Made by a program: the position numbers and the translations under genes. Below, in pieces: positions 1 to 64,000 of a DNA stretch of 64,000 nucleotides. The notes under the pieces are model-generated. The model saw nothing but the letters and a program-made list of their open reading frames with translations, ran no database searches and was not told the origin of the DNA. Every line of letters begins with the position of its first letter. The first letter of the stretch is position 1. Source of the stretch: an uncultured bacterium (lineage in GTDB: Bacteria > Pseudomonadota > Alphaproteobacteria > Rhodospirillales > Rhodospirillaceae); NCBI GenBank assembly GCA_903888485.1, contig CAISTS010000028.1, forward strand, positions 1 through 64,000, given 5' to 3'.

Positions 1-729
<729 letters not shown>

Positions 730-748
730 CTATCTTTCTACCTGATCT

Positions 749-1618
749 CTAGACGGCTTCGGCGCCCGAGATGATTTCGATGAGTTCTTTGGTAATCATG
801 GCCTGGCGCTGGCGGTTGTACCGCAGCGTCAGCTTGTTGATCATTTCGCCGGCATTTCGGGTGGCAGAGTCCATGGCCGCCATCTGCGCGCCGTAGAACG
901 ACGCACCGTTCTCCAGCATGGCGCGGAAGGTCTGGATGGCGAGGTTGCGCGGCAATAACTCGGCGAGGATTTCATCGTCCGACGGCTCGTAGTCATAGAC
1001 CACATCGCTCGCGGCCGTTTGCGGCACCGGGAACGGGATGATCTGCTGGCGCGTGACGATCTGCGTGACCGCCGACTTGAAACGCGCGTAGATCATGGTG
1101 GCGACGTCGAATTCGCCGGCGTTGAACATGTCGGTGACGCGGCCCGCGACTTCGGCGGCTTCACTGAAGGCTACGGTCTTGCGGCCGAATTCGGTCATCT
1201 CACCGACAATTAGGTCGCGATAGTCGCGGCGCATGGCGTCGCGGCCTTTGCGGCCGACGGCGAGGATCTTGACCGTCTTACCCTGCTCGATGAACTCACG
1301 GATCAGGGTGCGCGCCGAGCGGATGATGTTGGAGTTGAAGCCGCCCGCGAGGCCGCGGTTGGCGGTCATGACGACAACGAGATGCACGTCGTCCTTGCCG
1401 GTGCCGGCCAGCATTTTCGAGGCGCCCTGGCGTCCGGCCGACGCGCCGGCGAGGTTACCCAGCATGCGCTCCATGCGCTCGGCGTAGGGGCGCGCGGCTT
1501 CGGCGGCCTCCTGTGCGCGGCGCAGCTTCGATGCCGCGACCATCTTCATGGCCGACGTAATCTTCTTGGTCGACTGCACCGAAGCGATGCGGACGCGGAA
1601 CTCTTTTAGGCTGGGCAT
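749..1618 (-). CDS. atpG: F1 ATP synthase subunit gamma
   Basis: Central rotor shaft of F1, coupling c-ring rotation to the catalytic sites. It is 289 residues, the usual length. The N-terminal helix begins [14 protein letters not shown] with the conserved [19 protein letters not shown] pattern, and the C-terminal helix carries [12 protein letters not shown] and [17 protein letters not shown], the two coiled-coil arms of gamma. It lies 22 bases after atpA and is clearly cotranscribed with it. Confidence 0.98.
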
Positions 1619-1640
1619 GTCCCGAGCTTCCTAGCTGTCC

Positions 1641-3173
1641 TTAGGCGAACGCCGCCGTGAAGTCGTCGAGGAAGCTCTTCAGCTTCGCCGAGATGGCGTC
1701 GGTGAGCGCCTTTTCCTTGCGGATACCCGCGAAGATGTCGGGTGCGCGCTCACGCATGGCGGCAAGCATTGCGCTTTCATAGCGGCCGACGTCACGCACG
1801 GCGATTTTATCGAGGTAACCCTTCGTGCCGGCGTAAATCACCACAACCTGCTCTTCGACCGGAACCGGCTTGTACTGCGGCTGCTTGAGGAGTTCGGTCA
1901 AACGCTCGCCGCGGGCGAGCAGGCGTTGCGTCGCGGGATCGAGGTCCGAAGCGAACTGCGCGAAGGCCTTCATTTCGCGGTACTGGGCGAGCTCGAGCTT
2001 GATCGAACCGGCGACTTGTTTCATCGCCTTGATCTGGGCCGAGGAGCCGACGCGCGACACCGAGATGCCGACGTTCAGCGCGGGGCGAATGCCCTGATAG
2101 AAGAGGCTCGTTTCCAGGAAGATCTGGCCGTCGGTGATCGAGATCACGTTGGTCGGAATGTAGGCCGAGACGTCGTTGGCCTGGGTTTCGACGACCGGCA
2201 GCGCGGTGAGCGAGCCCGAACCGTTGGCTTCGTTCAGCTTCGCGGCGCGCTCGAGGAGGCGGCTGTGCAGATAGAACACGTCACCGGGATAAGCTTCGCG
2301 GCCCGGCGGACGGCGCAGGAGGAGCGACATCTGGCGGTAAGCGACGGCCTGCTTGGACAAGTCGTCATAGAAGATGACGGCGTGCATGCCGTTATCGCGG
2401 AAATACTCGCCCATGGCGCAGCCGGTGTAGGGCGCGAGGAACTGCATGGGCGCCGGGTCGGACGCGGTGGCAGCCACGATGATGGTGTATTCGAGCGCGC
2501 CATAGTCGGCGAGGGTCTTGACGACCTGCGCGACGGTCGAGCGCTTCTGGCCGACGGCGACGTAGATGCAGAACAGCTTTTCTTTGTCGCTGGTCGCTGC
2601 GTCGTTGACCTTCTTCTGATTGATGATGGTGTCGAGGATGACGGCGGTCTTGCCGGTCTGGCGGTCGCCGATGATGAGCTCGCGTTGGCCGCGGCCGATC
2701 GGAATGAGCGAATCAATCGCCTTGAGGCCCGTCTGCACCGGCTCGTGCACCGAACGGCGTGGAATGATGCCCGGCGCCTTCAGCTCGGCGAGGCGGCGTT
2801 CGGTGGTGCCGAGATCTCCCTTGCCGTCGATGGCATTGCCGAGGCCGTCCATGACGCGACCCAGAAGCGCCTTGCCGACGGGGACGTCGACGATGGTGCC
2901 GGTGCGCTTGACGGTGTCGCCTTCTTTGATGGTCGAGTCATCGCCGAAGATCACGATACCGACGTTGTCGGTCTCGAGGTTGAGCGCCATGCCTTTGATG
3001 CCGCCCGGGAACTCGACCATCTCGCCGGACTGGACGTTGTCGAGGCCATACACGCGGGCGATACCGTCACCGACGGCCAGCACCTGACCGACTTCGGCGG
3101 ACTCAGCTTCAGTGCCGAAATTGGCGATCTGCTGCTTGAGGATTGCGGAGATTTCTGCGGCGCGGATTTCCAT
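1641..3173 (-). CDS. atpA: F1 ATP synthase subunit alpha
   Basis: Non-catalytic nucleotide-binding subunit of the F1 hexamer, 510 residues as in other bacteria. The Walker A motif GDRQTGKT is near residue 170 and the alpha signature [14 protein letters not shown] is near residue 365. The N-terminus [16 protein letters not shown] is typical of alphaproteobacterial AtpA. The start codon directly abuts the stop of atpH, so the two are translationally coupled. Confidence 0.99.
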
Positions 3174-3734
3174 TTATCCGACCCCTTTCATGGCGAGCTT
3201 CAGACGTTGAAGTTTTGATTTCAGGGAACTGTCCACCATACGGCTGCCGACCTTGACGATCAGGCCGCCCAGGATGGACGGGTCAACTTTGGAGACGATG
3301 TCGACGTTGCGGCCGACGGACTTCTTGAGCGCTTCGATGAGCGACATGGTCTGGCTCTCGGACAACGCTGCGGCCGAGGTGACATGCGCCGTGGCTTGAC
3401 CGCGGCGCTCGGCGAGAATCTCGCGGAAGCCGGCGATGACGCCCGGCAGCGCGAACAAGCGGCGATTGGCGGCCAGCAGGCCTAAGAACTTATGCGCGAG
3501 CGGTGAGAGCTGCGCCTTGTCGGCGATGGCGGCGATGGCCTTGCTCTGCTCGGCGCGGCTAATGATCGGGCTCTTGATGAAGCGCTGAAAATCGGCGCTG
3601 TCCGCGATCATTTTGGAAAGGGCGGCAAGGTCGCCCGCGACGGCGTCGATGACGCCCTGTTCGTCGGCCAGGTCGTAGAGCGCCGATGCGTATCGCGCGC
3701 TCACGCCACTGACATTCACATTGTCCGCTGGCAC
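3174..3734 (-). CDS. atpH: F1 ATP synthase subunit delta
   Basis: Peripheral stator subunit joining F1 to the b subunits of Fo. It is 186 residues. The N-terminal helical domain (SARYASALYDLADEQG) and C-terminal GGLIVKVGSRMVDSSLKSKL segment match the OSCP/delta family. The chosen start is a GTG at 3734 with AAGGGG upstream; no in-frame ATG gives a complete N-terminal helix. It is the first gene of the run, so the operon promoter should lie in 3735-4055. The Fo genes are not adjacent, which is normal for this class. Confidence 0.96.
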   Translation of the reverse strand: MPADNVNVSGVSARYASALYDLADEQGVIDAVAGDLAALSKMIADSADFQRFIKSPIISRAEQSKAIAAIADKAQLSPLAHKFLGLLAANRRLFALPGVIAGFREILAERRGQATAHVTSAAALSESQTMSLIEALKKSVGRNVDIVSKVDPSILGGLIVKVGSRMVDSSLKSKLQRLKLAMKGVG

Positions 3735-4055
3735 CTTGGAAACGCCCCTTAAGACCCGCTAGAAGAACCGGAAAAGAAATCAACCTAAGTCGTTGATTTA
3801 GCGTGCGATTTTAGCCTCGTTACGACCGGGACCGCGACGCCGGCGGGTTCGTACCATACCGGTGTGGGCGTTGCAACAGACTCGCCTGCTATAAGCCTTT
3901 AGGAATTGGCCTTGGGAACCGATTCAGGGGCCGAATCGGCCCCTTTTGGACGCCTTATGGGGGCTGAGGGGCGGCCACCCCACCACGTTCCGGTCCGCGC
4001 CGGGTTGCCGCTTTGGCCAGCCCCCCCCCCTGCACCCTTCGGTCCCATCGGTCAC
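3735..4055. other. Gene-free stretch between atpH and priA
   Basis: About 320 bases without a convincing gene. It must hold the atp promoter on the minus strand, but I cannot pick clear -35/-10 boxes. On the plus strand it shows TGCTATAAG (3887-3895), resembling an extended -10 box, and two overlapping hairpins (3919-3939 and 3927-3943), the second followed by TTTT. Further right is a run of ten C (4021-4030), close to the priA stop. Confidence 0.6.
3919..3947 (+). terminator. Candidate small terminator with competing hairpin
   Basis: GGGGCCG (3927-3933), loop AAT, CGGCCCC (3937-3943) and then TTTT form a compact intrinsic-terminator shape reading plus. A second hairpin, CCGATTC (3919-3925) with GAATCGG (3933-3939), uses part of the same bases, so only one can form. 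No plus-strand gene is seen upstream to be terminated, so the role is uncertain. Confidence 0.35.
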
Positions 4056-6296
4056 TCAATAAAAACTATAGGGATCGACGTCGATCTGCACACGTACGGA
4101 GGAGAACACCTTTACGCCCGCGAGCCAGCTTCGCACCAACGGCTGCGGCGCGATGTCGCGCCGTGTTTTCAGTAACAGGCGATGCCGGTGCCTCCCGCGC
4201 AACAGCGCCATGAAGGCCGGTGCAGGACCCAGCACTTCGATGCCCTCGCCTTGTGGCGCGGCAGCCGCGAGGCCGCGGCCGGCGGCGATCACCGCGCCCT
4301 CGTCAGGCCCAGAAAGAATGAGCGCGGTCAGCCGGCCGAAGGGCGGCATGTCGAGCGATTGACGGATGGCGACTTCGCTGTCGATGAAGCCGTCTTCGTC
4401 ACCCGATGAGAGCGCCTGGATGACAGGATGCGCCGGATCGTGGGTCTGCAGGAACACACGGCCCGGGCGGTCGGCGCGGCCGGCGCGGCCGGCGACCTGA
4501 TGCAAAAGTTGGTGCGTGCGTTCGGCGGCGCGCAAGTCCCAGCCCGAGAGTCCCAAGTCGGCATCGACCACGCCGACGAATGTCAGGCCAGGGAAATGGT
4601 GGCCCTTGGCAAGTATTTGTGTGCCGACAACGATGTCGACGCGCCGTTCAAGAATGTCGGCGATCAATTCGGCCACGGCGGAGGGGCGTTCCAGCACATC
4701 GCTCGACACTACGCGTACGCGCGCCTCGGGCCAGCGGGCGATAGCCTCTTCGGCGACACGTTCGATGCCGGGGCCGCAGGGCACGAAACTGTCGGTATCG
4801 TTACAGGACGAGCACGTCTTGGGCAGTGGCGCGCCAAAGCCGCAGTGATGGCACTGCAGTTTGCGCGTCAGGCGATGCTCCACCAGCCAAGCTGTGCAGC
4901 GCGGACAGTTCAATCTATGGCCGCACGTCCGGCACAGCGTCAGCGGCGCATAGCCGCGCCGGTTCAGGAACAGCAGCGTTTGCTCGCCTGCTTGCAGGGT
5001 TTGTTCCACCGCCTTGACCAGCGGTGGAGCCAGCCACGCCCGGCCCCAGCGGCCTTTCTCGGGCGGATTTTTTTTCATGTCCACCACACCGATGCGCGGC
5101 AACGTCGCCGCGCCGTAGCGTGTCGGCAGGCGCACTTCCCCGTACCTTTGTTGGCGTACGTTGATCACCGTCTCCAGCGACGGCGTCGCCGACGCGAGCA
5201 CGATGGGAATGCCGCCCTCCTTGGCGCGCACCACGGCCATGTCGCGGGCGTGATAGATCACGCCGTCTTCCTGCTTGAAGGCGCCGTCGTGTTCCTCGTC
5301 CACAACGATGAGCCCCAAGTTTGTAAAGGGCAGAAACAGCGCCGATCGCGCGCCCACTACAATCTGCGCCGCACCGGTGGCTGCCCCGTGCCAGGTTTCA
5401 CGGCGCGCTTTATAGGTGAGGTCCGAGTGCCATTCGGCGGGCTCGGCGCCGAAGCGTTTGGCAAAACGCGCGAGACTCTGCGCCGTCAGCGCGATCTCAG
5501 GCACCAGCACGAGAACCTGTTTCCCGGCACGCAGCGCCTCGGCCACGGCTTCCAGGTAGACCTCGGTCTTGCCCGAGCCGGTGACGCCATCGAGCACCGT
5601 CACCGAGAATCCCGCATTGACCTTTTCCCGTAGTGCGTCCGCAGCTTCACGCTGCGTCGCTTCGAGTACCGGCTGATGGTGTGCGGGGTCCGCAAGTGCA
5701 GACGGCGACGCCGGCTGCGCTTCGACCACCGCGAGGGCGCCCTTGGCAATGAGATCACGGATCACGCCCGCGCCAATGCCCGACTCTCGTGCGAGGGCCG
5801 CAGCGGATTCAAACGGCCCCTTGCGCGCGGCAATGGCCAGCACCGCTTCGCGTGCAGGCGTCGCTTTCACGCCGATGGACATGAGCGAGACACCCGTCGC
5901 CGTGATCGCGGTCTGCGCCTTGGCCTGCGGCCAGCGGCGCGCCGGATTGAGCGTCATGCGCAGCACTGCACCCGCAGGCTGCAGGGTGTAGCCGGCGACC
6001 CAGTCGATGAAGCGGCGTAGGACGTCGGGCAAAGCCGGCAGATCGAGCCTGTGGACAACTTCGCGCAGCTTGGCTTCGGCCACGCCGCCGATGCCCGGTC
6101 CCCAGACCACACCCACTTCAAAGCGGCGCGCCAGCGGCACTTCGACGATGTCGCCGAGCGCGAGCGTAAGCCCCTCCGGCACGATGTAGTCGTAGGCCGT
6201 CTCCACCGGCAGCGGCAGCAGCACGGAAACGCGCGCGCCTGCTTGGAAGGCGGCGGCGGGAAATAGTTCTGCGGACGTGGATTGGGGAGAAGTCAT
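4056..6296 (-). CDS. priA: Primosomal protein N' (replication restart helicase)
   Basis: DNA helicase that recognises abandoned forks and reloads the replisome. It is 746 residues. The N-terminal DNA-binding domain is followed by Walker [16 protein letters not shown] near residue 245 and the DEEH box ([15 protein letters not shown]). Between the helicase lobes is the paired zinc-binding region with [18 protein letters not shown] and CSSC. The start at 6296 is 46 bases from the divergent aldolase gene, so the two promoters must overlap. No strong ribosome binding site precedes this ATG. Confidence 0.97.
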
Positions 6297-6342
6297 GGTC
6301 TACACTTGCGGCCTACACTTACGCAGGGGACCGGATACTTCC

Positions 6343-6996
6343 ATGAAATTCTTCGTCGATACCGCCGACATCAAAGAGATCAAGGACCTCGCCGCCACGG
6401 GTATGGTCGATGGGGTGACCACCAATCCGTCGCTGGCCGCCAAGTCGGGCAAGAAATTCGTCGAATTGATCACTGAGATCTGCGCGGTGTGTCCCGGGCC
6501 CGTCAGCGCCGAGGTCACGGCGCTCGATCACGCGACCATGATGAAGGAAGCCGAGGTTCTCCGGAAAATCGCAAAGAACGTCACCATCAAGGTCCCGCTG
6601 ACGCCCGATGGCCTCAAAACCTGCAAGGCACTGTCCGACGACGGCACCATGGTGAACGTCACTTTGTGCTTCTCGCCGGCGCAGGCCCTCTTGGCCGCCA
6701 AGGCGGGTGCGGCCTTCATTTCGCCCTTCGTGGGCCGCCTCGACGATGTCGGCCAGGATGGCATGGAGCTGATCGACGATATTTGCACCATTTACCGTAA
6801 TTACGGGTTTGCCACCGAGGTATTGGTGGCTTCGATCCGCCACCCCATGCATGTAGTGGAAGCGGCCAAGATCGGCGCCCATGTGGCCACCATGCCGCCC
6901 GCCACCCTCAGGCAGTTGTTCAATCATCCGTTAACCGACAAGGGGCTAAAAGCCTTCATGGATGATTGGGCGAAGACCGGGCAGTCGATCCTCTGA
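6343..6996 (+). CDS. Transaldolase / fructose-6-phosphate aldolase family protein
   Basis: Class I aldolase of the short transaldolase subfamily, acting on sugar phosphates through a Schiff base. The ATG at 6343 gives 217 residues, the family length, beginning [13 protein letters not shown] with the [10 protein letters not shown] motif; the Schiff-base lysine lies in NVTIKVPLT near residue 85. The family includes both transaldolase (tal) and fructose-6-phosphate aldolase (fsa); the sequence does not decide which, although a position beside priA and atp is common in alphaproteobacteria. The frame stays open for 66 bases upstream into priA but lacks family similarity there. Confidence 0.93.
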
Positions 6997-7033
6997 CAGT
7001 CCGGCCCCACGCTCAGCAGGGGTAGAGGGGCAC

Positions 7034-7762
7034 ATGGCTGACAACTTCAAGGCTGGCACCAAGGACGTCGGTGTCGGACCCAAGACCGATCTGCGCGAGG
7101 GCGATGTGGTCGCGTACTTGCGCCGCAATCCGCGCCTCTTGCTCAACAATCCCGACATCTTGTCCGCCATCGCGCCCGAGACGCGCTTCGAGACCGATAC
7201 CGTTGTCGTCGATATGCAGCGTTTCGTCGTCGAGCGCCTGCGCCGTCAGGTGGATGATCTGAAAGCCTCCAGCGACAGCCTCGTCTCGACCACGCGCTCC
7301 AACATGTCGCTGGTCGAGCGTTCCATGGAATGCGCGCTGGCCCTGCTCTACGCGCGCGACTTCAACGAACTCGCCCAGGTCCTGCACGACGATGTGCCGG
7401 TGCATCTCGGCGTCGATTCCGTCTCCATCGGCTTTGAAGCCGATTCCATTCCCGCGGAAGCCGGTCACATCATCCGCACACTGGCGCCGGGCACCGTCGC
7501 CGCGCTGGTGCCGGGCGACGTTAGCACGCGCATTCGCGCCGAGACCGAAGGCGAGACCATGCTGTACGGCAGCGCCGCCGGCCTCGTACGCTCCGACGCC
7601 CTCGTCGCTCTGCCCGACGGTGAAGGTTTGCCGGCCGGTCTGTTTGCCGTAGGCTGCCGCAATCCGGGTCACTTCGAGCCGGGCCAGGGTACCGAGCTGA
7701 TCGCTTTCCTCGGCCATGTCACCCGTTACGCCGTGGGACGTTGGTGGACACTGAAGCTTTAG
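7034..7762 (+). CDS. DUF484 family protein
   Basis: Cytoplasmic protein of about 242 residues starting MADNFKAGTKDVGVG. GAGGGGCAC precedes the ATG at 7034, favouring it over an upstream in-frame start. The N-terminal part has the DUF484 pattern VVAYLRRNPRLLLNNPDIL, then a short coiled coil (VVDMQRFVVERLRRQVDDLK), then a GAF-like C-terminal domain. The family is typically found just upstream of xerC, and here it overlaps xerC by about 19 bases, so translational coupling is likely. The biochemical function is unknown. Confidence 0.9.
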   Translation: MADNFKAGTKDVGVGPKTDLREGDVVAYLRRNPRLLLNNPDILSAIAPETRFETDTVVVDMQRFVVERLRRQVDDLKASSDSLVSTTRSNMSLVERSMECALALLYARDFNELAQVLHDDVPVHLGVDSVSIGFEADSIPAEAGHIIRTLAPGTVAALVPGDVSTRIRAETEGETMLYGSAAGLVRSDALVALPDGEGLPAGLFAVGCRNPGHFEPGQGTELIAFLGHVTRYAVGRWWTLKL

Positions 7763-8688
7763 AGATCTCGTTTGCCGCACGCGGCGACCTCGTCGCCGCC
7801 ATCGCCGATTGGCGTGCCTGGCTTAATGCCGAGCGCCGCGCTTCCAAGCACACCGCCGACGCCTATGGCCGCGACCTTTCGGCGTTCCTTACGTTCCTCA
7901 CCGACCATCTGGGCGCGCAGGCCGATTGCACCGATCTCGCCTGTCTGAAGCCCGCCGATTTCCGCAGCTACCTCGCGCACCGCGCGAACCTCGGTATCGC
8001 ACGCAGCTCCATCGCGCGGGGTATGTCGACCTTGCGCAATTTCTTCCGTTTCTTGGGGCGCACCGGCCGTGCGGAGAATCCCGCCATCGGAACGGTGAAG
8101 ACGCCGCGCCTGCCCAAGACCGTACCAAAGGCCATCGACCAGGACGACGCCATGCGCGCCATCGCGCTGGCCGAAGAACTGCAGCAGGAGCCATGGATCG
8201 CCGCGCGCGACAGCGCGCTATTGATTCTGCTCTACGGCTGCGGTCTGCGTATCGGCGAAGCACTCGGGTTGACCTGCGCCGATGCGCCGACGGGCGATAC
8301 AATGCGCGTCATCGGCAAAGGTCAAAAGGAACGCGTTGTTCCGGTGCTGCCGGTCGTGCGCGAAGCCATCGCCGCCTATCGTGAGATCTGTCCCTTCGCC
8401 GCCACGCCCGGTGCGCCGCTGTTTGTCGGTAAACGCGGCAAGGCGCTCAATCCCGGTGTCGTACAGCGCCAGGTGCGCACGCTGCGCGCCCACTTGGGCC
8501 TCGCCGACAGCGCGACGCCGCATGCGTTCCGTCATAGCTTCGCCACGCACTTGCTGGCCGACGGCGGCGACTTACGTACGATTCAGGAGCTATTGGGCCA
8601 CGCTTCGCTGTCAACGACACAGCGCTACACCGTGGTCGATGCCGCGCGCCTCGCCAAGGTCTACGAAAAGGCGCATCCGCGCGCTTAG
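7744..8688 (+). CDS. xerC: Tyrosine recombinase XerC
   Basis: Site-specific recombinase resolving chromosome dimers at dif with XerD. It is about 314 residues: an N-terminal SAM-like core-binding domain (ADAYGRDLSAFLTFL), then a catalytic domain with Arg in YGCGLRIGEALG, Lys in GKGQKERVVP, HxxR in HAFRHSFATHLL, His in LLGHASLSTTQRY and the Tyr nucleophile there. GTG at 7744 is chosen because GGGA lies 5 bases upstream; TTG at 7741 is the alternative. It shares its last bases with the convergent rhomboid gene. The context is chromosomal housekeeping, not phage. Confidence 0.95.
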   Translation: MDTEALEISFAARGDLVAAIADWRAWLNAERRASKHTADAYGRDLSAFLTFLTDHLGAQADCTDLACLKPADFRSYLAHRANLGIARSSIARGMSTLRNFFRFLGRTGRAENPAIGTVKTPRLPKTVPKAIDQDDAMRAIALAEELQQEPWIAARDSALLILLYGCGLRIGEALGLTCADAPTGDTMRVIGKGQKERVVPVLPVVREAIAAYREICPFAATPGAPLFVGKRGKALNPGVVQRQVRTLRAHLGLADSATPHAFRHSFATHLLADGGDLRTIQELLGHASLSTTQRYTVVDAARLAKVYEKAHPRA

Positions 8689-9470
8689 TTCCAGGGTCCG
8701 CGCCGATGCGGCCCTGAGTCCGGTACCGAACCCCTCGCCACAACCTTGATGGGCCGCTTGTCGATGGCGAAGGGCCGCGAATGCGGTTGTTCGAAGGCGT
8801 GCACGTCGCGCTTCTTAAAGAAGAACACCAGCGCCGCGCCGGCGATAAAACCGCCAATATGTGCGAGGAACGCCACGCCCGGCTGGCCCGCGCTCACTGA
8901 CGCCGAACTCAAAAGCTGGCCCCCGAACCAGAAGCCGAGCACGATGAAGGCCGGAACGTTGATGACCGTGATGATGCCGAAGAATACCAGAACTTTGACG
9001 TTGGAGCGCGGATGCAGCACGAGGTAGGAGCCGAGCACCCCCGCGATGGCGCCCGACGCACCGATCATCGGCACATCGGAGCCGGGCGCGGCGATGCTTT
9101 GCGACAGCGCCGCCGCTATGCCGCACAAAAGGTAGAACGCGAGATAGCGCTTGTGGCCGAGCGAAGCTTCGATGTTGTCGCCGAAGATGAACAGGTAACC
9201 CATGTTACCGAGGAAATGCATCCAGCCCCCGTGCATGAACATGGACGTGAAGATGGTCAGCCACGCCGGCACGGACGGCAGGCGCGAGTCCATCTCGAGG
9301 CTTCCGAACAGGTGACCGGGCGTGAGGCCAAAGGCGGCCACCGCCACGTCGTTGCCCTGTTCACCCAGCGAGAGTTGCAATAAAAAAGCCGCCGCACAGG
9401 CGATAATCAGCCCGTAGTTCACGAAAGGCGTAATCGTGTGCGGGTTGTCGTCGCGAATCGGTAGGAACAT
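8685..9470 (-). CDS. Rhomboid family intramembrane serine protease
   Basis: Integral inner-membrane protease of 261 residues with about six hydrophobic segments. The serine nucleophile is in GASGAIAGVLGSY in the middle of the protein and the histidine is in FLAHIGGFIAG near the C-terminus, the rhomboid dyad. The HGGWMHFLGNMGYLFIFG loop and membrane helix are also typical. A charged cytoplasmic tail follows. The substrate is unknown. It converges on xerC with a 4-base overlap of stop codons. Confidence 0.94.
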   Translation of the reverse strand: MFLPIRDDNPHTITPFVNYGLIIACAAAFLLQLSLGEQGNDVAVAAFGLTPGHLFGSLEMDSRLPSVPAWLTIFTSMFMHGGWMHFLGNMGYLFIFGDNIEASLGHKRYLAFYLLCGIAAALSQSIAAPGSDVPMIGASGAIAGVLGSYLVLHPRSNVKVLVFFGIITVINVPAFIVLGFWFGGQLLSSASVSAGQPGVAFLAHIGGFIAGAALVFFFKKRDVHAFEQPHSRPFAIDKRPIKVVARGSVPDSGPHRRGPWN

Positions 9471-9546
9471 AAAAACCCTTGTGGGGCGGGATGCGTTACA
9501 GCGAGAAGAGCTTAACAGAAAGCCGGCGAAGCCCTAAAAGGTTCGC

Positions 9547-10140
9547 ATGAAATCCGTTCCGGCCCTCCTTGCTTCTTTGGTCTTCGCCCAGCCTGTCGCG
9601 GCAGCCGACCCGACCACCTATCCCGACACCGACACCGACAAGCCGTGCACCAGCCCGGGCGAGAGCCCCGAGTGCGCGGCCAAGACCTTCTGGCTGTGCA
9701 CGGAGAAGTCCGTGGCCACCTGCAAGCTTGCCGGCCTCAATGTCCAGGCCGACGGCACGCAGCACAAGGACGACGGCACCGCGAAGAGCATTGCTTGGCT
9801 CAAGCCCTGGACCCAGACGTGGAATGAACTTCTGGCCGTCACACACCCCGACTACACCGTCTGGCAAATCGAAGGCTGGCGCGAGGTTAACAGCCAGCGC
9901 CTGCGTGGTGTGCCCGGCAATCGGCGCAACATGGCCGGCGATCTCGAGATGATGATCACTATGGCCGATGCCGGCGGCATGCAGGAGCGCGAGAGTGTGT
10001 TCCTGGCCGAACGCAAAGGTGTGTGGAGCGTCACGGGATTTGCGCGCTGGCGCGAAGGGCGCAACGTCACCGCTTGCGAGAAGCGTAAGCTCGGCTCGCT
10101 CGCGTGCCGTTACACCATTCCCGGCATCACCTCCTGGTAA
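9547..10140 (+). CDS. Secreted six-cysteine domain protein (stand-alone form)
   Basis: It is 197 residues with a clear signal peptide (MKSVPALLASLVFAQPVAAA, cleaved after about residue 20). I do not recognise a named family. Cysteines fall at 34, 43, 51, 59, 177 and 187; the N-terminal four sit in the pattern PC-x8-C-x2-KT-x3-C-x7-C-x3-GL. The same pattern and the same six positions recur in the proteins at 21897-22949 and 22968-24050, which carry an extra C-terminal domain absent here. Toward the C-terminus GVWSVTGFARW corresponds to GGWRMVGWSSS and DKWVIVGWHSS in those two. Six cysteines in an exported protein suggest three disulfides. It is flanked by unrelated minus-strand genes, so it is probably expressed alone. 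Confidence 0.85.
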   Translation: MKSVPALLASLVFAQPVAAADPTTYPDTDTDKPCTSPGESPECAAKTFWLCTEKSVATCKLAGLNVQADGTQHKDDGTAKSIAWLKPWTQTWNELLAVTHPDYTVWQIEGWREVNSQRLRGVPGNRRNMAGDLEMMITMADAGGMQERESVFLAERKGVWSVTGFARWREGRNVTACEKRKLGSLACRYTIPGITSW

Positions 10141-10908
10141 CTATTTTATTTCGCCGCGCAGGCGCGCGACGTGTTCGAACCGGGCGATCGCGACCCGTTC
10201 CATTTCCGGCGTCATCCTGAAACCGTCGTCGATACCCTTGCTCTGCCAGTCCTTCTTGGCGTGTGCGAATTTCTCACGCTGACGATCCAGGGCATTACCG
10301 GGCGATGCAAATTGCTCGCAGGTCTCGGTATCGATCTTTCTGTGATTGACGAGACGGCGCAGGCACGCGCGGTACAGCGTGTCCTCCGTCCCGTGCTTGC
10401 GAAAATCGGGTTCTTCGGGAAACCCCTGAATCATGTCGTGCCAGACCCGGCGTACACAGAAGTTGATCGGGCAGCTTTCGTCGAGTGAAGGGCGCCAATC
10501 CTCGTGCATGGGCATGTCGACTTTCACCCGCGTGAAGACGTAGCCCAGGGAATCTTCGGCCAGCAGCGCCTGGAGGCAGGTGTGGACATGGTTGGGATAG
10601 AACACATCGTCGGCATCAAGAAAGAACAAGAATTGGCCGGCTGTTTCACGGACCGCGCGGTTGCGCGAGAAAGCCGCGCCCCGATTGATATCGTTGGCAA
10701 GTACGCGCACGCCCTGCTGCCCTTTCAGGATGGCAGCGGTCACGTCGGCCGAACAATCATCGACGACGACAATTTCGAAATCGGCGGCGAGGCCTTGCGC
10801 CCGACAGTGCGCAATGGATGCGCGTGCGCTATTCAGCGTGCGGACAATGGTCTTGGCGGCGTTATACGCCGGGATGATGATCGCGGCGCCAGGCGTGCGC
10901 GGCGTCAT
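10141..10908 (-). CDS. Family 2 glycosyltransferase
   Basis: GT-A fold glycosyltransferase of 255 residues, predicted cytoplasmic. The nucleotide-sugar-binding N-terminus is AIIIPAYNAAKTIVRTL, followed by VVVDDCSADVT and the metal-binding FFLDADDVFYPNH near residue 100. There is no membrane segment. Donor and acceptor cannot be told from sequence. It begins 12 bases after lpdA on the same strand, so it probably trails the sucAB-lpdA transcript, an unusual partner for TCA genes. Confidence 0.88.
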   Translation of the reverse strand: MTPRTPGAAIIIPAYNAAKTIVRTLNSARASIAHCRAQGLAADFEIVVVDDCSADVTAAILKGQQGVRVLANDINRGAAFSRNRAVRETAGQFLFFLDADDVFYPNHVHTCLQALLAEDSLGYVFTRVKVDMPMHEDWRPSLDESCPINFCVRRVWHDMIQGFPEEPDFRKHGTEDTLYRACLRRLVNHRKIDTETCEQFASPGNALDRQREKFAHAKKDWQSKGIDDGFRMTPEMERVAIARFEHVARLRGEIK

Positions 10909-10920
10909 AGGGATATCACG

Positions 10921-12342
10921 TCAGATGTGTAGCGCGCGCTTATCGGCGGCCAGCGCCGCTTCTTTGACGGTTTCGCCGAGCTGCGGGTGCGCGTGGCACG
11001 TGCGTGCGATGTCTTCCGATGACGCGCCGAACTCCATTGCCACCGCCACTTCCATGATCAGATCGCCCGCCGCCGGGCCGACGATGTGGCAGCCGAGCAC
11101 GCGGTCGGTGCCGGCGTCGGCGAGGATCTTGGCAAAGCCGTCCGTATCGCCATTGGCACGCGCGCGGCCGTTGGCGGTGAAGGGGAACTTACCGACCTTG
11201 TAGGCAACGCCCGCGTCTTTCAGCTGCTCCTCGGTCTTGCCGATGCCGGCGACCTCGGGCCAGGTGTAGACCACGCTGGCGATGGCGTCGTAGTTGATGT
11301 GGCCCGGGTGTCCCGCGAGGATCTCGGCGCAAGCAACGCCCTCATCCTCGGCCTTGTGCGCCAGCATCATGCCGCCGATGACATCGCCGATGGCGAAGAT
11401 GCCTTCCACGTTCGTCTGATAATTCTCATCAGCCTCGACAAAGCCGCGATTGGAAACCTTCACGCCGACCTGATCGAGGCCCGCGCCGGCGATGTAGGGT
11501 CGCCGACCGATGGCCACGAGCACGACGTCCGCGTTGAGTTTTTCCGGATTGCCGCCGCCCTTGGCGGGTTCGAGCGTGACTTCGACGCCGTCCTTGCCCG
11601 GCTTGGCTGCCGTGACCTTGTGGCCCAAGCGGAACTTCATGCCCTGCTTTTCAAGGATGCGCTGCATCTGCTTGCGCACTTCGCCGTCCATGGGCGGCAG
11701 GATGACGTCGAGGAATTCGACCACGGTCACGTCCGTGCCGAGACGCCGCCAGACCGAGCCCATTTCGAGGCCGATCACGCCCGCGCCGATGACCACCATG
11801 GTCTTCGGGATCTTGGACAGCACCAGCGCACCGGTGGAGGAGACAATCTGCTTTTCGTCGATGGTCACGCCCGGAAGCGGCGTGACATCCGAGCCCGAGG
11901 CAATGACGACGTATTTGGTGACATAGGTCGTCTCGTTGCCCTTGTCGTCCTTGACGGCAACTTCGTGCGCGCCCGACTGCGCCTTCGCGACGCGGCCCCA
12001 GCCGCGCAGGTAAGCGACCTTGTTTTTCTTCAACAAGAATTCGATGCCGGTGGTGTTCTGCTTCACCACGTCGTCTTTGCGGGCCATCATTTTCGCGAGG
12101 TCCACCTCGACCTTGCCGACATTGATGCCGTGGGCGGCAAAAGCGTGGTTGGCTTCGTCCACTAGATGCGACGATTGCAGCAACGCCTTCGACGGGATGC
12201 AGCCGACATTGGTGCAGGTGCCGCCGAGAGCGCCGCGGCCTTCGACGCAGGCGGCCTTGAGGCCCAATTGCGAAGCCCGCAGTGCGCAGACATAACCGCC
12301 GGGACCGCCGCCGATGACAATGACGTCGAAGGTTTCAGCCAT
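10921..12342 (-). CDS. lpdA: Dihydrolipoyl dehydrogenase (E3)
   Basis: FAD-dependent enzyme that reoxidises dihydrolipoamide in the 2-oxoglutarate dehydrogenase complex, passing electrons to NAD. It is 473 residues from [18 protein letters not shown], the FAD-binding motif; an upstream in-frame extension lacks similarity and is excluded. The redox disulfide is in [13 protein letters not shown], the NAD-binding motif is [14 protein letters not shown], and the C-terminal HAHPQLGE supplies the catalytic His-Glu pair. It lies 4 bases after the GFA-family gene. Confidence 0.97.
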
Positions 12343-12346
12343 GGCT

Positions 12347-12772
12347 TTAAGTCCCTTGCATTGAAGGAGGGAACTCCGCGAATTGCGGAGCCGTGCCTCC
12401 AATATGATCCCACGGCGCTTTCGAGCCGACAAAAATGTGCTGGGCGATCTCGACGCCCGGATCACCATCGATGCTGCCGAGGGTCACGCCGTGTACGTCG
12501 TTGCCGTGTAAGCCACAGAGCGTGCTGCCGCAGGTGCCGCAGAAAGCCAGCCCCCAACCCGGCGTGGTCTCGTAACGCGAAAGCTGATCGGCGCCGGTGG
12601 TCCACGTCAGCGAGTCGGGCACAACCTCGGCGTAGGCCGAACCCGCGCCGCTAAAGGCCTTGCGGCAGCGCGAGCAGTGACAGCTGCGCGCGTTCTTCAG
12701 AGGCGCTGCGATCTTGTATGTGATCCGTCCGCAGAAGCACCCACCCGTTAAAGGTCCGCCTGGCAAAGGCAT
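12347..12772 (-). CDS. GFA / CENP-V family zinc-binding protein
   Basis: Small zinc protein of about 141 residues. Cysteines in [22 protein letters not shown] and [11 protein letters not shown] match the GFA fold. The family name comes from glutathione-dependent formaldehyde-activating enzyme, but most members have no proven activity. The start at 12772 is supported by AGGGTGAG just upstream and by the family N-terminus. It is tucked between sucB (19 bases before) and lpdA (4 bases after) and is surely cotranscribed, so a link to 2-oxoglutarate dehydrogenase function or to thiol/aldehyde handling is an inference. Confidence 0.9.
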
Positions 12773-12791
12773 CTCACCCTCCGGCTGGGCG

Positions 12792-14063
12792 TCAGGTCTC
12801 GATAAGCAGGCGGCTCGGATCTTCGATGGCTTCCTTGACGCGCACCAGGAAGGTGACGGCCTCGCGGCCATCGACAATGCGGTGATCATAGGAGAGCGCG
12901 AGATACATGATCGGCCGCGCGACGATCGAACCATCGTCCTGCACCACGGCGCGCTGCTTGATATTGTGCATCCCCAGGATGCCCGACTGCGGCGTATTGA
13001 GGATCGGCGTCGACAGCATGGAGCCGTAGATGCCGCCGTTGGTGATGGTGAAGGTGCCGCCGGTCATGTCCTCGATGGTCAGTTTGCCGTCGCGCGCCTT
13101 GCGCCCGAGGCCGGAGATCTCGGCCTCGATTTCGGCATAGGACTTGGTGTCGCAATCGCGCACCACGGGCACCACGAGGCCCTGCGGCGTGCCGACGGCG
13201 ACGCCCACATCGTAGTAATTCTTGTAGACCAGCTCGTCGCCCTGGATCTCGGCGTTGATGGCGGGGAGTTCCTTCAGCGCATTGACGGCGGCTTTAACGA
13301 AGAAGGACATGAAGCCCATCTTCACCCCGTGCTTCTTCTCGAAGGCGTCCTTGAACTTGTTGCGCAGCGCCATCACCGCCGACATGTCGGCTTCGTTGAA
13401 GGTCGTCAGCATCGCGGCGGTGTTCTGGGCTTCCTTCAGGCGCTCGGCGATCTTCTTGCGCAGGCGCGTCATCTTGACGCGTTCTTCGCGCGGGCCGCGA
13501 TCGGGCACAGAGGCTTTGGTGGCGCGTTCGCCGCCGCCCGCCATGTAGGTCAGCACGTCGGCCTTGGTCAGGCGGCCGTTCTTGCCCGAGGCGGGAATTT
13601 TCTTCGGATCGAAGCCGTGTTCGTCCACCAAATGACGCACGGACGGCGCCAGCGGGTAGTCAGACGGCAGCGACTGCGCCGGAACAGCCGGTTTCGGCGC
13701 GGCGGGCGGAGCCGCCGGCTTGGGCGCAGGTGCGGGAGCAGCCGCAGCAGGCTTTGGTGCGGGAGCCGGCGCGGGCGCAGCGGCGGCCTTGGGCGCTTCA
13801 GCTTTCTTGGCGGGCGCAGCGGCGCCAGCGCCGCCAATGATGCCCAGGATCGCGCCGGGTTTTACTTCGGCGCCGGTGTCGGCGGAAATCTCGCTGAGGG
13901 TGCCGGCTGCTTCGGCGCGCACCTCGACGGTGACTTTATCAGTCTCCAGCTCCACCAGCGGCTCGTCCTGAGCGACAGCGTCGCCCACCTTCTTGAACCA
14001 CTTCGCGACCGTGGCTTCGCTGACGGATTCACCCAGTGCGGGCACTTTGATGTCGGTCGCCAT
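12792..14063 (-). CDS. sucB: 2-oxoglutarate dehydrogenase E2 (dihydrolipoyl succinyltransferase)
   Basis: Core of the 2-oxoglutarate dehydrogenase complex, moving the succinyl group from lipoate to CoA. It is 423 residues from [17 protein letters not shown]. It has one lipoyl domain with the modified Lys in [11 protein letters not shown] (near residue 43), an Ala/Pro-rich linker of about 50 residues, an E1/E3-binding domain with [20 protein letters not shown], and the catalytic domain with the active-site [15 protein letters not shown]. It is 88 bases after sucA, followed by the GFA gene and lpdA. Confidence 0.98.
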
Positions 14064-14151
14064 GACGTCCCTCATTTTTCCGCGCTCATTAACCCGAGCA
14101 CGTGTTGATCTATTCGGGCGCCCCCGCGCCCTTATCGCTTACTCGGCTACT

Positions 14152-17097
14152 CTATTCGGCCGCCATTTTGCCGATCTTGGAGAGACGGCGGAAAGGCTGC
14201 GGGATCTGTTCGAGCGGCGTGTTGAGCGCCCATTCGCAAAGCTGGTTCTGCTCACGCACATGGATCTTCATCAGGCCCGTCGCCGGCGAAGCCGCCGGCG
14301 GACGGCCGGCGTAAACTGGGCGCTTGGCCTTGATGTCGAGACCGTCCAGCGCGTATTCGAGGCGGCGGTCGACGAAGGTCCACGAACCCATGTTGGCAGG
14401 CTCTTCCTGGCACCAGACCACTTCGGCGTTCTTGTACTTGGCGAACTCGCGCGCGAGGGTCTCTTTCGGCCACGGATAAATCTGCTCGACGCGGAGAATC
14501 GCAACGTCGTCGACGCCCTTGTCTTCGCGCGCTTGCAGAAGGTCGTAGTAGACCTTGCCGGAGCACACCACGACGCGGCGCACCTTGGCCGGCGCGGCAA
14601 TCTTGCCGGTTTCGCCATAGACACGCTGGAAGCTGGTGTTCTCGGACATCTCGTCCAAGGTCGAAATGCAGCGCTTGTGACGCAGCAGCGACTTCGGCGT
14701 CATGATGACCAAGGGCTTCCTGAAGTTGCGGCGCATCTGACGGCGCAGCGCGTGGAAGTAGTTGGCCGGCGTGGTGATGTTGCAAACCTGCCAGTTGTCT
14801 TGCGCGGATAGCTGCAGATAACGTTCCATGCGCGCCGAAGAGTGCTCGGGTCCCTGGCCTTCGAAGCCGTGCGGCAGCAGCATGACCAGACCGCACAGGC
14901 GCAGCCACTTGCTCTCGCCCGAGTTGATGAACTGGTCGATTATCATTTGCGCGCCATTGGAGAAGTCGCCGAACTGCGCCTCCCACAGCGTCAGTGTGTT
15001 GGGATCGGCGAGGCTGTAGCCGTATTCGAAGCCGAGCACCGAAAGCTCCGAGAGCGGGCTATCGATGACTTCGAACTTGGCCTGCTTTTCCGGGCGGATG
15101 TTGTTGAGGAAGACGTAGCGTTCTTCAGTGTTTTGGTCGACCAGCACCGAATGCCGTTGCGAGAACGTTCCGCGGCCGCAGTCTTGGCCCGACAGGCGCA
15201 CGGCGTTGCCTTCGACCGCGAGCGTGCCGTAGGCCAAAGCTTCGGCAGTTGCCCAGTCGATGTCCTTGCCGGTGTCGATAGCCTCTTTCTTGGCTTTCAG
15301 CTGACGCGCGATCTTGGCGTTTACCGCCCAGCCGTTGGGTGTCTTGCAGATCGCAGCACCAACCTCTTTGAGAAGATCGAGCGTCGCGCCGCTCTTATCG
15401 TCGCGGAATTCTTCCTCCTCGCCCATCTGCGCGAGGCCCTTCCACGCGCCCTCCAGCCAGTCGGCTTTGTTGGGCTTGAAGCTGGCTGCGGATTCGAAAT
15501 CCGCCTCCATCATGTGCATGAACTTCGACATCATCAGGTCAGCTTCTTGCTGGCTGAAGAGACCTTCCTTGACCAGCTTCTGTGCATAGATCGTGCGCAC
15601 GGTGGCGTGGCTTTCGATCGCCTTGTACATCAGCGGCTGCGTGAACTTGGGCTCGTCGCCCTCGTTGTGGCCGAAGCGGCGGTAGCACACCATATCGACG
15701 ACAACGTCGCTGCCGAACTCCTGACGGAATTCCATGGCCAGGCGCGCGCAATAGACAACGGCTTCCGGATCGTCGGCGTTGACGTGGAAGATCGGCGCTT
15801 CGACCATTTTCGCAATGTCGGTGCAGTAGAGGCCCGAGCGGCTGTACTGCGGGGTCGTGGTGAAACCGATTTGGTTGTTGATGACGAAGTGCAGCGTGCC
15901 ACCCGTCGTATAGCCCTTGATCTGCGAGAAGCCGAAACACTCGGCGATGATGCCTTGACCCGCGAAAGCCGCATCGCCGTGGATCAAGAGACCCATGACC
16001 TGCTTGCGGCCGGTGTCTCCCATCTGCTCCTGCTTGGCGCGCACTTTACCGAGCACGACGGGATCGACAACCTCGAGGTGCGACGGGTTGGCGGTCAGGG
16101 ACAGGTGCACGACATTGCCGTCGAATTCGCGGTCGGCGGACGTGCCGAGGTGATATTTCACGTCGCCCGAGCCTTCGACACTCTCGGGGTTGGACGAGTT
16201 GCCCTGGAATTCGGAGAACAACGCGCTGAACGGTTTGTTCATGACGTTGACGAGCACGTTGAGGCGCCCACGGTGGGCCATGCCGATGACAATCTGCTTG
16301 AGGCCCAGCTGGCCGCCGCGCTTGATGATCTGCTCGAGCGCCGGAATCGCCGCTTCACCGCCGTCGAGGCCGAAGCGCTTGGTGCCGGTGTACTTGATGC
16401 CGAGGAACTTCTCGAAGCCTTCGGCTTCCGTCAGCCGCTCCAAGATGGCTTTCTTGCCGTAGTCGGAGAAGTTGGGCTCGAGGCGGTCTTTCTCGAAGCG
16501 GCGCACAAGCCAGTCGCGCTGCTTGGGCGATTGGATGTGATTGAACTCGACGCCGATGGTGCCGCAGTAGGTCTGCTTGCAGGCGTCCAGAATCTGCTGG
16601 AGCGTCGCCTTGTCGAAACCCATGACGCCGCCGAGATGGATCTGGCGGCCGAGATCGGCGTCGGTGAAGCCATGGGTGCGGTAGTCGAGTTCCGGGTGAT
16701 CGGTGCTGCGACCCTTCGCGAGCGGATCGAGACTGGCGATCTGATGGCCGCGCGCGCGGTATGCGCGAATCATCTGCAGCGCGTGGATGGAATCTTCGGT
16801 CTGCTTGCGGATCGCGGCGCTGTCGGGGCCACCCGTGTCGGCAGCCTTCCCGTTCGGCTTCTCACCTTTACCCTTGGCGGGCTTGGCGACATCAGTCTCG
16901 GCGACGCCGATGATACCGGCGTCGGACGGCGCCCAACTCGCGCCTTCGATGTCTTTCAGAAGTTCGGCTTCTTCGTCGCCTAGATCGCGAAAGAAGCTTG
17001 CCCAGCTCGGATCGACTGCGGCCGGGTTCTTGAGGTAGGTCGCGTAAAGTTCAGCGATAAAAGTGGCGTTAGCGCCGGTAATGAAGGAGGCGTCCAC
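14152..17097 (-). CDS. sucA: 2-oxoglutarate dehydrogenase E1
   Basis: Thiamine-diphosphate enzyme that decarboxylates 2-oxoglutarate and succinylates the lipoyl domain of SucB. It is 981 residues. The N-terminal segment FIAELYATYLKNPAAVDPSW is the conserved OdhA start. The thiamine core includes GMAHRGRLNVLVN, IHGDAAFAGQGII and VVDMVCYRRFGHNEGDEP, and the C-terminal half has LLPHGFEGQGPEHSSARMER. A 234-base gap separates it from the sulfotransferase gene, so it likely has its own promoter. Confidence 0.99.
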   Translation of the reverse strand: MDASFITGANATFIAELYATYLKNPAAVDPSWASFFRDLGDEEAELLKDIEGASWAPSDAGIIGVAETDVAKPAKGKGEKPNGKAADTGGPDSAAIRKQTEDSIHALQMIRAYRARGHQIASLDPLAKGRSTDHPELDYRTHGFTDADLGRQIHLGGVMGFDKATLQQILDACKQTYCGTIGVEFNHIQSPKQRDWLVRRFEKDRLEPNFSDYGKKAILERLTEAEGFEKFLGIKYTGTKRFGLDGGEAAIPALEQIIKRGGQLGLKQIVIGMAHRGRLNVLVNVMNKPFSALFSEFQGNSSNPESVEGSGDVKYHLGTSADREFDGNVVHLSLTANPSHLEVVDPVVLGKVRAKQEQMGDTGRKQVMGLLIHGDAAFAGQGIIAECFGFSQIKGYTTGGTLHFVINNQIGFTTTPQYSRSGLYCTDIAKMVEAPIFHVNADDPEAVVYCARLAMEFRQEFGSDVVVDMVCYRRFGHNEGDEPKFTQPLMYKAIESHATVRTIYAQKLVKEGLFSQQEADLMMSKFMHMMEADFESAASFKPNKADWLEGAWKGLAQMGEEEEFRDDKSGATLDLLKEVGAAICKTPNGWAVNAKIARQLKAKKEAIDTGKDIDWATAEALAYGTLAVEGNAVRLSGQDCGRGTFSQRHSVLVDQNTEERYVFLNNIRPEKQAKFEVIDSPLSELSVLGFEYGYSLADPNTLTLWEAQFGDFSNGAQMIIDQFINSGESKWLRLCGLVMLLPHGFEGQGPEHSSARMERYLQLSAQDNWQVCNITTPANYFHALRRQMRRNFRKPLVIMTPKSLLRHKRCISTLDEMSENTSFQRVYGETGKIAAPAKVRRVVVCSGKVYYDLLQAREDKGVDDVAILRVEQIYPWPKETLAREFAKYKNAEVVWCQEEPANMGSWTFVDRRLEYALDGLDIKAKRPVYAGRPPAASPATGLMKIHVREQNQLCEWALNTPLEQIPQPFRRLSKIGKMAAE

Positions 17098-17180
17098 GGA
17101 TGAAGGTCCTTAAGGTCCCAACGGGCGCCCGGCGGGGGCCCCCGCGGGGCCAGGCCATTGATCGGGCGGCCAATTCTTTA

Positions 17181-17209
17181 GTAATAGACGAATATTCCCT
17201 TCCCCACAA
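17181..17209 (-). promoter_or_regulatory. Candidate sucA promoter
   Basis: Reading minus, TTGTGG (17209-17204) and TATTAC (17186-17181) are separated by 17 bases, a sigma-70-like layout with partial matches to both boxes. A start near 17174 would leave a leader of about 77 bases before sucA. The surrounding 17098-17331 stretch is locally AT-richer than the genes. The match is imperfect, so this is only a suggestion. Confidence 0.25.
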
Positions 17210-17331
17210 CGACTTAGACCGAAATTTACGCAAGTGTCACCGAGGTGCCCCGACCATTGCGGGAAAACCGCGCGGATTTATCCAGGCCGCCCGCCACTTA
17301 GACGAAAGTCCATACATACCAAAGGGTTGAC

Positions 17332-18006
17332 CTAGAGAATGCCGTAGGCGGCGGGGTCGCTGGAATAGCCGAACAGTTGGGCATCGCGGGCCACGAGGCC
17401 GCCAACGATGGCGAAGGTCTCGCGCGTATAGAGCTGGGTCCAGGGGGCGTGGTAGCTCTGATTGAAGTGGTCGAGTTCGAGCGTGGTCACGCCGAGGCGG
17501 GCTTTCACCTGGGCAAAATCCTCCGCCAGCGACTCGTAACGGCCGATGAAATTGACCGCGAGCCTGTCCGCGTCGTCGAGCAAAAAGGGGTGCTGCACGC
17601 CCGCGAGGATGTGCGCATCGGCGCCGCCGAGATTCGTTTTCGCATATTTGCCGAAGGTTCCGGCGGCTTCAGCTTCTTTGTGTCCCGCCACCGTCGGATT
17701 GATCAGGCGATAGTGGAACCACGACACCGCGACGTCCCACGGATTGCGCACGAAGGTGAAACTGAAGTAGCTGTCGTAGGTCTGGCGCCCGAGTGCGGCG
17801 ATGAAGCGCTTGGCCGAGGCATGCACGCCAAGGTCCCCGGCAGCGACGGGCAATCCGATCTTCTCGGCGTGTTTGCGGCGCGCGTCCGGCTTTTGCCCAC
17901 GCACGGGATAGAACGCATCGTGCAGCGAAAGCGCGCTGTTGATTGAGGTGCCCGCCGCTTTGGGCACATGGATGAAGATGAAGCGCTTATCCGCGGAAAG
18001 TATCAC
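17332..18006 (-). CDS. Sulfotransferase family 2 domain protein
   Basis: Predicted PAPS-dependent sulfotransferase of 224 residues acting on a glycan or lipid. The 5'-phosphosulfate-binding loop FIFIHVPKAAGTSI lies at residues 9-22 and the 3'-phosphate-binding segment VRNPWDVAVSWFHY lies mid-protein, with a preceding FSFTF strand. There is no signal peptide or membrane anchor. Its start overlaps the end of the PagL-like gene by 4 bases, so the pair is coupled. Together they suggest modification of surface lipid or polysaccharide; the acceptor is unknown. Confidence 0.87.
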   Translation of the reverse strand: MILSADKRFIFIHVPKAAGTSINSALSLHDAFYPVRGQKPDARRKHAEKIGLPVAAGDLGVHASAKRFIAALGRQTYDSYFSFTFVRNPWDVAVSWFHYRLINPTVAGHKEAEAAGTFGKYAKTNLGGADAHILAGVQHPFLLDDADRLAVNFIGRYESLAEDFAQVKARLGVTTLELDHFNQSYHAPWTQLYTRETFAIVGGLVARDAQLFGYSSDPAAYGIL

Positions 18007-18542
18007 GGCCCATCAAAGGTGAACGTGTACGTCGCAAGGATCGAGTTCACGCCCGGGTTCTTCTTATGAAAGTTGGCGTTGGAGATGTGATAGACGCCAA
18101 GGCCAAGGCGACCGCTGCCGCTGAGTGCGTAGCTGGTCGCGAGGCCAACGTGGAACTCGAAATCGCCGCCGAGGTCGAGCGCGCTCGAGCCCTGACGGTA
18201 GTAACCCGGGCCGCCTTCGAGCACGACTTCCCAGCGATCGTCTTCACCGAACACCAACGGCGCAGCAAGGCCGGCGTAAACGAATTGCGAGCCGCTGGTT
18301 TGCACCGCACCGCCAACCAGCGGCTTGAAGCCGCGGAAGACGCCGTCCGTGCCGAAGAAACCGTTTTGGAAACGATACTGCGCGCGGAACTCGGCTTGGT
18401 CGGGATTGCTCGCCACGCCGAACCCATACACGCCGGCACCGACCATCAGGTTGCCCTGATCCTTGGCGTGAGCGCTGGAGATGCAAAGCGCCGCGGCCAG
18501 CAAGGTGGCCGCGGCGCTGATACGATGAGACAACGTCTTCAT
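18003..18542 (-). CDS. PagL-like lipid A 3-O-deacylase / acyloxyacyl hydrolase family
   Basis: Predicted outer-membrane beta-barrel of 179 residues with a signal peptide ending AHA at residue 26. The C-terminal motif YHISNAN carries His152 and Ser154 in the PagL catalytic arrangement and is followed by HKKNPGVNS. The acidic residue seen at this place in characterised PagL is Asn here. Family members remove the 3-linked acyl chain from lipid A. The gene starts 16 bases after sucD ends and overlaps the sulfotransferase gene, so it is probably read from the mdh-sucCD transcript. Confidence 0.82.
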   Translation of the reverse strand: MKTLSHRISAAATLLAAALCISSAHAKDQGNLMVGAGVYGFGVASNPDQAEFRAQYRFQNGFFGTDGVFRGFKPLVGGAVQTSGSQFVYAGLAAPLVFGEDDRWEVVLEGGPGYYRQGSSALDLGGDFEFHVGLATSYALSGSGRLGLGVYHISNANFHKKNPGVNSILATYTFTFDGP

Positions 18543-18558
18543 GTGCGGATGAAAAGCC

Positions 18559-19434
18559 TTAGGCCTTCATCGCCTTGACCATGGTCGAGCCGAGCGAGGC
18601 CGGCGAGTCCGCGATCATGAACCCGGCGCCCTTCATGGCTTCGAACTTGGCCGCGGCGGTGCCTTTGCCGCCAGAGATGATAGCGCCGGCGTGGCCCATG
18701 CGGCGTCCCGGCGGGGCGGTGGCGCCCGCGACGAAACCGACGATGGGCTTTTTCTTCTTGTGCGCCTTGTAGAAGGCTGCGGCGTCTTCTTCGGCAGTAC
18801 CGCCGATTTCGCCGATCATAATGATGCCCTGGGTCTCTTCGTCATTGAGGAAGAGATCGAGGCAGTCGATGAAGTTGGTGCCGTTGACCGGATCACCGCC
18901 GATGCCGATGCAAGTGGTCTGGCCGAGGCCGGACGCGGTGGTTTGCGCGACAGCTTCGTACGTGAGCGTGCCCGAGCGCGAGACGATGCCGATCTTGCCC
19001 CGGCGATGAATGTGGCCGGGCATGATGCCGATCTTGCACTCGCCCGGCGTGATGATGCCCGGGCAGTTAGGTCCGATCAAACGGGTCTTTGAACCCTGCA
19101 GGGCGCGCTTGACCTTGACCATGTCGAGCACAGGGATGCCTTCGGTGATGCACACCGCCAGGGGGATCTCAGCGTCGATGGCTTCGAGAATGGCGTCCGC
19201 CGCGAACGGCGGCGGTACATAGATCACGGACGCATCGCAGCCGGTGGCGTTCTTCGCCTGCGCGACGGTGTCGAACACCGGCAGGTCGAGGTGCTTGGTG
19301 CCGCCTTTGCCCGGCGTCACGCCGCCGACCATCTGCGTGCCATACGCAATAGCTTGCTCGGAGTGGAAGGTGCCTTGGCTGCCGGTGAAACCCTGGCAGA
19401 TAACCTTCGTGTTCTTATTGACGAGAACGGCCAT
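18559..19434 (-). CDS. sucD: Succinyl-CoA ligase subunit alpha
   Basis: Alpha subunit of the ligase that makes ATP or GTP from succinyl-CoA. It is 291 residues. The CoA-binding fold begins [43 protein letters not shown] is the conserved ligase loop, and the phosphohistidine is in [15 protein letters not shown] near the C-terminus. Its ATG is one base beyond the sucC stop, showing translational coupling. Confidence 0.98.
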
Positions 19435-19435
19435 G

Positions 19436-20635
19436 TTACGCGGCCTCCTTCACGGCCTTGACGACCTTCTGGGCCGCATCGGCGAGGTTGTCCGCGGAGA
19501 TGATCGGAAGGCCTGAATCCGCCATGATCTTCTTGCCGAGCTCGACGTTGGTGCCTTCGAGGCGCACGACCAGCGGCACATTGAGGCTGATTTCACGGGC
19601 CGCCGACACCACGCCTTCGGCGATGACGTCGCAGCGCATGATGCCGCCGAAGATGTTGACCAGAATGCCTTCGACGTTGGGATCGGACAGGATGATCTTG
19701 AAGGCGCGCGTGACGCGCTCCTTGGTCGCGCCGCCGCCGACGTCGAGGAAGTTGGCCGGAGCAGCGCCATACAGCTTGATGATATCCATGGTCGCCATGG
19801 CCAAGCCTGCGCCATTGACCATGCAGCCGATCGAGCCGTCGAGCTTGATGTAGTTGAGGTCGTGCTTGGAAGCCTCGAGCTCCATCGGGTCTTCCTCGTC
19901 CTCATCGCGCAGCTCGACGATTTCCGGATGCCGATAGAGCGCGTTGGAATCGAAATTCATCTTGGCGTCGAGCGGCAGCACATCGCCCTCGGAGGTGACG
20001 ACGAGCGGATTGATTTCGAGCATCGAAGCATCGGTGGCGAGGAACGCGTTGTAGAGCGCGATCAGCAGCTTGGTCGCGGACTTGATCTGGCTGTCCTTGA
20101 GGCCGAGAGCGAATGCGATCTTGCGGCAATGGAAACCTTGGATGCCCGTGGCCGGGTCGATGCTCTGGAAAACGATCTTCTCGGGAGTGTCGTGCGCGAC
20201 GTCTTCGATGTTCACGCCGCCTTCGGTCGAAGCCATGATGGTGACGCGGCTGGTGCCGCGATCCACCAGAAATGCGAGATAAAGTTCGCGCGCGATGTTG
20301 CAGCCGGACTCGATATAGACGCGCTTGACCTTCTTGCCTTCGGGGCCTGACTGGATCGTGACCAGCGTGTTGCCGATCATCTGCTTGGCGTTCTCCTTGA
20401 CGTCGGCGACAGACTTAACGACGCGCACGCCGCCTTTACCGCCCGCGGCCGCTTCCTTGAAAGTGCCTTTGCCGCGCCCACCGGCATGGATCTGCGACTT
20501 GACCACAAAGATATTGGTCTTCAGCCCCTGCGCGACCTTTTCGGCTTCTTCGGCGGTGTAAGCGACGCCACCGTCGAGCACGGGCACGCCGTACTTCTTC
20601 AGGAGCTGTTTCGCTTGGTATTCATGGATATTCAT
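19436..20635 (-). CDS. sucC: Succinyl-CoA ligase subunit beta
   Basis: Nucleotide-binding subunit of succinyl-CoA ligase, 399 residues from [17 protein letters not shown], the invariant family N-terminus. ATP-grasp features include [15 protein letters not shown] and LEINPLVVT; the C-terminal ligase domain has [13 protein letters not shown] and [15 protein letters not shown]. The reading frame stays open upstream into mdh, but that extension has no family similarity. It is 26 bases after mdh. Confidence 0.98.
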
Positions 20636-20661
20636 GGAGGTGCGATCTCTCTTTTCTTCGT

Positions 20662-21639
<978 letters not shown>

Positions 21640-21896
21640 TTAGGTGTTTTTATTCCGTACGGTCGCTGGCCCTGGTGGAGTGAGAGGGTCCGACGGCGAC
21701 CGCGAATTGAGGTGCCGTGGTAGCGCGAAACGCGCCCTCAGGGCAAGCACAGCAACACGGTAAAACTTCCCCGGCCAACCCGCTGGGAAGATTGCTTTTC
21801 TCGGCTGCGGCGGTGAACTAAGCTTTGGCTTGGGGGAATGGGCTGCTTTGCGCCGCAGCGAGGGTCAGATGGGTGCAGAATTTAGGAAGGGCTGCG

Positions 21897-22949
21897 ATGA
21901 CACGTGGGTGCCGGCCGACCATCGCCCTAGGCCTCATCTTGACCATGGGATCCGCACCCGCCGTTGCAGCGGAAGTGCCCGGCCTGTGGAAAACGCAGCC
22001 GGCGGACCATACCGCGCTCGCGCGGCCCGACCTGTCCCAGCCCTGCGGGGGACCAGACACGACGCCCGTCTGTGTTTTCAAGACCTACCTCGCCTGCGCT
22101 CTCTATGATGCGCCCAAGCTGTGCAGCGCCGCCGGCCTCGAAGGCGTGCTCGAACGCTATCCCGGCGACGATACCTTGGACCGCGAGGTGCTGAGCACGC
22201 CGTGGCAGCTCCCTTTCGAGCGGCTGATGCCAGAAGCCTTCGCGCTTCATCTGTATGACGCCGGCGTGGCGCCGGCGCGCCGTTTTGACGGTGCCACCAG
22301 GCCTACGTCATTCACGGGCGAGGCTTTTGAGCTCGTACTGGATATCCCTGAGCCTTACGTGAAGGGCTTGGTCTACTGGCTTTCAGCCTTCTTTCAGCCG
22401 CGCACCGCCGGCGGGTGGCGCATGGTGGGTTGGTCGAGCTCGCGTAAGGCCGCGTGCAATTTTGCCTCAGGCACCGCGGCATGGGGTCCCTGCCGCTGGT
22501 TCACCAAAACTCTCGCGCAACGCGATGTCTTTGGCCCGGAGGTCAAGCAGATCTGGGCGTCACCGACCCCGCCGGGGCGCGACGACTATCCCCACCCGGG
22601 GCTGGAGTTGATGATGGGCCTGCCGCACCAGCCCATAGCCGCGCCCTTCGCCGGCATTATCGTGCGGCGCGCGCTGAAGTACCCCGATGTGCCGCTCTAT
22701 GACTGGGTGGTGATCGAGGGCGAAGGCCGCGAGGCCGGCATGACCGTCAAGCTGGCCCTGGTTGACCGCAGCGGCCCGCCCGCCGGGACCCGCATCGACA
22801 TTGCCGCCCCCCTCGGCCGGCCCCAGTGGGTGGAAGCCGAGCACCCGGGCGCCGGACGCTTTGTGCATATAGAATTGCTGAAGGACGGCCAGCAGATCGA
22901 TCCGCGCACCGTCATGCGCGAACGCAAAGCTCAGGATGTGGCAAAGTAG
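21897..22949 (+). CDS. Secreted six-cysteine domain fused to degenerate M23-like domain (paralogue 1)
   Basis: It is 350 residues from the ATG at 21897, which has AGGAAGG six bases upstream and a good signal peptide (ALGLILTMGSAPAVAAE). Residues 45-200 form the six-cysteine domain (Cys 50, 59, 67, 76, 187, 199). Residues 230-340 resemble an M23 (LytM) peptidase: YPHPGLE, PIAAPFAGIIV, YDWVVIEG, FVHIELLKDGQQIDP. Versus the family's HxxxD and HxH, it has H233 with E237 (Asp replaced) and F322-V-H324 (first His replaced), so peptidase activity is doubtful. It is followed after 18 bases by its paralogue. The fold is inferred from pattern only. Confidence 0.85.
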   Translation: MTRGCRPTIALGLILTMGSAPAVAAEVPGLWKTQPADHTALARPDLSQPCGGPDTTPVCVFKTYLACALYDAPKLCSAAGLEGVLERYPGDDTLDREVLSTPWQLPFERLMPEAFALHLYDAGVAPARRFDGATRPTSFTGEAFELVLDIPEPYVKGLVYWLSAFFQPRTAGGWRMVGWSSSRKAACNFASGTAAWGPCRWFTKTLAQRDVFGPEVKQIWASPTPPGRDDYPHPGLELMMGLPHQPIAAPFAGIIVRRALKYPDVPLYDWVVIEGEGREAGMTVKLALVDRSGPPAGTRIDIAAPLGRPQWVEAEHPGAGRFVHIELLKDGQQIDPRTVMRERKAQDVAK

Positions 22950-22967
22950 GCGAAGGAAGGGTCTCCC

Positions 22968-24050
22968 ATGAAGCGCCATCTCCTTTCTGCATGTGTTGCT
23001 TCGCTGTTGGCGAGCAGTGGTGGGCCAGTCCTTGCACAGCAGACGACTTTGCCCCCGGCCTATTGGGAGGATTTCAAAGGCTATACGCCGCCGGCACCCG
23101 GGCCGGATCTCACCCAGCCTTGCAAAAGCGCGACGACACATCCCTTGTGCGCATTTAAGACGTGGGCGGCATGTATAACCTACGACCAGCCCCAGCTTTG
23201 CGCCGCGGTGGGTTTAGCCGGAAGCGTTGCACGCCATGAGAAACCCTCGACGCTCGATCAGAAACTGCTGACCGAGCCTTGGTTGTTGCCTCTTGATCAG
23301 ATTCTGCCGGATGCCTTTGCGTTTCAGCTTTTCAACGGCGGTATCCCGCACAAGGACCGGTTCGCCATCATTTCGTACGGTGCCCGTCCGCTGGAAGCCG
23401 ATGTCCAAAAGAAGATTTTGGCCGTGCGAGACGGTGGAATTTCGGAGCTGATCGTCGATATCCCCGAACTTGATTTCACAACCGGCCTCATCCAGATGTC
23501 GTTCTTCTTCCGCAACGACGCTGACAAATGGGTGATCGTCGGTTGGCACAGTTCGCGCAACGGTGCGTGCGCACCACCGCTCGCGCCGGGAAATTGGCGG
23601 CCGTGCGACCTGCACATCCGCGACCTAGCCCTCAGAGACACAGCCACGGGTACGCATACGTTTCCCGTGATTTGGGCATCGGCCAAACCTCTCGGCAACG
23701 CCGATTACAGTCATATGGGAGTGGATTTTGAGATGCCGGTTGGTGAGAGCGCCGTTGCCGCATACTCCGGGGCGATCGTGCGTCGTGTCCCGCTGTACCT
23801 GGATACCCCAGCGTATGACTGGGTTGTTCTCCAGACCACCACGGGGCCCAATGTAACGATAAAATATGCGAACGTGGATCGTAGGGGGCCCGAAGTGGGA
23901 GCCGCCGTGCCCGCTGGCGATAGCCTGGGCCGCGTGCAAGAGTCTACCTTGGAACATCCCGGGGCAACGAACACGATGCACTTCGAAGTCTTTATCAACG
24001 GGCAGAATGTGGACCCCATGACCGTCCTTCCACGGAGACCAAGTCCTTAA
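22968..24050 (+). CDS. Secreted six-cysteine domain fused to degenerate M23-like domain (paralogue 2)
   Basis: It is 360 residues. AAGGAAGGG precedes the ATG, and the signal peptide is ACVASLLASSGGPVLAQ. The six-cysteine domain has Cys 52, 61, 69, 78, 201 and 213. The C-terminal M23-like domain keeps SHMGVDFEMP (H249, D253) and H338, the three residues that would bind zinc, but the catalytic-base histidine of HxH is Thr336 (NTMHFEVFINGQNVDP). It may bind metal or peptidoglycan without cleaving, as in LytM-type activators; that is inference. Its stop codon shares a base with the start of the ChaN-like gene. Confidence 0.86.
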   Translation: MKRHLLSACVASLLASSGGPVLAQQTTLPPAYWEDFKGYTPPAPGPDLTQPCKSATTHPLCAFKTWAACITYDQPQLCAAVGLAGSVARHEKPSTLDQKLLTEPWLLPLDQILPDAFAFQLFNGGIPHKDRFAIISYGARPLEADVQKKILAVRDGGISELIVDIPELDFTTGLIQMSFFFRNDADKWVIVGWHSSRNGACAPPLAPGNWRPCDLHIRDLALRDTATGTHTFPVIWASAKPLGNADYSHMGVDFEMPVGESAVAAYSGAIVRRVPLYLDTPAYDWVVLQTTTGPNVTIKYANVDRRGPEVGAAVPAGDSLGRVQESTLEHPGATNTMHFEVFINGQNVDPMTVLPRRPSP

Positions 24051-25159
24051 TGTCGCTGGTAAAACACCCACCACAAATTCTTTGGGGGGCTGCGTTCTTG
24101 CTAGCGTCGTGCACTGCGCCAGATGCGATTGCGCCGCGGACTGTCGCACCCGCGCCGCAACCCACCACTGTCTGGCCGGCGGCGACACCCGCGGCAACGC
24201 AAGCGAGCTTGCCGGACCTGACATCGTTTCTGCTGGCGCGCACCGACGGCGGCGCGCGCGCGCCCACCTTTGTGACGCTCGACGAAGCCGCCGATGTGCT
24301 CGCGGGCTACGACGTCATCTTCCTCGGCGAAGCGCACCAACACCCGGCCAACCACCTGGCGCAGATGGCGCTGTTCCGCGCGATCTTTGCGCGCGCGCCG
24401 GCGCTCTCGCTCTCGATGGAGCAATTCGAGCGCGACGTGCAGCCCGTGGTCGATGAATATCTGGCCGGCAAAATCGGCGAGACACCTTTCGCGCGGCGCG
24501 CCCGGGCCTGGGGTAACTATTCCACCAGCTACCGGCCCCTCGTCGAATTCGCCAAGGACCACAAACTGCCGGTCATCGCCGCCAACGCGCCCGAGAACGT
24601 CATCCGCTGCATCGGCCGCGAGGGCCTTAAGGTGTTCGACCGCCTGAAGCCCGAGCAGCGCGCCTGGGCGGCGGCGGCCATCAATCAGCAGGATGGTCCT
24701 TATAAAGACAAGTTCTTTGGCTTCGTCGGCACCGACGCCGGCCACGGCGGCGACGGATCCAAAGATAAAACCGCCGCGGCAAAGCGTGTGCCGACCGAAA
24801 CGCAGCTCCGCAGCTTCACCGCACAGGTGACGCGCGACGACACCATGGCCGAGTCCATCGCCAAACATCTCGAGAAAAACCCGGGGCGCAAAGTCGTGCA
24901 CCTCAACGGCTCCTTCCACAGCGATTCATTCCTCGGCACGGTCGAGCGTCTGAAGATGCGCATGCCGAACCTGAAGATCGCCGTGGTCAATCCGGAGTTC
25001 GCCGAGGACCCGGCCCTTCCCAAGGTCGAGGACCCCAAGGGCGGCACGTTCACGCTGCTCGTGCGTGAGCTGCCGGAGTTTTACGCCAACGACGCCGAGA
25101 TGAGCGAAGCCATCAAGCGCCAAATGGCGCAGCGCTCCGCCACGAAGTGCGAGCTTTAA
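24050..25159 (+). CDS. ChaN-like haem/cofactor-binding lipoprotein
   Basis: It is 369 residues with a lipoprotein signal ending in the lipobox LASC (Cys21), so it is membrane-anchored in the periplasm. A Pro/Ala-rich linker leads to the ChaN/Tiki-like domain: VIFLGEAHQHPANHLAQM, then SMEQFERDVQP with the conserved Glu, and VVHLNGSFHSD near the C-terminus. The related ChaN of Campylobacter is reported to bind haem. It is translationally coupled to the two six-cysteine/M23-like genes, the last gene of that operon, and its stop abuts the stop of convergent zapE. Confidence 0.86.
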   Translation: MSLVKHPPQILWGAAFLLASCTAPDAIAPRTVAPAPQPTTVWPAATPAATQASLPDLTSFLLARTDGGARAPTFVTLDEAADVLAGYDVIFLGEAHQHPANHLAQMALFRAIFARAPALSLSMEQFERDVQPVVDEYLAGKIGETPFARRARAWGNYSTSYRPLVEFAKDHKLPVIAANAPENVIRCIGREGLKVFDRLKPEQRAWAAAAINQQDGPYKDKFFGFVGTDAGHGGDGSKDKTAAAKRVPTETQLRSFTAQVTRDDTMAESIAKHLEKNPGRKVVHLNGSFHSDSFLGTVERLKMRMPNLKIAVVNPEFAEDPALPKVEDPKGGTFTLLVRELPEFYANDAEMSEAIKRQMAQRSATKCEL

Positions 25160-26281
25160 CTAAGCCACGTGCCGCTGTTTGATGTAGTCGGCGGCCTGCA
25201 TCTCGATCAGGCGCGAGGCGGTGCGGGCAAACTCGAAACCACCCTCGCGGCCGGAGTAGAGGTCGCCAGGCGGTACGGCCGCCGAGCAGACCAGCGCCGT
25301 TTTGTGTTCGTACAGCGCATCGACCAGCGTGACGAAGCGCCGGGCGGCATCCTTCTTCTCTTCGGTCATTTGCGGGATGTCTTTGAGAAGCACCGTCGAG
25401 AACTGCGCCGCGATGGCCAGGTAGTCGCTGGGTCCCAGCGGTTGGTCGCAGAGTTCGCTGAACGTAAAGCGCGCGACGCCATGCGCCGCGGCCGGCACGA
25501 GGATTCTGCGCCCCGGCATTTGCACGTGATCTGGCTTGGGCTCGGCGTCGTCGGTGAGGCGCGCCCAGGCTGCATCGAGCGCCGTATCGGCGGCGGGCCC
25601 GAGCGGCGTGTGATAAACCGTCTGGCCGGCGAGGCGGCCCAAGCGATAGTCCTGGAAGGACTCAAGGGCCAGGACGTCGAGCTTTTCTTTGATAATGGCG
25701 ATGAAAGGCAAAAATCGCTCGCGCTGCAGGCCATACTTATAGAGATCGTCCGGCGGGCGGTTGGAAGTCGCGACCACCACAACGCCGCGTTCGAACAGCT
25801 TCTGGAACAGCCGGCCGACGATCATGGCGTCGCCGATGTCGCGCACTTCGAGTTCGTCCAGGCAAAGCAGGGTTGCCGAGTCCGCGATGCCGTCGGCCAT
25901 GCCGGGAATTGGATCGCCCTCGTCTTCATACATCGGCATCTGGCGCCGGCGGTGAATCTCGGCGTGGATGTCGCGCATGAAGGCGTGAAAGTGCACGCGC
26001 TCTTTGGCGTCGATGGGCACGGTGTCGAAGAACAGATTCATCAGCATCGACTTGCCGCGGCCGACGCCGCCGCAGAGGTAGAGGCCTTGCGGCGGCGGCG
26101 TGCTCTCTTTCTTGAGGCCGAAGCGGTCCATCCAGCCGCGCTTGCCGCTGCGCGGTGTGTAACCCGCCAACGCGTGCGCGAGGCTGGTGAGTTTCTCCGC
26201 CGCAAGCTCCTGCGCCGGGTCTTCCTTAAGCTCGCCCGACGCGACAAGCGCGCGGTAGCGTAAGATCGGGGTGTCGGTCAT
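25160..26281 (-). CDS. zapE: Cell division protein ZapE (AFG1-like ATPase)
   Basis: P-loop ATPase of 373 residues. Walker A is LCGGVGRGKSMLMNLFF near residue 70, Walker B is LLCLDELEVRDIGDAMI, and VVVATSNRPPDDLYKYGLQRERFLPFI is the AFG1 signature. ZapE associates with the Z-ring in E. coli. It has no membrane segment. It sits between the sdh and suc blocks, as in many alphaproteobacteria. Confidence 0.95.
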   Translation of the reverse strand: MTDTPILRYRALVASGELKEDPAQELAAEKLTSLAHALAGYTPRSGKRGWMDRFGLKKESTPPPQGLYLCGGVGRGKSMLMNLFFDTVPIDAKERVHFHAFMRDIHAEIHRRRQMPMYEDEGDPIPGMADGIADSATLLCLDELEVRDIGDAMIVGRLFQKLFERGVVVVATSNRPPDDLYKYGLQRERFLPFIAIIKEKLDVLALESFQDYRLGRLAGQTVYHTPLGPAADTALDAAWARLTDDAEPKPDHVQMPGRRILVPAAAHGVARFTFSELCDQPLGPSDYLAIAAQFSTVLLKDIPQMTEEKKDAARRFVTLVDALYEHKTALVCSAAVPPGDLYSGREGGFEFARTASRLIEMQAADYIKQRHVA

Positions 26282-26298
26282 CGCCGGCTCACAAAGAA

Positions 26299-26330
26299 TT
26301 CGTGCCGCCCCTGCAAAGAGGCGGCACGAA
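26299..26330 (-). terminator. Hairpin after the DHH phosphoesterase gene
   Basis: TTCGTGCCGCC (26299-26309) and GGCGGCACGAA (26320-26330) pair perfectly over 11 bases around a 10-base loop. Reading minus, the stem is followed by TTCTTTG, a modest T-rich tail. It lies 24 bases downstream of the phosphoesterase stop and just before zapE, so it is probably a terminator or processing hairpin. Confidence 0.55.
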
Positions 26331-26354
26331 AATTCCTAGGCATCGAAGGACGGC

Positions 26355-27284
26355 TTAACCGTCCTTGTTGATCTTCTCGATCAGGTCTTTCAGCGTCTTC
26401 TCGGCTTGGTCGTTGGGGACCTGGCAGGTGCCGGCCGCCTGGTGACCGCCGCCGCCGTACCTGAGGCAGAGCTCGCCGACGTTGGTCTTGCTGGAGCGGT
26501 CGAAGATCGACTTGCCGATGGCGAAGACGGTGTTCTGCTTCTTCAGGCCCCACATGACGTGGATCGAGATGTTGGTGGCCGGGAAGATCGCGTAGATCAG
26601 GAAGCGGTTGCAGGCCCAGATGGTTTCTTCGTCGCGCAAGTCGAGGATGACGAGGTTCTTGTAAACCGTCGAGCAGCGCTTGATCTGCTCCTTGGCCTTC
26701 GCTTCGTGTTCAACGTAGAGGTCGACGCGCTCAACGACGTCGGGGAGCATGAGGATATCTTCCACCGACATCTGCACGCATTTGTCGATGAGCTCCATCA
26801 TGAGTTGATAGTTGGAGATGGAGAACTCGCGGAAGCGGCCGAGGCCCGTACGCGCGTCCATGATAAAGTTCATAAGGTCCCACCCCTGCGGGTTCAGGAC
26901 TTCTTCTTTGTTAAATTGAGCGGCATCGCCCTTGTCGACGGCGGCCATGAGCGCGTCGGAGATGCGCGGGATCTTCTTCTTGCCCCCGTAATAGTCGTAC
27001 ACGACGCGCGCCGCCGAAGGGGCGTTCTTGTCGATGACGTGGTTGTCCTTCTTGCCGACGCGGATGGTTTCGCTTTCGTGATGGTCGAAGGCCAGGTGGA
27101 CGCCCTCGACGAAGGGCAGGTTGGTGGTGATGTCGCGGTTCGTAATCTCGATCACGCCATCCTGCATATCCTTCGGATGAACGAATTTGATCTCATCGAT
27201 CATGTTCAGTTCCTTCAGGATTGCAGCGCAGACGAGCCCGTCAAAGTCGCTGCGCGTGACAAGCCTGTATTTCCCTGCGGACAT
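26355..27284 (-). CDS. DHH family phosphoesterase (exopolyphosphatase-like)
   Basis: Predicted cytoplasmic phosphoesterase of 309 residues from MSAGKYRLVTRSDFDGLV. Metal-binding motifs are SDFDGLVCAAIL (residues 10-21) and FDHHES (DHH, near residue 70); the C-terminal DHHA1 domain ends with YGGGGHQAAGTC. The family includes exopolyphosphatase, RecJ, NrnA-type oligoribonucleases and cyclic-dinucleotide hydrolases. The substrate cannot be assigned. It is a single gene followed by a hairpin. Confidence 0.85.
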   Translation of the reverse strand: MSAGKYRLVTRSDFDGLVCAAILKELNMIDEIKFVHPKDMQDGVIEITNRDITTNLPFVEGVHLAFDHHESETIRVGKKDNHVIDKNAPSAARVVYDYYGGKKKIPRISDALMAAVDKGDAAQFNKEEVLNPQGWDLMNFIMDARTGLGRFREFSISNYQLMMELIDKCVQMSVEDILMLPDVVERVDLYVEHEAKAKEQIKRCSTVYKNLVILDLRDEETIWACNRFLIYAIFPATNISIHVMWGLKKQNTVFAIGKSIFDRSSKTNVGELCLRYGGGGHQAAGTCQVPNDQAEKTLKDLIEKINKDG

Positions 27285-27401
27285 CGAAAACCCCCTCGAC
27301 AAAAGTGCGGCAGGGCGAAAAGATAAACAGGACGGGGGGTTATGACAACGCCCCATCGTCGCGCGGCGCCGCTTTCGGCCGGCGCAAACCTGTGGATAAC
27401 C

Positions 27402-27752
27402 ATGAATCGGACCGCCTGGATGGCACTTTCGCGACGTTCCCTTGCCACCCGGTATGGCCTGGGTTTATGCGCCGCAGCGCTGCTCGGCGTGACGCTGGCA
27501 GGTTGCGGCGGCGCGGCCTATGTCGATGCCCGCCGTGAGGCGGGCCAAAAGGAGCCCGTGGGGCCCTCTACCCTCGATCGTGTCGCGATCTGCTATTCCG
27601 CGAGCGAAACCGCCACCGCCACCGTCCAAAGCCTGGCCGAGTCGGAATGCGCCAAAACCTCTCGGGTGCCTATCAGGGCTTTCGAACAACGCTGGGGGTG
27701 CACTATGCTGACACCCCGCAGAATTTTCTTCGACTGCGTGGCTAAACCTTAA
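27402..27752 (+). CDS. Small putative lipoprotein, function unknown
   Basis: It is 116 residues from the ATG at 27402 (the alternative 27420 also gives an intact signal). The hydrophobic segment LCAAALLGVTLAGC ends in a lipobox. The mature part has four cysteines in RVAICYS, ESECAKTS, RWGCTM and FFDCVAKP, plausibly two disulfides. Similar short Cys-containing lipoproteins are common in this class, but I know no function. It is followed 48 bases later by the TPR gene. Confidence 0.75.
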   Translation: MNRTAWMALSRRSLATRYGLGLCAAALLGVTLAGCGGAAYVDARREAGQKEPVGPSTLDRVAICYSASETATATVQSLAESECAKTSRVPIRAFEQRWGCTMLTPRRIFFDCVAKP

Positions 27753-27800
27753 GTTCAAGCGTTATTGCTGCAACCGTTCCACACCCTGAAGGGGTCGTGC

Positions 27801-28538
27801 ATGAGAAAGTTGCGTTGGCGTGCAATATCGCTTGCCGTACTGATCGGCGTCACCAGCTTCGTTGTCGGTCGCGAGCTGCTTTCCACGCCTCGTCCCTCAA
27901 TGGCAGCGGGCTATGGCGCGCACCCCTCCCGTACCTTGACCGCGGCCTCGGCGATCATCGACGACGGCGATGCCGGCTTCATGACGTATTACCACCGCGG
28001 GCTTGCCTATAAGGGGCTTGGACACTATGAGCTGGCTTTGGCCGATCTCGACATGGCGCAGCGGCTGAGCCCCACGCCGCGATCGGCGCAGGATCTTGGC
28101 GCCGATATCGGCAATTCCTTCAACCACGAGACCATGACGCTGCGCCGGGTTTTCTTCGTGCACGTGGCCCGGGCCGAACTCCTCGAAGAGATGAACCGCC
28201 CGGCCGAAGCGGTCGAGGCGCTCAATCGCGCTATCGCGCTCCAGCGCAAGACCGCTGAGGTGCAGTTGCGCGCCAATCTCCATTCGGTGCTGGGACAGTA
28301 CGACGCCTCCATCGCCGACTTCGACGGCTTGCTCGCGCAGCGCACCGACGTCTCCTGGATCATCGGCCGGGGCGTGGCCAAGTTCTTCAACGGCGATTTC
28401 TCCGCCGCTGCCGCCGATTTCCGTGATGCGGCGCGGCGCCGGCCCGACGACCGCGACGTGGAAAACTGGCTGACGCGCGCAAGTCAGCAGGCCGGCTTGC
28501 CCGAACCGGTTGGAGTCCGCGCCATCTCGGCGCAATAA
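27801..28538 (+). CDS. Membrane-anchored or secreted TPR protein
   Basis: It is 245 residues from the ATG at 27801, preceded by GAAGGGG. A single N-terminal hydrophobic segment (AISLAVLIGVTSFVVG) is a signal or anchor. At least three TPR units are visible: MTYYHRGLAYKGLGHYELAL, LLEEMNRPAEAVEALNRAI and VAKFFNGDFSAAAADFRDAA. These are protein-binding helical repeats with no catalytic motif. Its stop codon lies inside the following terminator. Confidence 0.78.
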   Translation: MRKLRWRAISLAVLIGVTSFVVGRELLSTPRPSMAAGYGAHPSRTLTAASAIIDDGDAGFMTYYHRGLAYKGLGHYELALADLDMAQRLSPTPRSAQDLGADIGNSFNHETMTLRRVFFVHVARAELLEEMNRPAEAVEALNRAIALQRKTAEVQLRANLHSVLGQYDASIADFDGLLAQRTDVSWIIGRGVAKFFNGDFSAAAADFRDAARRRPDDRDVENWLTRASQQAGLPEPVGVRAISAQ

Positions 28539-28567
28539 AAAAGGCCACTCTTCCGAGTGGCCTTTTT
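28537..28567. terminator. Bidirectional rho-independent terminator
   Basis: A-run, then GGCCACTC (28543-28550), loop TTCC, GAGTGGCC (28555-28562), then TTTTT. The 8-base GC stem flanked by A and T tracts works in both directions and serves the TPR gene (plus) and sdhB (minus), which converge here. Confidence 0.9.
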
Positions 28568-28582
28568 CTTCCGTCGTCTTTC

Positions 28583-29365
28583 TTAGCCGGCGCGCTCGAC
28601 CATCTTGATCTTGATGTCGGCGATGGCCTTGGCGGGATTGAGGCCCTTCGGGCACGTGTTCGTGCAATTCATGATGGTATGGCAGCGGTACAATTTGAAG
28701 GGATCTTCGAGCTGGTCCAGGCGCTCGCCCGTTGCTTCGTCACGGCTGTCGTTGATCCAACGCGCCGCCTGCAGAAGGATGGCCGGGCCCAAGTAGCGGT
28801 CGCCGTTCCACCAGTAACTGGGACAGCTCGTCGTGCAGCAGAAGCACAAAATGCATTCCCACAGGCCGTCGAGCTTGGCGCGTTCTTCGGGTGACTGGAG
28901 GCGTTCGCCCGACGCCGGCGGAGGCGTGTCGGCCTTCATCCACGGCTCGATCGAGGCGTACTGCGCATAGACGTGCGTGAGATCGGGCACCAAGTCCTTC
29001 ACCACCGGCATGTGCGGCAGCGGATAGACCTTCACAGCGCCTTTGCAATCTTCGATGGGCTTGAGGCAGGCCAGCGTATTGCCGCCGTCGATGTTCATCG
29101 AGCACGAGCCGCAGATGCCTTCGCGGCACGAGCGCCGCAGCGCGAGCGTCTGGTCCATCTCGTCTTTGATCTTGAGCAGCGCGTCGAGCACCATCGGACC
29201 GCAGGTGTCCATATCGACGTCGTAGCTGTCGATGCGCGGATTGGCGCCCGAGTCCGGATCGTAGCGGTAGACGTCGAAGCGTTTTGTGTTCTTCGCACCA
29301 GCGGGCGCCGCGTGATGCTGGCCCTTCGTGGGCTTTGAATTCTTGGGGAGTGAAAACTCGACCAT
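28583..29365 (-). CDS. sdhB: Succinate dehydrogenase iron-sulfur subunit
   Basis: Electron-transfer subunit of complex II at the inner membrane, 260 residues. The 2Fe-2S ligands are in [15 protein letters not shown], the 4Fe-4S ligands in [17 protein letters not shown], and the 3Fe-4S ligands in [17 protein letters not shown]. It is 12 bases after sdhA and is the last gene of sdhCDAB. Confidence 0.98.
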
Positions 29366-29377
29366 GGCCTTATTCCT

Positions 29378-31162
29378 TTAATACACGCGCGCTTTTGGCG
29401 GGATGTACTTGACGTCGTTGGTCAGCGTGTAGGTGTGCACCGGGCGGTAATCCAGTTTCACTTTCCAATCGTCGCCGACCCAAGCGAGGGTGTGCTTCAT
29501 CCAGGTTTCGTCATCGCGCTTCGGGAAATCTTCGTGCGCGTGCGCGCCGCGGCTTTCGTGGCGCGCTTCGGCGCCGGTGATGGTCACGAGCGCACAAGCC
29601 ATCAGATTCTCGAGCTCGAGCGCTTCGATCAAGTCGGTGTTGAAGATCAGCGAGCGGTCCGAGACCTTAAGATCCTTCAATGAGCCCGCGATCTGGCCCA
29701 TCTTGTCCATGCCTTCCTTCAGCGTCTTGGACGTGCGGAACACCGCGGCGTCGTTCTGCATGGTGCGCTGCATGCTCTTGCGGATCTGCGAGGTCGGCAG
29801 CGAGCCGTTGGCATTGCGGATACGGTCGAGGCGCGAGAGCGCGAGATCGGCGGCATCCTTGGCCAGCGGACGGTGGGGCTGGCCTTTCTTGATGAGGTCT
29901 TTCGCACGCAAAGCCGCGGCGCGGCCGAACACAACAAGGTCAAGCAGCGAGTTGGTGCCGAGGCGGTTGGCGCCGTGCACCGACACCGACGCGGCCTCGC
30001 CGATCGCCATGAGCCCGGGAATGACGTTGTCAGGTTTGCCGGGGAGCGGCTTGATCGCTTCGGCCATGTAGTTGGTGGGAATACCGCCCATGTTGTAGTG
30101 GACGGTTGGCAATACGGGGATCGGCGCCTTGGTCGCATCGACGCCGGCGAAAACCTTCGCCGTCTCGGTGATCCCGGGCAGGCGCTGGTGCAAGACTTCC
30201 GAGCCGAGCTGCTCGAGGTGCAGAAGGATGTGATCCTTCTCCGGACCGACGCCGTGACCTTCGCGGATTTCCATGGTCATCGCGCGGGAAACGACGTCGC
30301 GCGACGCGAGGTCCTTGGCGGTCGGCGCGTAGCGCTCCATGAAACGCTCGCCGTGGCTGTTGGTCAGGTACCCGCCTTCGCCGCGCGCGCCTTCGGTGAT
30401 CAGCACGCCCGCGCCGTATACGCCGGTGGGGTGGAACTGCACGAACTCCATGTCCTGGAGCGGCAGGCCCGCGCGCGCCACCATCGCGTTGCCATCGCCC
30501 GTGCAAGTGTGGGCCGACGTGCAGCTGAAGTAAGCGCGGCCATAGCCGCCTGTGGCCATGACGGTTTGGTGGGCCTTGAAGCGGTGGATGGTGCCGGTCG
30601 CCATGTCGAGCGCAACGACGCCGCGGCAACCGCTTTCGTCCATCATCAGATCGAGCGCGAAGTATTCGACGAAGAACTCGGCTTTGTGCTTCAGGCTCTG
30701 CTGATAGAGCGTGTGCAGGATGGCATGGCCGGTGCGGTCGGCGGCGGCGCAAGCGCGCTCCACCGGCGCTTCACCGAAATTGCGCATGTGGCCGCCGAAG
30801 GGACGCTGATAGATCTTGCCGTCGGGCGTCCGGCTGAAGGGCACGCCATAGTGCTCAAGTTCGTGCACCGCCGGGATAGCTTCGCGGCACATGTATTCGA
30901 TGGCGTCTTGGTCGCCGAGCCAGTCGGCACCCTTGACGGTGTCGTACATGTGCCAGACCCAGTTGTCTTCGGCCATATTGCCGAGCGCAGCGCCCACGCC
31001 GCCTTGGGCGGCGACGGTATGACTGCGAGTCGGGAAGACTTTGGTGATGCACGCGGTCTTGAGGCCATGCTGCACCATGCCGAAGGTCGCGCGTAGACCA
31101 GCACCACCGGCGCCGACAACCACCACGTCGTATTCGTGGTCGACGATGTTGTATGCGGCCAT
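29378..31162 (-). CDS. sdhA: Succinate dehydrogenase flavoprotein subunit
   Basis: Catalytic subunit of complex II, oxidising succinate to fumarate with covalently bound FAD. It is 594 residues. The FAD motif is [16 protein letters not shown], the FAD-attachment region is [17 protein letters not shown], and the active-site segment is [25 protein letters not shown] lies 9 bases before the ATG. It follows sdhD by 4 bases. Confidence 0.99.
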
Positions 31163-31166
31163 GGGC

Positions 31167-31559
31167 TTAAGCTCCGAACGAAACGATCAGCGTGGAAACG
31201 ATGCCAAGGATGGCTAATCCGTAGCAGACGAACTTGACGAGGATAATGCTGGCCAGGCGCCAGGAATGACTCGAGACGTAGTCCTCGATCACGACCTGCA
31301 TGCCGGACTGGGCGTGGTGGAAGGTGACCGCGAGGAAGCCGACCATGACGGCGGTGGTGCAAGGGTCGGAGAGCCACGCGACGAACGCTTCATAACCCGA
31401 ACCAGCGAGTCCGACGATGGTAGCCGCAAACCACACGGTGAGCGGAATGAGCGCCAGCGAGGTCAGGCGCTGCAGCCACCAGTGATGCAGGCCTTCCTTG
31501 GCGGCGCCGAGGCCGCGTGCGCGGCCGAGCGGAGAGCGAAGATTGGAGGGTGCGAACAT
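31167..31559 (-). CDS. sdhD: Succinate dehydrogenase membrane anchor subunit
   Basis: Integral membrane anchor of complex II, 130 residues from the ATG at 31559. Three hydrophobic helices are visible. Conserved features are the [15 protein letters not shown] entry to helix 1 and [16 protein letters not shown], which holds the haem/quinone-site residues. An in-frame upstream extension overlaps sdhC and is not used. Confidence 0.95.
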
Positions 31560-31573
31560 GTTTACTGTCTCCC

Positions 31574-31969
31574 CTACATTGCCAGCGCGAGCAGCCACGC
31601 GCCCGCGGTCAGGACAACGGTGCCGAGCAGCACAATGATGTTGGCGCGCTTGGTTTCGGCGATCTCGTAGTTCATGCCGATGTCCCAAAAGAGGTGACGA
31701 ATCCCATTACAGAGGTGGTAAAACAGCGCCACCGAGAAGCCGAAGAGCAACAGGTAGCCGATGGGCGAACCGATGAAGCCCGCGAATCGGGCGTAGGCAT
31801 CGGGCCCGTAGGCCGCCGACACGATCCAGTAGGTCAGCAGCACGGTGCCGATGGTCAGCCCAACGCCGGTGATGCGGTGGGTGATGGACAGCCAAGCCGC
31901 CAGCGGCAGGCGGTAGACCTGCAAGTGTGGCGACAGCGGCCGAGAGACGGGTTTCGCGGCTTGGGTCAT
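31574..31969 (-). CDS. sdhC: Succinate dehydrogenase cytochrome b556 subunit
   Basis: Haem b and quinone-binding anchor of complex II, 131 residues. RPLSPHLQVYRLP and LSITHRITGV form the quinone-site signature, and the haem-ligand histidine is in LCNGIRHLFWDIG. Three membrane helices are seen. It is the first gene of sdhCDAB; GGATCGCAC lies just before the ATG and the promoter should lie in the AT-rich stretch at 32018-32032. Confidence 0.97.
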   Translation of the reverse strand: MTQAAKPVSRPLSPHLQVYRLPLAAWLSITHRITGVGLTIGTVLLTYWIVSAAYGPDAYARFAGFIGSPIGYLLLFGFSVALFYHLCNGIRHLFWDIGMNYEIAETKRANIIVLLGTVVLTAGAWLLALAM

Positions 31970-32241
31970 GTGCGATCCGATGCTCGAACTCAGCGCTCTA
32001 GGGCTAAGTCATTGGTTTAAAAATAATAATTGTGCGGAGAGCTGCCCTCCCCGGCGACCCCCGCGCCCGTAATACTCACCCACCCGCATGAAGTCAATTA
32101 AGCCAGGCGCATAGCTGGGCCCTATCTGGAGCGGTTCCAATTCGCGGGAACAGGCTGGGGCCAACGCGCGTTTTGGCTGCATGAACCTGCACCATGCACA
32201 CCGTCACGGGATCGCCGCAATGACTTCTCCTTCCGACCGCA

Positions 32242-32451
32242 ATGGCTGCGTTGGTACTGCTGACAGCACGGTTTCGAATTTCACGTAAAGCGGCCTTGCC
32301 GCTGCGTACCGGCGCGGATGTGGGCGGCGCGGCCCGCTCGATCGACGCCAGCCCTTTGGGCAGCGGCAGCGGCGGCGCTTCGGTGAGCACGCCGAATGTC
32401 GATGGCTCCGCCAGCGGCAGCGCCACCGGTGCGGCGCGCATCTGCAAATAG
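32242..32451 (+). CDS. Possible small gene or gene remnant
   Basis: An open frame of 69 codons from ATG 32242. The first 15 codons look non-coding, while the later part (Gly/Ser/Ala-rich, e.g. ASPLGSGSGGASVSTPNVDG) has coding-like third positions. No Shine-Dalgarno sequence is seen and no family is recognised. The terminator 20 bases after the stop suggests something is transcribed here: a real small gene with a different start, a decayed 3' end or a small RNA. Confidence 0.3.
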   Translation: MAALVLLTARFRISRKAALPLRTGADVGGAARSIDASPLGSGSGGASVSTPNVDGSASGSATGAARICK

Positions 32452-32470
32452 ATAGGTTTGAGTTAAAGGG

Positions 32471-32503
32471 GAGCGCCGCCGGCAACGGCGGCGCTCTTAT
32501 TTT
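32471..32503 (+). terminator. Strong intrinsic terminator
   Basis: GAGCGCCGCCG (32471-32481), loop GCAA, CGGCGGCGCTC (32486-32496), then TTATTTTTTA. An 11-base perfect stem with a GNRA loop and U-tract, oriented to stop plus-strand transcription coming from 32240-32451. Reading minus, the tail is CCCCTTTAA, so it could only weakly serve the CitE-like gene. Confidence 0.85.
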
Positions 32504-33400
32504 TTATGAAACGGCCGCTTCGCGCGCGGCAATGACGGCAGCATGCGCCAAAAGCCTTTCGGCTTCGCGCACGTGCAGCACTTCCACCAAGCGGCCATCC
32601 AGGAGCGTGACGCCCTTACCGTGGGCGGCGGCTTCCTTGTGCGCGGCGACAATGCGCTGGGCGCGCGTGACTTCAGCCGCCGACGGCGCGAAGGCCGCGT
32701 TGGCGCCGGCGATCTGCCGCGGATGGATCAGCGTCTTGCCGTCAAAACCGAGCGCGCGGCCCTGCTGGCATGCCGCGGTGAAACCGGCTTCGTCGTCGAG
32801 GTCGAGGTGAATGCCGTCGAGGATAAAGAGATCGTAGGCGCGCGCGACGAGAATGCAGTGCTGGATCGCATACAGCATGGGCGCACGGTCGGCGGGGTGC
32901 GCACAATGCAGATCCTTGGCGAGATCGGCGGTGCCTATGAGGAAGCCTGCCAGCCGCGGACTGGCCTGGGCAATATCCGCTGCAGCAAGAATCGCGCGCG
33001 GCGTTTCCATCATCGCCCAAATGGCGAAGGTTGCGGGCGCGCCCGCCGCCGATACCGCCTTGTCGATAAAGCGCACATCTGCGGCGCTGTTGATCTTCGG
33101 CACCACGACGCCGTCGGCGCCGGACGCTGCGATAGCGGCGAGATCGTCCTTCACCCAACCGGTGTCGAGGCCATTGGCGCGAATCAGGATCTCGCGCTTG
33201 CCGTAGGATTTCGACTGCGCGGCGGCGACGGCGCCTTTGCGCGCCTCTGCCTTTGCATCGGGGGCGACAGCGTCTTCAAGATCGAAGATCACGCCATCGG
33301 CTGCGAGTGTGCGTGCCTTCTCGAGCGCGCGCGTGTTGGACGCGGGCATGTAGAGCACACTGCGCCGTAAGCGATCGATGCGCGCGGGAAACGCTGTCAT
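32504..33400 (-). CDS. HpcH/HpaI aldolase / CitE-like lyase
   Basis: TIM-barrel C-C lyase of 298 residues from the ATG at 33400, with GAGGGA upstream. Features are RSVLYMPASN at the start, GVIFDLEDAVAPDAK (metal/CoA-site acidic residues), WAMMETPRAIL with the conserved Glu, and GFDGKTLIHPRQI. The family splits CoA esters such as citryl-, malyl- or citramalyl-CoA. No citrate lyase partners (CitD, CitF) are nearby, so a stand-alone malyl- or citramalyl-CoA-type lyase is likelier than citrate lyase. Confidence 0.88.
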   Translation of the reverse strand: MTAFPARIDRLRRSVLYMPASNTRALEKARTLAADGVIFDLEDAVAPDAKAEARKGAVAAAQSKSYGKREILIRANGLDTGWVKDDLAAIAASGADGVVVPKINSAADVRFIDKAVSAAGAPATFAIWAMMETPRAILAAADIAQASPRLAGFLIGTADLAKDLHCAHPADRAPMLYAIQHCILVARAYDLFILDGIHLDLDDEAGFTAACQQGRALGFDGKTLIHPRQIAGANAAFAPSAAEVTRAQRIVAAHKEAAAHGKGVTLLDGRLVEVLHVREAERLLAHAAVIAAREAAVS

Positions 33401-33533
33401 GACATCCCTCATTTCTGATCTGGCGGTGATAGCCAAAGCACCGCGTCCGGTCCAGTGCCTGCACACCTATAGGTCGCGTTTGGTGACGGCCAAGTCTTGC
33501 ACATGTCGCGACAAACAGTGTACCAGCGCGCCC

Positions 33534-34196
33534 ATGGGGACATTCCTGCCCGCGTTTTTCGACATCGCCTTCGTGCGCGGCACAATCGTCGGCTTTGCCC
33601 TGGCTGCACCCATGGGGCCGGTGGCGGTTTTGTGTATCCGCCGCGCGCTTGCGCGCGGCCAGATCCAGGCTTTCATTGCCGGCCTCGGCGCCGCGCTGGC
33701 CGACATGGCCTTCGGCGCGGTGGCGGGCCTTGGCCTCACAGTCATTAGCGCCTTCGTTCTCAACTATCAGATGCTGATCGGCCTGGTGGGCGGTGTGATG
33801 GTGCTCGCGCTCGGCATCAGCACCTATCGGACGCCGGTGCTGATCAGTGAAGGCTCGGTCGTGGTGAAGAGCCTGCGCCGCGACTTCGCCGCGGCCTTCA
33901 CCATGGCCATCACGAACCCTGCAACCATGATTGCAGCCGCCGGTGTTTTTGCCGCCTTCGGACCGGTGGACATGGCGACGGCGCCTTCCACGGCCTTCTG
34001 GCTAGTGCTCGGGGTATTTGCCGGTTCCGCCGCCTGGTGGCTGATTCTCGCCGCGACGGCCACGACGCTGCGCGGACGCTTCGTCAAAAGTGGATTGCCG
34101 TGGCTGAACCGCATCTCGGGCAGCATTATCGCGCTTTCGGGCGCGGCCGTTTTGGTGGCGACGGTGGTCCGGTTGCTCAACGCCGGGGCGGACTAA
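33534..34196 (+). CDS. LysE family translocator
   Basis: Inner-membrane exporter of amino acids or related metabolites, 220 residues from the ATG at 33534. It has about six membrane helices, the family motif GFALAAPMGPVAVLCIRRAL in helix 1, and FTMAITNPATMIA in helix 4. The frame is open further upstream but that part is polar and unrelated. It converges on asd with a 4-base overlap. Confidence 0.88.
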   Translation: MGTFLPAFFDIAFVRGTIVGFALAAPMGPVAVLCIRRALARGQIQAFIAGLGAALADMAFGAVAGLGLTVISAFVLNYQMLIGLVGGVMVLALGISTYRTPVLISEGSVVVKSLRRDFAAAFTMAITNPATMIAAAGVFAAFGPVDMATAPSTAFWLVLGVFAGSAAWWLILAATATTLRGRFVKSGLPWLNRISGSIIALSGAAVLVATVVRLLNAGAD

Positions 34197-35251
34197 GCGT
34201 TGAGGTACTGCTTCACCAATACTTCGGCGATCTGCACGGCATTGAGCGCCGCGCCCTTGCGCAGATTGTCCGAAACACACCAGAACGACAGGCCGTTGTC
34301 GACTGTGGAGTCCTCGCGGATGCGCGAGATAAATACCGCGTCCTCACCCGCGACCTCAGCGGGCGTAACGTAGCCCTCGTCGGAGCGGTGATCGACCACA
34401 GTAATGCCGGGCGCCTTGCTTAGAACCGCCCGCGCCTCGTTCGCCGAGATCGGGTTTTCCGTTTCGATGTTGATGTATTCGGCGTGACCGACAAAGGTCG
34501 CGACGCGCGCGCAGTTGGCATGCACTTTGATGGTGGGATCCAAGATCTTTTTGGTCTCGACCATCATCTTCCACTCTTCCTTCGTCTCGCCGCTATCGAG
34601 AAACACGTCGATATGCGGGATGACGTTGAAGGCGATCTGCTTGGTGAAGTTGACCTTGGTTTGCGCGGGCGCCTGATTGGCGTAAATGCCCTTGGTCTGG
34701 TTGAACAGCTCGTCCATGGCGTCCTTGCCCTTGCCCGAGGTCGACTGGTAGGTGGACACCACGACGCGCTTGATCTTGAAAGCGTCGTGCAACGGCTTCA
34801 GCGCGACGACCATCTGAATCGTCGAGCAGTTGGGATTGGCGATGATGCCCTTCTTCTTGTAGCGCGCGATGGCCTCCGGGTTCACTTCCGGCACCACCAG
34901 CGGCACGTCGGGATCCATGCGGAAGTGCGAGGTGTTGTCGATGACGACGCAACCTGCTGCGGCGGCGCGCGGACTGTGAACGGCGGAGATCTTGGCGCCC
35001 GGCGACGACAGCGCGAGATCAACGCCCTTGAAATCGAAGGTCTCAAGGTTCTGCACCTTCAAGATGTCGTCTTCGCCGAAGGAGATCTCCATACCGGCCG
35101 AACGCGCTGAAGCCAGCGCATAGACCTTCGAAACCGGGAACTTCCGGTCCCAGAGGATGTTCAGCATTTCGCGGCCGACGTTGCCGGTGGCGCCAATGAC
35201 GGCGACCACATATCCATCGCGGCGGGAGGGTGTGTGGGCATTGTCAGGCAT
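34193..35251 (-). CDS. asd: Aspartate-semialdehyde dehydrogenase
   Basis: Makes aspartate semialdehyde for lysine/diaminopimelate, threonine and methionine. It is about 352 residues. The NADP motif is VAVIGATGNVGREML, the catalytic Cys is in IANPNCSTIQMV, and the catalytic-domain loop is VVSTYQSTSGKG. ATG 35251 is preferred because GGA lies 8 bases upstream; ATG 35257 is also possible. In relatives asd usually follows leuB directly; here several genes lie between. Confidence 0.96.
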   Translation of the reverse strand: MPDNAHTPSRRDGYVVAVIGATGNVGREMLNILWDRKFPVSKVYALASARSAGMEISFGEDDILKVQNLETFDFKGVDLALSSPGAKISAVHSPRAAAAGCVVIDNTSHFRMDPDVPLVVPEVNPEAIARYKKKGIIANPNCSTIQMVVALKPLHDAFKIKRVVVSTYQSTSGKGKDAMDELFNQTKGIYANQAPAQTKVNFTKQIAFNVIPHIDVFLDSGETKEEWKMMVETKKILDPTIKVHANCARVATFVGHAEYINIETENPISANEARAVLSKAPGITVVDHRSDEGYVTPAEVAGEDAVFISRIREDSTVDNGLSFWCVSDNLRKGAALNAVQIAEVLVKQYLNA

Positions 35252-35387
35252 GGCCATAATCCGTTGTTATTAAAGACGTTTTTAGAAGCCCGCGCCCGGC
35301 GCGCTGGGGCTTCAAATTGGAGCGGCAACCTACGCCGCTGGCCTCGCGAAAGCAACATTCCCCCGGGAAAACCGGCATAATCGCAGC

Positions 35388-35744
35388 ATGATCGCGCATA
35401 ACAGCAACCGCATCACCTGTTACGCCGACTTCTGGCCGTACTATCTGCGCGAGCATGCCCGGCCCGCGACGCGAGCGCTTCACTACATCGGCACGGCGCT
35501 TGTCATCGGGTTATTACTGTACGGCAGCCTCGCGAACACCTGGGCGTTCGTGGCCGTGCCTTTTGCCGGTTACGGTTTTGCCTGGGCTGCCCATCTGGCC
35601 GTCGAGCACAACCGGCCGGCCACCTTTACGCATCCATGGTGGTCGCTGATCAGCGATTTCCGCATGTTCGCATTGTTCGTCGGCGGACGTATCGGCGCCC
35701 ATCTCGACAAGGCGGGAGTGCCGCGTAAGCCGCCCGGCACCTGA
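35388..35744 (+). CDS. DUF962 / Mpo1-like membrane protein
   Basis: It is 118 residues with two hydrophobic segments. The pattern FWPYYLREHARPATRALHYIG, then GYGFAWAAHLAVEHNRPATF and HPWWSLISDFRMF, matches DUF962. The yeast member Mpo1 is an iron-dependent dioxygenase in phytosphingosine alpha-oxidation; the bacterial function is not established. The conserved histidines of the family (LHYIG, AHLAVEHN, HPWW) are present. Confidence 0.85.
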   Translation: MIAHNSNRITCYADFWPYYLREHARPATRALHYIGTALVIGLLLYGSLANTWAFVAVPFAGYGFAWAAHLAVEHNRPATFTHPWWSLISDFRMFALFVGGRIGAHLDKAGVPRKPPGT

Positions 35745-35748
35745 AGGC

Positions 35749-37632
35749 TCAGACGCTGATGTGTTCGGGTGGCCTGCCGGCGCGCTGGAGTTCCACCATG
35801 CGCCGGTATGCCTGTTCTATATTTCGTGTGTAGCGCACGGTATCGAACAGCGGCGCGGTGGGTATTCTGGCGGCGAGCTTCCGCTTGGCTTCACGCAAGA
35901 GAGTGTCGTCACGCGCGAACCGCAAAGCAAGCGTTTCATATTCCGCCAATGACGTGGCGACCATCTCCGGCATTTCGATAGCGCCAAGCAGGCTTGCGCC
36001 CACGCGCCCCGCAAAGGTCTCTCCTGCACAAGTTATGGCGGGCAAGCCGGCCCACAGCGCATCGCTCATGGTGGTGTGGGCATTGTACGGCAGCGTGTCG
36101 AGAAAGAGGTCGGCAAGGCGGTGACGCGCCAAATGTTGCGCGAGTGCTTGACGCGGCGCGAAGATCAAGCGCGCGGGGTCAATGCCTCGGATCGCGGCCT
36201 CGCGGCGCAGATTTGCGGTGGATGTTGGGTTCGTTTCGTATAGCCATAACACGGCGTGGGGAATCGCATACAGCAAGCGCATCCACGCATCGAAGAACGT
36301 TGGCGTGATCTTGAAACTACGATTGAAGCAGCAAAACACAAATGCGTCGTTGGGCAAACCGCAGGAAGACCGACTGGGAGTTTTCTCGGCGATTTCGCGT
36401 TTACTGTCGTTCGCCTGGTAGGTGTCCGGCAGCGTGACAATCTTTTCGCTATAGAATGCCGCATTCTCCGGGGGCAGCACCGTCGGATCGGCAATGACAT
36501 AGTCGGCGGCGTCCATTCCCAATGTGCCTGGATAGGCCAGGTAGCTGACCTGAACAGGAGCGGGCCGGAACGAGAGGATGCCCGAGCGATTGAGCCTGGT
36601 GTAGCCAGATATATCGACAAGAATGTCGAGGTTGTCCCCGGAGATGCGGGCCGCAGCCTCACTGTCGGAAAGCACGTGCAGGTCGGCGAATTGATCACAT
36701 GCTGCTTCGACTCTTTTGCGAATAGCGCTCTCGTCACCCACGCCGCTTGAATAGCCGAAGACTTCAAAGTGCGCACGATCGTGTAGACCAAACATTTCTG
36801 CTATAAGAAAGGAGGTCGGATGTGCTCGGAAATCACAGGAGATGTATCCAACGCGAAGTTGGCCGCTTGCCGTACGCGCTGTGTGGCGCCTAACAGGCAC
36901 GGACGCATTGAGCCCATATGCGTCCGCGAAGCGCTTCGCACATAGGTATTGATCCTGATTGGTCGTCGACAGTGACACTGCCAAAAATGGGCTTACTATG
37001 GCGGTTCCTTTTCGGATCGCATCCACGATACTGCGTTCGAGATCGGCATAGTCCGTCCAGTCGCAAGCCGTCTGCCGGTGAAGCATGAGTTCGCAAGCGG
37101 CCTCGATGGCCGTGGGTTGCGCGCGCACCGCTTCCGACAAAATCGCGATCGCCGACACAAGATCCCCTGCCTGGGCCGACAACCGCGCCTGACCTTTGGC
37201 AATTCTGATATCGCGGGGAGCGAGTTGGACTGCTCTTGTGTAGAGCGCCTGCGCCTCTTTTGCGCGATACAACTCGATCAAGAGATCGGCAAGGTTGATG
37301 ATCGTCTCGAGGTTGTCCGGGCGCAACTCGAGAGCGCGCTGGAAACACTTCTCGGCTTCCGCGATATTGTGGTTTTGACGCGCGAGGATGCCGAGATTGT
37401 TCCAGGCTTCCGCATGGTCGGATCGTAGCTCGAGCGCCGCGCGGAAGCACTCCGCAGCTTCCGCGCTCCGTCCACGCGCGCGAAGGAGCAGGCCAAGATT
37501 GTTGTGGGCAGCGGCGACTCGGGGATTGCCTTTTAGGACCGCGCGATAGCCCGATTCGGCTTCCGCCGCGCGCCCGGCCTGATGGTGAGAGATCGCATCA
37601 AGGAACAGAGCGCGGTTGGCGTCTTCGTTCAC
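35749..37632 (-). CDS. TPR protein with O-GlcNAc-transferase-like domain (GT41)
   Basis: It is 627 residues, probably cytoplasmic. Residues 1-165 hold about four TPRs (e.g. NPRVAAAHNNLGLLLRARGR and HAEAWNNLGILARQNHNIAE). The rest is a GT41/SPINDLY-like catalytic region: LRVGYISCDFRAHPTSFLI, LDILVDISGYTRLNR, FRPAPVQVSYLAYPGTLGM, FNRSFKITPTFFDAWMRLL and DTLPYNAHTTMSDALWAGLP. The family transfers sugar to Ser/Thr of proteins; the target is unknown, with flagellin or surface proteins as possibilities. It starts with GTG 20 bases after infA, so it may be cotranscribed with it. Confidence 0.88.
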   Translation of the reverse strand: MNEDANRALFLDAISHHQAGRAAEAESGYRAVLKGNPRVAAAHNNLGLLLRARGRSAEAAECFRAALELRSDHAEAWNNLGILARQNHNIAEAEKCFQRALELRPDNLETIINLADLLIELYRAKEAQALYTRAVQLAPRDIRIAKGQARLSAQAGDLVSAIAILSEAVRAQPTAIEAACELMLHRQTACDWTDYADLERSIVDAIRKGTAIVSPFLAVSLSTTNQDQYLCAKRFADAYGLNASVPVRRHTARTASGQLRVGYISCDFRAHPTSFLIAEMFGLHDRAHFEVFGYSSGVGDESAIRKRVEAACDQFADLHVLSDSEAAARISGDNLDILVDISGYTRLNRSGILSFRPAPVQVSYLAYPGTLGMDAADYVIADPTVLPPENAAFYSEKIVTLPDTYQANDSKREIAEKTPSRSSCGLPNDAFVFCCFNRSFKITPTFFDAWMRLLYAIPHAVLWLYETNPTSTANLRREAAIRGIDPARLIFAPRQALAQHLARHRLADLFLDTLPYNAHTTMSDALWAGLPAITCAGETFAGRVGASLLGAIEMPEMVATSLAEYETLALRFARDDTLLREAKRKLAARIPTAPLFDTVRYTRNIEQAYRRMVELQRAGRPPEHISV

Positions 37633-37652
37633 GAGCGAAGGTCGCCGCCAGC

Positions 37653-37931
37653 CTAGCGGCGCTTGTTGTTGAACTGGCGCGGCGGACCGCTGTTCGGGGG
37701 AGGACCGTTGTCGTCCTTGTGGCGGAAGATGAGGCGGCCCTTGTTAAGATCGTAGGGCGTGACCTCGACCGTCACGCGGTCGCCGACGAGGGTGCGGATG
37801 CGGTTCTTTTTCATACGCCCGGCAGTGTAGGCGATGATCTCGTGATCATTGGATAGTTTGACGCGGTAGCGCGCTTCCGGAAGGACATCGGTAACGATGC
37901 CTTCAAACTCGAGTAGTTCTTCTTTAGGCAT
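37653..37931 (-). CDS. infA: Translation initiation factor IF-1, variant with C-terminal tail
   Basis: OB-fold factor binding the 30S A site. It is 92 residues from [18 protein letters not shown], with GGAG five bases before the ATG. The core [35 protein letters not shown] and [12 protein letters not shown] is canonical, but the usual 72-residue protein is extended by about 20 residues rich in Pro, Asn and Arg ([17 protein letters not shown]). It may be a second IF-1 paralogue beside a standard one elsewhere. Confidence 0.93.
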
Positions 37932-38044
37932 GAGCACTCCAAATGTTTATCGCGGGGCAAGGACTGCCCAGCGAGACAGCAGCACGCACGACCAAGAACA
38001 ACGGCACGCTGATCGCGGGCGGGACTTCGCCCGATTTCAAGACC

Positions 38045-38248
38045 TTAGACCGCTTTCAAGTTGGCGGCGGCGGGCTTGCCGCGCTCCTGCATCACGTCGT
38101 AGCTGACTTTCTGACCTTCGACCAGAGTCCCGAGGTTCGCCCGCTGGACCGCCGAGATGTGCACGAACACATCCTTTGAACCATCGTCGGGTTGAATAAA
38201 CCCAAAACCCTTCGTCGTATTGAACCACTTCACGGTGCCGACAGCCAT
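38045..38248 (-). CDS. Cold-shock domain protein (copy 1)
   Basis: Single-stranded nucleic-acid chaperone of 67 residues. RNP1 is KGFGFIQPDD and RNP2 is DVFVHISAV. GGAGA lies 5 bases before the ATG at 38248. It closely resembles the second copy at 50378-50581. The frame is open further upstream but the CSD family always starts at this Met. Confidence 0.95.
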   Translation of the reverse strand: MAVGTVKWFNTTKGFGFIQPDDGSKDVFVHISAVQRANLGTLVEGQKVSYDVMQERGKPAAANLKAV

Positions 38249-38455
38249 AGTATCTCTCCAAGTCGAGTCGAACGCCGCGGGATCGGGCGCGGCGTACCTA
38301 GCAACGGTCTGGACCGGGCTTTGGCGCGCACAGGCCAAAAAAAGGCCGCACATGCAGTCGCCAACCGGCTCTACATATGGCTTAACGGCGCTTTTTTCAA
38401 TCGGGTCCGGAGGCTGCCGCCAGGTATCGGAGAATCCTGCCGAAAAACCGCTCTG

Positions 38456-39565
38456 TTAAGCGGCCAGACGGGCGAGTTCCTTAATCACCGCCTCACCCAT
38501 GGCCGCCGTGGATACCGGAGTCTGGCCTTTCTCGACAATATCGGCCGTGCGCACGCCGGCGCGCAGCACGTTCTTTACTGCGGTTTCCAAGAGGTCGGCG
38601 TTGGCCGCCATGTCGAAGGAATAGCGCAGCATCATGCCGTAGGAGAGGATCATGGCCAGCGGATTGGCGATGCCTTTGCCGGCGATGTCGGGCGCCGACC
38701 CATGGATCGGTTCGTAGAACGCCGACTGACGGCCAGAAGCGTCGCGCGCACCGAGGCTGGCGGACGGCAACATACCCAGCGAGCCCGGCAACATTGAGGC
38801 GAGGTCGGAGAGGAGATCGCCAAAGAGGTTGTCGCTGACGATGACATCGAACTGTTTGGGATTGCGCACGAGCTGCATGGCGCAGTTGTCGGCGTACATG
38901 TGGACGAGTTCGACGTCTTTGTACTCGGCGTGGAGCTTGGTGACTTCCTCGCGCCACAAGACGCCGCTTTCCATGACGTTGGCCTTCTCGACCGAGCAGA
39001 GCTTTTTCTTGCGTTTGCGGGCGAGTTCGAAGGCGACACGCGCGACGCGTACGATCTCGGAGGTGGTGTAGACCTGCGTGTTGATTCCGCGGCGCTCGCC
39101 GTTCGGCAGCGTCTCGATGCCGCGCGGCTCGCCGAAGTACACGCCGCCCAAGAGTTCGCGCACGATCATGATGTCGAGGTCCTTGACCACCTCGGGCTTC
39201 AGGGTGGAAGCGTTAGCCAGCACGTCGAACACAACGGCCGGGCGCAGGTTGGCGAACACGCCAAGCCCCTTGCGCAGACGCAAGAGACCCCGTTCAGGAC
39301 GATCGGCGAAAGGCAGCACGTCCCACTTATGGCCACCGACCGAAGCCATCAGCACGGCGTCGGCCTCCTGCGCGCGCTTCAGCGCCGCGTCCGTTAACGG
39401 CGTGCCGTGCGTGTCATAGGAGACGCCGCCGATGAGGTCTTCGCTAACTTCGAAATTGGTGCGCCCTGTGGACTGGAACCAATCCATCACCTTGCGCGCC
39501 GCGGCGGTGATTTCGGGACCGATGCCGTCGCCGGGCAGCAGCAGGATTTTCTTCTTTGCAGTCAT
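38456..39565 (-). CDS. leuB: 3-isopropylmalate dehydrogenase
   Basis: Oxidises and decarboxylates 3-isopropylmalate in leucine synthesis. It is 369 residues. Landmarks are [11 protein letters not shown] at the start, [13 protein letters not shown] and [30 protein letters not shown], the isocitrate/isopropylmalate dehydrogenase signature. GGGGGAACCC precedes the ATG. It is the last gene of leuC-leuD-leuB, 28 bases after leuD. Confidence 0.98.
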
Positions 39566-39593
39566 GGGTTCCCCCGCGAGATGTCGTGATGGA

Positions 39594-40208
39594 TTAAGCC
39601 AGCCAAGGCTGGGCTTGGCGTTGGCGGTCTTCGAAAGCGCTGATCTTGGCCGCGCTCTGCAGCGTGATGCCGATGTCGTCGAGGCCGTTCAGCAGATTCT
39701 TCCGGCGCGTACCGTCGACGTTGAACGACACCACGGCGCCGTCGGGCGCGGTGATGGTCTGGCTCTCGAGATCGATGGTGAATTCGCCGCCGGCGGTGTT
39801 CCCGGTGGCGGCCTTGGCCGCGAGTTTATCGACTTCGGCCTGCGGCAGCTGAATGCACAGGATGCCGTTCTTGAAGGAGTTGTTGTGGAAGATGTCAGCG
39901 AAGCTGGGCGCGATCACGCAGCGGATGCCGAAGTCGGCCAGACTCCAGGGCGCGTGCTCACGAGAAGAACCACAACCGAAGTTGTCGCCCGCGATCAATA
40001 TCTTGGCATGCCGATACGGCTCTTTGTTGAGCACGAAGTCCGGGCGTTCGTTACCGGCTTCGTCGTAGCGCATGGCGGCAAAGAGCGACTTACCGAGGCC
40101 GGTGCGCTTGATGGTCTTCAAGAAGCGCGCCGGGATGATCATGTCTGTGTCGACATTCACCAAGGTCAGCGGCGCAGCAACGGCTTTTAGGACGTTGAAC
40201 TTTTCCAT
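39594..40208 (-). CDS. leuD: 3-isopropylmalate dehydratase small subunit
   Basis: Swivelling-domain subunit of isopropylmalate isomerase, 204 residues from [38 protein letters not shown] and [17 protein letters not shown] are diagnostic. It starts 2 bases after the leuC stop. The open frame upstream of this Met is in leuC and is not part of the protein. Confidence 0.98.
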
Positions 40209-40210
40209 GA

Positions 40211-41617
40211 TCAGATCTTCCTCACATCCGTGAGATGCCCGGTGATGGCTGCGGCGGCGGCCATTTCGGGGCTGACGAGGTGCGTGCGTCCGCCGATGCC
40301 CTGGCGGCCTTCGAAGTTGCGGTTCGAGGTCGAAGCACAACGCTCGCCCGGCTTTAGGATGTCGGGATTCATGCCGAGGCACATGGAGCAGCCAGGTTCG
40401 CGCCACTCGGCGCCGGTGGCGCGGAAAATACGGTCGAGTCCTTCCTCTTCCGCCTGTTTCTTGACGAGGCCTGAGCCCGGTACGACCAGCACGCCGACGC
40501 CGGCGGCGACCTTCTTGCCCTTCAGCACGCCCGCAGCAGCACGCATGTCTTCAATGCGGCCGTTGGTGCAGGAGCCGATGAAGACCTTGTCGACTTTGAT
40601 CTCTTCGAGCGGCATGCCGGCCTTAAGGCCCATGTATTCGATGGAACGCGCGGCGGCCTTGCTCTTGTTGGGATCAGTGAAGCTCTTGGGATCGGGCACT
40701 TTTGCCGTGATCGGCAGCACGTCCTCTGGGCTCGTGCCCCAGGTGACATGGGGAACGAGATCGACGGCGGAGAGGCGTACCTCCTTGTCGAAGTGCGCGC
40801 CGTCGTCGGACTTCAGCGTGCGCCAGTAAGCAACGGCCTTGTCCCAATTTTCGCCTTGCGGCGCGTAAGGGCGGCTTTTCAGGTAGGCGAAGGTCGTATC
40901 GTCCGGCGCGATCATGCCGGCGCGCGCGCCGCCTTCGATCGACATGTTGCAGACCGTCATACGGCCTTCCATGGACAGTGACGTGAAGGCTTCACCGACG
41001 AATTCGATGACATGGCCGGTGCCGCCCGACGTGCCAATCTTACCAATGATCGCAAGCACGAGGTCCTTCGCGGTCACGCCCGGCGGCAGCTTGCCGTCCA
41101 CCAGGACACGCATGTTCTTGGATTTCTTGGTGAGCAGCGTTTGCGTGGCCAGCACGTGCTCGACTTCGGACGTGCCGATGCCGAAGGCCAACGCGCCGAG
41201 CGCGCCGTGCGTAGAGGTGTGCGAATCACCGCAGACGATCGTCTTGCCGGGCTGGGTCAGGCCCAGCTCAGGCCCGATGATGTGGACGATGCCTTGGCGT
41301 ACGTCGCTGATCGGAATGTAGGGAACGCCGAATTCCTTGACGTTGGCCTCGAGGGTCTCGAGTTGCTGGCGCCCCTCCGGGTCCTTGATGAACTCTAAAC
41401 GATCAGGCGTCGTGGGGACGTTGTGATCGGGGACAGCGATGGTGCGGTTCGGCGCGTGCACCTTGCGGCCCGCGGCGCGCAGGCCTTCGAACGCCTGCGG
41501 CGAGGTCACTTCATGGATCAGATGCAGGTCGATGTAGAGGATCGACGTACCGTCGGCCTCGGCAGTGACCAAGTGGCTGGTCCAGAGCTTGTCGTAGAGA
41601 GTCCTAGGCTGAGTCAT
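40211..41617 (-). CDS. leuC: 3-isopropylmalate dehydratase large subunit
   Basis: Iron-sulfur subunit of isopropylmalate isomerase, 468 residues. The 4Fe-4S cysteines are in [13 protein letters not shown] and [13 protein letters not shown], and [21 protein letters not shown] is the aconitase-family signature. The only plausible ribosome binding site, GGGA, lies 10 bases before the ATG and is inside a hairpin of the leader. Confidence 0.98.
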
Positions 41618-41740
41618 AACAAAAAGGTCCCACGCGGCCGGTGATCAGCCGTCCTGGGGACTGGGGGTCGCGCGTTTAAACCCGCGCGATTCAAAAGTCG
41701 CGGCCTTACGCTGCGGCCCCAGGACGGTGGTAGTAAAACG
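41618..41740 (-). promoter_or_regulatory. Structured leader of leuCDB with two alternative foldings
   Basis: Between rplS and leuC. An 11-base perfect pairing (41649-41659 with 41717-41727) closes a region containing a second hairpin (41668-41674 with 41683-41689). An alternative 3' hairpin (41627-41631 with 41657-41661, inner 41635-41638 with 41648-41651) reuses bases of the first pairing, is followed by TTTTT, and contains the leuC ribosome binding site. Mutually exclusive folds suggest attenuation or translational control. No Leu-rich leader peptide was identified. Confidence 0.55.
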
Positions 41741-42133
41741 TTAGGCCTTGTCAGCGCCACCGGCGCCTTCGCCGCTCGTGGCCTCTTCAGTAATACGGGC
41801 CGCGCGGCCGCGACGGTCGCGAAGGTAATAAAGCTTCGCGCGGCGGACGCTGCCTTTACGCACAATCTCGACCTTGTCGACGATCGGCGCGAACAACGGG
41901 AACACGCGTTCGACGCCTTCGCCGAAGGAGATCTTACGCACGGTGAACGAAGAATTCACACCGGCGTTCTTGCGGGCAATGCACACGCCTTCATAAGCCT
42001 GGGTGCGCTCACGCTGGCCTTCTTTGACTTTCACGAAGACGCGCAGGGTATCGCCCGGCGAGAACTCCGGCACGGCGCGCTTGGCCAAGAGCTCGGCCAT
42101 ATATTCCTTCTCGAGTTTCTGCATCGCGTTCAT
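41741..42133 (-). CDS. rplS: 50S ribosomal protein L19
   Basis: Ribosomal protein of 130 residues from [16 protein letters not shown] at 42133, with AAGGA upstream. [26 protein letters not shown] and the [23 protein letters not shown] stretch are L19 signatures. It ends with a short acidic/Gly tail usual in the class. It is the last gene of the ffh-rpsP-rimM-trmD-rplS operon. Confidence 0.98.
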
Positions 42134-42181
42134 TGTCGTTCCTTTCACTCTCGAAATTCAGTCTCGCTAAATCTTGTCTCG

Positions 42182-42898
42182 CTAAACTTTGTCTTTCTTG
42201 GTCTCGGCGTACCGCGCCCACAAATCGGGACGGCGTGCCTTCGTAATCTCTTCCGCCTGCGCCCGACGCCATGCGGCGACCTTGGCGTGGTGCCCGGAGC
42301 GGAGCACCTCCGGCACTTCGCGCCCGCTCCAGACATCGGGGCGCGTGTAGTGCGGGTACTCAAGCAGCCCGGTCTCGAAGCTCTCATCCTCCAGCGACGC
42401 CGTCTTGCCGACCACACCCGGCAGCAAGCGCACCGTCGCATCGAGCAGCGCGATCGCCGCCGCTTCGCCCCCGGAGAGGATGAAGTCGCCGAGGCTGACT
42501 TCCTCCACATCGTGGGCATCGAGAAGGCGTTGATCGACGCCTTCGTAGCGGCCGCAGACCAGTGTGACACCCGGACCATCCGCAAACCGGCGTACGCGCG
42601 CCTGATCCAAAATCTTTCCCCGGGGGGAAAGGTAGACCAGCGGCGTATCTTGCGGACGGGACGCGGCGATCGCGGCATCGAGTACATCTGGTCGCATCAC
42701 CATACCGGCGCCGCCCCCGAAGGGGCTGTCGTCAACGGTGCGGTGTTTATCGCCTGCGAACCCGCGTATGTCCACGGTCTCCAGCGTCCAGACCCCGTCC
42801 TGCAAGGCCTTCCCGGCGAGCGAGGCACCCAGCGGTCCCGGAAACATCTCGGGAAACAGCGTCAGCGCCACTGCACGGAAAGGTGCCCTAGGTGTCAT
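42182..42898 (-). CDS. trmD: tRNA (guanine-37-N1)-methyltransferase
   Basis: SAM-dependent m1G37 methylation of tRNA, preventing frameshifts. It is 238 residues of the SPOUT class. [23 protein letters not shown] is the N-terminus, and the trefoil-knot region has [25 protein letters not shown] and [13 protein letters not shown]. Its start overlaps rimM by 11 bases. Confidence 0.98.
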
Positions 42899-43439
42899 CG
42901 CCTTCTCGTTTCTGCTCCTCTTCGTCCGTTTCTTCCGCGAACAAACCCTTGAGCGGGTTCACGTGGATGATTCCGCCTTTAAGATCGACCGAAGCGATGC
43001 TGGCATCGTTGAAGGGCACCAGTTCCTCGCGCCCGTCCGCCATCTTCACTTCGATCATGTCGCCGCCGCCAAAGTTGTGGACCGCGGCAACCCTTCCTAG
43101 TTTCTCGCCACTCACCAGTTCCACACCGAGCCCGATGAGATCGGCGTGGTAATAAGTTCCTTCTTCCGCGGCGGGCAGCGCTTTACGGTCGATGTAAAGC
43201 TCGGTCCCCTTCAGCGCCTCGGCGGCGTTGCGATCGGCGACGCCCTTGATGCGCGCGATCACCACATCCTCTCGCCGCTCCGTCACCGTCACATCAAGCT
43301 TACGTCCGTCCTTGGTTTCGACGGGGCCGTAAGCATCGACATCGGCCGGATCCGCGGTGAAGCTTTTGACCCGCACCTCGCCGCGCAAGCCTTTGACGCC
43401 GACGATGACGCCGAGACAGACGCGCGCGGGCTGGGTCAT
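42888..43439 (-). CDS. rimM: Ribosome maturation factor RimM
   Basis: Assists late 30S head assembly and binds S19. It is 183 residues. The N-terminal RimM barrel begins [21 protein letters not shown]; the C-terminal PRC barrel has [16 protein letters not shown] and [18 protein letters not shown] 1-base overlap with the rpsP stop indicates coupling. Confidence 0.96.
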
Positions 43440-43819
43440 CAGCCTTCCGCAGGCTTCTCGGCGGCGGCGGCGGCGGCGGCCTTAGCGGCTTCTTCCGCAA
43501 CGCGCAGACGCTCTTGAGCTTTCGCGCGCGGCTTGTCCTGCTTGGTCTGCGCGTGGATTTCCGGCGCGGAACCGATGCCCGCCTTGGACAGGAGGCGCTG
43601 CACGCGATCGGTGGGCAGGGCGCCCGTGCCGATCCAATGCTGGATGCGCTCGGTCTTGAGCACCAGGCGTTCTTTGTGATCGTGCGGCACGCGCGGATTG
43701 TACGTGCCGACCTTTTCGATGAAACGGCCATCGCGCGGATAGCGCGAGTCCGCCACGACGAGACGGTAGGTCGGCTGAGCCTTCGCGCCCACGCGCGAGA
43801 GTCGGATTTTAAGGGACAT
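43439..43819 (-). CDS. rpsP: 30S ribosomal protein S16
   Basis: It is 126 residues. [26 protein letters not shown] and [15 protein letters not shown] are invariant S16 features. A 45-residue Lys/Ala-rich C-terminal extension beyond the E. coli length is normal in alphaproteobacteria. It is the second gene of the operon after ffh. Confidence 0.98.
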
Positions 43820-43858
43820 GCGAGTTCACTCTCCTTGGTTAAACTTCAAATTCGAATT

Positions 43859-45304
43859 CTATCTGCGGCCAATGGGCGGACCGCCGGGACGGGGCAAGCT
43901 CGCGCCGCCGCCGAGCAGTCCACCGAGCCCACCGCCGCCGCTCATCATGCCGGCGAGCGCGCCCATGCCGCCCATCTTCTTCATACGCTTCATCATGGTT
44001 TCCATCTGCTGATGCTGCTTCAGCAGTTTGTTCACTTCCGCAACCGATGTGCCTGAGCCCGTGGCGATGCGCTGCTTGCGCGAGGCCTTGATGATGTCGG
44101 GCACGCGGCGCTCTTTTGGCGTCATCGACTGAATGATCGCTTCCAGGCGCTTGAAGGTTTTCGGATCGAGCTGCGAGTCTTTCACTTGCTTCAGCGCGTT
44201 GCCGAGGCCGGGGATCATCCCGAGGATGCCCTTCATGTCGCCCATGCGCTGGATCTGCTGAAGCTGGGAGAGCATGTCGTTGAGGTCGAACTTGCCCTCT
44301 TGCATGCGCGCGGCGAGCTTTTCGGCCTTCTCGTGATCGACGTTGGAGATCGCCTTCTCGACCAGGCTGACGACGTCGCCCATGCCGAGGATGCGTCCCG
44401 CGATGCGCGCGGGATGGAATACTTCAAGCGCATCGGTCTTTTCGCCGACGCCCATCAGCTTAATGGGCTTACCGGTGACCGCGCGCATGGACAAGGCTGC
44501 GCCACCGCGCGCATCGCCATCGACGCGCGTCAGCACGATGCCGGTGATGGCGACTTTTTCGTTGAAGGCCTGGGCGGTGGTCACCGCGTCCTGGCCGATC
44601 ATGGCGTCGGTGACCAGCAGCGTCTCATGCGGCTTGATCAGATCGCGCACCGCGCCGACTTCCGTCATCATCGTCTCGTCGATGGTGAGGCGGCCGGCGG
44701 TATCGAAGATCACCACGTCGAACACGCCCGTACGCGCCTCGTTGAGGCCGCGCTTGGCGATCTCGAGCGGCTTCTGGCCGGCGACGATGGGCAGCGTGAC
44801 GACATTCACCTGCTGGCCAAGGATGGCGAGCTGTTCCTGTGCGGCAGGGCGATAGGTATCGAGCGATACCATCAGGACGCGCTTTTTTTCTTTGGTCTGC
44901 AGGCGGTGCGCGATCTTCGCGCTGGTCGTCGTCTTGCCCGAACCTTGCAGGCCGACCATCAACACCGGTACGGGCGCTGGCGCGGCGAGATCGAGGCCGG
45001 CGCTGTCGAGGCTAAGTCCAAGACCTGGGTCATTGGGATCGCCGCCCAGCATCGCAACGAGTTCGTCGTGCACAATCTTGACGACCATCTGGCCGGGGGT
45101 GACAGATTTGACGACCGCTTCGCCGACAGCCTTCTCGCTGACCTTGGCGATGAAGTCCTTCACCACGGAGAGCGCGACATCGGCCTCGAGCAGCGCGATA
45201 CGGACCTCGCGCATAGCGGCCTGCACGTCGCCCTCGGTGAGGGCGCCGCGGCGCGTTAGCTTGTTGAGCACGGAGCCCAACTTGTCGGTTAACGTATCGA
45301 ACAT
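43859..45304 (-). CDS. ffh: Signal recognition particle protein Ffh
   Basis: GTPase of the signal recognition particle, targeting inner-membrane proteins. It is 481 residues from MFDTLTDKLGSVLNKLTRRG. It has the N domain, a G domain with VGLQGSGKTTTSAKIA and DTAGRLTIDETMM, and a Met-rich M domain (MGDMKGILGMIPGLG, MTPKERRVPDIIKASRKQRIA). Its partner FtsY is encoded at 48793-49749. The 27-codon open extension upstream is not family-like. Confidence 0.98.
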   Translation of the reverse strand: MFDTLTDKLGSVLNKLTRRGALTEGDVQAAMREVRIALLEADVALSVVKDFIAKVSEKAVGEAVVKSVTPGQMVVKIVHDELVAMLGGDPNDPGLGLSLDSAGLDLAAPAPVPVLMVGLQGSGKTTTSAKIAHRLQTKEKKRVLMVSLDTYRPAAQEQLAILGQQVNVVTLPIVAGQKPLEIAKRGLNEARTGVFDVVIFDTAGRLTIDETMMTEVGAVRDLIKPHETLLVTDAMIGQDAVTTAQAFNEKVAITGIVLTRVDGDARGGAALSMRAVTGKPIKLMGVGEKTDALEVFHPARIAGRILGMGDVVSLVEKAISNVDHEKAEKLAARMQEGKFDLNDMLSQLQQIQRMGDMKGILGMIPGLGNALKQVKDSQLDPKTFKRLEAIIQSMTPKERRVPDIIKASRKQRIATGSGTSVAEVNKLLKQHQQMETMMKRMKKMGGMGALAGMMSGGGGLGGLLGGGASLPRPGGPPIGRR

Positions 45305-45455
45305 CGCCGTCGTGGTTCCAAAAGCAGCGGCGCGCCCGTGCGCGTAATCGCGGACGGACGGACCCCCTCGGGAGCAAAAGCCCAAAAATCTGGGACAAAA
45401 GCGGGGTTTATCTACGCGCCGGCGGGGGCAGAGTCAAATAAGGGCGAACAGGGAT

Positions 45456-45475
45456 ATAAATAGTTGACTATTTAT
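45456..45475. repeat. 20-base AT-rich palindrome (copy 1)
   Basis: ATAAATAGT-TG-ACTATTTAT, perfect 9-base arms, overlapping the nhaA stop codon (45468-45470) and about 150 bases upstream of ffh. The motif ATATAAATAG-N4-CTATT recurs at 57344-57365. A related shorter one (TTAAATAG-CCGG-CTAT) lies inside the nhaA coding end near 45500-45515. Confidence 0.6.
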
Positions 45476-46613
45476 CTGGGGCGCTGGCGGACCGCATTAT
45501 TAAATAGCCGGCTATCCCAGAAATCAACGACCCGGCCAAAACCCCGATTTTGACCTCCGCCAGGCGCTCCGGCCCGGTGAAGGCGAGGTTACCGATGAAC
45601 AGGCTCATGGTGAAGCCCACCCCTGTGAGCAAGGCTATGCCATAGAATTGGCCGGGACTGCCCGGAAGCTGGACCCAGCCGAGCGCCCGGGCACCATAGG
45701 CGGCGGCAAGAACGCCGGCCTGTTTACCAAAGAAGAGGCCCAGGACAATGCCGAGGGTCACCGGGTCGAAGACAGCTGCGGCAGTGATGTGGCCAAGCGC
45801 GACTCCGGCATTGGCAAAGGCGAACAGCGGCAGGATGAGATAGATCACGTAAGGGTGTACGCCGCCCTCAAGGCGCACCGAGGGCGAAGGCGCGTCTCCC
45901 TCTTGATCGGCGGGAATGCACAACGCGGTGACGACGCCCGCGACCGTCGCGTGCACACCGGATTCCAGCACGGCCAGCCAGAACAGCACACCAACCACGA
46001 CGTAAGCAGCGATGGCCCGCACCCCGAAGCGATTCATCGCCACCAGCACAGCAATGCACAGCGCCGCTGCAGCCAGGGCCAAACCGGAAAGATCGGCCGT
46101 GTAGAAAATGGCGATGATGAGGATCGCGCCGAGATCGTCGATGACCGCAAGCGCGGTGAGAAACACCTTCAGCGCCGGCGACACGCGGCTTCCTACAAGC
46201 GCGAGAATCCCGAGCGCAAAGGCGATATCGGTGGCGGTCGGAATGGCCCAGCCGCGCAGCGCATCGCTGTCGCCGGCATTGAGCGCTGCATAGATGATGG
46301 CGGGACCCGCCATACCGCCTGCGGCCGCGATCACCGGCAACGCCGCCTTGGCCCGCGTCGAGAGTTCGCCGACGACGACCTCGCGTTTAATCTCAAGGCC
46401 GACGAGGAAAAAGAACACGACCATCAGTCCGTCGTTGATCCAATGTGCGAGGGACTTTCCGAGAAGCGCGGCGTGCAGAACGGCGTTGTAGGCGCCTGCG
46501 AGGGGCGAGTTGGCGACAATAAGCGCCAGGACAGCGGCGCCCATGAGAATGAGCCCAGCCTTCGCCTCGCCCGTGATAAACCCCGCCAATGAGGAAATGT
46601 GCTTTAGTACCAA
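45468..46613 (-). CDS. nhaA: Na+/H+ antiporter NhaA
   Basis: Inner-membrane antiporter exporting Na+ in exchange for protons. It is 381 residues with about 12 helices. The ion-binding aspartates are in PTATDIAFALGIL and LAVIDDLGAILIIA. The start is a TTG at 46613 (VLKHISSLAGFITGEAKAG follows), preceded by GGAGG at 9 bases; no suitable ATG or GTG exists nearby. The frame stays open far upstream antisense to dapF, but that part is not NhaA. It is transcribed divergently from dapF. Confidence 0.93.
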   Translation of the reverse strand: MVLKHISSLAGFITGEAKAGLILMGAAVLALIVANSPLAGAYNAVLHAALLGKSLAHWINDGLMVVFFFLVGLEIKREVVVGELSTRAKAALPVIAAAGGMAGPAIIYAALNAGDSDALRGWAIPTATDIAFALGILALVGSRVSPALKVFLTALAVIDDLGAILIIAIFYTADLSGLALAAAALCIAVLVAMNRFGVRAIAAYVVVGVLFWLAVLESGVHATVAGVVTALCIPADQEGDAPSPSVRLEGGVHPYVIYLILPLFAFANAGVALGHITAAAVFDPVTLGIVLGLFFGKQAGVLAAAYGARALGWVQLPGSPGQFYGIALLTGVGFTMSLFIGNLAFTGPERLAEVKIGVLAGSLISGIAGYLIMRSASAPDK

Positions 46614-46685
46614 AGGTGTAGCGCCTCCGCTGCGGCGCCCTATATGGGGTCCCCGGCCCCACGAAAATGCTCTATAACGCCCCGC

Positions 46686-47528
46686 ATGGCAACGCAGACT
46701 ACCCCGCTTCGCTTTCGCAAGATGCACGGCCTCGGCAATGACTTCGTCGTGCTGGACACGCGCGCGCACGATTTGATGCTGACGCCTAAGTCGGCGCGGG
46801 CCATCGCCGACCGCCGTTTGGGAATCGGCTGCGATCAGATCATGATCATCGAGGCGCCGCGCAACGGCGGCGATGCTTACATCGCCATCCGTAACGCCGA
46901 CGGCGGCATTGTGGAAGCCTGCGGCAACGGTTTCCGCTGCGTCGCGCACCTGCTCATGAACGAGACGCACAAGGACAAGGTGACCTTGGAAACCGTCGCA
47001 GGCCCGGTCGTCGCCACGCGCGCACCCAAGGAACTGGTCGCCATCGACATGGGCCCGGCGCGCACGGCGTGGCAAGACATCCCGCTGGCCGAGGCGCGCG
47101 ATACGCTGCATATCGGCATCGGCGAAGGTCTGCTCCAGGATCCTGTCGGCGTGAACGTGGGCAATCCGCACGCGGTCTTCTTTGTGCCCGACGCTGAAAC
47201 GGTGGACCTCACCACCGAAGGTCCGAAGATCGAGCACCATCCGATGTTCCCCCAACGCACGAACGTCGAAGCCGTCGAAGTGCTGAACCGCTCGCATTTG
47301 AGAATGCGTGTGTGGGAGCGCGGCGTCGGCATCACCCGCGCCTGCGGCACAGGCGCTTGTGCGGCGTTAGTCGCTGCTGCGCGCCGCGGCCTTTCGGAAC
47401 GCAAGGCCATCGTGACTCTTGACGGCGGCGATCTCGAGATCGAATGGCGCGCCGACAATCACGTCATCATGACCGGGCCCGTGGCCGAGGCCTTCACCGG
47501 CGTTATCGCCAAGGAGTTGCTGGCGTGA
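46686..47528 (+). CDS. dapF: Diaminopimelate epimerase
   Basis: Converts LL- to meso-diaminopimelate for lysine and peptidoglycan. It is 280 residues from MATQTTPLRFRKMHGLGNDF. The two catalytic cysteines are in VEACGNGFRCVAH and TRACGTGACAALVA. It overlaps mtaB by four bases (GTGA). Confidence 0.98.
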   Translation: MATQTTPLRFRKMHGLGNDFVVLDTRAHDLMLTPKSARAIADRRLGIGCDQIMIIEAPRNGGDAYIAIRNADGGIVEACGNGFRCVAHLLMNETHKDKVTLETVAGPVVATRAPKELVAIDMGPARTAWQDIPLAEARDTLHIGIGEGLLQDPVGVNVGNPHAVFFVPDAETVDLTTEGPKIEHHPMFPQRTNVEAVEVLNRSHLRMRVWERGVGITRACGTGACAALVAAARRGLSERKAIVTLDGGDLEIEWRADNHVIMTGPVAEAFTGVIAKELLA

Positions 47529-48793
47529 CCGCGATGAAGCCTTCGGATCAAGCGCCGCGTGTCGTCAGCTTGGGCTGCCGTCTCAACGCCTATGAATCCG
47601 AAGTCATGCGCGCGCACGCCCGTGACGCCGGGCTCGCCAACGCCATCATCGTCAATACCTGCGCGGTGACCAAGGAGGCGGAGCGCCAAAGCGTGCAGGC
47701 GCTGCGCAAGATGCGCCGCGAGAATCCGAACGCACATATCGTCGCCACCGGCTGCGCGGTGCAGCTTGATCCCGCGCGCTACGCCGCCATGCCGGAAGTG
47801 AACCGCGTGCTCGGCAACGAGCACAAGATGAAGCGCGAGAGCTTCACTCCAGATACGAACGAGCGCGTGCGCGTGACCGACATCATGGAAGTGCGCGAGA
47901 CAGCCGAGCATCTGGTCGAAGGCTTCGACGGCCGCGCGCGCGCCTTTGTGCAAGTGCAGCAGGGCTGCGATCACCGCTGCACCTTCTGCATAATTCCCTT
48001 CGCGCGCGGCAATAACCGCAGCGTGCCCATGGGCCGGATCACGCAGGAAGTGCGCGGATTGGTGGAATCCGGCTTCAACGAAATCGTCATCACCGGCGTC
48101 GATATCACGGGCTACGGCGGCGATCTTCCCGGCACGCCCAGCTTGGGACAAATGCTGCGCCGGTTGTTGCTGGCGGTGCCGGAACTGAAGCGCCTGCGCC
48201 TTTCGTCCCTCGATCCTGCCGAAGCCGACGAAGATCTATTCCGCTTGATCGCGGAGGAGCCGCGGCTCATGCCGCACTTTCACGTTTCCGCCCAAGCCGG
48301 CGACGACCTGATCCTCAAGCGCATGAAGCGCCGGCACGCGCGCGCTGACATCGTTTCTTTCTGTGATCGCGTCCGGGACCTCCGGCCCGATGCCGTGTTC
48401 GGCGCGGACCTGATCGCCGGCTTCCCGACGGAAGACGAAACCATGTTCGAGAACACCCTTGCTTTGATCGACGACGCCGAGCTGACATTCCTCCACGTTT
48501 TCCCTTACTCGATCCGTCCCGGCACGCCAGCCGCCAAGATGCCGCAAGTGGCCAAAGACGTCATCAAGGCCCGCGCCCAGCGTTTGCGTGATAAAGGCCG
48601 CGCCGCGCTGACGGCTCAGTTGCAGCGCCATGTCGGGACGACGATGGATGTGCTGATCGAACAGGCGCGCGATGGCCGCACACCGCATTATGCCCACGTG
48701 CGCTTGAATACCGATGCCGCGCCCGGCGAAGTCCGCCGCGTACGCATCGCCGCGGCCGAGGCCGAGAGCCTGTCCGGCGAAGTGATCCAGTAA
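47525..48793 (+). CDS. mtaB: tRNA t6A37 methylthiotransferase MtaB
   Basis: Radical-SAM enzyme making ms2t6A at tRNA position 37. It is 422 residues. Three N-terminal cluster cysteines lie in SLGCRLNAYE, VNTCAVTKEAERQ and ATGCAVQ; the radical-SAM motif is QGCDHRCTFCIIPFARG; a TRAM domain ends the protein. The GTG at 47525 is chosen because AAGGAG lies 8 bases upstream; ATG 47534 is the alternative. It is followed by ftsY with a TAATG overlap. Confidence 0.94.
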   Translation: MTAMKPSDQAPRVVSLGCRLNAYESEVMRAHARDAGLANAIIVNTCAVTKEAERQSVQALRKMRRENPNAHIVATGCAVQLDPARYAAMPEVNRVLGNEHKMKRESFTPDTNERVRVTDIMEVRETAEHLVEGFDGRARAFVQVQQGCDHRCTFCIIPFARGNNRSVPMGRITQEVRGLVESGFNEIVITGVDITGYGGDLPGTPSLGQMLRRLLLAVPELKRLRLSSLDPAEADEDLFRLIAEEPRLMPHFHVSAQAGDDLILKRMKRRHARADIVSFCDRVRDLRPDAVFGADLIAGFPTEDETMFENTLALIDDAELTFLHVFPYSIRPGTPAAKMPQVAKDVIKARAQRLRDKGRAALTAQLQRHVGTTMDVLIEQARDGRTPHYAHVRLNTDAAPGEVRRVRIAAAEAESLSGEVIQ

Positions 48794-49749
48794 TGTCAGA
48801 TCATGCGAGTGAACCGCAGCCGAAGAGCGGCTGGCTTTCGCGTCTCGTTTCGGGGCTATCGAAGTCGTCGGGTAAGCTCGTCACTGGCATTTCGGACATC
48901 TTCACCAAAAAGAAGCTGGACGACGCCGCACTCACGGATCTCGAAGACCTGCTGATCGGCGCCGACCTCGGTGCTGCCACGGCTGCGAAACTGACGGCCA
49001 ACCTCGCGAAGACCCGATTTGGCAAGGACGTCACATCAGAAGAAGTGCGGGGCGCGTTCGCGGCGGACATCACAAAGGTACTGGAGCTCGTCGCGATACC
49101 CTTGTCGATCGATCCCGCCAAAAAACCCTTCGTGATTTTGATGGTGGGCGTGAACGGCGCCGGCAAGACCACGACCATCGGCAAACTGGCGCAGCAATTC
49201 CGCCGCGACGGCCTCACCGTTTCACTCGCCGCAGGCGATACCTTCCGCGCCGCGGCCGTCGAGCAGCTCAAGGTCTGGGGGCAGCGCGTCGGCGCACCGG
49301 TCATCGCACGCGAGACCGGCGCGGATGCCGCGGGTCTCGCCTTCGAAGCGCTGATGGAGGCCAAGAAGCGCGGTGATGATGTTCTGCTGATCGACACTGC
49401 CGGCCGGCTGCAGAACAAGGACTCGCTGATGGCCGAGTTGCAGAAGATCACGCGCGCCATCGCCAAGGCCGATCCCGGCGCGCCGCACGCAACGCTGTTG
49501 GTGTTGGACGCCACCGTCGGCCAGAACGCTCATTCGCAAGTGGACATCTTCAAGAGCATCGCCCAGGTGACGGGTCTGGTGATGACCAAACTGGACGGCA
49601 CCGCCAAAGGCGGCGTGGTCGTGGCGCTAGCCGAGAGATTTAAATTGCCGGTGCACTACATCGGCGTCGGCGAAGGCGCGGACGATTTGCGCCCCTTCAC
49701 ATCGCACAGCTTCGCGCGCAGCCTGATGGGCCTTAGCCCGGAGCTTTAG
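48793..49749 (+). CDS. ftsY: Signal recognition particle receptor FtsY
   Basis: SRP receptor GTPase at the membrane, 318 residues. The short N-terminus lacks the long acidic A domain of E. coli, as is usual here. G motifs are MVGVNGAGKTTTIGKLA, DTFRAAAVEQLKVWG, LLIDTAGRLQNKDSLM and VMTKLDGTAKGGV. Its stop overlaps the convergent small gene by 17 bases. Confidence 0.98.
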   Translation: MSDHASEPQPKSGWLSRLVSGLSKSSGKLVTGISDIFTKKKLDDAALTDLEDLLIGADLGAATAAKLTANLAKTRFGKDVTSEEVRGAFAADITKVLELVAIPLSIDPAKKPFVILMVGVNGAGKTTTIGKLAQQFRRDGLTVSLAAGDTFRAAAVEQLKVWGQRVGAPVIARETGADAAGLAFEALMEAKKRGDDVLLIDTAGRLQNKDSLMAELQKITRAIAKADPGAPHATLLVLDATVGQNAHSQVDIFKSIAQVTGLVMTKLDGTAKGGVVVALAERFKLPVHYIGVGEGADDLRPFTSHSFARSLMGLSPEL

Positions 49750-49984
49750 CCGCCGCCTTGGGCTTGCGCTTCGCAGCAGCTTTGACCGGAACCGGCGGCG
49801 GATTCCTCGCGAGTTCGGCCTCATGCGCGAGGCGCAGCGCCCGCAGGCGCTTGGTCTTCTCCTGGTTGGCGTCGTATCGCGCTTGGCGCTCACGGAAGAA
49901 CGCAGCGTCGCGCTTATCGGTTTCGGTGCGGCGAACCTGTTCCTTATTGACAAATTTCTCGGCACGTTCGCGCGAAATCGACAT
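49733..49984 (-). CDS. Small highly charged protein, function unknown
   Basis: It is 83 residues from the ATG at 49984, preceded by AGGAG at 8 bases. It is almost entirely charged helix (RERAEKFVNKEQVRRTETDKR, RERQARYDANQEKTKRLRAL) with heptad-like spacing, ending in a Lys/Ala/Pro tail. There is no signal peptide. A nucleic-acid or ribosome-associated role is possible from composition only. The good ribosome binding site supports a real gene despite overlap with ftsY. Confidence 0.6.
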   Translation of the reverse strand: MSISRERAEKFVNKEQVRRTETDKRDAAFFRERQARYDANQEKTKRLRALRLAHEAELARNPPPVPVKAAAKRKPKAAAKAPG

Positions 49985-50028
49985 AGCCAATCTCCTGTAT
50001 CTTAAAGGGAGGGCAGCGCGTGCTCGGA

Positions 50029-50304
50029 TTAGGACCCGAGCAGGGCGATCTGGTCTTCGGCGACGACGCGTTCGCGACCGCTCGCCGTATCCTTCACCCG
50101 GTACTGGAAATTCCAGTCCTGCTCGGGAAGGAGGCGCGTGATCTGGTAAGCGCCGAGGAAATCCTTTTCGATGTCCTTCGGTTGGGGCTCTCCGGCGCGG
50201 CGCATCAGCGTCACGCTCTGCCCGACAGCAAACTTATGCTGCCGCGCTATGCGATGGGACATTGCGTCCACATTCGCTCGCCGACGAAGACTTCCTATTT
50301 TCAT
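50029..50304 (-). CDS. Small conserved-looking protein, function unknown
   Basis: It is 91 residues from ATG 50304, or 77 from ATG 50262. The core HKFAVGQSVTLMRR then AYQITRLLPEQDWNFQYRVKD and GRERVVAEDQIALL looks like a small beta-barrel; similar short proteins with a VGQ...YRVK...ERVV pattern are widespread in alphaproteobacteria with no assigned function. It lies 73 bases after the cold-shock gene and could share its transcript. Confidence 0.65.
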   Translation of the reverse strand: MKIGSLRRRANVDAMSHRIARQHKFAVGQSVTLMRRAGEPQPKDIEKDFLGAYQITRLLPEQDWNFQYRVKDTASGRERVVAEDQIALLGS

Positions 50305-50377
50305 ACCGAGCCCTTGAACCTCTTTATTGGCGAATGCAAACGCAGCGGAGCGGCGCTTGGCCGCCCCGCCCGCATCT

Positions 50378-50581
50378 TTAGGCAATTTTGAGGTTACCTG
50401 CGGAGGTCTTGCCCCGTTCGCTCTGAAGGTCATAGCTGACCTTTTGACCTTCGATGAGCTTCTGAAGGCCAGCGCGCTCAACCGCTGAAATGTGCACGAA
50501 AACGTCTTTCGAACCGTCTTCCGGCTGGATGAAGCCAAAGCCCTTTTGACCGTTGAACCACTTCACTGTTCCGTTTGCCAT
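50378..50581 (-). CDS. Cold-shock domain protein (copy 2)
   Basis: It is 67 residues from MANGTVKWFNGQKGFGFIQ, with RNP1 KGFGFIQPED and RNP2 DVFVHISAV. It shares most residues with the copy at 38045-38248. An inverted repeat CTGTAC-ACC-GTACAG (50627-50641) lies in its upstream region and could be an operator or leader hairpin. It is divergent from the DUF6065 gene. Confidence 0.95.
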   Translation of the reverse strand: MANGTVKWFNGQKGFGFIQPEDGSKDVFVHISAVERAGLQKLIEGQKVSYDLQSERGKTSAGNLKIA

Positions 50582-50860
50582 TGTATTGATTGCCTTATTT
50601 CGCCCTCTGCAAAGGGCTGGTTCCGCCTGTACACCGTACAGACGGGTCAAAATCGAAACAGAGAGGCAAGTCGGGCTCTCTATGCGCGAGGGCGGGACGA
50701 GTGCGACCTATGTCGAGCCGACACATGAATATAGGGCTTACAGCCCCCCGCCGCAAGTTAGGCAGGACGCGGATTTCCTCAGTGTTCACACGGACTTCGG
50801 TTGTCTGTGTTTTTCTTTGACGCTGCCTGTGAACCTCCTATTTTCATGCGCGGGGACTTC

Positions 50861-51649
50861 ATGGCAAAAGCGGATGACATCAACGAGGCCGAGAGCGATA
50901 AGCGCTTGCCGCTGATCGCTTATCCGATTTCGCCACTCGATATGCCGCTCATGGCCGCACCGGCCGGCCGCGCGTGGATGGAGGCGACACCCTCGCACTT
51001 CGCAAAACGCTGCCTGCCGATGTTAATCGCCAACCGCTCAGGCTGGCTCTTGGTGTCGATGCACACCTTCGCGGTGACCTGGGACGGGCGCACGGAGGCG
51101 TCGGGCTTGACGGTCAAACACCTGGAGGGCGCGCCGCCCTTCTCCGCCCACAGCCAGTTTGGGTCTGGCATCCTCACCTTCGTCATCCCGTTCCTGTTCC
51201 GCACGCCGCCGGGCGTGAACCTGCTCGTGCGCGGACCGGCGAATTTCGTCAAAGACGGTATCGCGCCGCTCGAAGGTGTCGTGGAGACGGACTGGGCCGA
51301 GGCGACCTTCACCATGAACTGGAAGATGACGCGGCCGCACAACGCCGTGACTTTCACGCGCGGCGAGCCGATCGCCATGATCGTGCCCCAGGAACGCGGC
51401 AGCCTCGAGCGCTTCGATCCCGTGGTGCGCGATATCGCCACAGACCCCGAAACCATGGCGGCCTACGTGCGCTGGGCGGAGTCACGCGAGGCGCACAACA
51501 AGGACATGCAGAATCCCGCTTCCGATGCTTACAAGCGCGGCTGGGAGCGGCACTACTTCCAAGGCATGAGCGCAACCGGCGAAGCCGTGGGCCAGTCGGC
51601 GGGCCACCAGGTGAAAGTGACGCTGAAAGACTTCGTCGAAGAAGAGTAG
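50861..51649 (+). CDS. DUF6065 family protein
   Basis: It is 262 residues from the ATG at 50861, with GGGG six bases upstream. The string FAKRCLPMLIANRSGWLLVS, FGSGILTFVIPFLFRTPPG, LLVRGPANFVKDGI and EGVVETDWAEATFTMNWKMT matches my memory of DUF6065. It has no signal peptide or membrane segment. Members often sit near 2OG-oxygenase-type or TPR genes, as here (the TPR gene converges on it with abutting stops). No activity is known. Confidence 0.75.
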   Translation: MAKADDINEAESDKRLPLIAYPISPLDMPLMAAPAGRAWMEATPSHFAKRCLPMLIANRSGWLLVSMHTFAVTWDGRTEASGLTVKHLEGAPPFSAHSQFGSGILTFVIPFLFRTPPGVNLLVRGPANFVKDGIAPLEGVVETDWAEATFTMNWKMTRPHNAVTFTRGEPIAMIVPQERGSLERFDPVVRDIATDPETMAAYVRWAESREAHNKDMQNPASDAYKRGWERHYFQGMSATGEAVGQSAGHQVKVTLKDFVEEE

Positions 51650-53434
51650 CTAGAGCCTGTCCAGCTCCGGCGGCTTTGATCCTGCCCAAGCTTTCTCGAA
51701 CAGCTTCGCGTACTCCGCTGCGGCCACGGTGTCGCCGAGCGCGGTGTGTATTTCCTTGAGCGCATAGAGCGCGTAGCCGCTGTTAGGCGCTTCTATGAGC
51801 GCGTGGCGCAAAGTTTCGGCGGCGTGCTGCGGCTTGCCGGCGCGCCAGAGCGCAACGCCCTGGGCCTGACGGACCGGGTAGTCCCAGAACGGCGGATCAC
51901 GGCACGGCATCTTGTCCTGGAATTCGGCGGCCGCACCGAAGTGCTCGGCCGCTTCCATCCACTTGCCTTCCGCCGCAGCGGCGCGGCCACGTGTGACTTC
52001 CGCTGCGATGCCGAGCAGATCGCCGAACAGACCCTCGGCTTGAGGCTTGCGGCCGGACCGCAGCTTGTCGATTTCTTTTGCCGCGGCGAGCGCACGCCGC
52101 GTGTCCTTTTGGTAGGCGTAGGCCGTGCCGCGCGCAAAGTGCCGCATGCCGACCATGTACGGACGCTTTTTGTCCTGCGGCGCAATGGCAAGCATGTCTG
52201 CCGGTGTGCCAAAACGAATGATGGGATGCAGCGCCGCAGCAGCGGAGACATCGAAGCTGTAAGCAGGCTTCTTTGCCTGAAAGGCGTTCATCACCTTGGT
52301 AAGGCGCATGGCGTTGGATTCGTCGCCCGCCATATCGGCCGCCGCGAGGGCGAAGTGCACATTGTGCTGATAGAGTCCGTCGCGATAGACCACCGTCGCT
52401 GCCGCCGGACCGTTGAGATAGGCGTCGTCAACGCTGATAGCCGCGACGTTAGTGGCCAGCGCATCCTTGTAGCGCCCCACGTTGAAGAAAGTGTGCGCCG
52501 GCATGTGCACCATGTGGCCCGCGTTGGGCATCAGCGCGGCCAGTTTGTCGGCGTAGGGAATAACCTTCTCGGGCGTCACCGAGCCATCCAGCGCATGGAT
52601 GTAAAGATGGATCGCGCCGGGATGCTCCGGGTGTGCAGCGAGCACGCCTTCAATGGCCGCAATCGCGCCGGCGAGGTAGCCGGTGGGGAACCGCCCAGTT
52701 TTGTCCCACCATCGCGACCACGGCTCGGCGTGCACGTTCATGGCCGCTTCGGCGTAAATCGCGGCGATCTCGGGATCGTTTTTGTGGACCGCGTATACCT
52801 TCGCCATGGCGTCGGCGTAGGCGATGTTGAGATCGTCGCGGCTGGCGCTCTTGTCACCGGAGTAACGCGCGGCGACCGCATCGATCAACGCCCGTTCTGA
52901 CGGCGTCGCGTTGGCCGAGAGGTCTTTTGCCTTCTGCACCGCCGCGAGCGCCGCGGGATTGTTCTCGGCGAACATGGGGCCGTTGAGGTTAGGCCCCAAC
53001 GTCAGCGCCTCGCCCCAATAGCACATGGCGCAATAGGGATCGGCGTCACGGGCGGCGCGGAACGACGCCACGGCTTCGCCCGGATTGAAGGCATAAAACA
53101 GCTTAAGGCCCTGATCGAAAAAGAACTGCGCGTCGGGCGAACGAGTGGTGACTTTGTAGCTGAGGGGGCCAAGGCCATCGAAGCGCGGGCTGCGCGCCTC
53201 GGGTTTCACCGGCTGCTCGGCTGCGATCGCCGCCTGCACAAGCGGCGATGTGCGGCGTGTGCCATCCGAGGCGCACATGGCGCGGGCGATGGCCAGCGGA
53301 TCATAGAGATCGGATACCGAAGGCGCGGCCGACATTTGGAACTTCGGTGGGGAGACGGTTTGGAATGACAGCGGGGCCATCATTCCAAAGCCCAGAGCGA
53401 CGGAGCCGAGCAGCACGTTACGGACGGTGGTCAT
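51650..53434 (-). CDS. Large secreted TPR protein with conserved CxxC and His motifs
   Basis: It is 594 residues from ATG 53434, preceded by AGGGG. The N-terminus has a hydrophobic signal segment (VLLGSVALGFGMMAPLSF). TPR-like helices cover most of the protein (FYAFNPGEAVASFRAARDADP). DPYCAMCYWGEALTLGPN holds a CxxC; GAIHLYIHALDGS and NAGHMVHMPAHTFFNVGRY hold clustered histidines. These patterns recur in a widespread uncharacterised TPR family. Metal or haem binding is an inference. Confidence 0.8.
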   Translation of the reverse strand: MTTVRNVLLGSVALGFGMMAPLSFQTVSPPKFQMSAAPSVSDLYDPLAIARAMCASDGTRRTSPLVQAAIAAEQPVKPEARSPRFDGLGPLSYKVTTRSPDAQFFFDQGLKLFYAFNPGEAVASFRAARDADPYCAMCYWGEALTLGPNLNGPMFAENNPAALAAVQKAKDLSANATPSERALIDAVAARYSGDKSASRDDLNIAYADAMAKVYAVHKNDPEIAAIYAEAAMNVHAEPWSRWWDKTGRFPTGYLAGAIAAIEGVLAAHPEHPGAIHLYIHALDGSVTPEKVIPYADKLAALMPNAGHMVHMPAHTFFNVGRYKDALATNVAAISVDDAYLNGPAAATVVYRDGLYQHNVHFALAAADMAGDESNAMRLTKVMNAFQAKKPAYSFDVSAAAALHPIIRFGTPADMLAIAPQDKKRPYMVGMRHFARGTAYAYQKDTRRALAAAKEIDKLRSGRKPQAEGLFGDLLGIAAEVTRGRAAAAEGKWMEAAEHFGAAAEFQDKMPCRDPPFWDYPVRQAQGVALWRAGKPQHAAETLRHALIEAPNSGYALYALKEIHTALGDTVAAAEYAKLFEKAWAGSKPPELDRL

Positions 53435-53444
53435 CACCCATCCC

Positions 53445-54011
53445 CTAGAGTGTCAGGCCTGAACGCTTGTCGAATTTCCACTCGCTATAGGGGCCGCGTG
53501 CATCGACCCAATGCAGAAACACTTGCGCGGCATAGGTGCCGATAAAGGCATCGCGCCAATGCGGGACGTCCATGCCGCGATAAATAGCGGCATCGCCCGG
53601 AGCAAGCGCCAGCGCAACCGGCTCGGCGTCCTTGGGCCCAAACCAGATCGGCCAGGGCGCCGGCGCGTCGTAGCCGAGGCAGAGCGTCATGCTGATCTGA
53701 CACGAAGGACGGTCGACGTGCTTGGGCAACACGTCGCCGGGACGGTAGACACGGAAATACGAATAGGTCGGTACCAGGTCGAGATCGACGATGGATCCAA
53801 CGGTGGGTGCGATGCGGGCGAGCAGCCGGTCCATGACGCGGTCGCCATAGATGGCGGGGGTGCCGGGCACCTGTTTGTCCTCGGAGAACGCGGACTTGTC
53901 CTGCGCGCGCCCGAGAGCGTGGCGCAGCAGCTTGCCGCACAGCTCCTCGTCGAGGAACCGCGGCAGCACGCTGTAGCCCTGGGCCTGAAAGTCGCGCTTG
54001 GGGTCAGACAT
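53445..54011 (-). CDS. 2OG-Fe(II) oxygenase-like protein
   Basis: It is 188 residues, cytoplasmic. YFRVYRPGDVLPKHVDRPSCQ gives an HxD iron-binding pair and DVPHWRDAF gives the distal His; an Arg downstream could hold 2-oxoglutarate. The fold resembles prolyl-hydroxylase-like dioxygenases. The substrate is unknown. It is followed by the secreted TPR gene after 10 bases, so the two are likely cotranscribed. Confidence 0.7.
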   Translation of the reverse strand: MSDPKRDFQAQGYSVLPRFLDEELCGKLLRHALGRAQDKSAFSEDKQVPGTPAIYGDRVMDRLLARIAPTVGSIVDLDLVPTYSYFRVYRPGDVLPKHVDRPSCQISMTLCLGYDAPAPWPIWFGPKDAEPVALALAPGDAAIYRGMDVPHWRDAFIGTYAAQVFLHWVDARGPYSEWKFDKRSGLTL

Positions 54012-54040
54012 GCACCGATCATAGGTCCACGCGGACAAAA

Positions 54041-54068
54041 AAAAGAGGGGGATTTCTCCCCCTCTTTT
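54041..54068. terminator. Bidirectional rho-independent terminator
   Basis: AAAAGAGGGGGA (54041-54052), loop TTTC, TCCCCCTCTTTT (54057-54068), with a longer A-run on the left. Reading minus it gives a perfect stem followed by eight T, ending the TonB receptor transcript; it separates that gene from the oxygenase downstream. Confidence 0.92.
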
Positions 54069-54090
54069 CGTCGTTCAACCTGTTGGACGA

Positions 54091-57033
54091 TTACATCTTG
54101 AAGCGAACACCCGCGCGGAAGACGCGGCCCAGGATGTCGTACAGGGCCGAGTTCGCGGTGTACACGATGTACGGGATGTTGCGGTAACCAACCTGCGCCG
54201 GATCGGTGTTGAAGATATTGCGCACGTTCATGAACGCATCCATCTGCACATCGTCGCCGACGGTGAAGCGATAGTTCAAGCCGACGTCGAAGTAACGATA
54301 GCCCTTGATGAAGTTGTAGTTGGCGGTTTCACGCTGCGGGGTCGAGGTCGGGCAGCCTGTGGTGCAGACGATATAGTTGTTGTTGTACGTGCCCGAGCTC
54401 ATCTGGCGCATGGTCAGCGAGACGTTGAGCGGATCGAGCGCGTAGGACAACGTGGTCGACAGGCGCCAGTCGGGTGGGCCACCGCCATCGTTCTGACCGA
54501 CGGTCTGCGTCCGCACCGCGCCTGGGAATCCCGGGTTCGTGTAGTTGCGCAGATACAGGGTCGCGTTGCCGTGCAGCATGAAGCTGCCGGCAAAGCCCTC
54601 GACCAGATCCTCGCCGTCCCAACGATAGGTGCCTTCGAAGTCGATACCCTTGGTGCTCTGGGTCGCGATGTTGATGCTCGAGGTCTGAATCTGGACGATC
54701 TGACCGATCGTCGTGTACGGCGCAACGCCGGTCGGCGCTTGGCGGGTAATGAACTGGCAGAGGTCCGGCCGCGCGTTCGAGAAGCACAGATCGACCGTGG
54801 CTTGCGCCGAGATCGGACCGATCGCGTCCTTCAGGCTGATGTCCCAGTAGTCGGCCGACACGGTGAGATTCGGTGCAAAGGACGGCGCGAGCACGACGCC
54901 GAGACCGACGGTGTCAGCCTTTTCCGGCTTAAGAAGCGCGTTGCCGACCGCGAGACCGCGATACTGCGGCGAGGAGCCGTTGAACGGATCAAGCGGCAGG
55001 TTGACCTGGCTGCCGGTGCCGGCGGCAAACAGCTCGTTCAGGTTCGGCGCGCGGATGTCGCGCGAACGCGTCACACGGAACTTTACGTCCGGGATCGGCG
55101 TGAAGGTCGTACCGACCTTCCACGTGACGACGAAGCCCGACGTGGAGTAGTCGGTCAGACGCACCGCGCCGTTGAAGTCCCACTGATCGGCCCAGCTTTC
55201 ACCCTTAGCGAGCGGAATGACCGTCTCGAAGGCGGCTTCCTTGACGGAGACCTTGCCGTTGAGCGGCTTGTAGTTGCCGCCGAACCAATTGGTCGCCTGG
55301 GACTGCGCGTCGACGATGCTCTTCACCTTCTCCTCGCGGTAAGCAAGGTTCGCCGAGACCGAGACCGGACCGGCCCAGATGTCGAAAGCCTCGCCGCCGA
55401 CGGTGGCTTCCCAGACGTTCTGGGTGGGCTTCTGGTAGGTGTAAGATGTGCCGACGAGCCAAGCGCGGCCGGCATCGGTGTTGACGTTCTCGCCGAACAG
55501 GTTCCACGGCACGCAGCCGGGAACATCGTTGGTGGTGACGGCGTCACCGTTCACGCGGCAGACGATCTGGCCGTTGGTGTTGCGAATGGCGTCGGTGGCG
55601 AGCGCGAAGCGGTCACGCATTGTCGTGTTGTTGACGTTGACCGAGCTGCGGCTGAAGCCGTTCTGGAAATACGCGTCCCAGGTCCACTCCTTGCCGAAAG
55701 CGCCGAAGTGACCGTTGGCGCCGATCACATGGCGATTCACCATGCGGGTGTTGTCGGAGAATGTCGTCGGCAGGTCGAAGTTATAGCTGCCGAGGGTCAG
55801 GCCGGTGAGGCCGAGCGTTGTCATACGCGCGCGCACGACGTCCGGGATGAAGGCGTTATCGGCCTTGATCGCGTTCGGACCGCTGGCGGCGTTGCCGGGC
55901 TGGAACTGCACGAAGGACTGGCCCTTAGTGCGGCCGCTGCCCCACGACACGGAAGCGAATACCGTGACGTTGTCGCTGACGTCGTACTGAGCGCGCACGT
56001 AGAGGTTTTGGCGCGATTCCATCGGGTCGAGCGAATTCATGCGCTCGTGAACGTCGGTGTACTGCCAGTCGCCGCCGTGCATGGACGGGTCAAACACGAC
56101 ATCGCCGTAGTTCAGCTGATTCACCGAACCGCCGGGACCGAAATACGTACCCTTCAGCGGGCCGTTGACGACGATGCCACCCGGCGTGCCGTTCGAGTTG
56201 CCGACGCGGTCCGGGAACCAGAGCAAGCGCGGTAGGCCATTGGTGGCGGTGTAGGCGGGGTTGGTGATCCAGCCCACGCCCGTGAAGGCCCAATCACGCG
56301 ACGGGCCGTCGTAGACGCCGGCCTTGTAGACCTGCTCGCCCGACATAATGACGTGACCGCGGCCGTTCGAGAACGGGAAGCCGCCCGAAAGCGCGATCTT
56401 GTAGTTCTCGTTGTCGAGGTACGAGGTCACGCCACCGGAGATTTCACCTTTGAAACCGGTGTACTCCTTATCGAGGACGAAGTTGACGACGCCCGAGACG
56501 GCGTCCGATCCGTACACGGCCGAGGCGCCGCCGGTGACCACTTCGACGCGGGAGACGAGCTGCTGCGGCAGCGCGTTGATGTCGACCGCGCCGGTCAGCA
56601 GCGAGCCGACCGAGCGCTGGCCATCGAGCAGCACCAGCGTGCGGGTCGCACCGAGGTTGCGCAGGTTGAGGGTCGAGACGCCGGCCGTGCCGGGGCTGAT
56701 GCCGTTCTGGCCCGTGCTGGGCGAGGCCGAGCCTGCGAACACCGGCATGGTGTTGACGAACTCGGCGATGTTGTTCGTGGCGGACGCTTCGATGGCGGCG
56801 GTGTCGACGACCGACAGCGGGGTGGGGGCTTCGTAACCTTCGCGGACGATGCGCGAGCCGGTGACGATAACTTCACCGAGATCTTCTTCAGCGGCCTGTG
56901 GGGCGTTTTGCTCGGCCGCGTAAGCGGCGTAGGGCGCGCTCATTGCGGCAGCGGCCAGGGCCAGCGCACTCACGGTCGACAGCGCGCGCTGATGTAAGCG
57001 GCGGGCATTGTGCTGGATAGTTGTGGGTTTCAT
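54091..57033 (-). CDS. TonB-dependent outer membrane receptor
   Basis: It is 980 residues from ATG 57033 (GGGAGGGAAC upstream). A signal peptide ends near AAYAAEQ. The plug domain has the TonB-box-like EVIVTGSRI, LRNLGATRTLVLLDGQRSV and VVTGGASAVYGSDAVSGVVNF, the last being a conserved receptor signature; the 22-strand barrel follows, with CRVNGDAVTTNDVPGCVPWN in an external loop. The terminal FRAGVRFKM lacks a final aromatic. The substrate is not evident; no siderophore or sugar genes flank it. Confidence 0.93.
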   Translation of the reverse strand: MKPTTIQHNARRLHQRALSTVSALALAAAAMSAPYAAYAAEQNAPQAAEEDLGEVIVTGSRIVREGYEAPTPLSVVDTAAIEASATNNIAEFVNTMPVFAGSASPSTGQNGISPGTAGVSTLNLRNLGATRTLVLLDGQRSVGSLLTGAVDINALPQQLVSRVEVVTGGASAVYGSDAVSGVVNFVLDKEYTGFKGEISGGVTSYLDNENYKIALSGGFPFSNGRGHVIMSGEQVYKAGVYDGPSRDWAFTGVGWITNPAYTATNGLPRLLWFPDRVGNSNGTPGGIVVNGPLKGTYFGPGGSVNQLNYGDVVFDPSMHGGDWQYTDVHERMNSLDPMESRQNLYVRAQYDVSDNVTVFASVSWGSGRTKGQSFVQFQPGNAASGPNAIKADNAFIPDVVRARMTTLGLTGLTLGSYNFDLPTTFSDNTRMVNRHVIGANGHFGAFGKEWTWDAYFQNGFSRSSVNVNNTTMRDRFALATDAIRNTNGQIVCRVNGDAVTTNDVPGCVPWNLFGENVNTDAGRAWLVGTSYTYQKPTQNVWEATVGGEAFDIWAGPVSVSANLAYREEKVKSIVDAQSQATNWFGGNYKPLNGKVSVKEAAFETVIPLAKGESWADQWDFNGAVRLTDYSTSGFVVTWKVGTTFTPIPDVKFRVTRSRDIRAPNLNELFAAGTGSQVNLPLDPFNGSSPQYRGLAVGNALLKPEKADTVGLGVVLAPSFAPNLTVSADYWDISLKDAIGPISAQATVDLCFSNARPDLCQFITRQAPTGVAPYTTIGQIVQIQTSSINIATQSTKGIDFEGTYRWDGEDLVEGFAGSFMLHGNATLYLRNYTNPGFPGAVRTQTVGQNDGGGPPDWRLSTTLSYALDPLNVSLTMRQMSSGTYNNNYIVCTTGCPTSTPQRETANYNFIKGYRYFDVGLNYRFTVGDDVQMDAFMNVRNIFNTDPAQVGYRNIPYIVYTANSALYDILGRVFRAGVRFKM

Positions 57034-57360
57034 GTTCCCTCCCAATCATTAAGGTATGTTGTGTTTGTGGCGCGGCACTCGCGCGGCTGGCGGCCCTTGG
57101 CACGCCTTGCCGCCGCCGCGAAAAAAGGCGGCGCGACTTGGTCAGTCGGTCTTGAAAGCTCCCTCGATTCCCCGATGCGGCCTCCGTGGCCGCTGCGGCG
57201 GTACGCTACGCGAGATGCCCGTTTTCGTTCAACCCGCAAATGGAATTCTGGAAGCTGGGGAAACCGTTTGCGGTTTAGGGTGGCGGGAAAAGCACAGTTA
57301 GGTCTCGAAACTTAGTTGGATGTTTGGCAAGACGCCGGAGCACATATAAATAGCCTGCTA
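57034..57360. other. Upstream region of the TonB receptor gene
   Basis: About 325 bases with no gene. It holds a GC hairpin (CGCCGCC 57111-57117 with GGCGGCG 57127-57133 around an A-rich loop) and, at its far end, the AT-rich palindrome copy 2. No clear -35/-10 pair could be chosen. Confidence 0.6.
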
Positions 57361-57365
57361 TTAAT
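57346..57365. repeat. 20-base AT-rich palindrome (copy 2)
   Basis: ATAAATAG-CCTG-CTATTAAT, arms matching at 7 of 8 positions, overlapping the serine hydrolase stop codon (57361-57363). Its left part ATATAAATAG and right part CTATT are identical to copy 1 at 45454-45475. Confidence 0.6.
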
Positions 57366-58230
57366 ACACCTGTCCTTCCAACCCGAGCATATCGAGCGCC
57401 CTTGTTTCGCATGCCCCTTCGCGTGTTTCGTCGCTGAACACCGCCGCCGTACGCCCCGTGGCGAGCGCGTGGTAAACCGCACCCACACTACCCGGCCCAC
57501 CCGCCGAATGGCCGATGACGCCGAGCTTGCGATCAACCATGACGCCAAGACCATAGCCCGGTGCGCGCCACGGACGGCCCGACGTATCTACAGTGAGTGC
57601 ACAAGCGTCCACCAACGCCGCGCGCGCAGCCGGCGTCAGCACCGCGCCGGTCATGATGGCGTGCAAGGCCCGCGCGGCTTCACAGACAGGTCCGACGACG
57701 CAACCGTGATAGACCCAGCCCGGATGATAGCTGCGGCCACGGCCGAAGACCGTCGCAGCCATGTCGGCCCGTGTGCGCGCGAGGCGCGCCGACAGGCCCA
57801 GCGGCGCCAGGACAATTTCATGCAACAGATCGGCGAGGCCTTTGCCGGTGACTGCCTCGAGATGACGGCGCAAAATCAGGTAGCCGACGTTGGAGTATTC
57901 CCAGCCGGTATCCGGCGTGAATAAAAGCGCGTCGGCCCTGACGCGGCTCAAGAGCTCCGCATCTGCCCAGGGCGCGGCATCGCGATCAACGGCCTGGTGA
58001 TACTCAGCCATGCCGCCGTAGTCCGGCACGCCGGAACGGTTCTGCAAAAGCTGGCGCGCGGTATACGGCTTGCCCGCCATCACGGCATCGAGGTCGAGCC
58101 GCCCCTGTTCCGCAAGACACAGCGCGAGCGCGGCTATGAGGGTCTTGGAGAAGCTCCACCAGGGTACCAGGGCATCGGACGCACCGCTTTCGAGCGCACC
58201 TGTTGCATCGACACTGGCGTGAAACTGCAT
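57361..58230 (-). CDS. Serine hydrolase of the beta-lactamase/PBP class C fold
   Basis: It is 289 residues. WWSFSKTLIAALAL has the SxxK nucleophile, WEYSNVGYLIL the YxN motif, and VIGHSAGGPGSVG the third-box HxG. Members include esterases, D-peptidases and class C beta-lactamases. It has no signal peptide, so a periplasmic beta-lactamase is unlikely. It follows the glutamine amidotransferase by 2 bases and so is the last gene of the secA-led run. Confidence 0.85.
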   Translation of the reverse strand: MQFHASVDATGALESGASDALVPWWSFSKTLIAALALCLAEQGRLDLDAVMAGKPYTARQLLQNRSGVPDYGGMAEYHQAVDRDAAPWADAELLSRVRADALLFTPDTGWEYSNVGYLILRRHLEAVTGKGLADLLHEIVLAPLGLSARLARTRADMAATVFGRGRSYHPGWVYHGCVVGPVCEAARALHAIMTGAVLTPAARAALVDACALTVDTSGRPWRAPGYGLGVMVDRKLGVIGHSAGGPGSVGAVYHALATGRTAAVFSDETREGACETRALDMLGLEGQVY

Positions 58231-58232
58231 CG

Positions 58233-58937
58233 CTATATCTTAAGCGCGTCCAGCCATTCGTTGAAGAGACGCGCGCCCTGGTGCTCAAGGGCCGCGCCAT
58301 ACCGGCGGGTATCATCGCGCAGATGGCGCACACTGACGTGCGCCGCGCCCATCTCAACCGCATGGCCGACGAACCACTTTTCGAGGTCGTGCGCGCGCAC
58401 CTCGGGATGACATTGAAAAGCGAGCGTCGCTTTTCCCCACGTAAAAGCCTGGTGGGGGCACACTTCGGTACCCGCGAGCAGCGTGGCACCTTCAGGCAGG
58501 TCGAAGGTGTCGCCGTGCCAGTGGAACATGAAGGCATGTTCAGCAGCGACGTGGCGTAGGGGCGAGGCCACCCCCGCGGCGGTGAGCATCAAAGGCTTCC
58601 AGCCGATCTCTTTCTCAGGGCCGGGATAGACCGCTGCGCCGAGGGCGCGGGCGATAAGCTGGGCGCCGAGGCACAAACCCAACGTCGGTCTATCGGCCGC
58701 AAGCCGTGCCTTGATGAAGGCAAGCTCTGGGTTCAGGAACGGATAGAGGTGCTCTTCATAAGCGCCGATGGGTCCGCCGAGTACAACCAGCAGATCGGGC
58801 GCCAGCGGATCGAGCGGCTTCCAGTCAGTAACCGGTGCTTCAACGTAGTCGAGGGTCCAGCCACGCTGGGCGAAGAGCCCTTCGAGGATGCCGGCATCCT
58901 CGAAGGCCACATGACGCAGCGCGGTGACCTTAACCAC
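58233..58937 (-). CDS. Class I glutamine amidotransferase-like protein
   Basis: It is 234 residues. The nucleophile Cys is in LGLCLGAQLIARALG, the His in LAFQCHPEVRA, and the oxyanion region in VVLGGPIGAYEEHLYPFL. It is a stand-alone domain without a synthetase partner, similar to the GuaA-like YfeJ/glutamine-hydrolase group. The acceptor is unknown. It starts 3 bases after the secA stop. Confidence 0.88.
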   Translation of the reverse strand: MVKVTALRHVAFEDAGILEGLFAQRGWTLDYVEAPVTDWKPLDPLAPDLLVVLGGPIGAYEEHLYPFLNPELAFIKARLAADRPTLGLCLGAQLIARALGAAVYPGPEKEIGWKPLMLTAAGVASPLRHVAAEHAFMFHWHGDTFDLPEGATLLAGTEVCPHQAFTWGKATLAFQCHPEVRAHDLEKWFVGHAVEMGAAHVSVRHLRDDTRRYGAALEHQGARLFNEWLDALKI

Positions 58938-58940
58938 AGG

Positions 58941-61667
58941 CTACGCTGCGTCTTCGACGGCGCCGTGACAGTGTTTGAATTTCTTGCCCGAACCGCAAGG
59001 GCACGCTTCGTTGCGCGCGACGCGGCCCCAGGTGGCGGGGTCGGTCGGATTGCGCTCCTCGGGCGCAACGCGCGGCAGTGCGCGCGGACCGCTTTCGGCA
59101 CTGCCCTGATCGCCGATCTGGGCGCGCGGCGTTTCGTGCAGTGCCTGAGCGCGCCTCGGCGTCGCCGGCGCGAGATCCTCCGGCGGCGGTTCCTGGCGGA
59201 CTTCGACGCGCGACAGGAAGGTCGTGACGCGCTCGCGCAAGCCGGTCATGAGGTCGTTGAACATGCCGAAGGCTTCACGTTGATATTCAAGCAGCGGCTG
59301 CTTCTGGCCATAGGCACGCAGGTTGACGCCGTGACGTAGCATGTCGAGCTGCGCCAGATGGTCGCGCCAGCCCTGGTCGATCATCTGCAGGATGATGCTC
59401 TTCTCGACACGGCGCATGAGATCAGGACCAATATTCTCGACCTTGTCCTTCATCTTGGTGTCGTGCGCCGCCTGGATACGATCGCGAATTTCCTCGTCGG
59501 CGATGCCCTCTTCCGCGGCCCACTCCTTGAGCGGCAGATCGAGCGAGAGGACACGCAGCACTTCTTCGTGCAAGCCGGCGATGTCCCATTCCTCGTGCAT
59601 GGCGCGCTGGGGGATGAACTTCGAAACGATTTCGGCGATGGTCTGATGGCGCATATCGACGACCATGTCGGAGAGGTCTTCCTCCTGCATCATCTCGAGG
59701 CGCTGCGCGAAGATGACGCGGCGCTGGTCGTTCATGACGTCGTCGTACTGGAGGAGGTTCTTGCGGATGTCGAAGTTGCGCGCCTCGACCTTCTGCTGCG
59801 CCTTCTCGATGGCCTTGTTGATCCACGGATGGATGATGGCTTCACCCTTCTCGAGGCCGAGGCGCTGCAACATGCCGTCCATGCGCTCGGAGCCGAAGAT
59901 GCGCATAAGATCGTCCTGCAGGGACAGGAAGAACTTGGAGGCACCCGGGTCGCCCTGGCGGCCCGAACGGCCGCGCAGTTGGTTGTCGATACGCCGGCTT
60001 TCGTGACGCTCGGTGCCGATCACGTAGAGACCGCCCGCGGCGAGTGCCACTTGCTTCTTCTCTTCGATATCCCGGCGAATGACGTCTTTCTCGGCTTCGG
60101 TCAGCGCGATGCCCTTCAGCTTCTCGTCGGCTTTGAAACGCGCCTCGGCGTTACCGCCAAGCTGAATGTCGGTGCCGCGGCCGGCCATGTTGGTGGCGAT
60201 CGTCACCGCGCCCGGCACGCCGGCCTGAGCGATGATGTAGGCTTCCTGCTCATGGTACTTCGCGTTGAGCACCTGCGGATTGATCTTCTTTTCCTTGCGC
60301 AACAATGCTGCAAGCTGCTCGGACTTTTCGATCGACACCGTGCCGACCAGCACCGGCTGCTGGCGCTTGTGGCACTCCTCGATGAGATCGATGATCGATG
60401 CGTTTTTCTCGTCGGCCGAACGATAGACCTCGTCGTGTTCGTCCATGCGGGCGCGCGGCAGATTCGGCGGCACGTCGACCACATCGAGGCCGTAAATGGT
60501 GCCGAATTCCTCGGCTTCCGTCATGGCCGTACCGGTCATGCCGGCGAGCTTCGGATACATGCGGAAGAAGTTCTGGAAGGTGATGGTGGCCAGCGTCTGG
60601 TTCTCGTTCTGAACCTCGACGTGCTCCTTGGCTTCGATAGCCTGATGTAGACCTTCCGAGAGACGGCGGCCTTCCATGATGCGGCCGGTGAATTCGTCGA
60701 TCAGGTGGACTTTGTTGTCCCTCACCAGGTAATCGACGTCGCGCCTGTACATGTGATGCGCGCGCAGAGCCTGGTTGAGGTGATGCACGAGCGAGATGTT
60801 GTGCAGATCGTAGAGCGCGCCCTCCGTGAGGATGCCCTTTTCTTTCAGCACCTCCTCGGCAAATTCGGTGCCGCTGTCGGTAAAAGTGATGGAGCGCTGC
60901 TTCTCGTCCTTCTCGAAGTGCTCGGGCTTGAGCAGCGGGATGATCTTATCGACGCGGTCATAAAGATCGGTGCGGTCCTGCGACGGGCCGGAGATGATGA
61001 GCGGCGTGCGCGCTTCGTCGATGAGGATGGAATCGACTTCGTCGACGATCGCATAGTTGAACTCGCGATGGACCATGTCTTCCATCGAGTACTTCATGTT
61101 ATCGCGCAGATAGTCGAAGCCGAGCTCGTTGTTGGTGCCGTAGGTAACGTCGCAGCCGTAGGCGGCGCGGCGCTCGGGGTCGGACAGATTGTGCACGATG
61201 CAGCCGACAGAGAGGCCGAGGAATCGGTAGATTTGCCCCATCCATTCGGAATCGCGGCTGGCCAGGTAGTCGTTGACGGTGACGACGTGCACGCCGCGAC
61301 CGGACAAGGCATTGAGATAGACGGGCAGCGTGGCGACCAGCGTCTTGCCTTCGCCGGTGCCCATTTCCGAGATCATGCCGCGGTGCAGAACCATGCCGCC
61401 CATGAGTTGGGTATCGAACGGACGCTGCTTCAAGGTACGTTTGGCGGCTTCGCGCACGGTAGCGAAGGCATCAACCAAAATGTCGTCCAGCGATTCTCCC
61501 GCCTCGAGACGGCCCTTCAGCCACCCGGTACGGGCGCGCAGGGCTTCGTCGTCGAGAGCCTCGAGTTCGGCTTCTTTGGCATTGATGGCAGCGACCGTGG
61601 GCCGCAGCGACTTGATAAGGCGGTCGTTGGACGACCCAAAAATACGTTTGGCAAGCGCGCCGATCAT
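58941..61667 (-). CDS. secA: Preprotein translocase ATPase SecA
   Basis: Motor of the Sec translocase, 908 residues from [16 protein letters not shown] (GAGG five bases upstream). Walker A is [14 protein letters not shown], the DEAD-type box is [16 protein letters not shown], and [14 protein letters not shown] lies in the second motor half. The C-terminal zinc motif [15 protein letters not shown], which binds SecB and lipid, is intact. A 74-codon open extension upstream has no SecA similarity. Confidence 0.99.
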
Positions 61668-61968
61668 TGCAACCTCAAAGGCCGGGAGAGCCGGGGAATG
61701 GGCGGCCTTGCCCAGACTCCGAGGGTGGGTGTTAGCCGTGGTGGCGAAGAGATAGAAGCCCAAAGTGCCGAAGTCAACGACGCCCCCCGTGGTTTTTCCC
61801 GGATTTTCCAGCGATTCTGAGGCCTTATGAGGCGAAAATTTCCTCGTCCCGGTGACGTGAAATCGCCGCCGTGCACAGCCTAACGTCACCTCCGGGCGCT
61901 TGTTCCGAGGGGGCGGTTATGTCATTGAAGCGCAGCGCTTTTTGCACCTTTTTCCGTGAAGACCCGCC
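61668..61968. other. Divergent intergenic region between secA and argJ
   Basis: About 300 bases serving both divergent genes. I see no RNA gene, repeat or convincing paired promoter boxes. TTGAAGCGCAGCGCTTTTTG near 61924-61943 is a very short inverted repeat with a T-run, too small to call a terminator. Confidence 0.5.
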
Positions 61969-63201
61969 ATGCCTCATCCCGTCTCGCCGCTCGCGCCCCC
62001 TGTAACGCCGACACTCACACCGCTGAAGGGCGTGCGGCTAGCCGCTTATGCCGCGGGGATTCGTTACAAGGTGCGTTCGGACCTGATGGTGGCCGAACTC
62101 GCGCCAGGAACGACCGTGGGCGGCGTGCTGACGCGCTCGCTGACGGCTTCGGCGCCGGTGGAGTCCTGCCGCGCTCACCTGAAGGACGGCAGCGGCCGTG
62201 TGCTGGTGGTGAACGCCGGCAACGCCAACACATTTACGGGAAAGCGCGGTGTCGCCGATGTCGATGCCACCTGCGCAGCGGCGGCGGCGGTTTTCGGCTG
62301 CAAACCGAGCGAGGTCTTTGTCTCGTCCACAGGCACCATTGGCGTGCCTTTGCCGGTCGAGAAGATCACCACGGTCCTGCCCGCCGTGAAGGACAAGTTG
62401 AATGCCACCGCCTGGGCCGACGCCGCGGCGGCGATCATGACGACCGACACCTTTCCGAAAGTGGCGACACGCCAAGCGAAAATCGACGGCGTGACGGTCA
62501 CAATTAATGGCATGTGCAAGGGCTCGGGCATGATTGCGCCGGACATGGGCACCATGCTCGCCTACGTCTTCACCGACGCGGCGCTTGCTGCACCTGTCGT
62601 GCAAAGCCTAGTCGCGGCGGGCGCGGACAAGAGCTTCAATTGCATGACGGTCGATAGCGACACCTCGACCTCGGACACGCTGCTCATGTTTGCGACCGGT
62701 GGCGCAGGCAATGCGCCCGTGACCCGCGCCGACGATCCGCGGGCGAAAGAATTCGCGGCCGCGCTCGACGATCTGTTGATCGAGATGGCGCAGCTGGTTG
62801 CAAAGGACGGTGAAGGCGCGACGAAGTTCATTGAGATCCGTGTGACCGGCGCCGAACACAAACAGGCGGCCAAGCGCATTGCCATGTCGATCGCCAACTC
62901 GCCGCTAGTGAAAACCGCCATCGCCGGCGAGGACGCCAATTGGGGCCGCATCGTCATGGCGGTGGGCAAGGCGGGTGAACGGGCGGATCGTGATAAATTG
63001 GTGATCACCTTCGGCGGCACCACCATCACGCGCAACGGCGGCCCGGTGGAAGGTTACGACGAGGCGCCCGTGGTCGCGCATATGAAAGGCCAAAACATCG
63101 TGATCGAAGTCGACGTCGGCATTGGCAGCGGCACTGCGACAGTGTGGACCTGCGATCTCACCCACGGTTACATCGATATCAATGGCTCCTATCGGACCTA
63201 A
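61969..63201 (+). CDS. argJ: Glutamate N-acetyltransferase / amino-acid acetyltransferase
   Basis: Recycles the acetyl group between N-acetylornithine and glutamate in arginine synthesis. It is 410 residues, made as a precursor that self-cleaves before a catalytic Thr. The motif here is KGSGMIAPDMGTMLAYV: the nucleophile Thr195 is present but preceded by Gly194 instead of the usual Ala. Other signatures are VNAGNANTFTG and EDANWGRIVMAVGKAG. The C-terminal INGSYRT is complete and overlaps mutT by 20 bases. Confidence 0.97.
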   Translation: MPHPVSPLAPPVTPTLTPLKGVRLAAYAAGIRYKVRSDLMVAELAPGTTVGGVLTRSLTASAPVESCRAHLKDGSGRVLVVNAGNANTFTGKRGVADVDATCAAAAAVFGCKPSEVFVSSTGTIGVPLPVEKITTVLPAVKDKLNATAWADAAAAIMTTDTFPKVATRQAKIDGVTVTINGMCKGSGMIAPDMGTMLAYVFTDAALAAPVVQSLVAAGADKSFNCMTVDSDTSTSDTLLMFATGGAGNAPVTRADDPRAKEFAAALDDLLIEMAQLVAKDGEGATKFIEIRVTGAEHKQAAKRIAMSIANSPLVKTAIAGEDANWGRIVMAVGKAGERADRDKLVITFGGTTITRNGGPVEGYDEAPVVAHMKGQNIVIEVDVGIGSGTATVWTCDLTHGYIDINGSYRT

Positions 63202-63661
63202 CGATCCCGCCGAAGGCGAAGACGGCTGCTGGGGCGCGGATGTGCCCGCGCCGCGACCCAATCTGCCAACGGTGACGGTCGTCGCGGTGGCGCTTCTGGA
63301 TACGGACAGCCGCATCCTTCTCGGCCAACGCCCGGCCCACAAACATCTCGGCGGCTTGTGGGAATTTCCCGGCGGCAAAGTCGAGCCCGGCGAGACGCCT
63401 GAAGCGGCGCTAATCCGCGAACTGCACGAGGAGCTGGGCATCGACATTCGCGCGAGCTGCCTCGCGCCCTTGTCCTTCGTCTCGCACAGCTACGAGACCT
63501 TCCACTTGCTCATGCCTTTATATGTGTGCCGCCAATGGCACGGCAAGGTCACCGCCAAGGAAGGCCAGGCGCTGGCCTGGGTACCGGCCAACAAGCTGCG
63601 CGATTATCCCATGCCGCCGGCGGACGAGCCCCTGATTCCGGTCTTGCAGGACTGGCTTTAG
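63182..63661 (+). CDS. mutT: NUDIX hydrolase, MutT type (8-oxo-dGTP diphosphatase)
   Basis: Cleans oxidised dGTP from the nucleotide pool. It is 159 residues from ATG 63182, which is inside the end of argJ. The Nudix box runs GGKVEPGETPEAALIRELHEELGI with all key Glu residues, preceded by LLGQRPAHKHLGGLWEFPGG, the MutT-specific segment. The argJ-mutT pairing is common in the class. Confidence 0.92.
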   Translation: MAPIGPNDPAEGEDGCWGADVPAPRPNLPTVTVVAVALLDTDSRILLGQRPAHKHLGGLWEFPGGKVEPGETPEAALIRELHEELGIDIRASCLAPLSFVSHSYETFHLLMPLYVCRQWHGKVTAKEGQALAWVPANKLRDYPMPPADEPLIPVLQDWL

Positions 63662-63679
63662 AGCGGCGACACTCGCGTC

Positions 63680-64000
63680 ATGACCGACGCGGACCTCCCT
63701 CCTCCGACCGCAAGCCTGCTCATCATCGGCGATGAGATCCTCTCGGGCCGCACGCAGGACGCGAACCTAAAATATCTCGGCGAGCGCTGCGCGGCGCTGG
63801 GCATCCACCTCGCGGAATGCCGCGTGGTGCCCGATGTGCCGGATGCGATTGTCGAAGCGCTGAACGCGCTGCGCTTACGCTATACATATGTGTTCACGAC
63901 GGGCGGAATTGGGCCAACCCACGACGACATCACCACCGCCTGCGTCGCGCGCGCCTTCGGGCGCAATGTCATTCGCCATCCGGTAGCGGTCGAGAAGCTG
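63680..64000 (+). CDS. CinA-like molybdopterin-binding-domain protein, 3'-truncated by window edge
   Basis: The first 107 codons from ATG 63680. SLLIIGDEILSGRTQDANLKYL and YVFTTGGIGPTHDDITTACVA are the MoCF-biosynthesis/CinA N-terminal signatures. The C-terminal part is outside the window, so whether a nicotinamide-deamidase CinA domain follows is unknown; short stand-alone forms are common in alphaproteobacteria. It lies 18 bases after mutT. Confidence 0.88.
   Translation, partial: MTDADLPPPTASLLIIGDEILSGRTQDANLKYLGERCAALGIHLAECRVVPDVPDAIVEALNALRLRYTYVFTTGGIGPTHDDITTACVARAFGRNVIRHPVAVEKL

Follow-up and report, generated by a model that had tools for sequence, protein, structure and literature searches.

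What are the cysteine-containing secreted proteins encoded in the chromosome of an uncultured Rhodospirillaceae bacterium, and against what, if anything, are they directed? The window, that is the whole 64,000-nucleotide stretch of DNA that we analysed, encodes on its forward strand P0001 (197 amino acids; 9547..10140), a signal peptide followed by a bare domain, as well as P0002 (350 amino acids; 21897..22949) and P0003 (360 amino acids; 22968..24050), in which the signal peptide and the same domain are followed by a second, M23-like domain. We refer to the shared N-terminal domain as DOM; signal peptides were judged by eye. A malate dehydrogenase gene (20662..21627, reverse strand; Pfam Ldh_1_N/Ldh_1_C) lies divergent from the two fused genes, and the final base of the P0003 frame is the start of a forward-strand frame for a ChaN-like (Cofac_haem_bdg) lipoprotein (24050..25159; Pfam E 1.1e-56), a neighbor also present at L071, L073 and L074, where N-termini were compared by sight.

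The three N-terminal regions are homologous, as the earlier note had proposed. In BLASTP, P0001 matches P0003 with E 1e-7 and P0002 with E 1e-6, and P0002 and P0003 align throughout (39% over 316 amino acids, E 5e-69). A DOM profile (A3) recovers all three from the window's genome at E 4e-53 to 3e-59 (P0001, 9607-10137, E 4e-53; P0002, 22005..22526, E 3e-59; P0003, 23085..23636, E 4e-55; all forward strand), scores that are partly circular because the three proteins are all rows of the profile. Their translations carry the pattern PC-x8-C-x2-KT-x3-C-x(7,8)-C-x3-GL and, later, a cysteine pair spaced C-x(9 or 11)-C, both as previously described. The conservation of all six cysteines holds for the window's group but not for the family: across 50 aligned relatives only four cysteines, the proline preceding the second of them and one tryptophan are invariant, such that the four-cysteine core is present in 50/50 rows and two cysteines 7-16 residues apart within the final 60 amino acids in 36/50. 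Some proteins consist of DOM alone, others hold it two or three times or join it to M23, which bears out the modularity in the earlier description of a mobile module; multi-domain or tandem genes of the inhibitor type discussed below were found at L154, L184, L185 and L188 and in G734.

The suspicion that the domain has no name agrees with our searches. Neither Pfam (P0001-P0003, both L067 genes, L068, L187, L195 and L196 scanned) nor NCBIfam or PHROGs (members scanned) gave a convincing match; PADLOC returned none for six members, and profiles A4 and A5 reached no chain among the PDB sequences at E<=1. With the DOM proteins of L068 and L163 as queries, we found no match in 50,697 GenBank phage records or in GenBank plasmids, and in viral_contigs the L068 protein and two of five DNA patterns were likewise unmatched. 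The open-licence part of PMC yielded no description of the family or of convergent hydrolase/inhibitor cassettes. For the members scanned, DOM is thus unnamed in the libraries searched, as far as sequence comparison can tell.

The second domain of the fused proteins belongs to a known family. In P0003 it matches Pfam Peptidase_M23 (LytM; PF01551) above the gathering score (23709..24017, forward strand; E 6.4e-11). The corresponding region of P0002 has no Pfam match and is reached by our own M23 HMM (22617..22937, forward strand; E 8.5e-10). P0002 has HPGLE in place of the HxxxD motif and FVH in place of HxH, and P0003 keeps HxxxD, being the only one of 12 fused proteins to do so, and reads TMH where the first histidine of HxH is replaced; because of this replacement P0003 is probably not a peptidase. 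The first HxH histidine is absent from all 12 fused proteins and present in 21 of 21 partner M23 domains examined (the extraction pattern missed three M23 matches, at L143, at L181 and one of two at L191). The sequence of the fused domain nevertheless stays conserved despite this loss, and judging from these residues we describe it as a degenerate M23 domain and do not file it as a peptidase. Outside the fused proteins, the best M23 match of P0003 is a prophage M23 of G043 (E 1.8e-8), but in the tree of M23 domains the two do not group together.

Beyond the window, DOM is genomically tied to peptidoglycan hydrolases, which, like the M23 nature of the fused domain, the earlier note had missed. 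An M23 or muramidase-like gene adjoins DOM at 34 of 60 loci outside the window's genus (44 genomes), where gene calls are greedy choices of open reading frames, the 60 include a probable false match devoid of the cysteine core (L193, in G481) and a C-terminal fragment (L176), and the 34 leave out L187, where Pfam places M23 beside DOM, and L170, where a muramidase-like remnant does so. Hydrolases make up 34 of the 112 rank-1 genes and 5 of 418 farther genes (Fisher p 3e-20), or 25/103 versus 5/418 (p 1e-14) once nine HMM-seeding genes are removed, with the proviso that loci from related genomes cannot count as independent. Weak matches gave the muramidase-like class its name, and its HMM was seeded with eight neighbors of DOM genes. 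Several partner enzymes carry PG_binding_1, and by eye the partner enzymes have no obvious signal peptide. At the remaining 26 loci the script found no hydrolase as the next gene, and in 7 of these the contig ends just beyond the DOM gene; L155, L158, L159, L160, L166 and L173, all in family f22, form an apparent orphan group. In G734, which lies outside the discovery set, all three DOM genes found have a convergent muramidase-like partner; in the phylum sample, G779 is doubtful (a 34-amino-acid open frame with internal stops).

Twenty-nine of the 34 pairs are convergent and so are not co-transcribed, and five are co-directional, as are L068 and L196. DOM type also tracks enzyme class, which changes twice on the tree of paired DOMs (from which the four paired multi-copy loci L188-L191 are omitted) against a mean of 11.3 in shuffled data, with 0 of 500 shuffles as low; linked inheritance alone would produce the same agreement. 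Because DOM is so often encoded tail-to-tail with a wall-cutting enzyme, it probably blocks such enzymes and shields its producer. We therefore consider it likely that DOM is a secreted, disulfide-stabilised periplasmic inhibitor of its cognate peptidoglycan hydrolase, acting in immunity or superinfection exclusion. Counting against this reading are the loci with no hydrolase beside DOM, among them the apparent orphans of f22 and of the window's genus, and partner enzymes that show no obvious signal peptide by eye.

Comparisons between cassettes bear on how the two cores change. Two neighboring cassettes in the distant genome G734 are 97% identical over 526 bp at the 5' end of the enzyme gene and 95% identical over 371 bp at the 5' end of the DOM gene, and the roughly 1.7 kb between these conserved ends, which holds the core of the enzyme and the greater part of the DOM gene, has been replaced. 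L138 and L149, each compared with L139, display a like pattern at 82-84% identity. Between L138 and L149 themselves, the enzyme is 82% identical throughout and the middle of DOM has diverged beyond detection, so the two cores are not always changed together. In the usual setting, the DOM gene would be one half of a toxin/inhibitor cassette, in which a carrier gene closes, on its 3' side, with the hydrolase domain and there meets the DOM gene tail to tail, 3' end against 3' end. The carriers would be virion proteins of phages, or free-standing proteins whose N-terminal parts bind peptidoglycan or are of another kind. Since this arrangement makes the two variable 3' halves adjacent, we propose that one recombination event can replace both cores and keep both 5' ends. 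A producer cell or lysogen would in this way be shielded from the hydrolase of a sibling, a rival or a superinfecting particle. Tentatively, we extend this to a broader picture in which phages and phage-like particles may be armed by a mobile cassette, a hydrolase core placed on unrelated virion proteins (portal, internal virion and head-operon proteins) together with the tail-to-tail gene of its periplasmic inhibitor and exchanged as a block, and bacteria may keep inhibitors on their own, in some cases joined to an inactive version of the enzyme, as a periplasmic safeguard against phages or rivals.

Six loci are phage-like. They span three enzyme classes: M23 at L068, muramidase-like at L167, L171, L195 and L207, and GH24 at L196. 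At one of them the muramidase-like domain is fused to a portal protein, and the virion-protein genes found at the paired hydrolases encode portal and internal virion proteins, an SU10-type head operon and tail proteins; in all six the DOM signal peptide was called by eye, and a virion location of the enzyme is read from its carrier and neighbors only. L196 lies on a viral contig that encodes a stand-alone phage lysozyme besides the paired one, with weakly matching Rz/Rz1-like genes nearby. It is possible that superinfection exclusion came first, with a phage or prophage DOM blocking the virion hydrolase of an incoming related phage, and that bacteria later kept the protein as a periplasmic guard against phages, leaving bacterial pairs as phage remnants. 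Hydrolases on or beside virion-protein genes, or at L196 beside a stand-alone lysozyme, speak for this order of events, as does the tree, in which the DOMs of the phage loci L068 and L196 nest within the clade of the window's genus with support 99/98 (five long-branched rows omitted) and are nearest to it; a clade made up solely of the genus DOMs received a p-AU of 0.016, the group having been named after the tree was seen. Against it stand the 50,697 phage records without a match to the two queries and the fact that a prophage setting is not demonstrated for most of the 60 loci: in a non-exhaustive scan of neighbors, phrog_418 and DOM lay within ~4 kb of each other in 2 of 45 DOM-positive genomes and on the DOM contig at roughly 9-47 kb in four more.

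Slightly less likely, though still possible, is that the pairs are antibacterial effectors and their immunity proteins, exported through a secretion system, from which the phage cases branched off. Such loci likewise combine conserved 5' ends with variable cores and hold tandem or multi-domain inhibitors, and the PG_binding_1 domains of several partners fit as well. However, VipA, a marker of the type VI secretion system (T6SS), the sole secretion system examined, is present in 5/50 DOM-positive and 23/247 DOM-negative genomes (odds ratio 1.08, p 0.80). As it is no commoner where DOM occurs, we reject T6SS immunity as a general reading, and T6SS likewise does not account for the export of the partner enzymes.

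In the window's own genus the copies appear to be orphans with no adjacent hydrolase. Of 19 genomes of the genus, 14 encode orthologues of the P0001 type and 11 encode the fused type, bare and fused DOMs form separate, supported clades, and the chromosomal positions of the copies are conserved at the places inspected. P0003 was seen solely in the window's genome among the 19, and its identity to all 11 other fused proteins is 35-39%, its neighbor P0002 being no closer than the rest. The trees, identities, distribution and positions give no support to the lineage-specific duplication suggested earlier, taken as a recent event within the window. If DOM is an inhibitor, the window's proteins would be chromosomal members left without an adjacent enzyme: P0001 may be a bare inhibitor-like protein, and P0002 and P0003 would present DOM on an M23 domain that lacks a catalytic histidine and might now anchor the protein to the wall or act as a decoy. 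It is unlikely, by comparison, that the fused proteins are EnvC/NlpD-like regulators in which the degenerate LytM domain activates a division amidase, DOM tunes it and the inhibitory role has been left behind. The loss of a catalytic histidine in 12/12 proteins with a conserved domain sequence, the conserved positions and the lack of an adjoining hydrolase would suit such a role, but the Pfam-named neighbors include no amidase or division gene, the fused type is found in just 11 of the 19 genomes, and DOM elsewhere is left unexplained. That DOM is a chaperone, activator or spanin-like lysis accessory of the hydrolase is very improbable, since the co-directional pairs that would suit it are few beside the 29 that are not co-transcribed, partnerless DOM genes are retained across the genus, and joint replacement of the cores fits inhibitory specificity at least equally well.

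Should DOM indeed be an inhibitor, about forty candidate pairs would become available across three enzyme classes (one of them from a single locus), and the natural swaps would point to a possible seat of specificity. The convergent gene order would be explained as well, as it places both specificity cores in one exchangeable block. Unannotated secreted proteins would gain a testable function, and the periplasm a possible layer of protection absent from PADLOC (six members scanned).

Several known systems invite comparison. Tai/Tsi proteins confer immunity, in the periplasm, to T6SS effectors that hydrolyse peptidoglycan; like them, DOM is small, secreted, encoded beside a variable wall hydrolase and present in duplicated copies, and unlike them it has no T6SS association, is mostly convergent rather than co-directional and has no Pfam match (members scanned). 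Ivy, MliC/PliC, PliI, PliG and LprI are secreted lysozyme inhibitors of bacteria and provide our working analogy for a secreted inhibitor of wall hydrolases. DOM differs from them in being encoded with its enzyme, and the Pfam models of Ivy, MliC, PliI, PliG and LprI are unmatched by P0001-P0003, both L067 genes, L068, L187, L195 and L196. In lysostaphin/Lif and zoocin A/Zif, an M23 endopeptidase is accompanied by an adjacent self-protection gene, whose FemABX-like product alters peptidoglycan. DOM genes also adjoin M23 genes, but their products are secreted, bear cysteines and do not match the FemABX-like family (members scanned). Peptidase family M23/LytM itself takes in the second domain of P0003, but a catalytic histidine is lost in all 12 fused proteins examined. 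To our knowledge, few inhibitors of virion-borne peptidoglycan hydrolases have been described at the molecular level. A close parallel is T4 Spackle (gp61.3), a secreted periplasmic partner that blocks the virion-borne gp5 tail lysozyme, an enzyme distinct from the lysis endolysin (PMC7677548, PMC7650644). In sequence, the DOM profiles match no PDB chain at E<=1. DOM would resemble Spackle as a secreted protein whose partner is a hydrolase that may be virion-borne, and at L196 the paired lysozyme is likewise distinct from a second, stand-alone one; DOM departs from Spackle in pairing with three enzyme classes, mostly in convergent orientation and also in bacterial chromosomes.

The open reading frames of P0001 (9547-10140), P0002 (21897-22949) and P0003 (22968-24050) are present where the earlier note had placed them, and all three carry the motif it described, PC-x8-C-x2-KT-x3-C-x(7,8)-C-x3-GL followed by a C-x9/11-C pair. 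BLASTP confirmed their common origin, and the secreted cysteine domain that the note had proposed (DOM) proved to be real and of larger scale than supposed. P0001 consists of the bare domain; in P0002 and P0003, it is fused to a degenerate M23 (LytM) domain. Pfam places Peptidase_M23 at residues 248-350 of P0003 (E 6.4e-11), and P0002, for which the Pfam search gave no match, aligns with P0003 over its full length. For DOM itself, Pfam returned weak sub-threshold matches, none convincing, with P0001-P0003 and with the copies in the fetched loci L067, L068, L187, L195 and L196, and NCBIfam, PADLOC, PHROGs and PDB sequences yielded no convincing match. Four cysteines, one proline and one tryptophan are invariant across 50 relatives.

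Of the 19 members of the window's genus among the 148 genomes searched (the window's genome plus relatives), 11 have the fused form and 14 the P0001 form; a different bare type is present in four others (G002, G003, G007 and G013). The fused gene of the window sits between mdh and a ChaN-like gene, an arrangement that, by sight of the N-termini, recurs in L071, L073 and L074. P0003 is an additional fused copy seen in the window's genome only; within 22968-25159, its gene overlaps the ChaN-like lipoprotein gene by one base. A profile built from 18 DOM sequences (A3) matched 50/297 genomes of the order, a count that includes the genus, and 11/385 of the class sample, counting the window's own, G093 and a doubtful G481. 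A second profile (A4) matched 4/299 genomes of the phylum sample: the window's genome, G093 and G734, plus G779 as a doubtful case.

Outside the window's genus, a DOM-only profile detected 60 loci in 44 genomes, in which hydrolase neighbors were called with two HMMs, one for M23 and one for a muramidase-like class. A hydrolase directly adjoins DOM in 34 of the 60 loci: 15 M23 convergent, 14 muramidase-like convergent, and 5 M23 on the same strand. Hydrolases account for 34/112 adjacent genes versus 5/418 more distant ones (p 3e-20), and for 25/103 versus 5/418 (p 1e-14) once nine HMM seeds that were themselves DOM neighbors are removed (eight for the muramidase-like HMM, one for M23); these p values overstate the significance, since related genomes are non-independent. 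Of the 26 loci that lack such a neighbor, seven end at a contig edge just beyond the DOM gene. We infer that DOM is most likely a peptidoglycan hydrolase inhibitor. Two tandem DOM genes in L154 (5882-6367 and 6881-7366, plus strand), very similar by sight and beside one M23 gene, likely represent an inhibitor duplication.

The name muramidase-like is tentative and drawn from weak sequence matches. PG_binding_1 (L161, L181, L182 and L192) and PG_binding_3 (L153) lie above Pfam's score; in the L182 enzyme, Glyco_hydro_108 falls below it (E 0.006) and the NCBIfam match to a holin-associated muramidase is sub-threshold (E 1.4e-4). The other class members had no Pfam match. L170:7356-8600, a genuine GH108 protein (PF05838, E 3e-19), is also picked up by the class HMM (E 1e-7).

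Enzyme class was mapped on a tree of 34 DOMs with partners: 32 come from 30 of the 34 paired loci, and the others are those of L195 and L067; 19 pair with M23 and 15 with muramidase-like enzymes. The mapping requires 2 changes (bootstrap range 1-3), against a mean of 11.3 for shuffled labels, and no shuffle among 500 came down to 2. Linked inheritance alone could explain this agreement, so the exchange of cores carries more weight. G734 did not belong to the discovery set, and each of the three DOM genes detected there is paired with a convergent muramidase-like gene (E 5e-12 to 9e-23). In two of these cassettes, the 5' end of the enzyme gene (526 bp) is 97% identical and that of the DOM gene (371 bp) 95% identical, and the roughly 1.7 kb in the middle shows 34-57 matches per 100 columns. 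Correspondingly, the enzymes are 98% identical in their first 150 amino acids and 26-46% beyond, the DOM proteins 90-96% in their first 100 and 0-36% beyond. The flanks of the third cassette match at 92%. Likewise, L138 and L149 match L139 in their flanks (82-84%), with no similarity detected in the stretch that the flanks enclose. Between L138 and L149, the enzyme is 82% alike throughout and the DOM middle has diverged; hence, enzyme core and inhibitor core are replaced together often, not always. The convergent gene order would let both cores be swapped in a single event.

Partner enzymes of several loci share an N-terminal region (L138:4997-5320; also in L139, L144, L145, L149, L152, L163, L165 and L190) that reads D-x-RY, in the majority also HPEH and YPG, then a VRAYxQ-like stretch, on either M23 or muramidase-like cores, and that is possibly a delivery region. 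Two L084 proteins (6318-7805 and 10044-11417, minus strand) are 72-82% identical in their first 150 amino acids with unlike C-terminal parts, one ending in M23; by eye, the interval between them contains DOM genes, one fragmentary DOM copy and an ORF resembling a transposase.

Several pairs lie among phage genes. In L068, an M23 protein and then DOM stand amid SU10-type portal and capsid genes; in L196 (IMG/VR), DOM follows a protein with a GH24 lysozyme core (E 6e-23), whose N-terminus agrees with that of the L068 M23 protein at 48-56% over the initial 150 amino acids. Upstream in L196, a lysozyme stands alone (E 1e-37), and there are weak matches to Rz/Rz1-like genes. The convergent partner in L167 and L171 is a large protein bearing a muramidase-like core, and the next gene matches phrog_418, an internal virion protein; the L171 partner's N-terminus matches phage families called endolysin (E 3e-17), and a PHROG search with the L167 partner gave no match. 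L195 (IMG/VR) runs terminase, portal-muramidase-like fusion, convergent DOM, prohead protease, capsid. The fusion (455-2494, plus strand; PF04860, 1e-85, continuous with the C-terminal muramidase-like domain) was unexpected. In L207 (G734), the pair adjoins two phage tail genes. phrog_418 is present in 16 of 45 DOM-positive genomes; in 2 of them it lies about 4 kb or less from DOM, and in another 4 it shares the contig at a distance of roughly 9-47 kb, so a prophage setting is not established for most pairs. VipA of the T6SS is found in 5/50 DOM-positive versus 23/247 DOM-negative genomes (p 0.80). DOM signal peptides, assigned by eye, end in a lipobox-like cysteine in L069, L146, L166 and L173.

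The L068 and L196 phage DOMs nest within the window-genus clade (99/98), and a tree uniting the genus apart from them is disfavored (p-AU 0.016, with long branches and a group defined post hoc from a previous tree). All 12 fused proteins have lost the first His of HxH, and 11 of the 12 have lost HxxxD; by contrast, both are kept in all 21 partner M23 domains examined. Neither HMM found a partner-type enzyme in the window, nor was one found among the scanned neighbors, and P0003 matches other M23 genes of its own genome weakly (E 0.1-0.3), which makes P0001-P0003 orphans. The fused form is possibly an amidase regulator; we prefer to read the window copies as inhibitors kept against foreign enzymes. 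In L187, a protein composed of DOM, degenerate M23 and DOM (4973-6238, minus strand), whose gene overlaps an M23 gene at the latter's end, parallels the window's fused proteins. DOM genes of family f22 (L155, L158, L159, L160, L166 and L173), with no adjoining hydrolase by the two HMMs, may form a second orphan class; in the two f22 loci scanned, L159 and L166, the gene next to DOM has weak DUF7408 matches.

We found no description of the DOM family in the open-licence PMC literature. The family looks new and its convergent architecture unusual; its kind, cognate wall-hydrolase inhibitors, appears to be known already. The closest working analogue of DOM is T4 Spackle, which inhibits the tail lysozyme gp5 in the periplasm and has no appreciable inhibitory effect on the T4 endolysin (PMC7677548, PMC7650644).
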